DNA of 64,000 nucleotides from Onchidella celtica (Eukaryota > Mollusca > Gastropoda > Systellommatophora > Onchidiidae): assembly GCA_963931925.1 (NCBI GenBank), contig OZ007579.1, forward strand, positions 53,748,757-53,812,756, read 5' to 3'. Positions 1 to 64,000 of the stretch are shown one piece after another. The position numbers were made by a program, and so were the translations under genes. A model generated the notes under the pieces. It made no database searches. It was given only the letters and a program-made list of their open reading frames with translations, and had not been told where the DNA came from. Within the stretch, counting starts at the first letter, position 1, and every line of letters starts with the position of its first letter.

Positions 1-594
1 GACAAAGTGTACAATCACATTTCACGTACAAGCACAATAGACCCAACTGAATATATAATAAGTACATAATTTCTAAATTGTCTGTGTCTGTTGACTTCTG
101 TTTGACACCACTTACACTTTTTTGGGGGGGGGGGGCAGCCTTACAACCCTCCACCAGCTGTCTAATGTAATGTATCATCACATCATCTAGGACTGCCAAA
201 CTCAAAAGAAGGACAGTGAGCATTAGAAAAAAGAATGTTCCACTGACAATTATGAACATGCTCAGACTCAAGGATGTTACAGTACTGAAATCAATTTCAC
301 ACATCATAAAGAGGAAGAATGGCATAGCTAAAGAACAATTCCTATACTCTGGTGTTGACCAGGACAAATGTACACTTATATAAAGTTGGAAGAATAATTT
401 TAACGTGGATAATAGAAACTGACGATATTTAGCATTTGAAATCTACTCTTTTTTTTTTATATCTCTGAATGTCCATCTTTAAAAACCACACTTGAAGGCT
501 TAAATTGCCCCTATTTTATTTGTAAGTTTCGATTTTTCTATTCTTGTAAATAAATACATACATATTATATATGTTATACATATTATATACATGT
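1..594. other. Unannotated AT-rich DNA
   Basis: No supported gene. Only a G-run at 125-136, with A/T runs. The open frames present are short and unlike known proteins. Confidence 0.5.
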
Positions 595-599
595 TATAC

Positions 600-1196
600 T
601 GTAACAACTGAGGTTGTTCTAGCACGTAATAGTGGGGGGGAGTTAGCTGATCTAAATACAACTCTTTAGAAAACGAAACTATTACAGCTGTAGAATAAAT
701 AAACACGAGATCCGACGATCGATTAAATAATACTAAAGTTTAATAACTGTATCTTCACAATAAAATACTAGGAAGGCACCAGCAAACAACTAAATATCTT
801 ACGCCACACGGAAAGGAAAACTCACTTACTCACCGACCAACCACTCACATGGGTCCATATATATAGACATTTCTACAGAAAGTTCCCGAAATAAACGTAA
901 CCTCTGCCCTCGCCCGAACACACAAACTAACCAATCACGTATCAATACGTCACCAGGTTCCATCACTCAAGGCCAAATCTGGCGTAAACTTCTATATCCA
1001 CAACGTTATCGAATGTTCGGGAACATACTAATATTTACGATCACCTTACAACTACTCACTAGGAAGGGAGGGTAAGGTCACGGAGTACACTCTGGCGAAC
1101 GTCAACAATTAAAGAAAAAGAGAAGTGAACACATGCTCAGTCACCAGTATAACAAGAAAAACGGGGGAGGGCAAGGGGTAGCTTGCAGATGCTACA
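600..1196. mobile_element. Solo-LTR-like element with TATAC target duplication
   Basis: Begins TGTAACAACTG and ends GCTACA, flanked on both sides by TATAC (595-599 and 1197-1201). TG..CA ends with a 5-bp duplication are typical of LTR retrotransposon LTRs. Both flanks are AT-rich and similar, so the duplication is less compelling here than in the other copies. No internal coding region adjoins. Confidence 0.55.
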
Positions 1197-1201
1197 TATA
1201 C

Positions 1202-2105
1202 ATAATTGTTATATACATGTTATTGTATTTGATTATGTTCACTTGGACTCTTTCGACCACCAATTGAGCAAACTCTAGTAAAATGAAGTTCACTACATGT
1301 ACTTAAGCGTGTGTAGTGTATGATTGTTGACAGAAAAAGTGGGCTTGTTCAGATAATTTGACCAGCTGTTAGTCTCCTGGTCCAGGTGAAGTCAATGGCT
1401 GAGTGTGCTGCCCTGGAACAGCTGTTTCATGAGGAGAAAAGCTTGGGAAATGTGTTAAATATAGTACTAGCTGAGGTCCCCGGCCCTGCCCGGGATAAAT
1501 CGGTTTGAATATTGGTTTCAGTTCTGGGTGGTTATTATGGACCTGCTTCATCTGGCCTGTTACTATTTGTTTATTTTATTTTTGTTTGTTTGTTTTTAAA
1601 TAAGTCTTACTGCTCTGCCTTTGGGAGTTGACACACTGCGCATCCCGTACAACAGCATGATTTGCGCACGGGTTAGTGTGTTTGATAGTGAACACATCGC
1701 AGGAAGTGATAACGAAACCTTAAAATGGCGAACCATGACTCGAAATAGATCTAAATCATGGGCGAAACAATAAATTTCCAATAAAAAAAACAACACCGAT
1801 TTGAGACTTCTATTAAAAACTGTGCACCCTTACATCCATTCTGATGCACCATATAAAATTTGAAGTCTGAGTATTGAGTGGTTCAGAAGCCTTTTGCAAC
1901 GAAAAATCTCAAGTCCACAAATATATGGGTCAAAATCTGATTTGCTGTACACTTTTTGTGACACAGTGATGAATTTTAAAAATTGATATCTATCCTTAAA
2001 AACCATTACATCTGATTCTGTAAATATTTGTCTTTCATACTCTGTAGTTGCCTTTTAGCATTCCCTTCGGGTTTCAACAATACCACCCATTCTTGACTGA
2101 CAGGG
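1202..2105. other. No recognised feature
   Basis: AT-rich DNA without convincing exons or repeats. Short frames on the minus strand look random. Confidence 0.45.
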
Positions 2106-2943
2106 TGTATGTTACATAAACACCGTCACAACACAAAAACAACCCAAACACTTGCAATTACAAGGCCAGGAAACTAATTAAGCAAGTTTATTTCATACTG
2201 TCAGAAATACAATTTTTTGAGTCAATAATCACTTATGAAATTCAAAATGCCTCTCAGATATGTGGTCTGTATGTTACATAAACACCAAAAACATAAAAAT
2301 ATGTTAAAAATAAAATTTACTTATCCAAATAAATGAATAAATGGCTCTGACTATTACTGATAACAATGTCTAATGTAGCACAAAAATGCTCTTTCTGCAT
2401 TGCAATAGTAAGCTGGCAGACACCAAAAGTCTGTACGTTACATAAACATCAAATTGTAAAAGCCCTAAAAATCATGCACTTTTATACTGTGGTCAAGTTG
2501 AAATTATTATTAACTTGAGCATTTGATACATGGCTCCAGGCCTACTGAGGATATGTTGATGCAGCAGCTATGGGAGAGCTTCCAGTTAGCAAAAATCTGT
2601 ATGTTACATAAACACCAAAGCAACTGAACTGAAATTTTCCCACACTGAAATGAAAGGATTAGACTAAGCTGCATGTTAAGTTCAGCATCTGTTTGAAGGG
2701 GTCACAATCACAGAAGACAGAAGAGTTTGAGGGCCATTGTTAAATTATGTGAACAAAAGTCTGTACGTGACATAAACACCAAAATAATTGGAATTCTCAT
2801 TTCCCTAGATGTAATTGCTGAAATGTAACTGAACTGTATTTTAATGCTAGCATCTACTGCAAAATTTAACACAGATGGACATCAGGATGCACTGGTCACT
2901 ACTATATCTAGCCGAGCAAAAATGTGTATGTTACATAAAATGA
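2106..2943 (+). repeat. Degenerate tandem array, period ~164 bp, with a conserved 19-20-bp core
   Basis: The core TGTAYGTTACATAAACACC recurs at 2106, 2268, 2432, 2598, 2762 and 2925, that is at spacings of 162, 164, 166, 164 and 163 bases. The sequence between the cores is strongly diverged, while the core keeps all but one or two bases; the last copy loses its 3' end. Confidence 0.75.
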
Positions 2944-3611
2944 CAGAAGGACACTGTAGTGTTGTTAATAAATAGTTGTTATAGCGATGTTTCTGAGCAA
3001 AGGGAATTAACCCTATTATTAGATGATTGCCCATTTGTCTTGTATTGGTTGTTTCCCTTGTTGTAATTCAAGTAATTGATATGTTGTGTGTTGAGAGTTA
3101 TTCCCTTTCTTTGGAAAGAGTTAAGTCCCTGAGTGTTCCTGTCAAAAGAGGGGAGTTGACAGAATAAACCCATGAGAGCAACATGCTTCTGAGTTCTGAG
3201 TCAGTCCTTGTTCAATCCATGTCAATCCAACTGGCTGTGAGCCCATCAACGTTATAGACACAGGGTAGTGAAATCACAGGGAAATTGTAGTTTACTGCGC
3301 TGGTTCTCAGAGTTCTATGTCTCATCCATCCCTTCTATTTGATTTAATACCCAATTACAGGGAAGGCCAGGAATGATTTTATAAACTGTCAACAAAAGAA
3401 AATAAATGTGGCTAATCTTCCATTTGATTTTGGTGCCCACTTCGGTCTGCATTCATAGAAACTCAATTAGAAAACTGTAGAACTAATAACGTAACATGTT
3501 CTCAATTTTTAATCACTATATCCGTAACAGCACGAAAAGCACATTCAAACAAGTATGCTTTTGGGAAGGGCAAAACCACTTGCTGAGCCTTCATAGCTAA
3601 TAAGTTTTACA
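2944..3611. other. Unresolved repeat-like DNA
   Basis: Around 3100-3245 there is an AATAAA followed by a stretch resembling the R-U5 end of an LTR, but no paired ends or target duplication could be fixed. Nothing else recognised. Confidence 0.25.
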
Positions 3612-4240
3612 TTCTTTGGCAACAACTTGAAGATCCAGCTACATGAAGTGTTATCTGGAAGCATGGATCAATTTCACACTGTCTTCAACTTTCATGTCCA
3701 TTAGCTTGTTGATCTGATCTGACTCCATTGTTATGAAATGAAACTGAAAGCTTTGACTTCGCTGCATCTCATGAACCCAAAGCTGCCATGATCTTGAACC
3801 AAGTATCAAGCAAGGCAGTAAACCTGTCCAGACAGTAACTGTTTGATAGTAACTGGTATCAAGGTGCAGCCACACATAGTCCTCATAGAATTGTTTTTTC
3901 ATCTACCTGTTTTATTAGCCTACTTGCAAGATTAAGCCTAGCAACTGCCAAACTCTCTCTGGGAATAAGGTAGTGGACAGCCATCATTTTAGGATTGTCA
4001 TCTTTCAGAAATTTCAGCACTACCTCATGTTATCCCATCTTCGTTAGTGAACCATCCACAATAGTGGGCATAGTGTTATTTATTGGACCATCTTGTCTGT
4101 CAGGTCTTCCTTATTACATAGATGTCTTGCACAGTGGTGGTGGTTTTTTGTACACTTTGAAGACAGGCTGTTCTTTGGATTATTTGAAAGCTTTCACAGA
4201 TCTTTGTTTTGACAGCTGTGATTGGACCCAGGACTATTAA
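3612..4240 (-). pseudogene. Decayed transposase-like reading frame (possibly hAT/DUF4371)
   Basis: Read on the minus strand, several frames join across stops and frameshifts into protein-like text: a VDGSLTKMG segment, then VVLKFLKDDNPKMMAVHYLI..RESLAVARLN, then an 83-residue open frame (3651-3902). The order (TDG-like motif, then a K..P....H..IHR-like motif) recalls hAT transposase relatives of the ZBED/DUF4371 kind. The identification is from motif memory only and no terminal repeats were found. Confidence 0.25.
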
Positions 4241-4880
4241 TTTTAGTAAAAGTACTGTGGTTTGAAAACCAAAGTTGAAACATCATTGTGGCCTGTAAAA
4301 ATCTCCTTTATCTCAGCTGCATATTCTGCAATCCCAACCTTTTCTCTGTGGCCTCTGACTAGCATGAACATCCTGCTACGTAAAGCTCTTTAGAAAACTC
4401 ACTGAGGATTTGAGATTTTAAAAAATGGTACTATTTAAAACACTTAAACATTCGCAAATCAAATCATGAACTGTTATTTTACCTGGGCTGAAGCTAAATT
4501 ATCATTGGTATGGTGTAATGAATGAAACTGATCAGCCAAAGCCATGTTTGCAAAATTTTTATCTGCTTATTAACTGTGATTCAATAACGATTCATTGCAT
4601 TACTACTGCGGTAACATGCCTGAGATGAAATTATCATTTGATAATATCAAATATTTTGCATAGATTGCGTGCGTCTAAACAAAAATGTTTCCTGTCCTTG
4701 CAGATCTAGATCTGTCGCAGCAAAATGGAATGGCAATACATTATTACAGCCATGAGTTTCCATAATATGTACGATATTATAAAACTTAATAATTATTCCA
4801 TGATCACCCTAAAGTTTCTAAGAGCTGCAGAGTATTGGCTACACAGATGGACGCTTAAGCCTAGATAAACAACAAAGATC
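4241..4880. other. No recognised feature
   Basis: AT-rich stretch before the 191-bp array; nothing supported. Confidence 0.4.
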
Positions 4881-7800
4881 AGTAAAAGGAAACCAAATCA
4901 GTTTCAGTAACGAACTCCTACGCGAAGGTCAAAGTCTAAGTTGAAAAATGTAGACAACGTACTTTTATTCCTTGCTATCAAGACACAATTTAAAGTTTTC
5001 ATCATGTGAATTACTTGGAACCAACTGCTTATAAAAGAAAGGCCTTCTTTCAGACAAAAGCCTTATGTGACTGCAACACTAAGCATTTTGAGTTTCAGTA
5101 ACGAACTCTCACCCGTGACACCCAAAATGTACGACCCTGATCGTGCCATCTAAGTTTTTGGTCTTGATGTTCAAATGTAATCAAAATTTTGTTGCATTCA
5201 ATTTTACGAACATCAGTCAACTGACATCAATGTGTGCTTTCAGATCCGGACTGCCGTATGTTATTGCAACACTAAGCATTTCGAGTTTCACTAACAAACG
5301 CCCACGTGAAGATCAAAGTCCACTGAAAGCTATGATCGTAATTTTATTTCTTGCTACACAGCACCAAAACAAGCTTTAATAATGTGAATTAGTTGAAACC
5401 CAATGACAACAAAAGAAAAGCCTTCTTTCAGATTGGCAACGGCCGTGTGTTACTGCAACACCAAACATTTGGAGTTTCAGTAACGAACTACCATGTGGAG
5501 TTCAAAGTCTACATTGAAAAAAATGTAAACGCACTTTTATTCCTCACTACCAGGTCACAATTTAGTTTTCATAATATGAATTACCAGAAACCAGCATATT
5601 ATAAAACAGAGGTCTTCTTTCAAATCGGCAAAGGCAGTATGTGACTGCAACACTAAGCATTTCAAGTTTCAGTAACGAACTCTCCCGCGTGACACTCAAA
5701 ATGTATGACTCTGATCGTGTCATATAAGTTTTTGGGTCGTCATGTTCAAATGTAAAAATTTTATTGCATGCAAGGTTACTAACATAAGTGCAACTGATAA
5801 ACATGTGTTCTTTCAGATCCGGGCTGCCGTACGTTAATGCAACACTGAGCATTTCGAGTTTCAATAACGAACGCTCACGTGAAGCTCAAAGCCTATTGAA
5901 AAATGTGGTCCTACTTTAAATTTCTTGCTACACGGCACCAAATCAAGTTCTGAAAATGTGAACTATTTAAACCAAATCACAACAAAAGAAAAACGTTCGT
6001 TGAGATCGGCAAAGGCCGTGCGTTACAGCAATACCAGACATAACCAGTTTCTGTGACGAACTTCCACAAAGATTTTACATTTCAACGTCAGTCAGGCAAT
6101 CTAAATATTATGCCTTAATTCACTTCAGCAAAATTAATATTTTTTCTTCATAAATGAAAAGTTATTAAAACCAGATAGTGGGCCATCGGTCTTTAGATGG
6201 GCGGTAGCCGTATGCCATTGAAACACAAAACATTTCGGGTTTACGTTACGGACATCCATTGATGTTGTCATCCAATTTAGACTTATGATCACATCATTGT
6301 AGGAAATTTGTATTTTCAATTTGTGTGACAGACACAAGTGACACATTACGAATTTAATGTACAACAGGGTACCGTTTATTGATTTTTTCCCTCCCGGTAT
6401 GCAGTGCGTTATTAAACACCATGCAATACGTGTTGCCGTAACGAACTCCAGATGTTACGAATCTGGTCTGGGTGGTAGTGCCCTCTAGCTGTTATGAAGA
6501 GGGTCTTCTCAATGATGGTATTATGACTGCATTTTAAATCGAGAGGTATTTAATATTTAATCTTCCGTACCATGCCACACACTAAGAACAATCTGAATAA
6601 GTTTCATAAACAGACCTGCAGGGCCACAACTTTAATTACATTAATTACCCTAACAATTTTGGTCTAGATCTATTACATAGTAAAGACAACATCAGCAGCA
6701 TCAAATCTAAATTCAATAATATGTCACTAGAAGTCTTCTCTAGATTCCTATAATATTATGATAATTCTGACTCACTAACAATTTAAGTACTAATTATATA
6801 TCTCTCAGATATAGTCTGCCTACTATCTATTAATCAATATACTAATATGGTCTCTGGCGACGATGTCATCTCAGCTATTTGTGCCTACCGCTTATAATGG
6901 ATCGAGCTCGTCAATATAAACTGACGTAGTTAAGTCTAGAGATCTACTCTAGGATGGGCTGGCAATCCCCAGCCTCATCCAGACAAATCAATCCCAATTC
7001 ACAGATGTGTATGCCAAACATTCATACTAGTTGCAAGTCAATATAAATCTTTGTCTTGCATTCTTGGGTAGCACTCCTAGTATATGCGGCTATCCTGTCC
7101 TACTGGATAAATTATGTTCAGCTCCTCGTTCATTGTTGAATCATCAAAGGACAAACACTTACGCTTGGTCCCTGGTGTTAGAAAACCAGGGAACAGTGGA
7201 CAATAGCAGTGGGCATATCTCATTCAAGCATATGGCTTCCTCTCAAATGTCTATATTGGACTAGACATGAAATCGAACGGAATTATGATTCTTCAGGCAG
7301 AATCGTGCCGACGCCTGCACAGATTGGAGTTTTCTGTATGGAGTAATGGACATAGGTATGGCTACACTTTTATACTGTGCAGCCACCTGCAAATTACCGT
7401 CCAAATCCTTAGATTTGATTGGTGCATCCATGCGAGCTCATCTCGCAGTATTAATATATTCTACGTGGGAGTTGGTCACGGCCTTGTACTAAAACAGACA
7501 AGGTCAATTTAAAATGTCAAAACAATTACTGAAATCTTTAAACCCTCGTGCTTTCTACATTTTATGTACGAATTTCTGAACGCGACTAAGCGTCTTAAAC
7601 TATCTATCCTTATTCACCCCTTCTCTTCCCTTCTAAGTGTTCATCAAAATCACGGGGTCGAGAATTGCACTGTCACTCCTAACTTATCCATTTATTCTAT
7701 CTCGCCCCACTTTCTTTCCATCTCTAAGAAAAAGTGTTTCAAAAACAAACTGTTCACGAGAACAGTTCAAGGACAAAATTACGCTGGTTATAATCAACGA

Positions 7801-8064
7801 GACCGTGAAAAATCAACTCCTTGCAAGTCGTGACCCAGCACGGCAATTATAGCACTTAAACCCTGACACCAGATGTAGCTACCGGGAAATAATCCAGTCA
7901 AGTTCAATATCAGGGCATTGGATGGGGTGATGGACAATCATGGGAAAGATATCCGCTGAGCGAAAGTCGTCTTTTAAATGCAAGAAATAAAAAAAGTCTG
8001 TTTACATCACGGCGTTCGTCACGTAAACACAACACCTTGTAGGGTTTCAATAACGCACGCACCA
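4881..8064 (+). repeat. Degenerate ~191-bp tandem array, split by a solo LTR
   Basis: Anchor GTTTCAGTAACGAACTC and variants start at 4901, 5092, 5285, 5474, 5666, 5858, 6047, 6239, 6432 and 8044. Spacing is 189-193 bases throughout; the last interval is 191 once the 1416-bp LTR and its 5-bp duplication (6453-7873) are removed. Units also share a CTTTCAGATC..G..GTATG.ACTGCAACAC segment. At least ten copies, all well diverged. Confidence 0.75.
6453..7868 (-). mobile_element. Solo LTR, 1416 bp, CCAGA target duplication (family A)
   Basis: Starts TGTTACGAAT, ends CCCTGACA, and is flanked by CCAGA at 6448-6452 and 7869-7873. It interrupts the 191-bp array in perfect phase. Related sequence in reverse orientation lies at about 58450-60392. 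Orientation is inferred loosely from relatives. No gag/pol frames: it is a solo LTR or similar nonautonomous element. Confidence 0.8.
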
Positions 8065-9683
8065 GTGTAGCGATCTTCCCCGACTCGTCGCGCTGACCAT
8101 TTGGCAGGTTGCCAAGAAGTGTTTACACGGACTAGACCCCTATTATGTTTAAGGTCAAGGCGCTTGATTTCCATTTTGCAAGTTTTTACACACATGTGAG
8201 AGTCTGTTCGTTATTAAACACGAGGGCAAATATGAAAAAAATCGTTGTTTTGACCTGAAATAATACGTACACCGTGCATTTCTGGTTTTTTAGCGCACAT
8301 CTGATTCTCGCTGGATCCCACAGTCTAATAAATTCATTCTATATTGAAATTGCACATAGTTCAGTAAGGAAGTGGGTGTACGTTATTTGAGTGATAATAA
8401 ACACTAAACTTACCCATCGACTTGTTGCCGTTCTGCTCCATATCCGTTGGAAGTGTTATGTCACATTTGAGATCACCTAATCAGCTCTTGAAAATTCACC
8501 CGCGGACCTATCGCGACCGCATGCTTCGAGCCGAACGGCCACTTAACAGCAGCGTACGTTACCGGTTATAAACACGATGACGAGTCTGCTGACTACCTGG
8601 CTCTGTAGGACAAAGACGGGCCACGTGCGTGATTCCGTTCTTTGTGTGAAGACAAAGGGGCTATTATGCAATAAAAATCACGCCGCGATTTAAGTCCAGG
8701 GGTCAGAAATTCACGTTTCCAGCAGAAAGCATCATGTTGACAAAAGTTAACACCAAAAGTAACGTACGAATGGTGATCTTTTGACCCCGCCATACACACT
8801 CCTTGCCGAGAGAAGGGGCTAGCGTGCCACACAGACATTTAGACTGTTATATCAGGATTGCTGTGGCCTGTTAACATTAAGTGTCAAGGTCTCCAGTTTT
8901 ATGGAATATAGCTTTGATCATAACACCCCTAAAAATGTCACACTTTTTGTTAAAAAATCTCGATCCATCCACCCACATTACATTCCAATAGAATAATTAT
9001 ACATAGCTTTTAGAAGACACAGAGGATGTGAATGGAAAGATACACCATTTGTGCATCATTTTTACCCTTTTCTGTTGACAAACAAGTATTCTGTAGGATA
9101 ACAGACGAGGGACAAATAGATTGGTATGGTGAAAACACCAGTGTACAGCAAATCAGATTTTGACCCATATATAGAATAGATTACAATTACAGATGATTTA
9201 AAAAAACATTTTTTATGATGATTCAGAAAATGAAAGAAAACACACACACCAAAAACAACAATAACAAAGTTCTTTTGTCTTCCCCAGTTTATTGGTGACT
9301 GTGAGCTCACCAAAGCAAAGGAGTTTTTTTTTGTTAATTGTCACATGTTGATTTACAGGCAATTTCATTTCAGTGTTGATTGTTCTGTAGAAAATGTGAT
9401 CATTGTCTGAGATGTCATTGGTCAGCTGGTCAGAGAAACGATTAGACTTTATCTCTGTTTATTGTTAGATTCACATATAAAGCAACAAACTTTGATCACA
9501 CAATCTATATGGATTGTCATTATAAGAGTAGCTACCCAAATTACAAGTGAATGTTGGAGAAGAAGAGTATTCAAACAATTCCTTAACAAAACACCCACTC
9601 ACAGCTTAATCTAGCTTACTGCCGTTATTACATTGTGACAACTGTAATATCTGATGCCACACCCGCAATTGTCTGTGTTCCAG
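8065..9683. other. DNA upstream of E1, probably intronic
   Basis: Should belong to the intron before E1 if upstream exons exist in or left of the window. I looked for the conserved N-terminal ACOX blocks (Arg-rich RRxE and DPDF-like) and did not see them. The weak pyrimidine tract and gttccag acceptor of E1 are at its right end. Confidence 0.4.
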
Positions 9684-9838
9684 AACGCTATGTGACAAGC
9701 ATCCATTTGAAATTCACTTTGCTGCATTTATACCAACCATTGAGAAATTGGCATCAGAGAGTCAGAAAGCCAAGTGGTTGCCTTTGATAGCCAGTTACCA
9801 GATGATTGGTACCTATTCTCAAACGGAGCTGGGCCATG
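9684..9838 (+). CDS. ACOX1: ACOX exon E1 (first visible), FAD/substrate region ending in TELGHG
   Basis: Acceptor is gttccag before 9684; the exon opens with one base completing a codon, holds 51 codons and closes with one base of a Gly codon. It reads through [13 protein letters not shown] and [13 protein letters not shown], matching the ACOX block just before the beta domain; the Thr of TELGHG is an FAD-contact position by homology. The donor is CATG|GTAGGT. The last 13-14 exonic bases plus about 31 intronic bases form the first unit of the 45-bp array that follows. Other reading frames over this stretch are artefacts of the array. Confidence 0.93.
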
Positions 9839-12800
9839 GTAGGTAGTCAGTTGATTTGGCTTGTAGAGGAGAGCTGGGCCATGGTAGTTAGTCAGTTGAC
9901 TTGGCTTGTAGAGGGGAGCTGGGCCATGGTAGGTAATCAGTTGACTTGGCTTATAGAGGGGAGCTGGGCCATGATAGTTAGTCAGTTGACTTGGCTTGTA
10001 CAGGGGAGCTGGGCCATGGTAGTTAGTCGGTTTACTTGGCTTGTAGAGGGGAGCTGGGCCATGGTAGTTAGTCAGTTGACCTGGCTTATAGAGGAGAGCT
10101 GGGCCATGGTAGTTAGTCAGTTAATCTGGCTTATAGAGGGGAACTGGGCCATGGTAGGTAGTCAGTTGACATGGCTTGTAGAGGGGAGCTGGGCCATGGT
10201 AGGTAGACAGTTGACTTGGCTTACAGAGGGGAGCTGGGCCATGGTAGGTAGTCAGCTGACTTGGCTTGTAGAGGGGAGCTGGGCCATGGTAGTTAGTCAG
10301 TTGTCTTGGCTTGTAGAGGGGAGCTGGGCCATGGTAGTTAGTCAGTTGACTTGGCTTGTAGAGGGGAGCTGGGCCATGGTAGTTTGTCAGTTGTCTTGGC
10401 TTGTAGAGGGGAGCTGGGCCATGGTAGTTACTCAGTTAACTTGGCTTGTAGAGGGGAGCTGGGCCATGGTAGTTAGTCAGTTGACTTGGCTTATAGAGGG
10501 GAGCTGGGCCATGGTAGTTAGTCAGTTGACCTGGCTTATAGAGGAGAGCTGGGCCATGGTAGTTAGTCAGTTGACCTGGCTTATAGAGGAGAGCTGGGCC
10601 ATGGTAGTTAGTCAGTTGACCTGGCTTGTAGAGGAGAGCTGGGCCATGGTAGGCGGACAGTTGACTTGGCTTGTAGAGGGGAGCTGGGCCATGGTAGTTA
10701 GTCAGTTGACTTGGCTTGTAGAGGGGAGCTGGGCCATGGTAGTTAATCAGTTGACTTGGCTTGTAGAGGGGAGCTGGGCCATGGTAGTTAGTCAGTTGAC
10801 TTGGCTTGTAGAGGGGAGCTGGGCCATGGTAGTTAGTCAGTTGACTTGACTTGTAGAGGGGAGCTGGGCCATGGTAGTTAGTCAGTTGGCTTGGCTTGTA
10901 GAGGGGAGCTGGGCCATGGTAGTTAGTCAGTTGACTTGGCTTGTACTGTCATAGAGGGGAGCTGGGCCATGGTAGTTAGTCAGTTGACTTGGCTTGTACT
11001 GTCATAGAGGGGAGTTGGGACATGGTAGTTAGTCAGTTGACTTGGCTTGTAGAGGGGAGCTGGGCCATGGTAGTTAGTCAGTTGACTTGGCTTGTACTGT
11101 CATAGAGGGGAGCTGGGCCATGGTAGTTAGTCAGTTGACTTGGCTTGTACTGTCATAGAGGGGAGCTGGGCCATGGTAGTTAGTCAGTTGACTTGGCTAA
11201 TAGAGGGGAGCTGGGCCATGGTAGTTAGTCAGTTGACTTGGCTTGTAGAGGGGAGCTGGGCCATGGTAGTTTGTCAGTTGTCTTGGCTTGTACTGTCATG
11301 GAGGGGAGCTGGGCCATGGTAGTTAGTCAGTTGTCTTGGCTTATAGAGGGGAGCTGGGCCATGGTAGTTAGTCAGTTGACTTGGCTTGTAGAGGGGAGCT
11401 GGGCCATGGTAGTTAGTCAGTTGACTTGGCTTGTACTGTCATAGAGGGGAGCTGGGCCATGGTAGTTAGTCAGTTGTCTTGGCTTGTACTGTCATAGAGG
11501 GGAGCTGGGCCATGGTAGTTAGTCAGTTGTCTTGGCTTGTACTGTCATAGAGGGGAGCTGGGCCATGGTAGTTAGTCAGTTGTCTTGGCTTATAGAGGGG
11601 AGCTGGGCCATGGTAGTTAGTCAGTTGACTTGGCTTGTACAGGTGAGCTGGGCCATGGTAGTTAGTCAGTTGTCTTGGCTAGTAGAGGGGAGCTAGGCCT
11701 TGGTAGTTAAGGCCTGTTTACACTGGTAGGTTTTAGGAATAGAAAAACGGAATCGAGGCCGTGGGGGAAGAACTCTCCTAGCTTTCCGATTTTTGCTTTC
11801 CGATTTCCCCCTCGAAACGTGGCTTGTTTACATTAGTCCGTTTTCTGAATGAGAAGCGATGCGCATTGTTTGTTTTGTTCATGTGAGTGGGATGGACGCT
11901 CCTGTGGCGGCCGCTGGCCTCCCACTCGTCGAGCGAAGGAAATGTTCGGTTCAGCATTTCAATGCATGAATGTGAAATTAATCTGATCTTTCAAGGCTTT
12001 TATCACTCACCAAAATTCCAAGGGCTTTAGTTCTCGTCTGCTTGTTATGACATGTGGGCGATTTAGTATCCCATAGACAGCTCTCGCCCTCATGAATGTT
12101 TGGGTGAAAGTTTCTTCGATAGGTCTACCGAACGCCATTACACCGAGGCGGTAGTCAGGTGACGCATAACCTTTCCGAAATTGGAATGAAAATAGGAATG
12201 GTCTTATTCCGGTGTTTCAGTGGGAAATCGGAAAGGAAATAGGAAAGGGTCGGATTCCATTCCGATTTCGAAACAGTGTAAACGCGACAGGCTTTCCGCT
12301 AGATTTTCTTTCCTTTTTTCTATTCCTAAAACCTACCAGTGTAAACAGGCCTTTAGTCAGTTGACTTGGCTTGTAGAGGGGAGCTGGGCCATGGTAGTTA
12401 GTCAGTTGACTTGGCTTGTAGAGGAGAGCTGGGCCATGGTAGGTAGTCAGTTGACTTGGCTTGTAGAGGGCAGCTGGGCCTTGGTAGTTATTCAGTTGAC
12501 CTGGCTTATAGAGGGGAGCTGGGCCATGGTAGGTAGTCAGTTGACCTGGCTTATAGAGGGGAGCTGGGCCATGGTAGTTAGTCAGTTGACTTGGCTTATA
12601 GAGGGGAGCTGGGCCATGGTATTTAGTCAATTGACTTGGTTTTTAGAGGGGAGCTGGGCCATGGTAATTAGTCAGTTGACTTGGCTTGTAGAGGAGAGCT
12701 GGGACATGGTAATTAGCCAGTTGACTTGGCTTATAGAGGGGAGCTGGGCCATGGTAGTTAGTCAGTTGACTTGGCTTGTAGAGGGGAGCTGGGCCATGGT

Positions 12801-15800
12801 AGTTAGTCAGTTGACCTGGCTTGTAGAGGGGAGCTGGGCCATGATAGTTAGTCAGTTGACCTGGCTTATAGAGGGGAGCTGGGCCATGATAGTTAGTCAC
12901 TTGACTTGCTTGTACAGGGGAGCTGGGCCATGGTGGTTAACCAGTTGACCTGGCTTGTAGAGGGGTCAGTTGACTTGGCTTGTACTGTCATAAAGGGGAG
13001 CTGGGCCATGGTAGTTAGTCAGTTGACTTGGCTTGTAGAGGGGAGCTGGGCCATGGTGGTTAGTCAGTTGACTTGGCTTGTAGAGGGGAGCTGGGCCATG
13101 GTGGTTAACCAGTTGACCTGGGTTGTTAGTCACTTGACTTGGCTTGTACTGTCATAGAGGGGAGTGGGCCATGGTAGTTAGTCAGTTGACTTGGCTTGTA
13201 CTGTCATAGAGGGGAGCTGGGCCATGGTAGTTAGTCAGTTGACTTGGCTTATAGAGGGGAGCTGGGCCATGGTAGTTAGTCAGTTGACTTGGCTTGTACT
13301 GTCATAGAGGGGGGCTGGGCCATGGTAGTTAGTCAGTTGACTTGGCTTGTACTGTCATAGAGGGGAGCTGGGCCATGGTAGTTAGTCAGTTGTCTTGGCT
13401 TGTACTGTCATAGAGGGGAGCTGGGCCGTGGTAGTTAGTCAGTTGTCTTGGCTTGTACTGTCATATAGGGGAGCTGGGCCATGGTAGTTAGTCAATTGTC
13501 TTGGCTTATAGAGGGGAGCTGGGCCATGGTAGTTAGTCAGTTGACTTGGCTTATGGAGGGGAGCTGGGCCATGGTAGTTAGTCAGTTGACTTGGCTTGTA
13601 GAGGGGAGCTAGGCCTTGGTAGTTAAGGCCTGTTTACACTGTTAGGTTTTAGGAATAGAAAAACGGAATCGAGGCCGTGGGGGAAGAACTCTCCTGGCTT
13701 TCCGATTTTTGCTTTCTGATTTCCCCCTCGAAACGTGGCTTGTTTACATTAGTCCGTTTTCTGAATAAGAAGCGATGCGCATCGTTTGTTTTGTTCATGT
13801 GAGTGGGATGGACGCTCGCGTGGCGGCCGCTGGCCTCTCACTCGTCGAGCGAAGGAAATGTTCGGTTCAGCATTTCAATGTATGAATGTGAAATTAGTCT
13901 GATCTTTCAAGGCTTTTATCACTGACTAAAATTCCAAGGGCTTTAGTTCTCGTCTGCTTGTTATGACATGTGGGCGATTTAGTATCCCATAGACAGCTCT
14001 CGCCCTCAAGAATGTTTGGGTGAAAGTTTCTTCGATAGGTCTACTGAACGCCATTACACCGAGGCGGTAGCCACGTGACGCATAACCTTTCCGAAATCGG
14101 AATGAAAATAGGAATGGTCTTATTCCAGTATTTCAGGTGGAAATCGGAAAGGAAATAGGAAAGGGTCGGATTCCATTCCGATTTCGGAAAAGTGTAAACG
14201 CGACAGGCTTTCCGCTAGATTTTCTTTCCTTTTTTCTACTCCTAAAACCTACCAGTGTAAACAGGCCTTTAGTCAGTTGACTTGGCTTGTAGAGGGGAGC
14301 TGGGCCATGGTAGTTAGTCAGTTGACTTGGCTTGTAGAGGGGAGCTGGGCCATGGTAGTTAGTCAGTTGACTTGGCTTGTAGAGGGGAGCTGGGCCATGG
14401 TAGTCAGTCATTTGACTTGGCTTGTAGAGGGGAGCTGGGCCAGGGTAGTTAGCCAGTTGACTTGGCTTGTAGAGTGGAGCTGGGCCATGGTAGTTACTCG
14501 GTTGACTTGGCTTGTACAGGTGAGCTGGGCCATGGTAGTTAGTCAGTTGACTTGGCTTGTAGAGGAGAGCTGGGCCATGGTAGGTAGTCAGTTGACTTGG
14601 CTTGTAGAGGGCAGCTGGGCCTTGGTAGTTAGTCAGTTGACCTGGCTTATAGAGGGGAGCTGGGCCATGGTAGTTACTCAGTTGACCTGGCTTATAGAGG
14701 GGAGCTGGGCCATGGTAGTTAGTCAGTTGACTTGGCTTATGGAGGGGAGCTGGGCCATGGTATTTAGTCAATTGACTTGGTTTTTAGAGGGGAGCTGGGC
14801 CATGGTAGGTAGTCAGTTGAGCTGGCTTATAGAGGGGAGCTGGGCCATGGTAATTAGTCAGTTGACCTGGCTTATAGAGGAGAGCTGGGCCATGGTAAGT
14901 AGTCAGTTGACCTGGCTTATAGAGGGGAGCTGGGCCATGGTAGTTAGTCAGTTGGCTTGGCTTGTAGAGGGGAGCTGGGCCATGGTACTTAGTCAGTTGA
15001 CTTGGCTTGTAGCCAGAGGGGAGCTGGGCCATGGTAGTTAGTCAGTTGACTTGGCTTTTAGAGGGGAGCTGGACCATGGTAGTTAGTCAGTTGACTTGGC
15101 TTGTACTGTCATAAAGGGGAGCTGGGCCATGGTAGTTAGTCAGTTGTCTTGGCCTGTACTGTCATAGAGGGGAGCTGGGCCATGGTAGTTAGTCAGTTGT
15201 CTTGGCTTGTACTGTCATAGAGGGGAGCTGGGCCATGGTAGTTACTCAGTTGACTTGGCTTGTAGAGGGGAGCTGGGCCATGGTGGTTAACCAGTTGACC
15301 TGGCTTGTAGAGGAGATCTGGGCCATTGTAATTAGTCAGTTGACCTGGCTTATAGAGGTCAGCTGGGCCATGGTAGTTAGTCAGTTGACCTGGCTTGTAG
15401 AGGAAATCTGGGCCATGGTAGTTAGTCAGTTGACTTGGCTTGTAGAGGGGAGCTGGGCCATGGTACTTAGTCAGTTGACTTGGCTTGTACTGTCATAGAG
15501 GGGAGCTGGGCCATGGTCGTTAGTCAGTTGACTTGGCTTGTAGATTGGAGCTGGGCCATGGTAGTTAGTCAGTTGACTTGGCTTGTAGAGCGGAGCTGGG
15601 CCATGGTGGTTAACCAGTTGACCTAGCTTGTAGAGGAGATCTGGGCCATGGTTGTTAGTCAGTTGACCTGGCTTATAGAGGGGAGCTGGGCCATGGTAGT
15701 TAGTCAGTTGACCTGGCTTATAGAGGGGAGCTGGGCCATGGTAGTTGGTTGACCTGGCTTATAGAGGGGAGCTGGGCCATGGTAGTTAGTCAGTTGACCT

Positions 15801-18800
15801 GACTTTTAGAGGGGAGCTGGGCCATGGTAGTTAGTCAGTTGAACTGGCTTGTAGAGGAGACCTGGGCCATGGTAGTTAGTCAGTTGACCTGGCTTATAGA
15901 GGGGAGCTAGGCCATGGTAGTTAGTCAGTTGACCTGGCTTATAGAGGGGAGCTGGGCCATGGTAATTAGTCAGTTGACTTGGCTTGTAGAGGGGAGCTGG
16001 GCCATGGTAGTTAGTCAGTTGACCTGGCTTATAGAGGGGAGCTGGGCCATGGTAATTAGTCAGTTGACTTGGCTTGTAGAGGGGAGCTGGGCCATGGTAG
16101 TTAGTCAGTTGACCTGGCTTGTAGAGGAGTGGCTTGATCAGGCACAACTTAAAGTTCCATCCAAAATCAGAGCCAGATTTCAGAGTATTAAAACAGTGAA
16201 TCTGCCGAGGAATTGTCTTTACAATTTGTGTCTGTGAAATTAACAAAAAACAACACATAAAGCTACATTTTTATGTTGAACACCATAAAGTTTTTGATAA
16301 AGTGATCTTCTTCAGGTTGCAGATTGCAGAGTGTTATATTTGCCTGCATCCCTTTACATTTTAAATATAAAACAGGGGATTTTATGGCTGATTCTCATGA
16401 TCTGGTACAGTCTGACTATTGAATTTGCCACAGAAGTGTTTTTAACAACATTAAACTTTATGTACAAGAAGTTGGAGGTGTTTATGGCTGAAACACTCGT
16501 GATGGTGTTCGTATGGGTCAGCTTTTCACTATTAACAGAAACTTCTACTGGCATTCTGCCCTGCCTCTTTCCCCCACCTTGTTTATGTCTCACATGAAGT
16601 ATAAACTTTTGAGGTCACAGGTACGACATGCATTTGAAAAGCTGCAACATCAGAAAATTATTTGAAATACCTGAAGACAACTACAAAACCTATCAGGTTT
16701 CATCTCATGTTACACTCTTGACAAGGAGCAGTTGAACAATTGTCTCAATGTAGAGCACTTTGGTGTTGTCTGTTGTCATGAAAGATCTTACACTTACAAG
16801 GTGGTCTAGAGGCAAGGTGCTCGCCTCTCATGCCAAGGGTCCCGGGTTCTAAACCCGGGCAGTGCAGGCATGTTGGAAATTGGATTTTTCTCATATTTTC
16901 AAGTCCCTGGTCCTATTGGGGGGTAGGATCGAGTACCTAGTCTTCTCGGATAAGGACGAAAAAATTCGGAGGGCCCGTGTGCACGTTGCGCACGTTAAAG
17001 ATACCTTGGCAGTTGGAAATCGTAAAGAGCAGGCCGAAAGGCCGCTGCCCGGGCAAAATTGAAAATTGAAATTAATAGATTAAAAGTTATCCATATCACC
17101 CCCCCCCCCCCCCCCCCAGAATTTATTATTCATTATTAAATATATATTGTTATTAATAAATATTCAAATATTATTTGAGTTGTGTGTTGTGTGAATTGAT
17201 GTGAGTTGTGAACTGCTGTGAGTTGTGAACTGTTGTGAGTTGTGAACTGCGCCTAACAGGCTGCGTTACAATTTGCTCTGAGATAGAGAGAGAGAGAGTG
17301 AGCGAGACAGGGAGAGAAAAAGAAGCAGTGCAGTGTGTTGAGCGCTTCGCCGGCAGCTCCATTCTGCTCTGTGGTTGACATGTTGTTTCTGTAAAGCGCA
17401 TAGAGCATTTTAAATGGATATGCGCTATATAAATGCTATACATTATTATTATTTATTATTATTATTATTAAAATTGAATTTTAATATTTGTGAGTTTCAT
17501 TCAGTGTTAACCCTAACTCTAGACTCCATCTATTCTTTAAAGGGAGTTCTCAACACATTTCTATTTTTATTTTCAACCCTATTTTACATTTGGCTAGGGG
17601 GATGTTATGACGATGAGGCTTTTGTTGGGGGGAGCATGGTATTTTAGATTGTAAGCCGCTGTTGAAGAGTGAACACAACTTCGTCACTTCTCTATTTGGC
17701 TTTGTAAGTAGACTGTGGTCCTGTAACAACAGATGAAAAAAGTGAGTGTCTGGGGTCTGTCAGACCCGTGAATGTAAAATTGAGATTCCGAGTTCACCTA
17801 GCTTGAGCTTAAAATCCTTGTTTGTTTGTTCACTGTGTTCAGTTTTTCTGATAGTTCAATGTAACTTGCATTGAAAATCTATGGGGATGTGTCAAGACTG
17901 CCTAAAATGCTTGTAGTTGTTTGAAACATTCAGACTGACCACTTTGTAACATTTCCAGATGCCAGATGAAACCTCCTGATTGTATTTTGATCAAGGTTGG
18001 AGGGAAACGTGACTGAGACAAAACATGAACATAAAAATTTTAAGATGGCACAGAATGACCCCCCCCCCCCCCTTTTTTTTTTGTTTTCTATTGGACTAAT
18101 TTTTTCATCATTACAGGCTTGTTTGTTGTTGTTTTTTTTGTATCAGATTACTTGAGTCTGACAGAATGCCAAATTTTTTTGAGTCAACAAAGACCAAAAT
18201 TAAATTTGGAAAATATTATAAATCCATGAGACCTTACAGTATTCTTGTCAGTACAGCAGTGTATCAAACAGCCAATGTAGACATATTTCATTTCCAGTAC
18301 AACAGACTGAGTTTCAGAAATTTCAGACATTTAAAAACTCTCAGCCTGGATATAATTTTAAATATGAGTGAGAAACCTAAACTTGATACATTGATGCATT
18401 CAGAATATTCTGTTGGTTATGACAGGGAATGTAGATGTATTCTGTGAGACACATTCCAGAAGAGTGAAAAAAAAAAAAGAAGAGATTCGATTTCAGAATG
18501 TCCATGATGTGAAAGTTTTGTCATAACATTTGACACAGTTTTGATACAAGCTAGGTTGCTCAGCTAATGCTTTTGAGATTCACATTTTGGTACAGGAGCT
18601 CTTTCTTAAGTCAAGCCATTAGTTCCTGCTGTAGCAGTCGTGTAATGATATAGTATTCAGATGGTTGTTAATGGTGAACAAAATAATAGCAGTGAATAAA
18701 TAACTTTTTCTACTGTTTTTTGTTTGCTTGTTGTTTTACTTTTAAATAACAAAAATGTCACAGCTCTAAATGTATTTGGATTTACTAAACACATTAGTCT

Positions 18801-21800
18801 GGTCTTATGGGTAGGTCAGGGTGCTCTGAGAGCCATTGCCATTTTGTCATTCCACTAACTCCTCTACATACCTGGGATGTGTTTGTTCTTACTGGTCATA
18901 ACCTGATGGGGCAGGTTGGATGAAGAGAGTAACTGATAATTTTGTAGTTTTCTATAATTAATGAACAGGCCTTATCACCTGTTTGGTGCAGATTTCCCTT
19001 CACTTTGTGCACATGACAGTATTATGTAGTGGTTTAGATTAGGGAATGCCATCAGTCCTGCCAACACTACTGATTTTCTCAGGAGTTCTCCAGATTTGAT
19101 CACTGAGACCTCAGCTCTGTTATGTGTGGAATATTTGGATTTAGGCATGTCTTTGAGAAGAAACTAGGAAATTACTTCTGACTCTTCCGGTGGGCTGCAG
19201 TGTTGTTTTTAGATTAAAATCTGTGTTTGAAGGGGCAATATCACTTTTTACTTGGGCCAGATACACTCAGTCAGGTTAAGGTCTCAATTGTCGGGAGAAA
19301 ATCAAAGGAACTTGTTGCCCATACTTCCAAATGATGCAGTCCGTGTATTTAAAAATGTTTTTTTCAGTAGAACACCCAGTTCAACCTTTTTCATTCAAAT
19401 ATATGGAATGGTCCTGAAATCACTTTCATACAACTGTATGTTTTAAATGCATCACTGTTTTTACAAAACTGGTTTGGAAAATTGCTAATGTCCCCTGGAA
19501 ATGTGTTTGGGATGTCAAAAATAAACATTTATGCGATGTGCAAAGTTGCATTAAGGTGCCTGAAGTTGTGAAATTCAAGGACTTTTCCCAAACCGCTCAA
19601 GTTGGTGCTACTCAATCGTGTGGAACTGATATGTCTGCTTCAATCCACCAGGCAGTGGTGAAAAAAAGGGCGGGTGCGTTTATCTGAAATGTTTGGATTT
19701 GCATACATTTAAAAATTGACTCAAAACTGAATTATTTAGGACCGTTTTCTTTGAATCCTATTTGTCAGAGGTTTGAGAATGAGAATAGGGTAAGTTTTGT
19801 TGATGTGTGTGAGTGTGAGCATATTGAATTAATCTTATTTTCTGTCTAATTTGACTTCAGCGCCTTAGAGCACATCATTTTTTTTATAGTTAGTCCTGAC
19901 AATCATAGGATGCGGGTGATTGGTGGGCAATTCTGGCAGGCCTCAGTCTACTTTATCATTCTGCTGTATTCTGTCATCATCTCGTTTTTTCCTACCTCAA
20001 TATGGCCATTTTCGACGCGCTTTCATCAAACTCATTCAAACTCACAGGATCCTTCTTGCGAGGTCTGGAAACCACTGCAACCTATGATGTCAGGACAAAA
20101 GAGTTTATCCTGGACTCACCCACAGTGACATCATCCAAATTCTGGCCAGGAGGCTGTGAGTACCCAATAATACTAAAACTCATTTTCTTACAGCTCATTG
20201 TGTAGTTATGCTAGGGGGATTCAAGATCTTTGTTTCTGGAAGATTTCAGTCTCAGGCTGTTGACTTTGCTGTTCTTCATTTCATTTTTGTTCTTGATTAT
20301 TCCTTTATTCTATTCTTGTATGTCTTGTCTTGACTTGGTAGGTGTCAGGTAGACAGAGGCTAAGTAGGAGAGTGAAGAAAGTGAGGTTACCTATTTGCTA
20401 AAGGGAGCTAAGAGCTTGTCATCCTTCCACTCTCTCTTAGCCATTTTCAGGGACTGAATCCCTTTATTGCAAGTTGTGTACATGTAGGCCCCTATGTATA
20501 AGTTGTTATTTAAACAATAATAATATATTTAAAAAATAATATTTAAAACAAAATCAGTCAGTAAGTGATTGCATTTCTTTGCCGGGGCCTGCTTGGTGTG
20601 AGACCTTTTAGGCAGTTGTCTTCACCTTTTACTATCTGTCTGCTTAATGTTGATGGACAGGGGAGGGGCAGGATTCCGGAGTTTTAAAAGCAATACATGT
20701 ATTTGGTTCTTGGATCCATCAGTTCTACTTGGCAATGCCTTGACCTACTACCTGACAATGCCTTGACCTTTCCCTGCACAGAATGAAATTTTAAGGGATA
20801 TTTTTGAAAAAGTTGTATGGAGGAATGGAGGAAAGTTGTCCCCATATATCAGGCTGGATTGTCCCGTTGTATCAGACCAGATTGTCCCGTTGTATCAGGC
20901 TGGATTGTCCCGTTGTATCAGACCAGATTGTCCTGGTGTATCAGGCCAGATTATACCCCCGTCAGACTATATCTGGATTTAAAGTGGCCTAGCCTATTTC
21001 ATACCCCATGGTATATTCTGGGCTAAGCCAGTTTATACCTCGGGGTATACTATGGGTTAGGCAGACTTTACCCCACCAGTCCAGATTATATCCCCAATTT
21101 TTTATTTTAAACAAGTCAAAACCACAGTTTATTTCATATTTAAATTGTTCTTTATCACTGTCATCAAGTGTCGTATTAATACATCATACATTCTTGACTC
21201 CTGTAAATTATAATACATTTTTAGACTTTAGAGGAAATAAACAAGCATTAAAATGCATTGATGTACAAAGGGATTGAAAATTTTATTCAAATTAAATTGA
21301 TATGATTAAACTTTCTGTTGTGGATAAAGCTGATACAGACTTTGAAGTGCTAACTGAAGTATTTGTGGCAGATGATAAAAAAAAATGTATTATTTCTCTT
21401 TTGTGTAGTGGGTAAAGCTGATACAGACTTTGAAGTGCTAACTGAAGTATTTGTGGCAGATGATAAAAAAAAATGTATTATTTCTCTTTTCTGTAGTGGG
21501 TAAAGCTGATACAGACTTTGAAGTGCTAACTGAAGTATTTGTGGCAGATGATAAAAAAAAATGTATTATTTCTCTTTTGTGTAGTGGGTAAAGCTGATAC
21601 AGACTTTGAAGTGCTAACTGAAGTATTTGTGGCAGATGATAAAAAAAAATGTATTATTTCTCTTTTGTGTAGTGGGTAAAGCTGATACAGACTTTGAAGT
21701 GCTAACTGAAGTATTTGTGGCAGATGATAAAAAAAAAATGTATTATTTCTCTTTTGTGTAGTGGGTAAAGCTGATACAGACTTTGAAGTGCTAACTGAAG

Positions 21801-24800
21801 TATTTGTGGCAGATGATAAAAAAAAAATGTATTATTTCTCTTTTGTGTAGTGGGTAAAGCTGATACAGACTTTGAAGTGCTAACTGAAGTATTTGTGGCA
21901 GATGATAAAAAAAAAATGTATTATTTCTCTTTTGTGTAGTGGGTAAAGCTGATACAGACTTTGAAGTGCTAACTGAAGTATTTGTGGCAGATGATAAAAA
22001 AAAAATGTATTATTTCTCTTTTGTGTAGTGGGTAAAGCTGATACAGACTTTGAAGTGCTAACTGAAGTATTTGTGGCAGATGATAAAAAAAAAATGTATT
22101 ATTTCTCTTTTGTGTAGTGGGTAAAGCTGATACAGACTTTGAAGTGCTAACTGAAGTATTTGTGGCAGATGATAAAAAAAAAATGTATTATTTCTCTTTT
22201 GTGTAGTGGGTAAAAAACAGATTTGAAACTGCTCACTTCAGTATTGATGTTGAGTTAACCTGACACATTCATGAAGAAAATGTCTTGTTTGTTGTTGGTG
22301 CAGTGGGTAAAACAGCCAATTTCTGTGTGGTGATGGCCAAATTGATCCTGAATGGCAAAGACCATGGCATGCAGTCCTTCCTGGTTCAGCTGAGGGATTT
22401 GGAAACACACCAGCCCTTGCCAGGTAAGAGGCAGAGAGGATAGTGAAAGACTGGAATTTGCCAAATGGATATCTGCCATCTGTCACCTGTCATCACCTCC
22501 TGTTATCCACCTCGTGTCATCCACCACCTGTCATCCATCTCTTGTCATCCACTTCCTGTCATCCATCTCCTGTCATCCACTTTCTGTCATCCACATCTTG
22601 TAATCCATTTCCTGTCATCCACTTCCCATCGCTCCTGTCATCCACGTCCTGTCATCCACATCCTGTCATCCACATCCTTGCACCCACTTCCTGTCATCCA
22701 CAGCCTGTTATCCACCACCTGCCATCCATCTCCTGTTATCCACCTCCTGTCATCCACCTCCTGTCATCCCACCTCCCATTATCCACCACCTGTCATCCAC
22801 CACCTGCCACCCCACCACCTGTCACCCCACCACCTGTCACCCACCACCTGTCACCCACCACTTGTCACCCCACCACTTGTCACCCCACCACCTGTCACCC
22901 CACCACCTGTCACCCATCACTTGTCACCCCACCACCTGTCACCCACCACTCGTCACCCACCACTTGTCACCCCACCACCTGTCACCTACCTTCTGTTACT
23001 CCACCACCTGTCACCCACCACTTGTCACCCACCATGTGTCACCCCACCACCTGTCACCCACCACTTGTCACCCCACCACCTGTCACCCACCGCTCGTCAC
23101 CCACCACTTGTCACCCCACCACCTGTCACCCACCACTTGTCACCTAACACTTGTCACCCACCATCTGTCACCCCACCACTTGTCACCCACCTCTTGTCAC
23201 CCACCACCTGTCACCCACCACCTGTTACTCCACCACCTGTCACCCACCATGTGTCACCCCACCACCTGTCACCCACCACTTGTCACCCCACCACCTGTCA
23301 CCCCACCACCTGTCACCCACCGCTCGTCACCCACCACTTGTCACCCACCACCTGTCACCCCACCACTTGTCACCTACCACCTGTCACCCACCACTTGTCA
23401 CCCACCATCTGTCACCCCACCACTTGTCACCCACCTCTTGTCACCCACCACCTGTCACCCACCACCTGTTACTCCACCACCTGTCACCCACCACTTGTCA
23501 CCCACCATCTGTCACCCCACCACTTGTCACCCACCACCTGTCACCCCACCACCTCTCACCCCATCACCTGTCACCTACCACCTGTTACTCCACCACCTGT
23601 CACCCCACCACCTGTCGCCCCACCTTTCACCCACCTCATATCACCCACCTGTCACCCCACCATCTGTCACCTACCACCTGTCACCCCACCATCTGTCACC
23701 CACCACCTGTCACCCACCACCTGTCACCCACCTCATATCACCCACTTCATATCACCCACCACCTGTCATCCACCACCTGTCATTCCACCACCTGTCATCC
23801 CACCTTTTGCCATCCACCTCCTGCCACCCACCTGCTGTCACCCATCATTGAATGTGCTCCACAGGATCTAACTGGCCTTGCACATTTTGTTTCTTCATTT
23901 CACATGGGAGAGAGAGCCACATCCTGTCCATTTCATTCTCTTCTAGTTGGAAACTTGTAGAATGTATTTTGTTGTAATGGCAGTTTGTTGTTGTTGTTTT
24001 TTTGACTCAAGGAGGTCAAGTGACAAAGCCGATTAATTATCATTGTCTTATCCAGGTGTGACCGTTGGAGACATTGGCCAAAAATTTGGATTTAGTGCCG
24101 TAGACAACGGGTTCTTAAGGTTGAATAATGTCAGAATTCCACGTGAACAGATGCTCATGAGATATGCTCAGGTAATATTTTCTACAGTGAACATTCTCCA
24201 TATTGAACATTTCAGATAATAGGTAAGAGGAAAGGAGAGAAATTTCAAATCTTTGCTATTCATTGGGAAGATCATTCAGGGAGAATTCCTAGAAACCATT
24301 GCCAGCCACCTCCACTGTTTAGTTCACAGTCAAATAGAACTGAGGATTATTCTTTTTTATCAAAATAATTGAATAATTTTGAAAAACTTGTGTCACCAAG
24401 CCCTCTCTTTTTATGTGTGCAAAAACAAGGCTGTCATTTTTTCATTTTTATACAGTAGAACTTGGTTGTAACAAGAGGTTATGTTCCACCAAAAATGTCT
24501 TGTTATACCCGAGGTCTCGCTAGTCCAGGAAAGGATACAAAAAGGGAAGGCAAGGGATTAAAATACCCCATTATTTTTTATGGTTATCTCCCTTGATAGT
24601 ATGTCCCGTACATCAACATAAATAGAATATTAAATGGACAGCAGATCTGGGCGTTCATATCAGCACTGGTTTTTTTTTGTTTTGCTCTTTTTGTGCTGGC
24701 AATAGCCATGTTTTGATCAAATTACGAGAGACAGCTGCAAAGGTTAGGAAGAGATGAATACATTTGGTTTCTGGTGGTTCCTCGTGCTGTATCACACAGG

Positions 24801-27800
24801 GAATGTAGGCATGTGGTCGCCAAGCCAGGTGTAATAATAATAATAATAATAGTGGATGGTATTTATATAGAGCAAATCCATTTAAAATGCTCTATGCGCT
24901 TTACAGAAGCAACATGTCAACCACAGAGTATAATGGAGCACCTGGGAAGCGCTCAACACACTATACTGTTTCTTTCTCTCTCCCTGTCTCGCTCACTCTC
25001 TCTCTCTACCTCTTTCTATCTCAGAGCAAATTGTAATGCAGCCTGTTAGGCGCAGTTCACAACTCACAGCACAAATAATATTTGAATATTTATTAATAAT
25101 AATATATCTATTATATATTTCAGTAACTTGCAATCTTTGGCATGACTAACTAACCAAACTATACACTCTTCAGGCCTTAAATTTGGCAGGAAGGTGGCAA
25201 TTGAGATAAGGAAGATGATGACTATAATTAAAAGTTGCTTACTTCAAGCATGTATTTTTAAAAAATGACAATGTTTATTGCTATGTAACATCTGTATTTT
25301 TGCATGTTTGTTTCGTAATGTATAGTACTGTGCATGTCATAAAAAGTAACTGTATCAAGCGTTCAGTTTGGTCCGCAGTGTTTTGGTGCGCACGAGTTCT
25401 GAAGCAAGACTGTAGTTTATTACTTTTATTATATGAGAGAGAGAGAGACTGAGAGAGAGGTGGGGGTGGGGGGGCATCACATGATTGTTTATTCTGGGCA
25501 ATGCCCGGTAGCTCATCTAGTATTTAATAATGAATAATAAATTTTGTTGTTTGCTGGTGAGGGGATGATATGGATAAATTTTAATCTATTAATTTCAGTT
25601 TTGCTCGGGCAGCAGCCTGTTTGGCCTGCTCTTTACGATTTCCAACTGCCAAGGTATCTTTAACGTGCACAAATTTTTCGTCCTTATCCGAGAAGTCTAG
25701 GTACTTGATCCTACCCCCCCCCCCCCCCCAATAGGATTGGGGAGTTGAAAATATGAGAAAAATCCCAATTTCCAACATGCCTGCACTGCCCGGGTTTTGA
25801 ACCCGGGACCCTTGGCATGAGAGGCGAGCACCTTGCCTCTAGACCACCTTGTCCCCAGGTGTAGACATAAAGCATATGCTGTATGGCAATTAGTGGTGAT
25901 CAATGACCGTGCTACATGTAATAATTATCGCACATCACAGGTTGTGACCAGGCAGTGCACGTGTCTAACGAAGCTGCACGGTTGTAGCCTTCATGGCCTG
26001 CCCCACAGTTTGCCTCAGTGAGTGATGAGTCGTCACTTTGAACTGACTCTATGTAGTGTGCTGTCACGGCTTGTGGTCAGTAGGGAGAGAAAGCATACTA
26101 GGCCAAAGTGAAAGATGGCCAGGTGGGGCCACAACTTGCAAGGCGGGCATGGTGGGCGTGTAGTAACAAACAAAGAACAGTATTACCAGACTCCCAACAG
26201 GTTGTTTTGCCGACGCTCCTACAATTTGCCTTAGGCGCTCAAAATCATTTCTCCTGCTATAGCAGGTGTTTTGATTATTGATTGCCGTTATTCGAATATT
26301 TTATTATATGTCTCATATAGCAGAAAAAAACGGGCATTTAAAATGTTCTCGCTGTCGGCAAGGTCTCGTTATTAGCGGTGTCGTTAAATATGGTGGTCCA
26401 CTGTATGTGATTTTATCCTTGATTATGTATGTGTACAGAGAAATCCTGAAAATCATTTTTTTCTAAAACTAGCAGAAAGATACTCAAGTCCTTCCGGCTA
26501 TGAACAACTTAAAGACTTATCATTTCACTGAGATTTATGCAATTATGGCAGACATTATCTCACCATTATCTATACTTTGTTATGGCTTTGTTAATATTTC
26601 AGTGAGTGGTTGTCTGAATATCCCAGCATTAGAGAATGTATAATCCTAATTTTGGTGATTTAAATTTAAATATCTGTATTTTTCTCTGTGTATGCTCAGG
26701 TATTGGAAGATGGCACATTTGTTTCACCCAAGAATTCTCGCCTGGTCTACGGGTCGATGACTTTGCTCCGTGCTCAGATTGTGAGTGATTGTGCCATTGC
26801 TCTGTCCAAGGCTGTTACCATAGCAACCAGATACAGTGCTGTGCGCAGGCAGTCGGAGATCAACTCTGGGTAAGGAAACACTTTCTGTGATCTTATTCCA
26901 ACTTTTTTATATGAAACATTGGAAATCTTTATTGCATGTATGTACAGGGAAACAAAAATACCAGTGGTCTGTTAGACAAAGCAAGAGCAATTGTCATGGG
27001 AACAAATTAGCCAGACTGCATAGAATTTTACATTAGGAGGAAACACCTGACATACACAATATTCAGGGAATTTAATATATTATTTAGTATGAAAATTGCC
27101 CAGGATTCTGTGTTTCGTGGAGTACAATTTGCCTTTATAAGACATATTTTGTACATAGCCAGTTTTTGTCTTTCAAATAGCGACTCAGATAACTGACTGC
27201 TGGTATAGTGCCGTTAATGACTCAGAAATCTGACTCCTGGTATAGTGCCATTAACACTTAAAGTATCGCCGGCGACAAAAGTCGCCAGTACCGCACATGC
27301 TTAAAATACCACTGGCGACTTTTTCCGCCAACACCGATGAGGGAATTTATTCAGAAATTGACCCATTTCAGCAGAGCTGGCTCAAGGATTTTGAAGAAGA
27401 GGGTGTGAGTACTGGGTGAAGATTTCATGGCATTCTCTCCAGTCGTTTTCTCTCAAGAATTTTTTAACATACGCCACCTAAATTTTGGCTTGTTCATACC
27501 AGGGCTGCGGTATTTAAGGGGTATTCTGTGAAATTGGGTGCGGTACTTTAAGTGTTAATGGCTCAGAAATCTAACTGCTGGTAGTGCCATTAATGACACC
27601 AGGTGACTGGTTCTAGAGGTGAGAACATGACAGGTAGAACAAGCCATGTTGACCTGACACATTTATTGTCTTGATGGAAAGTCATGAATAAGAGCTAATT
27701 TAAATAATCCAGGAGAAATGGAACAGAAGCGAAGATGATCTGTCTGTAATCTGTATGCACATTGAGTGAGGAAGGGGGGTGGGGGTTGCACATGTGCACA

Positions 27801-30153
27801 AACACAAAGTAAGACACAATATCGTTCATCTTAAATTTGAAATGTCCAGCTCAAGCATATTACCTTTTCTACAGATGTTAAAATTTTTGGGAAAAACCAG
27901 GAATCCTGAATTTTTTAATTTGTCAAGTGATCCTTTCAAAAGACAGGAAATTGTTTCAAAGCTTTATATCAATATCATGTCATTCATATGTCTTTTTCAA
28001 TAATAAAAGGCCAAAGATATTTTAAAATCACTTTTTTTTTGATAAATTGAAAGTTTAGACCTTTCTGCACATACTGTAGACATATACAAATATCAGAGTA
28101 AAATTCAAAGTGGAAAATGTATCAACATTGCAGAAACAAAATGTGTTAAGTTGGGTGAACGCTCCTTGATGATAAAATGTGCTAGTCCGGTCTGAGCCTC
28201 ATCAGCTGCCTGGTACTTGCCATGCTAATGTTTGCATAATGCTGTAGTCACTGCATCTGCCACTTATTTACATCACTCGTTGATGTATGGTCATTTCACT
28301 GTCATGGTTGTCGCGAGCGAGTGAGCGAGGATCAATAATTACGGTCAGAAGGGGGTTAGTAAGATTAACTCACGGCAGACAATTAAGGGAAAGCGTGGAA
28401 TGTTGTGAGTTGGGGATTGGACGAGGCGAGATCGGTGTACTTACAAGTCACTGCACACAGAGAGTCCTAAGGGAACGGACGCAATAGAGAGCCCAGAGGG
28501 CGAACATAAGGGGAGCAGTCGGAAGACTAGTGAGAGTGTTTTTTCCAGTGATGACTGGTAGGTTGAACTATGATTGATAATTAATGTACTATATTCTTCT
28601 GATGACCATGATGTAAATAAGTTATATGCGAGGAGTGTGCAAGTCATGTGCTACTGTATTAATAGATGTGAACTTAAAGCGAGACCTGTACGTTAGGAGT
28701 GTGGATTCCTAGCCTAGCCTGAGTACTGTGTAATACGGTGGAGGTGTGTTACAGAAGAGAGGCGCAGTTGTGTGGTGAGTGAACTGTGGAATGTGTACGT
28801 ACGCGTGATGGTTCGTAATGAGTGGTGAAGTGGATAGTAAGTGTATGATGTTATAGAGATGTAATGTTATTCTTATAGGTGCCGGGGTCGGGCAGTGAGG
28901 CCACCCGCGGTGGACGGACACAGGCCGAGGACAGGCTGTGGAGCCGTGCAGACAAGGGCGTAAGGCTGGCAGGCAGCCCAGCGGCAGTGGCAGTCTGGTT
29001 CGGGGAATTGGGCTAGCTATATTCCTAAGTTATGTACATGATATTATTGTCCTACAAAGTGTACAGGTGTTGATGTTAAATTATGTACATGAGAGTTCGG
29101 TAGTACGACTTATACAGGGGTTGATGTTAGGTCGAGTAAGGGCCTGGGAAATTATGTTGTAAAGCACGGGCTGTACGGTTGTGGAACCGGAGATAGGGTA
29201 ACTGTATGGAAGAATGACCCTTGAATTGTAGTTGAATTGAATAATGTACTGTATGTAATTGAACGTATATATATTAATGTTATAATAAATGTGTGAGCCT
29301 GTTTGGTTGTTTTGTTAAGTGTTATACTTGGTCGTTTGTGATTGTTGTCCTGTCATAATAAGTACATATTCCAGTCTGGAATTTGTTACAATGGTTATGC
29401 AAGTGTTTGTCATTAATAAACTTCTTGGTCATAAAATGTAAATATTTCACACCCCTTAAAGAGATTCTTGATCAGCTGCTCTTTCCTTCACAGTTTTGTA
29501 ACTGTCGCGAGCTGAGTTAGGTCTTTAAAGGATATAACTTTGGACTGCACGAGAGGCAGCTAACTCACATTCAGACTAGTACACCCAAACACACAAGAAG
29601 TTATTAAATAACAAAGGCACGTTTGGTCAGGCCGGCAGGGCCGTAATATTACATGTATTACAAATCTATAAACAACACAAATCAAAACAGATATATTCAA
29701 TATATATATTCAAAGCAACTGATTACCCTCTCAATGCTATATATATGACCTATGTATCTATAACTAACTGTTATTCCGTATCCTAAATTCGACTGCAACT
29801 ATACAACTAATCTACTTATAATTATGTGAATGCGTCACTAATTACTCTAATAACAGAGTCGTCACTGGCAAGTCACCAGACTAACTCTCCAGGAACTATA
29901 GGGGTTCCGATAGCACAATGTAGATGCACGGATGGTCCCAATACGTTATCAAGCTTAAGAAGCACAATTTCTGCTTTATAATTACTTAAGAACAACTACT
30001 ATAAATGGACAATCAATGAATCATTGTAACATCTTAATCACAACGTGTTACTCCCTTAACTAGCCAGAAGCTAGTAATAGTTCTGGCAAGTGCAATGATG
30101 ATATTTCCTATTCACAATACATCAAAATCTTTCTTCGCAGTTCAGAGCTGTGG

Positions 30154-30221
<68 letters not shown>

Positions 30222-33200
30222 TCCCTGCATTAATAACCAGACAGCTACGGATAATTACCATTAGCCACTCACAGAAATGTGGGTGTGATTTCAGGATATT
30301 GCTGTGTGGACTCTTTGGTCCGTCCACCAAGACCTCTCTCTCTCTCTCTCTCTGTCAGCTCTCTAGGTCAGTCCAATCATGCAACGTGGACTGCCTGTCT
30401 ACGTTCTCGCTTATTTCTGGCACTTAGCATCTGCCGGAATACCCCATGAAAGGATGCTGTCTTCTCGTCTGTACTCAATTAATCTTAGCTCAGCACCCTC
30501 TTCTATACTCGTCACAATTGCCAGCGAGATTGCTCCGCAACCCAATCACTTAGCACGCCTATTGGCTAATCACTCCCAGCACGGTATGTTAATTCTGCAC
30601 TATCACCAGTCAGCTGGCCCACTAAACTTGTCTAGTCATGTCCCACCAGACATAACAATATCGGTAATTAATACCTTGCCTCACCCCTACTTCACTTTCA
30701 GAATCACGGACAACAAAACCTTATGCGTGCTTTCTAGTTCCCCACCTTGCAATTTCCTACTCAAAAAAAATCCTACTCACGAGAACCACTCAAGGTCACC
30801 AGTTAAATTCTCGGTGTCTTGATGAGTAAACAAGTCATGACCTCGCATTACATTTTAATCCCTATCTACTCGTGACAGTAACAAGTAAATTGAAACAGTA
30901 TTAGAAAATACTGAACCACAAATTCTTTTTCCGTGCGACACTAATTAAAATTCAGCCCACTTTCACATATTATAATTTATTCATTACAGCTTCTCACATT
31001 CTGGTCACTGATTTGCTTATGAAATGTCTCAGCACTGAATGTCAGATGTGGTGTGGAAAACGCAGTCAAATTCTTTGGATATTTCAAATTCGTTGGACCA
31101 GTGCATGAGACTGTGGTGAAGATATCATAGCAGTGGCAACAGGGGACTGGGGTGAAGATATAGCAGGGACAAGAGGAGACAGGGGTGAAGACATCACAGC
31201 AGGAACAACAAGAAACAGGAGTGAATATATTATAGCAGGAACAACAGGAGACAGGAGTGAATATATCATAGCAGGAACAACAGGAGACAGGAGTGAATAT
31301 ATCATAGAAGAGACAACAGGGGACTGGGATGAAGCTATCATAGCAGGGACAGTGGGAGACAGCGGTGAAGATATCATAACAGAGATAACGGGAGACAGTG
31401 CTTAAGATATCATCACAGAGACAACAGATTTTGTTTGTCAGCTGACAATATGTTAAACGTATCAAACTTTAGCCAATTCATGGATTCATTCCTTTGCCAT
31501 CTGAGCTAGGTGCTTGTATCAGTGGTGGCATTCAACCATTTGTCCTCCTTACTTGAGGAACATTGACCTATAGGCAGTTGGAGAATGAGAAAAAGGGGGT
31601 GGGGGGGGGGGGGGGGAGGGAGATAGTGGGATGTGTGACATCCATTTGTGGGACACTCCGGCAGGATTTCATTCAGCTTTTCTTTTGAAGTGTCACAGTG
31701 TCAATAGTCTGGGCCTTGTGATGGGTTTATCTTTGTGTGGTTTTAGAACTGTGGTTTTTTTTTTGTTGTTGTTGTTTTTATGATTTCATATTTTGATTCT
31801 AAGATGGCAGTACCATACATTCAGTACTGAGATGGCAGTACCACACATTCTGTACTGAGATTGCAATATCACACATTCAACACAGATTGCAATACCATAC
31901 ATTCAATACTAAGATTGCAGTACATGTACCACACTTTCAGTACTGAGATTATTCAGTACTGAGATGGCAGTATACCATACATTCAGTACTGAGATTGCAG
32001 TGCCATACTTTCAGTACTGAGATTGCAGTGCCATACTTTCAGTACTGAGATTGCAGTACTTATCATACATTCAGTATGGAGATTGCAGTACCACACATTC
32101 AGTACTGAGATTGCAGTACCACACATTCAATACTGAGATTGCAGTACCACACATTCAATACTAAAATTGCAGCACCACACATTCAAGACTGAGATGTCAA
32201 TACCACACATTGGATATCGAGATTACAGTACCAGACATTGGATATTGAGATTGCAGCACCACACACTGAATACAGAGATTGTAGTAGCACACACTGAATA
32301 CAGAGATTGTAGTAGCACACACTGAATACAGAGGCTGCAGTACCACACATTGAATATATACAGAAACTGCAGTTTCACACATGAATACAGAGGTTGCAGT
32401 ACCACATATGAATACAGGGATTGCAGTACTATATACTGAATACACAGATTGCAGTGCCGGACATTGAATTTTGAGACTGCAGTATTACACATTGTCAACA
32501 TGATATTAATTCCATTTCAGAGCTGGTGAAGTTCAAGTCCTGGACTTTCAGACCCAACAGTACCGACTGTTTGTTCAGATAGCTACTGCCCATGCCCTGA
32601 CTACAGCTGGCCTAGCCACTACCAGTGCTTACAACAGGGTGTCCAAACAAATTGAAGCAGGAAATCTGGAGGACATGCCAGTTGTGAGTAAATGCTGTTG
32701 ACTGAATCCACGGTAAAGCTTTTATTATCATGCAGGAGAGCAGGACAAGTATTATTAATTATTATCAAGTATAATCTATTATTACCATTAATAATGTCAT
32801 GTAGGTCAACGGAGGGGATTGGTGGAATTGCAGTAGGGAAGAAGTGAAAACAGATCACTCATGTACATTAGGAATTCAATGGGTATCCAGGAAACTGAGT
32901 AGATATTAGCGAGTACTAGCAAGTCAGTGAAAGTGTCAAACAACTCACCTCTGTTAGGTGTTGATCAGCCATGTTATCTTGAGTTTGGCCCCACCTGACG
33001 CGAGTGTGAGTTGGGGAGGGGGCGGTGGTGGTACTAAGAAAATACAGAGACTGTCTCCCTACCTGGGTCAGGCGTAGGTTGGAGACACCAGCATTTGTTT
33101 GAAAAACTTCAGGTTTCTTCCATATAGGATAAACAGTTGTATATGGGCATTATTTTGCTGATGTAACTGATGGCTTTATTACTGGTATCAAGAATTCTTC

Positions 33201-36200
33201 ACCTTTCCGATTATTGTACAGTTAAGTTGGGCTGATCTGATTGGTTTGGAGTCTGCATGAGATTTGTCAATGATGGCTTTATCCAGCTCTTTAGAAATGG
33301 TGAATCATTGTGTGGTATTGAGTTAATCACAGTTGTTTTATTGTTGAGGAAAACAGACCAGGAATGTCTCCTTGTTCAAATGAGAGAACATAAACTTCAG
33401 TCAGTGATATTGGAAAAGAAGAAAAATGTTATATGAAATGAAAATGAAAGATTTAAGACAAGTTGTCTTCTCTCCTCCAGCTTCATGCACTGTCAGCTGC
33501 CCTGAAGGCATTCAGCTCATTTGAGATGATGTATGGCATAGAACAGTGCCGTCTGGCGTGTGGAGGACATGGCTACATGCTGGCCAGTGGCTTGCCCAAA
33601 ATCTACACCAACCAAGTGCCAGCTTGCACATACGAAGGGGAAAACATTGTATTATGTCTGCAGACTGCCAGGTCAGGGATCAATTAGAATGGCACACTTG
33701 TGTATCTTTTATAAGGACATCAACCTTAGTGACAGGGCGTGGTTCTGAATGGTGGTAAATTAAAATGTGACATAAGAAAACAAAAAAAATAGTAAAATGG
33801 TTGTATTTTGCAAACTTGCTGCATACCAAAAAAAAAATAGATCTGTAATATTGTTCATCAGTAGACCAGGTTAAATGAAATCTGTAGACTTGCTAAAAAA
33901 AAACAACATGACAGCATAAATGCAGTGGAGCCTGTAAAATTTGAAGTGGCCGGAAACTGAGTTACAGTTCAATTTACATCTGAGCAGAGAAATAACCACT
34001 GTCTTGCATTTTGCCCCATACCATACATGTAATTACATCCCCTTGCAGATCCTTCCCCTCCCCAACATAGACACACACACACAAAAAAAAAAGCATTGGA
34101 ATCTTTATGAATCATGGGATCTTTTGATTATTTTTTTCTTTAGAAGTGGCTATACTGAAGAAGTAAAACAGAAAAGCAGCATTGAATTTCTTAGGCCTCG
34201 TTGAGCTGTTCTGGTCAGTGAACTCTGTTTCCTGTCTTTATCTTAACGGAATGTATTGTGTGTGCCATCATCAATTGATAAAGACATTCTACCGTGTATG
34301 ATGTTCAAATGCAAGACCGTAGGCCTACTTCATTGTCCCACCTTGCTATCAATTGTGTGGAATTACTATTACGCAATGTAACAATGCCGTACTCGTCTCC
34401 CCCTCCCATTGAGGGTAGTGTGGTGAATGTGTAAACTCTACAGCAACGTATTTGCAGTACTGAAATGCTAAGAACCACATGTAAATAGGGTCTTTGTTCC
34501 CCTGGAGCCTTCCATAATTTTTATGCTTAATACAGTCATTTGATGTTGATGCTGTATAGCTTAGCAAGCTAACTGTATAGCAGAACGGCTCTATATGAGC
34601 ATGATGGGCACACTGTGAGGCTCGTGGTTCTGCTGTGTGTAATTTATGTTCGACGGTATATTGTGTCTTGGCTGTACCTGTCATGGTTACATCAGCAATC
34701 AATAAATTTACTGGTCATAATGTGAGCGCCATCATGCATACGCGTGTTCTTGGCTGAGAAGTGATATCATTGGTCATTGGGGCAGAATCTTGCTTGATGC
34801 AATGGCTCCACCTGTACCACTGCCACCCTCCGCGGCATGTCTCTCGCTTGCTCGTACAGTCACATAAGAGGAAGACTCTGCAGCTTACCCATTGCATCAT
34901 TTTTGGCACCTCTACCCCCCCCCTCAATCGCTGCTTAGAGTAAAAAGTTGTTGAAGAGTCTCGTGTCAGCATGTTTGTGGAAATCGATTTTTATGGCCAC
35001 GAAGCTGGAAGTCCGAAGTTACACTGAGGATGAGTGTGCACGATCAGGTCGATTACCAGGATTGGGGCGGTTCGAACTCAAATTAGCAATAAGTGCTTAA
35101 TAGAGATAAAGAAGGGGAAAAAAGCCTTATTTCAAAATCACGTCAATTTAGCAGACATTCGAAATTCAAAAGTTCAGTTTACATGGACTCCACTGAACTG
35201 TCACTGTTTTCTGCATGTTGAGAAAAACACATTCCACTTTTCAAGGCAAAAACAGTCATAAAAAGTTACACCTTTTGTCTTTTCAAGACTTGATTTGCTA
35301 TGAAAAAAAAAATGCAACAAGGGATGTTTTATGGTGCAGTTGTATACAGAAATCGCTGAACCTTCAGAATAAAACCATTGCTAACACTAACATGTATATG
35401 GTAGTGAGGTCAGAAGATAGGCCTTTGACATATCTCCATAAAGATAAACTGGGTAGGTTCAGATAAATGCAGGATGATTGGTTTATTGAGTAACCCAACC
35501 AGCCACTTAGTCAACCAAAGCTGATAAGCAACACAAACTATTCTGAGGAAGCACTTCAGACAAAGTTATTTTACATAATATTTGCGCCACTAGTTGGAAT
35601 GCTGCAAAAAGTCAGTGTAGTTTGAGATGAATAATCACACTGTGCACACAAGCCAAATGGACATACAGACACACAACAATCTAATGGGGCAGTTAACGTT
35701 TTGTTTCACATTTCCACAGGCTGCAGTCAGAGAGTGTACATACTTAATGTAGTGCACATGGAATATTGGAGTGCACAAGAAATTAGCTCCCTTTTCTATT
35801 CATTCTTTTATTAGGCAGAACAAATTGTTTCCCTCGATTATTTCTCCATTGCCATAGCACCCCCTCCCTTTCCAGCCTAAAGGAAAATGGAAGCTTTTAC
35901 AAGTCTTTAGAAATATGTAGTCAAATAGGTCTGTATAAACAAATAGTTCATGTTCAAATCAAAATTCACGAAAAATAAAGTCCATGTGAAGTAAATTTCA
36001 CTTTCTATGTCACTGCACTGAATTTTGTCTCATCATTGTGACTTCGACCTGTAACTAGGAGGGCCATCTGGTAAAACTTTCACATCAAACAACAGATGTC
36101 TGACAGATTTAGACGTATTGTAGCAGGACTCCAGTTGTCCTCACACCCCCTTGCCCTTTCCCCCCAAAATGGAGGAGAGAGCAAAACAAGAGTTGTCTTT

Positions 36201-39200
36201 CCTAACTTCCAAAAAGTTGGTTGATCCTGATGACAGAGAACGCTTACGTCTTTATCAGGGAAGGTAACATCTATTCTCGCCCGAATCTGGCAGCTCATGA
36301 GAAAAATTGTTAGGACCACAAGCACTTTAGCAGCGGCATTTGCATTGGATTGAAGCTTCAACAATGCTGTGATTAGCATGAGTCTCAGTTTCATCAATGA
36401 TTTCTTGAGGGTTCAAACCACCCTGTCGGCTTCGCCGTTGGTTCCTGGGTGATAAAGAATGCACTGGATATATGTTCAATACCAACCTTTTGCAAGCATA
36501 TACTTTTGGCCTTTTCCTAGGCCATCTTTGGAGAGGTAGTGACCCAAATATTTATGTGTGGCTGAGCAAAGAGGATTTCTCCAGTTTCGTCGTAGGCCTT
36601 GACCTTTGTCTTAAAGACGCTGGAGATTGTTCAGGTGCTGTAAGCTTACCAAGCTGTCATCTCTATAGACTCTGGGAATGTTTTCTTGGGGTGATCCATG
36701 ATTTCTTGAGAAAAGCTAAATGCTGGTGTGATGACAAACAGTGTTTTCTTTGATGAAGTTCGCCCCTATGAGTGCTTAGAGCCAGTTTACCTTGCTACTT
36801 CGGACTGAGACAGATCTGTTTACAAGTATCAGAATCTTCATGAAACCATGACCGTATCAAGATCTGCACATCTCGTTTTCCGGTATTGGCACTGGATAGT
36901 GATGAAGTTCCAGTTGACCAATGATTGTCTGTGCATAATCTCTGCAGATTCTGAAGTTAGTTCTGGTTTTTCCTGGGAATGTCTAGGTTCTTAAATGGTA
37001 TAAATGGAAAGTTGTAAAGGTTGAACTGAGTCAGCTGCCATGTGCCTCTATTAGTAATAGCTTGAAAAGTTTGGTCAAAGTGCTCTTGGGTGTTGATTTG
37101 GCACTAGGCGTGGTTTCAGGAAAATGAGTTCTGTATGGCTTTCATTGGTCAGTTAATAAAATCTGTGTTCAGACCATGGCAATGGTTTTATTGCCAGACT
37201 CTTTACTTAATATTGTTTGCTTTTGTCATCGTTATTGAGGGAGTGGAATGGAAGTGGCTTGTTCTTTTCTTAGAGGATTTTTTGGGGAAATTAGGCTTTC
37301 AGAGCTAGTTGCTGAAAGTTTGAGTCCTGCACCATTGTTCTGCCATATAATCAAAGCAAACCAAAGCTGGCCACTCCTGCTTTCCATTCATATAGCAGTC
37401 ACCATGCACAGCAACACCCCAAACCTTCTGCCATGGTTAGTGTTCAACTCAATACACTCATGAACCAACCATGCCACGGCACTTCTAGGGGACACAGTGG
37501 TCTAGAGGCAAGGTGTTCACCTTTCATGCCGAAGGTACCTGGTTCAAATCCCAGTCAGTGCTGGAAAGTTGGAATTTGGGGATTTTTCTCTTAGTTTCCT
37601 GTCCCTGATTATGTGGTAGGTAGGAGCCAACACCTAGAATACACAGATGTGATTTTTAAAGTCGAGTTTTGATCACCAGTCAGTGTGTAAATTGAGACTC
37701 AGAACGAAGTCTTGTTGGATAAGGATGAAAAATTTGGAGGGCCCGTGTAGGCCTACAAGTTGCACACGTTTAAAGATACTTTGGCATTTCTGAATTGAGA
37801 AGAGCAGGCCAAGCAGGCTGCTGCCCAGACAAAATTAAATAAAAAACTTATCCCTACCACTACCCCCACCCCCCATAAAAAACAACAACCCAAACCCGCT
37901 GGCCAGTGCTGCATTGTGGCGACGACGTGCCTGCTCCAGTTGTAACTGGGCTGCAATGACACAAAGCCAAATTTCCCAAATAGGATTAAAGAATATACAA
38001 GTACAAATACAAGTGCTGTTCTCTTTGGAAAGTACACAAATCTTAGAGAATAAACATTTTCCTAGTATATTTTACATTTCTGTAACTGAAAAACTTGACT
38101 TGATAGATTTCCTGTGTTACTGTACTGATACAGTAGATTCCCATGAACACAGATTTGAGGGAATTCTCCAAAACTTCATCTTATTAAGAATTTACATTAG
38201 ACGATGACATTTGAATATAAGGGAAATAACCCGATTAGTGAATATAAGGGAAATAACCCGATTAGTGTCAAGTTTCTCTCCCTTTGCCACAACAAGCGGC
38301 CATTGGAGCTGGCTACATGCATGTGGTGTTTTGGTGAGATAAAGTGGAAGTACGAAAGAAAGAATGAATAAATGGAATACAGTTCAGGAATGACAGCATG
38401 TGCGGCACCATAAATGTGCAATGTAGAATACTTGTGCCTGGCACATTCCAGTTTCTGGTCTGCCTTGCCCAGTCAGGGGCCAGACAAATCTCAGATGACA
38501 CGGCTGCTGCTAACTTACATACAGAGATAGAGGAAGGATTGATAATTTTTCCACATTGTCGTTAGTGAAGGGGACAGGGTACAGGTGGGAGTCAAAGGTC
38601 ATCCTGAAAAAAGCAAAAACGATAACTGATCCTGTTGCCTGGAGAAATGGAAAACTTAAATCCTGTTCACATAATCAAGTGCCTTGAATTTTTTGTTGAT
38701 GACAAATGATGTTATTTTGACTTCATGTAGATCTCAATAAATAAAGGAATAAATTCTGGGATATTGAGTTTGTGGCATGAGGGGATGTTTCATGTCAAGG
38801 GGAGGCTATCCATGTTCAATTAAATGCAGTCTGTTGTTTTTTTGCTGTGGATCTGACGTTATTGTCAGTGTGAGAATTTGTTACAGAGAAGATTTCTAAT
38901 GTCTTTGTACTGATAAATTTCTGCCATGGATTTGCCAGGTTTTTGATGAAATGTCAAGCAGCAGCTGCCAGAGGAGACAAACTTCCAAGTTTTATCAGTT
39001 ACTTACAAACAGCCAAAGGGGGCCAAAGTAAACTGTCAGAGAAGATGGAGTTGGATCACATCATTGCTGCTTATGAACACCGAGCGGCCAGGTAAATTGA
39101 CTGGACTGGACGATACTCATACCCTTTTCTTTAAGATTTTATTCTCTTTTGTGTTAAACATTTTGTCCTATGAATATTTCTTTCTTTTTTCTGTAAAACT

Positions 39201-42200
39201 ATTTTGTCCTATGAATATTTCTTTCTTTTTTCTGTAAAACTATTCTGTCCTATGAATATTTCTTTCTTTTTTCTGTAAAACTATTTTGTCCTATGAATAT
39301 TTCTTTCTTTTTTCTGTAAAACTATTCTGCCCTATGAATATTTCTTTCTTTTTTCTGTAAAACTATTCTGTCCTATGAATATTTCTTTCTTTTTTCTGTA
39401 AAACTATTTTGTCCTATGAATATTTCTTTCTTTTTTCTGTAAAACTATTCTGCCCTATGAATATTTCTTTCTTTTTTCTGTAAAACTATTCTGTCCTATG
39501 AATATTTCTTTCTTTTTTCTGTAAAACTATTCTGTCCTATGAATATTTCTTTCTTTTTTCTGTAAAACGATTCTGTCCTATGAATATTTCTTTCTTTTTT
39601 CTGTAAAACTATTTTGTCCTATGAATATTTCTTTCTTTTTTCTGTAAAACTATTTTGTCCTATGAATATTTCTTTCTTTTTTCTGTAAAACTATTTTGCC
39701 CTATGAATATTTCTTTCTTTTTTCTGTAAAACTATTTTGCCCTATTAATATTTCTTTCTTTTTTCTGTAAAACTATTTTGTCCTATGAATATTTCTTTCT
39801 TTTTTCTGTAAAACTATTTTGTCCTATGAATATTTCTTTCTTTTTTCTGTAAAACTATTTTGTCCTATGAATATTTCTTTCTTTTTTCTGTAAAACTATT
39901 CTGTCCTATGAATATTTCTTTCTTTTTTCTGTAAAACTATTTTGTCCTATGAATATTTCTTTCTTTTTTCTGTAAAACTATTTTGCCCTATGGATATTTC
40001 TTTCTTTTTTCTGTAAAACTATTCTGTCCTATGAATATTTCTTTCTTTTTTCTGTAAAACTATTCTGTCCTATGAATATTTCTTTCTTTTTTCTGTAAAA
40101 CTATTCTTTCCTATGAATATTTCTTTCTTTTCTCTGTAAAACTATTTTGTCCTATGAATATTTCTTTCTTTTTTCTGTAAAACTATTCTGTCCTATGAAT
40201 ATTTCTTTCTTTTTTCTGTAAAACTATTCTGTCCTATGAATATTTCTTTCTTTTTTCTGTAAAACTATTTTGTCCTATAAATATTTCTTTCTTTTCTCTG
40301 TAAAACTATTCTGTCCTATGAATATTTCTTTCTTTATTCTGTAAAACTATTTTGTCCTATGAATATTTCTTTCTTTTTTCTGTAAAACTATTTTGTCCTA
40401 TGAATATTTCTTCCTTTTTTCTGTAAAACTATTTTGTCCTATGAATATTTCTTTCTTTTTTCTGTAAAACTATTTTGTCCTATGAATATTTCTTTCTTTT
40501 TTCTGTAAAACTATTTTGTCCTATGAATATTTCTTTCTTTTTTCTGTAAAACTATTTTGTCCTATGAATATTTCTTTCTTTTTTCTGTAAAACTATTTTG
40601 TCCTATGAATATTTCTTTCTTTTTTCTGTAAAACTATTCTGTCCTATGAATATTTCTTTCTTTTTTCTGTAAAACTATTCTGTCCTATGAATATTTCTTT
40701 CTTTTTTCTGTAAAACTATTCTGTCCTATGAATATTTCTTTCTTTTTTCTGTAAAACTATTCTGTCCTATGAATTTTTCTTTCGTTTTTCTGTAAAACTA
40801 TTCTGTCCTATGAATATTTCTTTCTTTTTTCTGTAAAACTATTCTGTCCTATGAATATTTCTTTCTTTTTTCTGTAAAACTATTTTGTCCTATGAATATT
40901 TCTTTCTTTATTCTGTAAAACTATTCTTTCCTATGAATATTTCTTTCTTTTTTCTGTAAAACTATTCTGTCCTATGAATATTTCTTTCTTTATTCTGTAA
41001 AACTATTCTGCCCTATGAATATTTCTTTCTTTTTTCTGTAAAACTATTTTGTCCTATGAATATTTCTTTCTTTTTTCTGTAAAACTATTCTGTCCTATGA
41101 ATATTTCTTTCTTTATTCTGTAAAACTATTTTGTCCTATGAATATTTCTTTCTTTATTCTGTAAAACTATTCTGTCCTATGAATATTTCTTTCTTTTTTC
41201 TGTAAAACTATTCTGTCCTATGAATATTTCTTTCTTTTTTCTGTAAAACTATTCTGTCCTATGAATATTTCTTTCTTTATTCTGTAAAACTATTTGGTCC
41301 TATGAATATTTCTTTCTTTTTTCTGTAAAACTATTGTCCTATGAATATTTCTTTCTTTTTTCTGTAAAACTATTTTGTCCTATGAATATTTCTTTCTTTA
41401 TTCTGTAAAACTATTCTGTCCTATGAATATTTCTTTCTTTTTTCTGTAAAACTATTCTGTCCTATGAATATTTCTTTCTTTATTCTGTAAAACTATTCTG
41501 TCCTATGAATATTTCTTTCTTTTTTCTGTAAAACTATTCTGTCCTATGAATATTTCTTTCTTTTTTCTGTAAAACTATTCTGTCCTATGAATATTTCTTT
41601 CTTTATTCTGTAAAACTATTCTGTCCTATGAATATTTCTTTCTTTATTCTGTAAAACTATTTTGTCCTATGAATATTTCTTTCTTTTTTCTGTAAAACTA
41701 TTCTGTCCTATGAATATTTCTTTCTTTATTCTGTAAAACTATTTTGTCCTATGAATATTTCTTTCTTTTTTCTGTAAAACTATTCTGTCCTATGAATATT
41801 TCTTTCTTTATTCTGTAAAACTATTTTGTCCTATGAATATTTCTTTCTTTTTTCTGTAAAACTATTTTGTCCTATGAATATTTCTTTCTTTTTTCTGTAA
41901 AACTATTCTGTCCTATGAATATTTCTTTCTTTTTTCTGTAAAACTATTCTGTCCTATGAATATTTCTTTCTTTTTTCTGTAAAACTATTCTGTCCTATGA
42001 ATATTTCTTTCTTTTTTCTGTAAAACTATTTTGTCCTATGAATATTTCTTTCTTTTTTCTGTAAAACTATTTTGTCCTATGAATATTTCTTTCTTTTTTC
42101 TGTAAAACTATTCTGTCCTATGAATATTTCTTTCTTTTTTCTGTAAAACTATTCTGTCCTATGAATATTTCTTTCTTTTTTCTGTAAAACTATTCTGTCC

Positions 42201-45200
42201 TATGAATATTTCTTTCTTTTTTCTGTAAAACTATTCTGTCCTATGAATATTTCTTTCTTTTTTCTGTAAAACTATTTTGTCCTATGAATATTTCTTTCTT
42301 TTTTCTGTAAAACTATTCTGTCCTATGAATATTTCTTTTTTCTGTAAAACTATTCTGTCCTATGAAATTTTTCTTTCTTTTTTCTGTAAAACTATTCTGT
42401 CCTATGAATATTTCTTTCTTTTTTCTGTAAAACTATTCTGTCCTATGAATATTTCTTTCTTTATTCTGTAAAACTATTCTGTCCTATGAATATTTCTTTC
42501 TTTTTTCTGTAAAACTATTCTGTCCTATGAATATTTCTTTTTTTTTTCTGTAAAACTATTCTGTCCTATGAATATTTCTTTCTTTTTTCTGTAAAACTAT
42601 TCTGTCCTATGAATATTTCTTTCTTTTTTCTGTAAAACTATTCTGTCCTATGAATATTTCTTTCTTTATTCTGTAAAACTATTCTGTCCTATGAATATTT
42701 CTTTCTTTTTTCTGTAAAACTATTTTGCCCTATGAAATTTTTCTTTCTTTATTCTGTAAAACTATTCTGCCCTGTGAATACATGTATTTCATTCTCTTTT
42801 CTGTAAAACTATTTGGCCCTATGAATTTCTGTTTTCTGTAAAACTATTCTGCCCTGAGAATATTTCTTTCTTTTTTTCTGTTGAACTATTCTGCCCTGTG
42901 AATATTTCTTTCTCTTTTCTGTTGAACTATTCTGCCCTATGATAGAAAAACAATGTATAAGCCAAGAATAGAATTTTACAGGAGATACAAACAAAACAAA
43001 ACGAAAAGTGGAAAAGAACAGAAACATTTTACATTGCTGTCTGCTCTATTTATCGTCCAATTTCCATTTTGTGATGACTAAAAGAAACTTGTATAAAATT
43101 AAATCCAGATAGAAAGACAGTACACATTTCATTCTATGAAACTATGTTGAGAAGTGACTTTGTCTTTGATTGGTGTAGACATGGAGCCTTTTTCTAGTAA
43201 ATATCAGAACCGTAGTCCTGATTGGTGTTCCAGCTCCCTCCAGTCCTTCAAGTCCTGCATACTTAACAGACACTTTCTTTCTTGTAGAGTTTGCCTTCTT
43301 TTGCTTTTTATTAACTCATTCAGTACCACTAGTTTTTACAGTCATCCATGGAATATTAACTCATTCAGTACCATACGTTTTACAGTTTGCCATGCCATAT
43401 TAACTCATTCAATATCATTAGTTTTACAGTCAGCCATGGAATATTAACTCATTCAGTACCATAAGTTTTACAGTTAACCATGCTGTATTAACTCATTCAA
43501 TACCATTAGTTTTTACAGTCAGCCATGGAATATTAACTCATGCAGTACCATAAGTTTTACAGTTTACCATGCCGTATTAACTCATTCAATACCATTAGTT
43601 TTACAGTCAGCCATGGAATATTAACTCATTCAATACCATAAGTTTTACACTTAACCATGCCGTATTAACTCATTCAATACCATTAGTTTTACAGTTAATC
43701 ATGCCATATTAACTCATTCAATACCATTAGTTTTACAGTTAATCATGCCATATTAACTCATTCAGTACCACAAGTTTTACAGTTAACCATGCCCTATTAA
43801 CTCATTCAATTCCACTAGTTTAACTATTAACCATGCCATATTATTCAGTACAACGAGTCTTATAGTTGACCATGCCATATTAACTCATTCAGTATCACTA
43901 GTTCTTTCAGTTAACCATGCCAGAGGATGTCATTCAGTAACACTAGTTTTTACAGTTAACCATGCCATATTAACTCATTCAGTACCATTAGTTTTACAGT
44001 TAACCATGACATTAACTCATTTAGCACCACTAGTTTTACAGTTAACCCTGACATATTAACTCATTCAGTACCATTAGTTTTCCAGTCAGCCATGCCTTAT
44101 TAACCCATTCAATACCACTAGTTTTACAGTCAGCCATGCCATATTAACCCTTTCGTTTTTAACTCGGCCCCGCGATTAGTTCAACTTGGCCAAATCCGGC
44201 TTTGTCTATAACGCTGCCATGTGTTTAACCCGACCGTATCCGGCTGGTCGGTGTACCGCTTTTTTGTATACAATTTTGAGAGGATGAACAGTGCATGAAT
44301 AGCTATAAATAATAAATGACATCACCAGGTAATCTTCAGGTAGGATCGAGTAGTTCTTGGAAATTGGATTTTTCTCATATTTTCAAGTCCCTGGTCCTAT
44401 TGGGGGGTAGGATCGAGTACCTAGTCTTCTCGGATAAGGACGAAAAAATTCGGAGGGCCTGTGTGCACGTTGCGCACGTTAAAGATACCTTGGCAGTTGG
44501 AAATCGTAAAGAGCAGGCCGAAAGGCCGCTGCCCGGGCAAAATTGAAATTAATAGATTAAAAATTTATCCATATCATCTCCCCCCCCCCCTCGCCAGAAC
44601 AAGAAATAATAAAACAAGTAAAGTGAGGTGTAAATGCCAAGGGCAGCGAACCTCCTAAAATAAAGACCTCAAATCAGGTAATCTTCAGATGCCCACTGAC
44701 CCAGTTTGAATCGTATAGTGTGGGTTAGGCCTACAAGTAATGTATTGTATTACACATGGACATCCAACAGGCCTGTTCCTCCCTCTAAGCCTACATCATG
44801 TATTGGTCAGTACATGCTTGTAGTACATAGTACATGCATGTACTAGGTGCCTTTGTGTGGGTAGTGTTGTATGCTTGGACAACAAATGAGATTGGATGCG
44901 CTAGTGTGTAATATGTGCATTGTCCTTCTGTCTTAGAGGTAGTGTCATACATCCCCGTTCAGCATTTCGCGTTCACATAACCAACAAGCAGATTTCAGCA
45001 TTCTAATGTAAATAGGTTCATCTTTTAGTTCATTCATTTCTCAATAAGTATGCCAAACTTCATTATCATAGATGCCACATGGGGGCTACAATTTCCAATT
45101 TAATGAAGGCATGCAGCGGCCACAGGGCTGAAATATGTAAACAAATCAGGGCGGCCGCATAGCCAGGAAGTCGGCCATTAAAGCCCTTCACAGGTAGCCA

Positions 45201-48200
45201 GAATAGAAACACGAAAGGGTTAACCCATTCAGTACCACTAGTTTTACGGTGAGCCCTGCCAAATTAACCCATTCAGTACCATTAGTTTTACAGTCAGCCA
45301 TACCATTTTAACCCATTCAGTACCACTAGTTTTACAGTGAGCCCTGCCAAATTAACCCATTCAGTACCATTAGTTTTACAGTCGGCCATGCCATATTAAC
45401 CCATTCAGTACCACTAGTTTTCCAGTCATCCATGCCACATTAACCCATTCAGTACCACTAGTTTTACAGTCAGCCATACCATATTAACCCATTCAGCACC
45501 ACTAGTTTTACAGTCAGCCATGCAATATTAACCCATTCAGTACCACTAGTTTTACAGTTAGCCGTGCCATATTAACTCATTCAGTACCACTAGTTTTACA
45601 GTCAGCCATGCCATATTAACCCATTCAGTGTCCCTAGTTTTACAGTCATCCATGCCATATTAACCCATTCAGTGTCCCTGGTTTTACAGTCATCCATGCC
45701 ATATTAACCCATTCAGTGTCACTAGTTTTACAGTCATCCATGCCATATTAACCCATTCAGTGTCACTAGTTTTACAGTCATCCATGCCATAATAACCCAT
45801 TCAGTACCACTAGTTTCCAGTCATCCATGCCATATTAACCCATTCAGTACCACTAGTTTTACAGTCAGCCATGCCATATTAACTCATTCAGTACCACTAG
45901 TTTTACAGTCATCCATGCCATATTAACCCATTCAGTACCACTAGTTTTACAGTCATCCATGCCATATTGACCCAATTAAGTACCACTAGTTTTACAGTCA
46001 TCCATGCCATATTAACCCATTAGTACCACTAGTTTTACAGTCAGCCATGCCATATTAACCCATTCAGTACCACTAGTTTTACAGTCAGCCAAGCTATATT
46101 AACCCATTTAGTACCACTAGTTTTACAGTCATCCATGCCATATTAACCCATTCAGTACCACTAGTTTTACAGTCAGCCATGCCATATTAACCCATTCAGT
46201 ACCATTAGTTTTACAGTCAGCCAAGCTATATTAACCTATTTAGTACCACTAGTTTTACAGCCAGCCAGGCCACATTAACCCATTCAGTACCACTAGTTTT
46301 CCAGTTATCCATGCCATATTAACCCATTCAGTATCACTAGTTTTACAGTCATCCGTGCCATATTAACCCATTCAGTACCACTAGTTTTCCAGTCGTCCAT
46401 GCCATATTAACCCATTCAGTACCACTAGTTTTACAGTCATCCATGCCATATTAACCCATTCAGTACCACTAGTTTTACAGTCATCCATGCCATATTAACC
46501 CATTCAGTACCACTAGTTTTCCAGTCGTCCATGCCATATTAACCCATTCAGTATCACTAGTTTTACAGTCATCCATGCCATATTAACCCATTCAGTACCA
46601 CTAGTTTTCCAGTCATCCATGCCATATTAACTCTGATCTGTTTTCATTTGATACCAGAATGATAGAAGACTGTGCTGTCCGCATGCAGAAACAGTTGGAG
46701 AAAGGGATGAAACAGGCAGAGGCCTGGAACAGTACCTCACAAATGCTTGTGGAAGCTGCCATGGTAAATTACATCAGTGATGCTCTTAACCTCTTTCAGT
46801 CTGTGCCTAGCAAGGAATGATTTCCAAGCGACATTTTTTATACCACAGGCCCAGCAGTCCAGAGAATCTCTGTGCCAATGAAAAAATTACGTACTTGTAT
46901 ATACACAAAGTGATCTTATTGATCATAGCTGAAAGTAATTATTATAAGGACAATAGAACAAATACCATTTGAAGAGTGTCAATATGAACTTTCATGACAA
47001 TGCTATCTGGCACTAAATGCCGATCTATACTCAGGCTCTGACATTACAAGCTTGTAATAAGTGGGGACAGTAAAGGGTTAACATCTGTTTTGGGTGGACA
47101 AGTGGAATAATTTCAAACATTTCTAGCCTAGAAAACAATGCAAAGAAAACGGAATTTTCAATAGAACTTGTTGTTGTGTAAAAAATCAATGGACGGAAAC
47201 TTTCAAAGTGAACAGTAGTGTAAAGTATTCTCAAATAAATTATGAAGTGATGGTGAGAATGAATTTGAAGCATATGTTACAATCTGCCCTTATGAAATGG
47301 GTTAGCTTTGTGTTTTTCTACTGCAGCAGTGAATAGTTTATAAATTGCAGAAGGAAAGCAGATCGTCATATCCTGTTGTTCCACATTTAATGGCATGAGC
47401 TTGGAGGTGAAATTGCAGTGTAAACTGTGGGATGAAAGATTTCAATTGAAGGACTGACTTACTCAGGGGAATAGCAGTCATTTTCTTGATGTTCATGACC
47501 TTCCTTTCTCGTGGGAGCTAGTCTCAGTGTGTGCTACCAGTTCATGAACAAAGTTATTCTGTCAAACTTTCAAGGAGTCAGTAAGGGGAAAATTCTGTCT
47601 ACACCTAAACTAGGTCAAATTCTCTTTTAAACTTCACTTTATCAAATCTAATTATCTGTCTTTTCTTTCTATTTGGGTAATACTTTTGTACAATTAACAG
47701 TTTCTTTTGCTCATCACAAAATGGAAATTAAACTAAGGGTGAAGATTGATGCAGTGCAAAATGTTCTTTTGTATTTTTTTGCATCTGTTGTAAATGTTTA
47801 GTTTTTGACATGGAACCATAACCCTAATCATGGTCTTTTACCCTGAAGAAAAGGAAGATAGATATTATTGAAATCAAACGATATCTGCAGCAATGATGCT
47901 GTCTGTAGAGCTACAATTCTGTATTCCTAAATTGGGAACACGATGGTCTTGGGGTAAGGTGCTCGCCTTGCATGCCAAAAGTACTTGGTTCGAATCTATC
48001 AGTGCAGGCATGTTAGAATTTTGGGATTTTTTCTCATATTATCCTGTCCTTGATCCTGTGGTAGATAGGAGGTGAGTAACTAGTCTTCTTGGATAGGGAC
48101 GAAAAACTCAAAGGGCCCATGTGCATGTTGCGCACGTTAAAGATCCCGTGGTAGTTGGAAATTGAGAAGAACAGGCCACTGCCCACGCAAAATTAGATAA

Positions 48201-51200
48201 AATTTATCCCTACCAGTCAAAAGAAACAAAAAAAAAAAGAAAGCCAACCCACCCTACAATGTAGTGACCATGTGTCTGCTCCAGTTGTAACTGGGCTGCA
48301 ATGGCACAAAAAATTTCCCAAATGGGTATAAAGAAGTGTACGCCAAAAAAAAAACAAAAAAAAACAACTTTTGATACAAAGTTGAACTATGACCAGTGGT
48401 GTTTAGAGTGTTCAGATCATCAATTAGAATTCAAATCTTGGATGAGTTCAAGAATCACATCAGACCTAACCAGATTGTTTTTATCTTTCTATCTTTTTCT
48501 CTTGTTTGCTTGTTATTCTGTATTTGTCTATTTTTGTTGCAGGCATTTTCCCATGCATTTGTGGTGAGATCCTTCATAGAAAAAGTTGTGGCTAGCAGAG
48601 TGGAGCCTTCCCTAGGCACAGTACTGATTCAGTTGTGCCAGTTGTATGGACTGGTTGGCATTTCCAAACACTCGGGACAGTTTGCCAAGGTCAGAAATGT
48701 TTCTTGTCATTTATTTATTCACTTTATTTTCAACTTGTCCTAAGTTGTTGGCAGCAGGTGACAGATATTTCTGCATCTTTGATCAAAGGAAAAATCAATT
48801 ACGCCTCTTGAAAATATGTAACTATTGGATCCGTGACCTCTGCAACTCCACATGTTTTGAACTAATAGAATCAAATAGTCATTAACCCACACCCTGCGCG
48901 CAATGCCTTAAAGCCCGCTGTCCTGTCAGTGACCTTACGGGGAATCTTATCTGGGTCGCACTGACCCTTGCTGATGTACGATGACCACACTACCGCTGTC
49001 CACGAAGTTTGGTTTGTATTTCATCGGTATGAAAACATTCGCTGTTATGCCTTATCACTTTTGATAATGAATTAACCAGCAAAACCTTTGTCTGTAAGTC
49101 TCTAACCAATGATCTGACTTATGATTCCAAACTGACAGCTGTAGTTTTTGTGAGAACGAAGCATGATAACTAGCCACGCCCTCCCAAGCCCTACACAAAT
49201 GATTTCATCCTGATTGACACATACTAATAAACCAACGTGGGCATTTGGGACAAAAATCATTTCAAGGCTTATTTCTGGTTGGTTCTTAGATACAGACAAC
49301 TCTAGATGATGGTCAGCTTGTGAGAAAATGAGATAATATTGTAGATTTTTTGAGCAACAGTTTGGCATGCCGATGTTTCACCTCTTAATAGTGTGGGGAG
49401 AAAGCTTCGTCTTTGTGATTCCGACCAGTGGTTCACTGGTTAACATGTCCTTGTCACAATGCCTTTGATTTAGAAGAGGTACAGTGAATTAAACAATAAG
49501 GCGGTCATTATGTCTCAAAGAGGACGTGAAAATACGGCGTAAATGCTGCACAGTCAGCTTAACCTAGCCATATTGGTACGCCCGTGCAGCGTGAATGCCT
49601 GGAAAGTCAATGTCATATTTCGACGCATCTCACAGCGTGAGGGTTAAGTGTCATTAGAAATGTCCAGTTCCTTTCTTGGTGAGGCTAGTGAGCTGCTGCC
49701 TTGTCTTCGTCAGTGGACATGCAAACTCTTCATATATTGTTAACATTAGTCAGTCGATCAGTCAATCAATCTATCATCTGTCCATTCATTCATTCATTCA
49801 TTCATTTATTCATTCATTCATTCATTCATTCATTCATTCATTCATTCATTCATTCATCCATCTATTCATTCATCCATTCATTCATTCATCTATCTATTCA
49901 TTCATCCATCTATTCATTCATCCATTCATTCATCCATTCATTCACTCATCTTTATTCATCTAACCATCCATAAATTCATGCATTCGTTCATTCATACATT
50001 TATTGATTCATCCATCCATCTGTTTATTCATTCATTCATTCATTCATTCATTCATTTATCCATCCATCTATCCATTCATTCATTCATTCATCTATTCATC
50101 CATCCATCCATCCATCCATCCATTCATCCATCCATCCATCCATTCATCCATCCATCCATCCATCCATCCATCCATCCATCCATCCATCCATTCATTCATC
50201 ATTCATTCATTTATCCATCCATCCATCCATTCATCCATTCATTCATTTATTTATTCATCCATCCATCCAATCATTCATTCAGTCATTCATTATGTCACCA
50301 AAAATCAGACATATTTACAGACTGTAATCTGGCTGTCTCTTCCATCATTTCTTCAGGGAGGTTACCTGACTGACCAACAACTAGAGCTTGTAGAAGCCAA
50401 AATCTATGATTTACTGGGAGTTCTAAAACCTAATGCTGTGGCATTGGTTGATGCCTTCGACTTCCCTGACCTGGTTCTGGACAGTGACCTTGGCCGCTAT
50501 GATGGAAATGTGTACGAGTCTTTAATGGAATATGCCAGGCGCTCCAAGCTGAATGAAACTCAGGTGAGCGAGAAAAACTCTTGTGAGAGAGAGACAGAAA
50601 AACTCTTGTGAGAGAGAGACAGAAAAACTCTTGTGAGAGAGAGACAGAAAAACTCTTGTAAGGGAGAGACAGAAAAACTCTTGTAAGGGAGAGACAGAAA
50701 AACTCTTGTGAGAGAGAGACAGAAAAACTCTTGTGAGAGAGAGACAGAAAAACTCTTGTGAGAGAGAGAGACAGAAAAACTCTTGTAAGAGAGAGACAGA
50801 AAAACTCTTGTGAGAGAAAGACAGAAAAACTCTTGTGAGAGAGAGAGACAGAAAAACTCTTGTAAGAGAGAGACAGAAAAACTGAAGTGAAAGACAGATA
50901 GAACAACTCAGATGAGAAAGACAGAAAGACTCTGATGAGAGAGACAGAAAAAAACTGAAGAGAAAGAGAGAGACAGAAAAACTTAGGAGAGAGAGAGAGG
51001 CGGGTTTTCCAATAGTTCCTGCAGCAAAATAAAGTATCATTTTTATGTGTGTATGTGGATGTGTTTCTGTGTGTGTGTTTAAGGGTTTTCTATCTAGCTG
51101 TTGTTAGAGGTCTGTGCTATTTACATCACAATTATTTCCCACAATGGGTCAAGGGCTCTAACTATTGCTAAGCCATTGTGTTGGATAACGATGTCATAAA

Positions 51201-51362
51201 AATACATAGTTACTAATACTTTCACTCTCACAAGTTTTTTCCTCTGACTTCTTCACTGCCATCTCGCCATTTTCCCACCAGGTTCATGAAGGATTCTACA
51301 AGTACCAAAAACCATTTGTGGATTCAATGAAACCCGGTGGCCTGGTCCAGTCCAGGCTGTAA
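9684..51362 (+). CDS. ACOX1: Peroxisomal acyl-CoA oxidase, ACOX1-type (gene span, 12 visible coding exons, 5' end missing)
   Basis: Peroxisomal acyl-CoA oxidases carry out the first, FAD-dependent step of peroxisomal fatty-acid beta-oxidation, turning acyl-CoA into trans-2-enoyl-CoA and passing electrons to oxygen to give hydrogen peroxide. Twelve exons (9684-9838, 20048-20155, 22304-22423, 24056-24171, 26700-26869, 32521-32683, 33481-33671, 38939-39091, 46658-46763, 48543-48689, 50357-50563, 51282-51362) join in one frame; every intron is GT-AG and every phase matches. Total is 1717 nt, about 572 residues, against about 660 for vertebrate ACOX1. Family signatures seen in order: [42 protein letters not shown] (catalytic Glu by homology), [18 protein letters not shown] and C-terminal SRL. 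The N-terminal ~90-100 residues are not found. ACOX3 or a lineage-specific paralogue is possible; ACOX1 fits best by recall of the family, not by a search. Confidence 0.95.
11710..12352. mobile_element. PIF/Harbinger-type MITE, 643 bp, copy 1
   Basis: Ends are perfect inverted repeats of 38 bp beginning AGGCCTGTTTACACTGGTAG, flanked by TTA on both sides (11707-11709, 12353-12355). The unfilled site, AGTTAGTCAG, is present in neighbouring repeat units. Three-base TTA/TAA duplications point to PIF/Harbinger. It has no coding capacity, a GC-rich core with CpG-rich GGCGGCCGC, and subterminal inverted pieces. Confidence 0.85.
13626..14268. mobile_element. PIF/Harbinger-type MITE, 643 bp, copy 2
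   Basis: Same length and nearly the same sequence as the copy 1916 bases upstream, again flanked by TTA (13623-13625, 14269-14271). Both copies sit behind the same atypical unit (GCTAGGCCTTGGTAG), so this one most likely arose by duplication of part of the array, not by a second insertion. Confidence 0.85.
16130..16796. other. Intronic DNA without recognised feature
   Basis: Runs from the end of the 45-bp array to a SINE head. The open frames on both strands overlap each other and resemble nothing known. Confidence 0.45.
16797..17090 (+). mobile_element. tRNA-derived SINE, head and body
   Basis: Box A TGGTCTAGAGG at 16802-16812 and box B-like GGGTTCTAAACC at 16845-16856 mark an RNA polymerase III promoter. 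A body follows containing CGGATAAGGACGAAAAA and GCGCACGTTAAAGATACC, shared with five other copies in the window. A poly(C) run then leads to a tail module at 17171-17471. Confidence 0.8.
17171..17471 (+). mobile_element. SINE tail module with CGCTATATAAAT and (TTA)n end
   Basis: Holds a GA-rich segment, then GTAAAGCGCATAGAG and GCGCTATATAAATGC, ending in (TTA)n. It lies in the same order after the SINE head as in the compact copy at 60541-60989, so it is the 3' part of the element, separated here by an 80-base AT/C-rich spacer. Confidence 0.7.
17472..20047. other. Right part of the intron before E2
   Basis: AT-rich DNA with a C/T run at 18060-18080 and no repeat family recognised. A 93-codon frame at 18166-18447 has no familiar motif and no supporting splice context; I treat it as chance. 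Confidence 0.4.
20048..20155 (+). CDS. ACOX1: ACOX exon E2, start of beta domain
   Basis: Follows the acceptor ctcacag and begins with two bases that complete the Gly codon left by E1. It encodes 35 codons reading through [11 protein letters not shown] and [13 protein letters not shown], the most recognisable ACOX block, which contacts FAD. It ends with one base, T, of a Leu codon at donor T|GTGAGT. ATG-initiated readings that begin in the intron upstream are not the real start. Confidence 0.96.
20156..21311. other. Intron 5' part before the 88/89-bp array
   Basis: Ordinary intronic DNA apart from the 23-bp array at about 20836-20958. Confidence 0.45.
20836..20958 (+). repeat. 23-bp tandem repeat, about five units
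   Basis: GTCCCGTTGT recurs at 20861, 20884 and 20907, with TATCAGRCYRGATT between; the flanking units are more diverged. Alternate units read GGCTGG and GACCAG. Confidence 0.75.
21312..22215 (+). repeat. 88/89-bp tandem array ending before E3, about ten units
   Basis: Anchor GCTGATACAGAC recurs at 21329, 21417, 21505, 21593, 21681, 21770, 21859, 21948, 22037 and 22126. Units are almost identical; the step from 88 to 89 bases comes from eight versus nine A residues in one run, so the array splits into two lineages. Each unit ends CTCTTTTGTGTAG|TGGGTAAA, closely matching the authentic E3 acceptor GTGCAG|TGGGTAAA. Confidence 0.93.
22304..22423 (+). CDS. ACOX1: ACOX exon E3, beta domain
   Basis: Acceptor is ttggtgcag with a weak pyrimidine tract. 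The first two bases complete the Leu codon, giving L-GKTANF, then [14 protein letters not shown] and a stretch ending HQPLP; 39 whole codons. Its donor is G|GTAAGA. The acceptor neighbourhood GTGCAG|TGGGTAAA is nearly repeated ten times in the 88/89-bp array just upstream. Confidence 0.95.
22472..23846 (+). repeat. 14/15-bp C-rich minisatellite in the intron after E3
   Basis: Begins about 50 bases after the E3 donor. Unit CACC(C)CACCACCTGT; the left part uses a CATCCACCTCCTGT version. It is nearly free of G outside the CTGT and CTTGT parts, so the transcript strand is pyrimidine and CA rich. The long Pro/His/Ser/Cys-rich open frames in all three frames are products of the repeat, not genes. 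Confidence 0.93.
24056..24171 (+). CDS. ACOX1: ACOX exon E4, beta domain to linker
   Basis: Two bases complete the Gly codon from E3, then 38 codons reading through [12 protein letters not shown] and [16 protein letters not shown], a close match to the ACOX1 segment that closes the beta domain. It ends on a codon boundary at donor CAG|GTAATA. Confidence 0.96.
24453..26403. mobile_element. Possible mariner/pogo-like nonautonomous element containing a SINE
   Basis: Left end TA|CAGTAGAACTTGGTTGTAACAAG; the right end reads, in reverse complement, TA|CAGTGGACCACCATATTTAACG. TA flanks and CAGTRGA ends resemble Tigger/pogo inverted repeats, but the match is imperfect. A SINE in minus orientation occupies its middle. 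Confidence 0.35.
24833..25855 (-). mobile_element. tRNA-derived SINE, split copy
   Basis: In reverse complement, the head (box A at 25840-25850 region, box B-like GGTTCAAAACC) and body lie at 25521-25855 and the tail module with (TTA)n at 24833-25075. Between them is about 450 bases of unrelated AT-rich and GA-rich sequence. A C-run lies at 25716-25730. Confidence 0.75.
26700..26869 (+). CDS. ACOX1: ACOX exon E5, C-terminal alpha domain
   Basis: Starts in phase 0 after tatgctcag and encodes 56 codons, including [20 protein letters not shown] and [14 protein letters not shown], the ACOX helix that packs on the flavin. The last two bases, GG, begin a Gly codon; the donor is GG|GTAAGG. Confidence 0.96.
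26870..28303. other. Left part of the intron before E6
   Basis: Ordinary DNA with an imperfect ~45-bp repeat (CTGGTATAGTGCCATTAATGACTCAGAAATCT-like pieces, two to three copies near 27185-27255 and 27559-27600) into which the MITE at 27255 inserted. No exon seen. Confidence 0.45.
27255..27554. mobile_element. TTAA-flanked piggyBac-like MITE, 300 bp
   Basis: Inverted ends CACTTAAAGTAYCGC, flanked by TTAA at 27251-27254 and 27555-27558. Its interior has a small hairpin, GCCGGCGACAAAAGTCGCC. TTAA duplications are the piggyBac signature. No coding capacity. Confidence 0.75.
28309..29390 (+). mobile_element. Solo LTR, 1082 bp, ATGGT target duplication (family B)
   Basis: Begins TGTCGCGAGCGAG, ends ATTTGTTACA; ATGGT flanks both sides (28304-28308, 29391-29395). 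An AATAAA near 29285 fits a poly(A) signal in the R region and gives plus orientation. A second copy lies in reverse at 58806-60031. Confidence 0.85.
29503..30877. mobile_element. Solo LTR, 1375 bp, GTAAC target duplication
   Basis: Starts TGTCGCGAGCTGAG, ends CTCGTGACA; GTAAC on both sides (29498-29502, 30878-30882). It shares short blocks with family A (GCAGGGCC near the left end, and similar right-end text). It contains the CT microsatellite at 30156-30214. It lies only 107 bases after another solo LTR. Confidence 0.85.
30156..30214. repeat. (CT)n microsatellite
   Basis: Pure CT run of about 59 bases inside the solo LTR, with a shorter one near 30333-30352. Confidence 0.95.
31120..31405 (+). 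repeat. 36-bp minisatellite, about seven to eight units
   Basis: Unit GCAGGAACAACAGGAGACAG followed by GAGTGAATATATCATA. Neighbouring open frames on both strands are repeat artefacts. Confidence 0.85.
31406..31800. other. Spacer between two arrays
   Basis: Holds a G-run at 31597-31617; nothing else. Confidence 0.5.
31801..32490 (+). repeat. ~28-bp degenerate minisatellite ending at E6
   Basis: Unit close to ACATTCAGTACTGAGATTGC then AGTACCAC, with length variants; about 23 units. It stops roughly 30 bases before the E6 acceptor. Confidence 0.88.
32521..32683 (+). CDS. ACOX1: ACOX exon E6
   Basis: Acceptor tccatttcag; one base completes Gly, then 54 codons reading through [14 protein letters not shown], a hallmark of peroxisomal oxidases, and on to EDMPV. 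It closes in phase 0 at GTT|GTGAGT. A 28-bp-period array ends only about 30-50 bases upstream of the acceptor. Confidence 0.96.
32684..33480. other. Intron E6-E7, no repeat recognised
   Basis: One of the few introns without an array; 797 bases with ordinary splice sites. Confidence 0.6.
33481..33671 (+). CDS. ACOX1: ACOX exon E7, carries the catalytic glutamate
   Basis: Acceptor ctcctccag, phase 0. It encodes 63 codons: [11 protein letters not shown], then [20 protein letters not shown], then [10 protein letters not shown] and LCLQTA. The Glu of the YEGEN motif corresponds to the general base that removes the alpha proton in mammalian ACOX1 (Glu421 from memory), and GGHGY is the adjoining FAD/substrate loop. 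It ends AG|GTCAGG inside an Arg codon. Confidence 0.97.
33672..36079. other. Intron E7-E8, left part, no recognised feature
   Basis: AT-rich DNA with A-runs. Scattered open frames on both strands show no known motif. Confidence 0.45.
36080..36770 (-). pseudogene. Decayed Ty3/gypsy integrase and post-integrase fragment
   Basis: On the minus strand, across frameshifts and stops, the order is that of a gypsy pol C-terminus: a region recalling the integrase core (36600-36770), VGIEHI and then a [11 protein letters not shown] motif near 36420-36450 (the HPxTNGxAER motif of integrases), then a post-integrase stretch with [11 protein letters not shown] near 36265-36300. It is broken by several stops and is clearly non-functional. 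No matching LTRs were found close by. Confidence 0.65.
36771..37489. other. No recognised feature
   Basis: Intronic DNA between the gypsy relic and a SINE. Some of it could be more of the same retroelement, too decayed to read. Confidence 0.35.
37490..38010 (+). mobile_element. tRNA-derived SINE, second subfamily
   Basis: Box A TGGTCTAGAGG at 37498-37508 and a perfect box B, GGTTCAAATCC, at 37541-37551. The body resembles the other copies but the 3' end is different: a CTGCTCCAGTTGTAACTGGG block (near 37930), shared with the copy at 47932. Confidence 0.75.
38011..38938. other. Right end of intron E7-E8
   Basis: Contains a 27-bp direct duplication at 38211-38264 (GAATATAAGGGAAATAACCC twice) and nothing else recognised. 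Confidence 0.45.
38939..39091 (+). CDS. ACOX1: ACOX exon E8, start of the ACOX-specific C-terminal domain
   Basis: One base completes Arg, giving R-FLMKC, then 50 codons, including a variable linker ([18 protein letters not shown]) and AYEHRAA. This is the low-conservation region of the family, so the exon is fixed mainly by its flanking sites and frame. Donor AG|GTAAAT; a 41-bp array starts about 60 bases downstream. Confidence 0.93.
39155..42945 (+). repeat. 41-bp minisatellite after E8, about 90 units
   Basis: Unit TATTYTGTCCTATGAATATT followed by TCTTTCTTTTTTCTGTAAAAC. The array starts about 60 bases after the E8 donor and decays at its right end. The main variants alternate TATTTTGTCC/TATTCTGTCC and TTTTTTCTG/TTTATTCTG. 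Apart from the degenerate last units the plus strand has no AG dinucleotide. Confidence 0.95.
42946..43310. other. Spacer between the 41-bp and 44-bp arrays
   Basis: About 365 bases of ordinary intronic DNA. Confidence 0.5.
44148..45219. mobile_element. TTAA-flanked piggyBac-like element, 1072 bp, inside the 44-bp array
   Basis: Ends CCCTTTCGTTTTTAA and, reversed, CCCTTTCGTGTTTCT; TTAA at 44144-44147 and 45220-45223. Every unit of the host array begins TTAA, so it offered about 50 target sites. A 5'-truncated SINE lies inside at 44331-44590. No transposase frame. Confidence 0.8.
44331..44590 (+). mobile_element. 5'-truncated SINE copy
   Basis: From TTGGAAATTGGATTTTTCTC onward it is nearly identical to the copy at 16872-17090, including the C-run, but lacks the tRNA-like head. 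Its left edge carries TAGGATCGAGTA, which also occurs about 60 bases later within the element, as if priming or template switching occurred at that repeat. Confidence 0.75.
46658..46763 (+). CDS. ACOX1: ACOX exon E9
   Basis: One base completes Arg, then 35 codons reading through [16 protein letters not shown] and [19 protein letters not shown] matches the ACOX1 KEVAWN segment. Ends phase 0 at ATG|GTAAAT. The 44-bp intronic array stops only about 25 bases before the acceptor (gataccag), leaving little room for a normal pyrimidine tract and branch site outside the array. Confidence 0.93.
46764..47931. other. Left part of intron E9-E10
   Basis: No repeat or exon recognised. Confidence 0.45.
47932..48345 (+). 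mobile_element. tRNA-derived SINE, second subfamily
   Basis: Head with box A-like TGGTCTTGGGG and box B GGTTCGAATC; body with GCGCACGTTAAAGATCCC; 3' block CTGCTCCAGTTGTAACTGGG as in the 37490 copy. It has an A-rich stretch where other copies have C-runs. It ends about 200 bases before E10. Confidence 0.75.
48543..48689 (+). CDS. ACOX1: ACOX exon E10
   Basis: Phase 0 at both ends, 49 codons. It reads through [15 protein letters not shown] and [17 protein letters not shown], equivalent to the ACOX1 stretch ending LYSLYGISQNAGDF. The acceptor has a long pyrimidine run ending tttgttgcag; donor AAG|GTCAGA. Confidence 0.95.
48886..49643. mobile_element. TTAA-flanked piggyBac-like MITE, 758 bp, in the intron after E10
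   Basis: Flanked by TTAA at 48882-48885 and 49644-49647, with ends CCCACACCCTGCGCG and, reversed, CCCTCACGCTGTGAG. It is the reverse-complement partner of the element at 52721-53448 over most of its length. Confidence 0.85.
49783..50290 (+). repeat. (ATTC/ATCC)n microsatellite before E11
   Basis: About 500 bases of four-base repeats, first ATTC then increasingly ATCC, ending about 65 bases before the E11 acceptor. The Ile/His/Ser-rich frames that run into E11 are repeat artefacts. Confidence 0.95.
50357..50563 (+). CDS. ACOX1: ACOX exon E11
   Basis: Phase 0, 69 codons, including [39 protein letters not shown] and [15 protein letters not shown], the strongest C-terminal ACOX signature. The acceptor, ttcttcag, lies about 65 bases after an ATTC/ATCC microsatellite. 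Its donor CAG|GTGAGC is the first, variant member of the 25-bp array that follows. Confidence 0.97.
50564..51000 (+). repeat. 25-bp minisatellite starting on the E11 donor
   Basis: Unit TTGTGAGAGAGAGACAGAAAAACTC, about 12 good units to 50880 and degenerate units beyond. The exon-intron junction GAAACTCAG|GTGAGCGAG aligns with AAAACTCTT|GTGAGAGAG of the unit. Some units read CTTGTAAGGG or CTTGTAAGAG. Confidence 0.9.
51282..51362 (+). CDS. ACOX1: ACOX terminal coding exon E12 with PTS1-like tail SRL
   Basis: Acceptor tttcccaccag; 26 codons and TAA. It reads through [12 protein letters not shown] and ends GGLVQSRL. The final SRL fits the peroxisomal targeting type 1 consensus ([SAC]-[KRH]-[LM]); vertebrate ACOX1 ends SKL. 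The start VHE matches the conserved EVHESY junction of the family. Confidence 0.95.
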   Translation, partial: VHEGFYKYQKPFVDSMKPGGLVQSRL

Positions 51363-52716
51363 GGGTCACAGTGACCCCGTGATGTGGTGTCCTGGTCAGC
51401 CTTGACTGCCACATTCTCATCACCTGAGAAAATTTGGATCATGTGATAGTAGGAAATGTATAGGGAGGACAGGCTGGAGAAAAACTGCAGAATGAAAGAT
51501 TTCTGAAAGTCTTTAAAATTCAGCATGAGGGCAATATTATTATATTTATACAGGTAGTGATATCTAACATAGCAGAATAGTTGCATAGTTCAAGTGTCAA
51601 GATGTAGAGTTGAAAGAAAATGCTGAACTTACATTGAATACAATTTTATGTTATTCTGTATTACATTTTGAGGATGAAATGTTTAATGATGGTCATTATG
51701 ATGCCTTGGGTTTGAACATTTGTAGAGTTAGGATCTTTTCTCTGTTTAAAATTTTCAGTCTGTTGTTCTTTTTAATGTTTTCATATAGATCAGCACAGCA
51801 TTACTCCATTACTCCATTATTCCATTATTCCATTATTCTCAAACATAAAAAATTGAAAGAACTTGTAATAATTGGAATTTTGCTAGATGTTGTAAGTACT
51901 TTGTCACACTTTTGTGTAATGGATGCAAAATAGCTTTTGTAGACCAGGTAGAAATTGTATCTGTTACTACTAGACAGGAGAGATTTGTGTTCTTCCCTCC
52001 TACAGTTAGGAAACTAGCACGGGGACCAGATTTATGTAATAATAGAGGAGGACATGTATAAGATGAGGACATGTAGATTGGTATGATTTGGTGCAATCAT
52101 GATCTATTTCACTGACTGGTAGAAAGAATATCAGGATACATTTCATCACGTTGGTGGTACATGTATGTCCTTTTAAATGTGAATTTATTGAACGTTTATT
52201 GCAGCTGTGTTTTCCTTGATTTTAATCTCTGATGACATTGTCTTTCACTGGGAATGTGCTGCTGAATTATTTTGCATTTCATGATGTAGAGAGCGGAGCA
52301 GAAATAACAATAAACAAGTGTCTGGATCAAGACAATACATTTATTGTAGAACACTTGTTGACAAGAGAACTGAGATCCATTGAAGCAGTCCACAACAAAT
52401 CTGTGCCGACTCAGACTGAGCCTCGAACTTTGACTGCCTTTGAGTCCGTTATCTCTCCTGTTTGACCTCCAACAAAAAAGAAAACAAGGCTGTAACTCAT
52501 GAAACAAACAATAAAGGAAAACTAGAACAACAAACGAAATGAAACAATCCAGTCACCATGGACACTCAAAGTCATCAACAGACTATATGTGCCTCCTGTT
52601 CAGAGTTCCAAAAATCTATTTGAAATGATACGATGTAAATGTAATATTGTAAAATTTCTTGAGAAACTATTTGTCATTTTTGTATATACACCTTTTTGTT
52701 TCTTTTACAATCACTC
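51363..52716 (+). other. Likely ACOX 3' UTR and downstream DNA
   Basis: No coding frame recognised. Two AATAAA signals on the plus strand, at 52309-52314 and 52510-52515, are candidates for polyadenylation, giving a 3' UTR of roughly 0.95-1.2 kb. The region is AT-rich and holds a short ATTCC run near 51802. Which signal is used cannot be told from sequence. Confidence 0.45.
52510..52515 (+). promoter_or_regulatory. Candidate poly(A) signal AATAAA
   Basis: Canonical hexamer about 1.15 kb after the ACOX stop and the last one before the piggyBac-like MITE at 52721. A second hexamer at 52309 is equally canonical. Confidence 0.35.
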
Positions 52717-52720
52717 TTAA

Positions 52721-53448
52721 CCCTCACGCTGCGCAGGGCGTCGAATGTCGGTATGACTTCCTATGCGCTTACTCCGCACGGGCGGGTTTAGTGGGCAAGG
52801 TCACACGTCGGGTCACTGACATTTTTGAGAAGTAACCACCGTCTTATTGTTCACGGTATCTCTTCTAAATCAAAGGCATTGTGACAAGGACATGTTAACC
52901 AGTGAACCACTGGTCGGAATCACAAAGACTAAGCTTTCAAACTATCAAAAGATGTAACATCGACTTGCGAACTGTTGCTCAACAAATTTGCAATATTGTC
53001 TCATTTTCTCACAAGCTGACCGTCATCTGGAGTTGTCTGTATCTAAGAACCAATCAGAAACAAGCTCTGAAATGATCTTGGCCCAAAATGCCCACGTTGG
53101 TTTATTAGTATGTGTCAATCAGGATGAAACCATTTGTGTAGGGCTTGGGAGGGCATGGCTAGTTATCATGCTTCGTTCTCACGAAAACTACAGCTGTCAG
53201 TTTGGAATCATAAGTCAGATCATTGGTTAGAGACTTACAGACAAAGATTTTACTGGTTAATTCATTATCAAGCATGATTAGGCATAGCAGCAAATGTTTT
53301 CATACGGATCAATAAAAACCGAACCACGTGGACAGCGGTAGTGTGGTCATCGTACATCAGCAGGGGTCAGTGACCCCAGATAAGAGTCTCCATGAGTAAG
53401 GTCACTGACCAGACAGTGGGCTTTAAGGCGTCGCGTGCAGGGTGAGCG
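52721..53448. mobile_element. TTAA-flanked piggyBac-like MITE, 728 bp, downstream of ACOX
   Basis: TTAA at 52717-52720 and 53449-53452. Left end CCCTCACGCTGCGCAGGGCG; the right end reversed is CGCTCACCCTGCACGCGACG. It matches the element at 48886-49643 in opposite orientation (for example the CTAAATCAAAGGCATTGTGA block). Confidence 0.85.
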
Positions 53449-53452
53449 TTAA

Positions 53453-54029
53453 AAAAACTGATATTTTATTCTAGATTTCATTTTTCCTCAAAGCATCAGA
53501 TTTATTTCAATTTTGGCTCACAGCTTATTTTCTGAACATTCCTAACTAGCAATTGACACATTTCACAGTCTTGTCTAGGTCTGTGTGTCATGAATTTCTC
53601 ATGTAACACGGAAATTAGGAAAGATCTTGGTTGGCATTTTGTGTTGTGATTCAGTGCATTATAGAAATACAGTGTTGGCAATGTAATACTGTAGTGTAAT
53701 ATTGTTGTAAGTAACCAGTGTTCATTGTTTAATCAGAAATGAATAACTCAAACATCTATAAGCTTTTTCAGTACAGGGCAATAATCATGGACCAGGTGAA
53801 GTAAAAATGTTGGGTAAGTCAAGGGCCAAAACCCTTGTTTGGTGGTGTGTATCAACCTGAAATTTGAAACAACTGAAATTTTACATACATACAATTTTTA
53901 TTGATCTCAGCTCAGTATTTTGTCAGATCAGTTTTGCTGGAGACTTGAAGGTCCAGACTTTGTGATGTGATTGGTCCAAACTACATGTATTAAACTATGG
54001 AGAAGCTTGGATTTTCCATATACATGTAT
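53453..54029. other. No recognised feature
   Basis: AT-rich intergenic DNA. Confidence 0.45.
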
Positions 54030-55995
54030 GTATATCATGGAGGTACTAATAACACTGGAGTCCGCACAGCCCTCTTCGCTTGCCCCGCGAGCCGCGCACT
54101 GTTGAAACCCCAAGATGGTGAAAAAAGTAGGACAAAGTACGGCAGCGCAAGGCCCGCCCAGTACAGTATTGTATGTAATAGATAGGGCCTAGTCAGCGCT
54201 GTTTTTTCTCTCTTTTTACGGTGGTGATAAAAATTAAAAGATAAGAAACAGAAATAATAACATTTATATTATTTACGGATTATCATATATATTATTTTCT
54301 TTTAAAGTGTTTGATAATAAATATAAATTCATGATTAATGCTGTTTTTATATTATGTTATTTTTATTAATTGGTCAATCGTTTAGAAGTAAAAGGGAAGG
54401 GAACTATGTAGTACTCTTTTTACCGCATGTTATTTTAGTTCATGATGAGTCATGTTAAAAAAAAAAAAAATCAACGTGTGGACAGAGGAAACTTTACAAG
54501 TCAGTCAGTATCTCTCAGATAACCAACAATGAGAGGGTGTACCCATAACAATTATAAAAACACACAAAAAAAAAGCATGTTAAAGAACTGAGGGGAAGTT
54601 GGTTTTGCAATAGACCCATTAAGATCCAGGAGCTGGTGTGTCGTGTGTGTGTGTTATGTAGAGAGAGACAGAGAGAGAGAGAGGCATAATTATATATATT
54701 ATAGATGTGTGTAAATCAGGCCGAGATGTAGCAAATGATCTGGATAGCCAAGAAGAAGAACGTTAAACTGCAAGCTTGTTTGTAGTCACTCAGTCAAGTA
54801 TATTTAAAAATCCGAAGAGCGCAAGGCCGCCCAGTACTGTCTTGTATGTAATAGATAGGGCCTAGTCAGCGCTGTTTTTTCTCTCTTTTCACAGAGTTGA
54901 TAAAAAATAAAAGATAACAAATAAGAGCCTAGTTGTTCAGAGGTTTGAGCACAGCTGGATTGTGCATTCCAGAGCTTTTCCGAACCAAAATGTATAAATT
55001 CCTACAGCTACAGGTCAATCTTTCACCTATAATTCTAAATTCTTGATTCTAGATCTATAGTCAATGCACTAGGTGCAGTCAGGACGTTGTCATTGATGCG
55101 GTCTATATTAGTTTTTCCATACAGTTTCATTTACCAGTGTTTTTGTGACTAATCCATGTTTTGTAACGTTCTTATCAAGAGATCACAACATCACATAGCA
55201 TATGGTTGCTGTTTAAGCTTGTATTTTGCATTGGATAACTTTCCCAAGTTTTGTGTCCGCACAACTTCCATCTTGAGTTCAAAGGTATACATGTATATAA
55301 AATATGTGACCCTACAGATTTCTCCATTTAGTGATCTGGTGTAAGCTCACAAAAGTGCTCTGGACACTCTACTTTGGATGGATTTTCATGAAAAATATGT
55401 TTTCTGGGGATTATGAGTGTGATTATGCACATGGCACTGACTGCACCGACATGCATTCATCTGACGCCTTACATGAGGTGCGGTCACCTGGTAATTGCAT
55501 TGTATGTGCATCAACTGGGATCACTAGCACCATTATTATTTATTGTTAATATGATTACATATGATGTATTCAAAACAAGAATTCAAAAGAGCCACTGCAC
55601 ACCAGCTAATAGTAAACAACTGAATTTAATGAGAAACAAACAATAATATTGTGGTAAAATCCAATTTATACATCTAGGCTATATTTTAAGGGTCTAGTTT
55701 TATAGTAAATTCATTGACTTAAATTAAATGAGAACAGTTCTCCCTCCTTTTAAAGCAGGGAAGAAAGAAGGCAGAGAAGAAACAGAAGCTACGGGAGCAG
55801 AGGAATAGAAAGAAGGAGTTAGCAGAGGAAAAGGAAAGGGAAGGTAGAAAGAAGAAGCTGTAGTGCAACGGATGTGTAAACGCTGAGGCGTAGTCCATGC
55901 TTGCCCTATACAAGATGGCGACTATTGCCTTCTAATGCGCATGCATAAAATCAGCTGTACGGACTCCAGTGTTATTAATAGCTCCATGATGTATA
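54030..55995. repeat. Region bounded by inverted repeats, with an internal ~105-bp direct duplication
   Basis: CTAATAACACTGGAGTCCG near 54042-54063 returns inverted as CGGACTCCAGTGTTATTAAT near 55959-55980. Inside, 54144-54248 (AGCGCAAGGC..GTAATAGATAGGGCC..) is repeated with few changes at 54818-54922. It may be a composite mobile element, but no target duplication was fixed. Confidence 0.5.
55742..55861 (+). CDS. Possible terminal exon, Lys/Glu/Arg-rich
   Basis: After a pyrimidine tract and acceptor (CTTTTAAAGCAG around 55744-55756), an open frame reads GRKKAEKKQKLREQRNRKK and on through ELAEEKERE to KKKL and TAG at about 55861. The composition resembles the charged C-terminus of a nucleolar or coiled-coil protein. 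No upstream exon was found, and purine-rich low-complexity DNA can produce this by chance. Confidence 0.2.
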
Positions 55996-58449
55996 TAATA
56001 CAGCGCAGTCACGTAAATCAAATTTTGATAAACCAAATTTCTTTTAAGTAGAACTAATTTCAAAGTCTGGTTTTTCTTCTCTTCTTTATCTCTATTGATT
56101 TTTCTTGTAAAATTCGTATTTAGAATGACCAATTTCCGATGATTCGAAGTCATGAAGCTCCACCCACTTTGAATTTCCTGCCTGTTGAAAACTTTAGCAT
56201 TGATCAGACACATTTAGCACCAGTGGTCCCGAGGAAGGAATGGTTAGGGTAATGTAATGCAGCGAGCAGGGTTGCAACAGGGCGGGAAATGGGAAAAGGG
56301 GGGGGGGGGTGTATTATTGCACTGCGTAATGGTCATTCCTTGATAGCATGGTCAGCCAACAAGTGGGATAAAGCAGCAAGCCTACAGTCTTGCATTTGAA
56401 CATCATACATGCGGATATTGCTTTATCGATGGGTGACATCATCAATAGGCCTACTGCATAGTGCATGTACCCTGCTTACACAATACATGAGACGAAGTCA
56501 AAGACAAGCAACAGAGTTGACTGGCCAGACTACTAGACCTAAGCCATTCATGCTACTTTCTTGTTTTACCACCATGGGACTGTCAAAAAGTAATCAAAAA
56601 GAGTAATTAATCAAAAGATCTTATACAAGTTTCCTGAAGTGCCTGCGCTGTTGGGAGGAGAGGAGGGAAAGGGATCTGCAGGAAGGAATGTAGTTACCTG
56701 GATCGCATGGGGCAAACAACACAATTTAATTATGGTTATTTCTCTGTTCAGAGGAATTTCAAACTCTGGTAAATCAGAGTGTAATCCATTTCTGCATGAC
56801 TTCTAATTATGAGGACTCCACTATCTGTTTATGTAATAGATTTATATTTCATTCATTGTTTTGTTGTTATTGTTTAAATTCAAATTTTTGTGTGTATACC
56901 CTAATAAATTGTCAGCTGTTTGGTGAATTTATCAATTGATCCAAAAACTAAGTAATTTCAAGTTTGGGAATTTCACCATGGAAAGTTTAGCTACTCCAGA
57001 GAAGTTCAGACACTGAAAATGGTGGAAAAATTCTAAAAACAGTTTGCAGAATGACTTGGATAGACTTGGGAGTGTGTTGCTGTGCAATGTTTAGATTAGT
57101 GTAGGTTATTTCCTTGTCTGTAGATGTGAGAATGAATACTGGCAGCAGGCAGTGATGAGATGATTCCTGGTGTTTGTAGAGCCAGTCTGACTGATCAGGT
57201 GCTCTATGCTGTATCAACTGTGATGAAACTGATCACTGAAGTTTGTACATTGGATACTGTCAGCTGATTTATTGTTTCATTTTTTGTCTTGGGATGGAAA
57301 TAAGATGACTGGGGAAATATATTGGATTCAGTCCTATTTATTGAACTTTTTTGCTTCAACAATTATGAAATTGGATGGTAAAACACTCCTAGAAAAATCT
57401 TTGTTGTATGCCACATTGGCTGTTCTCCTCTTCATTCTCCTGATGAAATATTTGATAATTCATTTTTGTATCAGCTAAATATATCTCAGCAGTTTGTAAA
57501 ATGTTTTTTCATATCGGTGTAAAATTAACTAAAAAGATACGTGTATATATGTATGGCAATTGCTTTGGATCCTTTTTTTAATTAGACATCGAATTGATGA
57601 GGATTATGTTTTGTTTGATTGAGGAAATTCTGTGTTGGTGAACAGAATGGAAGTTTTTCTTGTCCAGACCATTGTTTAAGATGTCTTGTGTGGCTCTTGC
57701 TGAAAACGGTTGAGTGTTTGTACAGATCACCTTGACTGTCAGAATCAAATACGGTCAAAGGGAAATAACCTAATTAATATAACCTAGAATGGGATATCAA
57801 GATTAAATACGTTGGCCTCAGAGTAAAAGCCACTTTTGTGAAAAACCAAAATATCTATTAGAGTGGCCTTAAAGAGTGGGATATGCAGATTAAATACGTT
57901 GGCCTCAGAGTAAAAACCACTTTTGTGAAAAACCAGAATATCTATTAGAGTGGCCTTAAAGAATTGTCGTCTGCTATGTCAATTGTTAACTTTTAACAAA
58001 TTAGCATATAGGAAGTTAACAACCAAGTACAGAAATCTTCATATATTGATAATAATAAGTAAACATGTATAGTAGTAACTAGTAAAGAGTTAAATAAAAT
58101 CCGTTGGGGTTTAGATAAAATATTAGCGCCCCAGTTTTAATTTGAAGAGGGGATTAGGTTTTCGCTCCCTTAATGAGCGTTAGAGGGCTGGCCAATGAGG
58201 GCCAGCGTAGGAATCGTGATGCAGTGCAAACCAGGCGGGCAGTAATTCTTGTTTCATTCTAGACAGCCCGGCCGCTGTGAAAGGATCAGTGAAGTCCCAC
58301 TAGAGAGGATTGTTGTTATAATGAACAGCATGGCTGGATGAATATCTTGCCACTAATCCATGGCTCATTGAATATGACACCGCTTTTATCTACTGTTTCT
58401 GGCCTTAGCGCCAAAACAATCGTAAGTAAGATCTGACCAAAGCTCGTGA
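55996..58449. other. Intergenic DNA with an 88-bp duplication
   Basis: A G-run at 56300-56310, then a two-copy tandem repeat at about 57785-57965 (GATTAAATACGTTGGCCTCA and GTGGCCTTAAAGA blocks). Nothing else recognised. Confidence 0.5.
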
Positions 58450-60392
58450 TGATTGTGAATAGATCTAGTGAGGCGAAAAGCATGACAGTTATCCAGTAGG
58501 AGTCTTGATCACTTGATGGAATACCAGGAGTGCTTGCCGGAGAATGCAAGATGAAAAATATATAGATCTAGCTGTGATTCCTAGAACTGCAACTCGTATT
58601 AATGTGTGAATCATATAATTGTAATTGAATTGTCTGGGTGAGGCTGGGAGTTGCCAGCCCATCCTTGATCTACATTTAACTGTGCCGACGTCACTTCGAC
58701 GGGCAAGACCTAGACCTATAAATTTGAATCTAAATATCTGAGATGACCTTATGTCTCCAGAGACTATAGCAGTGTATTGATTGCCATACAGGAAGCAGAC
58801 CAGATTGTCACAAATCCCAGACTGGGAGATGTAATAAGTTATGACAGGACAACAATCACGAACAAACAAGTTTAACACTTAACAGAACAATCCATCGGAC
58901 TCACACATTTATTAAACATAATTATACAGATAATAGCGCAATTACACACATTATATTATTGAAATTAACTGCCGTACAACGGCCTTATTCTCACACGCAC
59001 TCTCCCTCGGATCCACAACCCGGTAGTTACTCCTAAAGGCACTTCGGCCTCAGCCTCTCCCCTCCGGGTCTTAATAGCACAATAATTCACTGGCACCGCA
59101 GTCTCTCAATATCACCTTCCTATTGTCATACACCTTAGCATTCCCCCAGCACCTCAGCAGGGCAATAACACATTATCATTTCAATAGCCCATCAACATGG
59201 CAATAGTACATTATTAGTTCACTAGCCCATCAACATGGCAATAGTACATTATCACATTCACGCTCATATCTACGTCCCTGTCCGTGGCCTGACTGCCACG
59301 ACTTTATGTGCCTCTACTGTCCTGCACTGACAGGCCTATGTGTGGCCTCCGGCCCTATGCTGGCCTATCCCCTGTGCTCATCGAGGTGGCTCTGCGGCCC
59401 GTCCCCGACACCTACAAGAATAACATTACATTGGTATAATGCCATACCATTTCGATTCACTCCACCTCTCCTTACAACCCATGAAGCGTACACACAATAG
59501 TTCACATTTCACTCACCACACATCTTACGGTAACACACCTCCATCGGAGTACACACTACTCACTCGCGCTACAAATCCATGAACTCAACTTTCATCTATC
59601 GCTCATGGCGCACATTGCTATATCCAATATCAAGGACTTCCACATTCCTCACATATACTTATTTACATCATGGTAATAGACGAATATAATATAATACATC
59701 AATCATAATTATCAATCAACGTTCTACCTACCAGTCATCACTGGAAAAAACTCTCTCACTAGTCTCCCGACTGCTCCCCTTATGTTCGCCCGCTGGGCTC
59801 TTACTAGCGTCCGTTCAGTAGGACCTTCTAACTTGCAGTGATGGTACTACAGCGCTTTCGCCTCATTCAGACCCCCACCAGTCATAACATGCACGCTTTT
59901 CTTCCTTGTCTACGTGCGTTAATTTTACTCTCTTCCTTTCACGTCTTTCCCTACTTGTCTGCCGTGAGCCCTTCTTACTCTACACCCGCTCTGTAGCAAT
60001 CCCCTTAATTGCACTCACTCCACTCGTGACACAGATCTTAGATCTATAATTATTATTTAGATAATTAGCGAGAACAGAAGTTAAATGATTTTATAGGAAA
60101 CCCTAGAGCTAGACTTGTAATGAAGTATTATTGATTATGAAATTGATGCTGCTGATATTTATCATTACTACATATTAGATCTCTAGTCAAAATTGTTAGT
60201 GAACTTAACGTAAATAAAATGTGGCCCTGCAGGCCCTATTGTTGAATTTAATCCATTTTGTTTCTTAGTAATTGGCATGATATGGAAGTTAGGGTTAAAC
60301 TTAATACCTCTCAATTAGAAATATGCAGTCGAACAAACACATACACAACATTATAGCACCATCGATAATAACAAGTAAATCCATTCGTAACA
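58450..60392. mobile_element. Family A LTR-like element in reverse, interrupted by a family B LTR
   Basis: 58450-58800 and 60037-60392 match the reverse complement of the left half of the LTR at 6453-7868 (shared GATGGGCTGGCAA, CAGCCTCA and CTGCAGGGCC blocks). The right end, TTCGTAACA at 60392, corresponds to the TGTTACGAA start. The left end was not located. Confidence 0.6.
58806..60031 (-). mobile_element. Solo LTR, 1226 bp, CAGAT target duplication (family B)
   Basis: Plus-strand ends are TGTCACAAATCC and CACTCGTGACA; CAGAT flanks both sides (58801-58805, 60032-60036). Reverse complement of the 28309-29390 family, including the AATAAA region. It sits inside the older family A element. Confidence 0.85.
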
Positions 60393-60540
60393 ACTGGAGG
60401 GGACACTCAATTCATAACATTGACCTGTCATCATTACACTGGACATGATTGCCATCATTTGTTTAGACGAACAAGAAACCTGCCAAGTGGCTGCAGATCT
60501 TGGTACATTGCTGAAATTTGGTATCCATTAAAAGTAAAAT

Positions 60541-60989
60541 AATAATAATGGAGATCATTTATATAGCGGCTTATCCAAACCCGTTCACTCTAGGCGCTTT
60601 ACAGAAAGTCTTGTTCTCTCGATTTGCTCTCTCTCTCTCTCTCTCTATTTCTTTCTCTCTCCCACTCTCTCTCTCTCTCTCACTCTCTCTATCTCAGAGC
60701 AAATTGTAAAAATTATATTAGTTTTTGCCGGGCAGCGGCCTGTTTGGCCAGTTCTTTACAATTTCCAACTGCCAAGGTATCTTTAACGCACACAACGTGC
60801 AAACGGGCCCTCCAAATTTTTTCAGCCTTATCCGAGAAAATACAGGTACTTGATTCTACCCCCTCCAATAGGACCAGGGACAGGAAAATATAGGAAAAAT
60901 CTCAAACTTCCAATATGCCTGCACCAGCCAGGTTTTGAACCTGGCACCCTTGGCATTTGAGGCGAGCACCTTGCCTCTAGACCACCTGG
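60541..60989 (-). mobile_element. tRNA-derived SINE, compact full-length copy
   Basis: In reverse: head with TGGTCTAGAGGC and GGTTCAAAACC, body, a GA-rich segment, then GTAAAGCGCCTAGAG, CGCTATATAAATGA and (TTA)n. About 450 bp; it defines the order of modules in this SINE family. Confidence 0.82.
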
Positions 60990-62029
60990 TGAAGAAGTTG
61001 TCCAACATTTTGCAAAGCCTCACATGAGCTAACAAAGTTTTGCAAAATGCTTTTTTTCCTTTCTTCTACCCTGTCAGTGTCTACCACATTTTTGTCAGAA
61101 CTGAGGTACAAATGATGCCACAAAGTCTTCAATGTTTGTCTTGTATTTTATTTTACACATCCATCAATTGTTTAGCCATTCCGCTGTATTTTTGTGCCAT
61201 GGCTGTGGAAGTTGAAGTTGATGATAATTTGATGCTCAACAAGACAGAGATTGACACAAAAATTATTTGTGTTTTCATAATAAAATGTTTGTATTATATC
61301 TGAAAAACATCTCAGTGTCAGTCATTCTTTCTGGAAATTTTTGTGATGTGGCAATCAAGAAGTTGAAGATTCACAGGCAGTCTGTCATTACATGTAAAAC
61401 GTCTTTCATTTGTTGGTGACACTGAGATAATTTACTTACTGTATTGCTGATTGGGTGTAGTTCTGAAGATGTGTCTGAATTCCATTCTGGCCAGTTGTTT
61501 CTCTCAATTTGTTGAGATTTAATTATTACTTTAAAAGCATTTTGGGTGTAGAACTGAAGAGGTGTCTCTTGAGCCATTTTGGAGGTCAGCATAATGATAC
61601 AGTATTGTTACTAATGTTTGTTACAGCCCTCACTGGGACATACTAACTGGCACAAGCTGCCCACACTCAAGATCACAGTGAAGAAATTACACTAGAGGTG
61701 CTCAGATGATTCCCTACAATATTTCAGGTAATGTTAACATTTCAATCAAATTTGTTTACTTGAACATTTTTACTGTAATAATACTAATCCATGAAACGAT
61801 CATGCCAATCTAGTTTGGATCAAGTTTTTTTTTTTTCTGTCAACTGCATGTGAAATTAAATTCAAGTGCTGGAGGCCAACAGGATGGTCCAGTGTTGACG
61901 ATCTTAGCCAAACAGATAACTTTAACAAAAGATGAACTCACTCACTACTGTAGTAGGCCTACTCTATGAAAAATACAATGATTAAAAAGTCTGGTTGAGG
62001 AAAAAAAATCAGGGACGGTTAAGTGCAGA
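60990..62029. other. Intergenic DNA, possible noncoding exon
   Basis: A segment at 61627-61729 has an acceptor (ATGTTTGTTACAG) and a donor (TTTCAG|GTAATG) but stops in all three frames. It could be an untranslated or long noncoding RNA exon, or chance. Confidence 0.2.
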
Positions 62030-63235
62030 GAAACTCAATAAAATACAGTCAAATGCAGCCAAACATGACTAAATTACACCCAAATACAACCCAAAAGAGC
62101 CAAACACACTAATCTAAAACAAAGCCAAACATAGCGAAACACAGGCAAGCGCAGCCATACACTACACAGCCAAATACGGCAAAACACAGTCACATAAAGA
62201 CAATTGTAGCCAAATCAAAGCCAAACACAGCCCAATACAGCCACATGCAGACAAGCATAACCAAATTATATCTAAGTACAGTCATATACACATACATGTA
62301 TACAAAGCCACATACAGCCAGACACAGTCAAACATACCCAAATACAGCCAAACATTTACAGCCAAATAAACCCATAAAGAGCCATTAACCAGTCAAATGA
62401 AATTGAATTCAGCGAAACATTCACGATGCAGCCAAACACAGGCATACACAGCCAATCTCAACCAAACCCATACAGAGCCAAATACAACCAAACTTAGTCA
62501 AATACAGCCAAACATAAATAAATACACCCAAACGCAGCAAAACACAGGCAAATACAGCCAATTGCAGGCTAGCAAAATGAAATACGTGTACCGCCAAATA
62601 TAGCGAATTACAGTCGAACACAGCCAAACATAGCCAAATACAGGCTAGCAAAATGAAATACAGCCAAATAAAGCCAATTACAGTCGAACACAGAAAATAC
62701 AGCATAACACAGCCAAATACAACTAAAATCAGCAGAAAATACACAGAAAAAAACAGCCAAACACAGCCAAACTCAGCCAAATTTTTATACACATAAACAA
62801 ACCACAGTGCAGCCAGACACAGCCACATAAAAACAGATATAACCAAATTAAAGCCAAAACACAGCCAGACACAGCCAAACAGACCCAAATACAGGTAAAA
62901 AAATCAAGTACAGTCACACGCAGTCAGGTGTAGCCGTGCGCAGCCACATACAGACAAAGAGTCAAACATAGCCAGATACGCTCAAATACAGCCAAACATT
63001 GTTAAATTACAGCCAAATACAGCTGAACACAGCCACACTAACCTTAAACATAGCGAAACACAGGAAAGCACAGCCAAATACAGCAAGTCTCATCCAAATA
63101 CAGTCAAAACTGGGGCAAATAAAGCCAAATGCTGCCAAACTCAGTCAATAACAGTTTTTATGCATCCAAATGCAGCAAAACAGCCAGTTACAGTGAAATA
63201 CAGCTGAACACATTCAAATACAATCAACATTGCCT
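62030..63235 (+). repeat. Degenerate ~10-bp array of ACAGCCAAAT/ACAGCCAAAC
   Basis: About 1.2 kb in which CAGCCAAAY recurs at roughly 10- to 11-base steps, with many substitutions. Two longer duplicates share AGGCTAGCAAAATGAAATAC near 62565 and 62641. Confidence 0.8.
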
Positions 63236-64000
63236 TAACATGATGTCCAGGGGACATAAGATTTAATATCATACTATCCGTTAAATCATGTTAAGCATTT
63301 ATTGAGTTATCTACTTTAGATAAACTATGTTGATAACAAGGTTCATACAAAGTCCTGATCCCTAATTTTAAGGACTTTTTAAGTACTCAGAAGAAAAAAA
63401 AAATTAAGGACCTGTGACCAAAAAAAGATTCCATGCATGCAGCACTCAAAAAAAAAAAAAAATTACAAATGTACAAATGTGTGAATCACACCGAAATGGG
63501 ATTTCTCTGTATTGTTATCAGATTTAAATCTCAAATCTCACTTGAAACACAAATTTGGACTTTTCAAGGACTTTGACATCAGTTTCAGAATTTAAAGACC
63601 TTTAAAGTACTTACTTTTTCTTTTATGAAAATTATTAAGGACTTCTGAGGACCTGTGTGAACCCTGTGATAAAGAATGGAAGAAGTATTGGTATGTGGGT
63701 GATCTTTGCTTGTTTGTTCTAAGGGGGGGGGGGTATTTTTTTGTGCGCAGGCCTTGGTGTATTTGGGTATGTGGGGGGATATTGTTTAAAGAAAAAATAT
63801 TCACCCAAAGCGATGGTGTCTGAACATTTCTAAGCAAATTTTTTTGTTTCTGTTATAACCAAAGGGCAAAAATTAGCACACAATATTACATGACAGTTAA
63901 ATTAACATTATGTTGTTATATGACTGTCAGCATGCAAGATATAAGAGCTTGCACTTTCCTATATCATTTATTTAAATACGTATAAGACATAAATATATGG
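63236..64000. other. No recognised feature
   Basis: AT-rich DNA with A-runs near 63400 and 63450 and a G-run at 63723-63732. Confidence 0.45.

Follow-up and report, generated by a model that had tools for sequence, protein, structure and literature searches.

A minisatellite that repeats an exon-intron junction in an acyl-CoA oxidase gene of Onchidella celtica, and similar arrays at other splice sites of the same genome

INTRODUCTION

Minisatellites that include a splice donor are already known as a kind, from the human genes ABCA7 and IFI6. The IFI6 (6-16) minisatellite, with its multiple splice donors, is said to have been described by Turri in 1995. The case closest to the present one is intron 18 of ABCA7, where a 25-bp minisatellite (a VNTR of about 12 to 427 units) includes the donor of exon 18; according to the available part of that article, skipping of exon 19 rises with VNTR length, and retention of a single unit is about 2% and independent of length (PMC5954066). 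In IFI6, repeat units behind an exon supply donors, and two downstream units are used, as described in the accessible text (PMC4526556). Among recently duplicated human genes, the available portion of one study gives minisatellites at exon-intron boundaries with a mean of 4 copies of 30 bp, some of them tied to novel introns (PMC2812944). Finally, the excerpt at hand on the potato RdRp gene describes how a new intron arose when a stretch spanning an intron-exon boundary was duplicated in tandem (PMC4974935).

Here we describe a much longer array of this kind, array A, in an acyl-CoA oxidase (ACOX) gene. Like the ABCA7 VNTR, it begins at the donor of an exon and its units repeat that donor. The ABCA7 VNTR starts at the donor GT, with no exonic bases named in the available part of the article, whereas each unit of array A contains 14 exonic bases; and the splicing effects of ABCA7 were measured, whereas the donor strengths of array A are predicted from sequence alone. 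The extra donors of IFI6 give three mRNA species in the text available to us, whereas any later donor in array A would lead to an immediate stop. The human boundary repeats, in the portion cited, have about 4 copies and some novel introns, against 107 copies in an old intron here. The potato duplication, as far as the excerpt goes, shares with array A that it spans a splice boundary and is absorbed by splicing, but it is a single duplication that made a new intron, whereas in array A an old intron was lengthened. As far as the literature searched extends, what is new is the presence of up to 28 exonic bases per unit, an array on the acceptor side, and the occurrence of three such arrays in a single gene and of a fourth in a different one. 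Open papers, searched by word, yielded none on exon-containing junction arrays recurring within one genome.

RESULTS

The ACOX gene

The window, by which we mean the whole stretch of 64,000 nucleotides that was analysed (G000:C13:53748757-53812756, from a 1.14-Gb genome), holds most of an ACOX gene on the + strand. Positions below are those of the window, and all exons, donors and arrays are given on its + strand. Eleven exons, a to k, extend from 9684 to 50563; their splice sites were read from the sequence, and when joined they give a reading of 545 amino acids. This matches the Pfam families PF22924 (E 2.5e-60), PF01756 (E 1.1e-55) and PF14749 (E 1.7e-9), while PF02770 reaches 28.9 bits, under its cut-off of 33.3. 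Among solved ACOX enzymes, the best match to exons a to c has an E of 1.2e-43. Two further coding exons were located upstream, before the start of the window, so that exon a, which the earlier note called E1, is not the first exon of the gene; the last coding exon was not found.

Exon a (9684-9838), which is supported by paralogous exons and by the ACOX matches, ends in ELGHG with a split glycine codon, and we take it to be the counterpart of exon 3 of human ACOX1. Its acceptor partner is exon b (20048-20155). The other exons needed below are exon c (22304-22423) and exon k (50357-50563). The end of the window is also the end of contig C13, and the region may therefore be subtelomeric; inspection of the last 600 bases by eye revealed no telomere-like repeat.

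Array A repeats the end of exon a together with its donor

Exon a ends in GGAGCTGGGCCATG/GTAGGT, where the slash marks the boundary after 9838. Array A starts at this 5' splice site and runs from 9825 to 16127. It consists of 107 units, mostly of 45 bp, with 17 of 53 bp, and its Tandem Repeats Finder score is 4304. Each unit is composed of 14 exonic and about 31 intronic bases, and unit 1 (9825-9869), which spans the exon end, is the real junction. The 106 spacings between units are 45 bp (82 times), 53 bp (17) and 691 bp (2), the remainder being 44, 78, 73, 49 and 41 bp, once each.

The earlier note had described a junction repeated 105 to 110 times behind the exon, with 13 to 14 exonic and about 31 intronic bases per unit and a GT donor behind every copied exon end. 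The count of 107, which includes the copy in the exon itself, agrees with this. The exact 14-nt exon end is present in 79 of the 107 units and the exact 13-nt GAGCTGGGCCATG in 89, and GT is kept at the donor position in 104 (103 of the 106 downstream ones). The figure of 6.3 kb given in that note is correct as the span, although the repeats themselves make up only about 5.0 kb of it, the array having two 643-bp transposon copies inside.

When the unit was compared with the 22 splice junctions of exons a to k, its own junction scored best, at 23.5, with the next at 10.5, and none of 500 shuffled units reached the score of the own junction. In the genome, at least 60 matches to the unit exist, and all of those listed lie inside this single array, which argues against an introner-like or otherwise dispersed element. 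The mean divergence among units is 7.7%, with variation of 2.8% in the exonic columns and of 5.1% in the intronic ones; these column statistics are for 100 of the 107 units and omit seven of odd length. The lower variation of the exonic columns is not predicted by plain neutrality. The coding strand of the array is G-rich, with a skew of 0.44; G-rich repeats on the coding strand favour R-loops and instability in other systems.

The intron is older than the array

An inverted, head-to-head paralog of the ACOX gene lies at about 53685745-53724437 of the same contig, on the - strand (loci L022, L027-L029 and L033). In local protein alignments, exons b to h and j are 88-100% alike between the two copies; the alignments of exons i and k extend beyond the exon and stand outside this range. 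Exon a is represented in the paralog by two tandem versions, a1 and a2, which are 55-58% alike to exon a of the window, and each gene copy seems to keep different versions of an alternative exon. The paralog has no counterpart of exon a of the window and the start of the following intron, segment P 7411-9743 being replaced in the window gene. With its different segment at this place, the paralog cannot serve as an outgroup for array A and does not show the state that preceded the array.

The homologous exons nevertheless indicate the direction of copying. The junctions of a1 (GAACTGGGTCATG/GTAAGG), a2 (GAACTTGGGCATG/GTAAGA) and an ACOX gene on contig C6 (GAATTGGGACATG/GTGAGT) all have the intron at the same position as behind exon a, and array A is absent behind all three of these exons. 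Behind a2, at a distance of 356 bases, there is a 20-bp array, but it is unrelated, and no long array was found at the C6 and C10 ACOX loci (10 kb each). The exonic part of the array A unit matches its own exon at 14 of 14 bases, a1 at 11 and a2 at 10. Because the homologous exons share the place of the intron, with other codons and without the array, it is array A that copied the exon end, and the intron is older. The suggestion of a tandem duplication across the splice site, followed by expansion, is thus well supported by a conserved coding end and by an intron at the same position, free of the array, in three homologous exons. Gain of the intron by tandem duplication (the AGGT model) is rejected, because all three homologous exons have the intron at that position.

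The reverse order of events was also considered, in which a minisatellite was in the intron first and its edge then reached the exon, so that array sequence overwrote the exon end. The identity of the exon end with most units (79 of 107) is compatible with this. However, the array would have needed to contain, by chance, in-frame codons for the conserved ELGHG and a donor after them; the coding sequence and the intron are older, as judged by the homologues; and the other arrays described below, arrays C and K and a myosin array, likewise contain their own exon edges. We regard overwriting of the exon as scarcely credible.

Transposon copies record part of the history of array A

An array unit holds, at 11710-12352, a 643-bp transposon copy; its inverted ends are AGGCCTGTTTACACTGGT and its target duplication is TTA. 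A second 643-bp copy lies in the same unit context at 13626-14268 (no strand is assigned to either). The TTA duplication suggests an element that is presumably of PIF/Harbinger type. With their flanks, the two copies are 96.6% identical over 700 bp without a gap, differing at 24 sites. This similarity, together with the common unit context, points to a single insertion, after which a block of about 1.9 kb of array A was duplicated and carried the second copy to its place.

In a repetitive region such as this, an error of assembly could account for the number of units or for the second copy of the transposon. Contig C13 ends where the window ends, and the window contains 48 Tandem Repeats Finder rows, both of which would be in keeping with such an error. 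Against it, the units differ from each other at many sites and the 45- and 53-bp forms occur in an ordered mix, while the transposon copies and their flanks differ at the 24 of 700 sites just given. An assembly error is therefore very unlikely, and the identity of the junction depends on the first units, independently of the count.

Most copies of the donor are predicted to be weak

Donor strengths are given as predicted U1 pairing, calculated with reference values. The genuine donor, GTAGGT at 9839-9844, has a predicted pairing of -10.4. The commonest form in array A, ATG/GTAGTT (69 of 107 units), lacks the G at +5 and is predicted at -4.8. Eight of the 106 downstream sites are identical to the first donor over all nine letters and one is predicted to be stronger (GTAAGT at 14895-14900, -10.7), the nearest of equal strength, at 9929, being 90 bases from the genuine donor; the other 97 are predicted to be weaker than the first or have lost the GT. 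The description of about 100 decoy donors was therefore an overstatement, given that the predicted pairing of the genuine donor is reached or surpassed at no more than 9 of 106 downstream sites. The +5 G is concentrated in units at the end next to the exon, with 5 of the first 10 against 6 of the 97 elsewhere (p=8e-4), the pattern that an ancestral real junction would leave.

Splicing from any later donor would bring an in-frame stop, TAG at 9844-9846. The immediate stop that had been noted is indeed there, read as GGT AGG TAG (9838-9846) in the first unit; the accompanying wording, which placed it in any unit and read GTAGTT there, was imprecise. The sequence implies, as had been claimed, that enzyme would be obtained only through the first donor. 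This donor is probably still the one used today, since it carries the +5 G missing from most copies and is closest to the exon, and the rest probably leaves as a 10.2-kb intron.

It could instead be proposed that array A controls splicing: the repeated weak donors would recruit U1 throughout the intron and so set how often splicing of exon a is productive, with the remaining transcripts going to decay via the TAG at 9844. Several observations fit such a role, namely the retention of GT in 103 of 106 downstream units, the nine sites predicted to be at least as strong as the genuine one, of which the nearest is 90 bases away, and the immediate stop after any later donor. There is also a precedent in the donor-including array of ABCA7, which alters splicing of the next exon according to its length, in the part of the article available (PMC5954066). 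The same source gives single-unit retention of about 2% in the tissues measured, constant with length, which speaks against such a role (PMC5954066). Moreover, the majority of copies are predicted to be weak, and array A is absent behind all three homologous exons. On balance we consider control of splicing unlikely, and the preferred reading remains that the copies are carried within the intron without effect.

Two further junction arrays in the same gene

Array C (21312-22303) is the mirror image of array A, at an acceptor. It has an 89-bp unit in about 10 copies and contains TGTGTAG/TGGGTAAA. In its regular part (21312-22206) the units carry TTTGTGTAG/TGGGTAAA, and the acceptor of exon c reads TTGGTGCAG/TGGGTAAA. 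The segment between them, 22207-22303, is a diverged last unit (score 29, against 11.5 for the best of 1000 shuffles), so that the real acceptor of exon c is the end of the last unit of the array. The units keep AG behind a pyrimidine-rich stretch (by eye), and splicing in from the nearest or second-nearest copy to exon c would run into stops. At least 27 matches to the unit are listed, and all of them lie in the two ACOX genes, with about 10 copies in the window gene and about 17 in the paralog.

Array K (50555-50996) has a 25-bp unit in about 17 copies and opens with the real junction, GAAACTCAG/GTGAGCGAG. Of 14 listed donor-like sites after the first, 12 retain GT but lack the AG on the exon side, and in two AT replaces GT; the predicted U1 pairing of the later sites is -4.8 or weaker, against -11.2 for the first. 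In the paralog array K is shorter and degenerate, with one unit, ACTCAGATGAG, nearer the junction (by eye). Copy number therefore changes, as array K is shorter in the paralog and array C has 17 copies there rather than 10. Only about 8 to 9 bases of the unit are exonic in these two arrays.

As with array A, the own junction ranks 1 of 22 for arrays C and K, and its score was reached by 0 and 1 of 500 shuffles respectively. Four other arrays, lying close to exons c, f, h and i, were compared in the same way. None of them matches its own junction best, the ranks found among the four being 2, 8, 10 and 16 of 22, so it is not the case that every array near an exon is a junction copy. A further array, of CATT, precedes exon k. 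Micro-exons inside the units were also considered and rejected, as they would be about 17 nt long with a poor polypyrimidine tract (by eye).

Arrays in this gene may tend in general to be close to exons. Between 9684 and 50996 of the window, 8 of 11 arrays in introns are no more than 100 bp away from an exon, a figure reached in 0 of 20000 trials of random placement in the same intron, and without arrays A, C and K the figure is 5 of 8 (p 0.00045); the 11 are longer arrays picked by hand, and the threshold of 100 bp was set after seeing the data. One of the arrays of the window is a 41-bp array of about 93 copies at 39142-42942, which has about 77 copies in the paralog, next to the same exon and about 95% alike. 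Another is a 14-bp array behind exon c (22484-23844); between the same exons the paralog has arrays with 14-bp and 30-bp units of other sequence.

A junction array in a myosin gene, and control loci

As a control sample, 20 of 76 matches to myosin exons were taken with 150-bp flanks. One of the 20 loci has a junction array. In this myosin exon (L074) the array starts in the exon, with the unit GGACATTGCAGGCTTTGAGATCTTCGAC/GTAAGTAATAGTA of 41 bp in 4.5 copies, made up of 28 exonic and 13 intronic bases; among the matches listed, the unit occurs at one place in the genome. Short repeats near four other loci (L070, L078, L080 and L083) are by eye not junction copies. The four donors in full copies of the myosin array are identical, so an array with few copies can do without weakened ones. 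The view that all decoys are disarmed is rejected as well, since the myosin donors are intact and the units of array C keep their AG (by eye).

Kinase loci were also sampled: 30, with 1.5-kb flanks, from at least 134 matches; some of the 30 may be single-exon genes. At these 30 loci there is no array scoring at least 150 across the edge of the match or of the reading frame. Near an edge there are eight short rows (score 43-62), each with about two copies, in seven of the loci, and the proximity of arrays to exons is not shown by the kinase loci. With 20 myosin and 30 kinase loci, the sample outside ACOX is small and gives no genome-wide rate.

DISCUSSION

We consider it likely, with good confidence, that array A began as a tandem duplication over a donor and then expanded as a minisatellite, harmlessly as long as the first donor was used. 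The seeding duplication would have had its left end 14 bases inside exon a and its right end 31 bases into an intron that was already old. A tandem duplication over a donor would give the order exon, donor, exon end, donor; with the first donor in use the mRNA would be unchanged and everything behind it would remain intron, while at an acceptor it is the last site that would have to serve. Unlike duplications within an exon, those that straddle a junction can persist and expand because the real outermost site is still used, and this is the most likely reason for their survival, judging from the arrangement of the sites. The extra copies would be free of coding constraint and may have grown to 107 units by unequal exchange or slippage; we infer that they are neutral. 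The array also received the transposon, which a later block duplication copied along with the units.

The myosin array, array K and, in mirrored form at an acceptor, array C probably arose by the same route. Read from its sequence, the myosin array shows an early stage of what would be the same process. A wider proposal, put forward tentatively and with somewhat less than even confidence, is that splice junctions are a recurrent birthplace of minisatellites throughout the genome, with duplications over an exon edge tolerated since the copies are spliced out, and with introns growing from both ends by copied coding sequence; some arrays may spread mainly as variants weakened for splicing, at the +5 G in array A and at the exon-side AG or the GT in array K.

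The health relevance of such arrays is shown by ABCA7. Array A raises the question of how the spliceosome chooses one donor among about 100 near-copies, and whether decoys must be weak in order to be tolerated. The arrays described here provide cases of introns lengthening by the copying of their own exon edges, at stages of 4.5, about 10, about 17 and 107 copies, and for these junction arrays the recent inverted paralog serves as a comparison.
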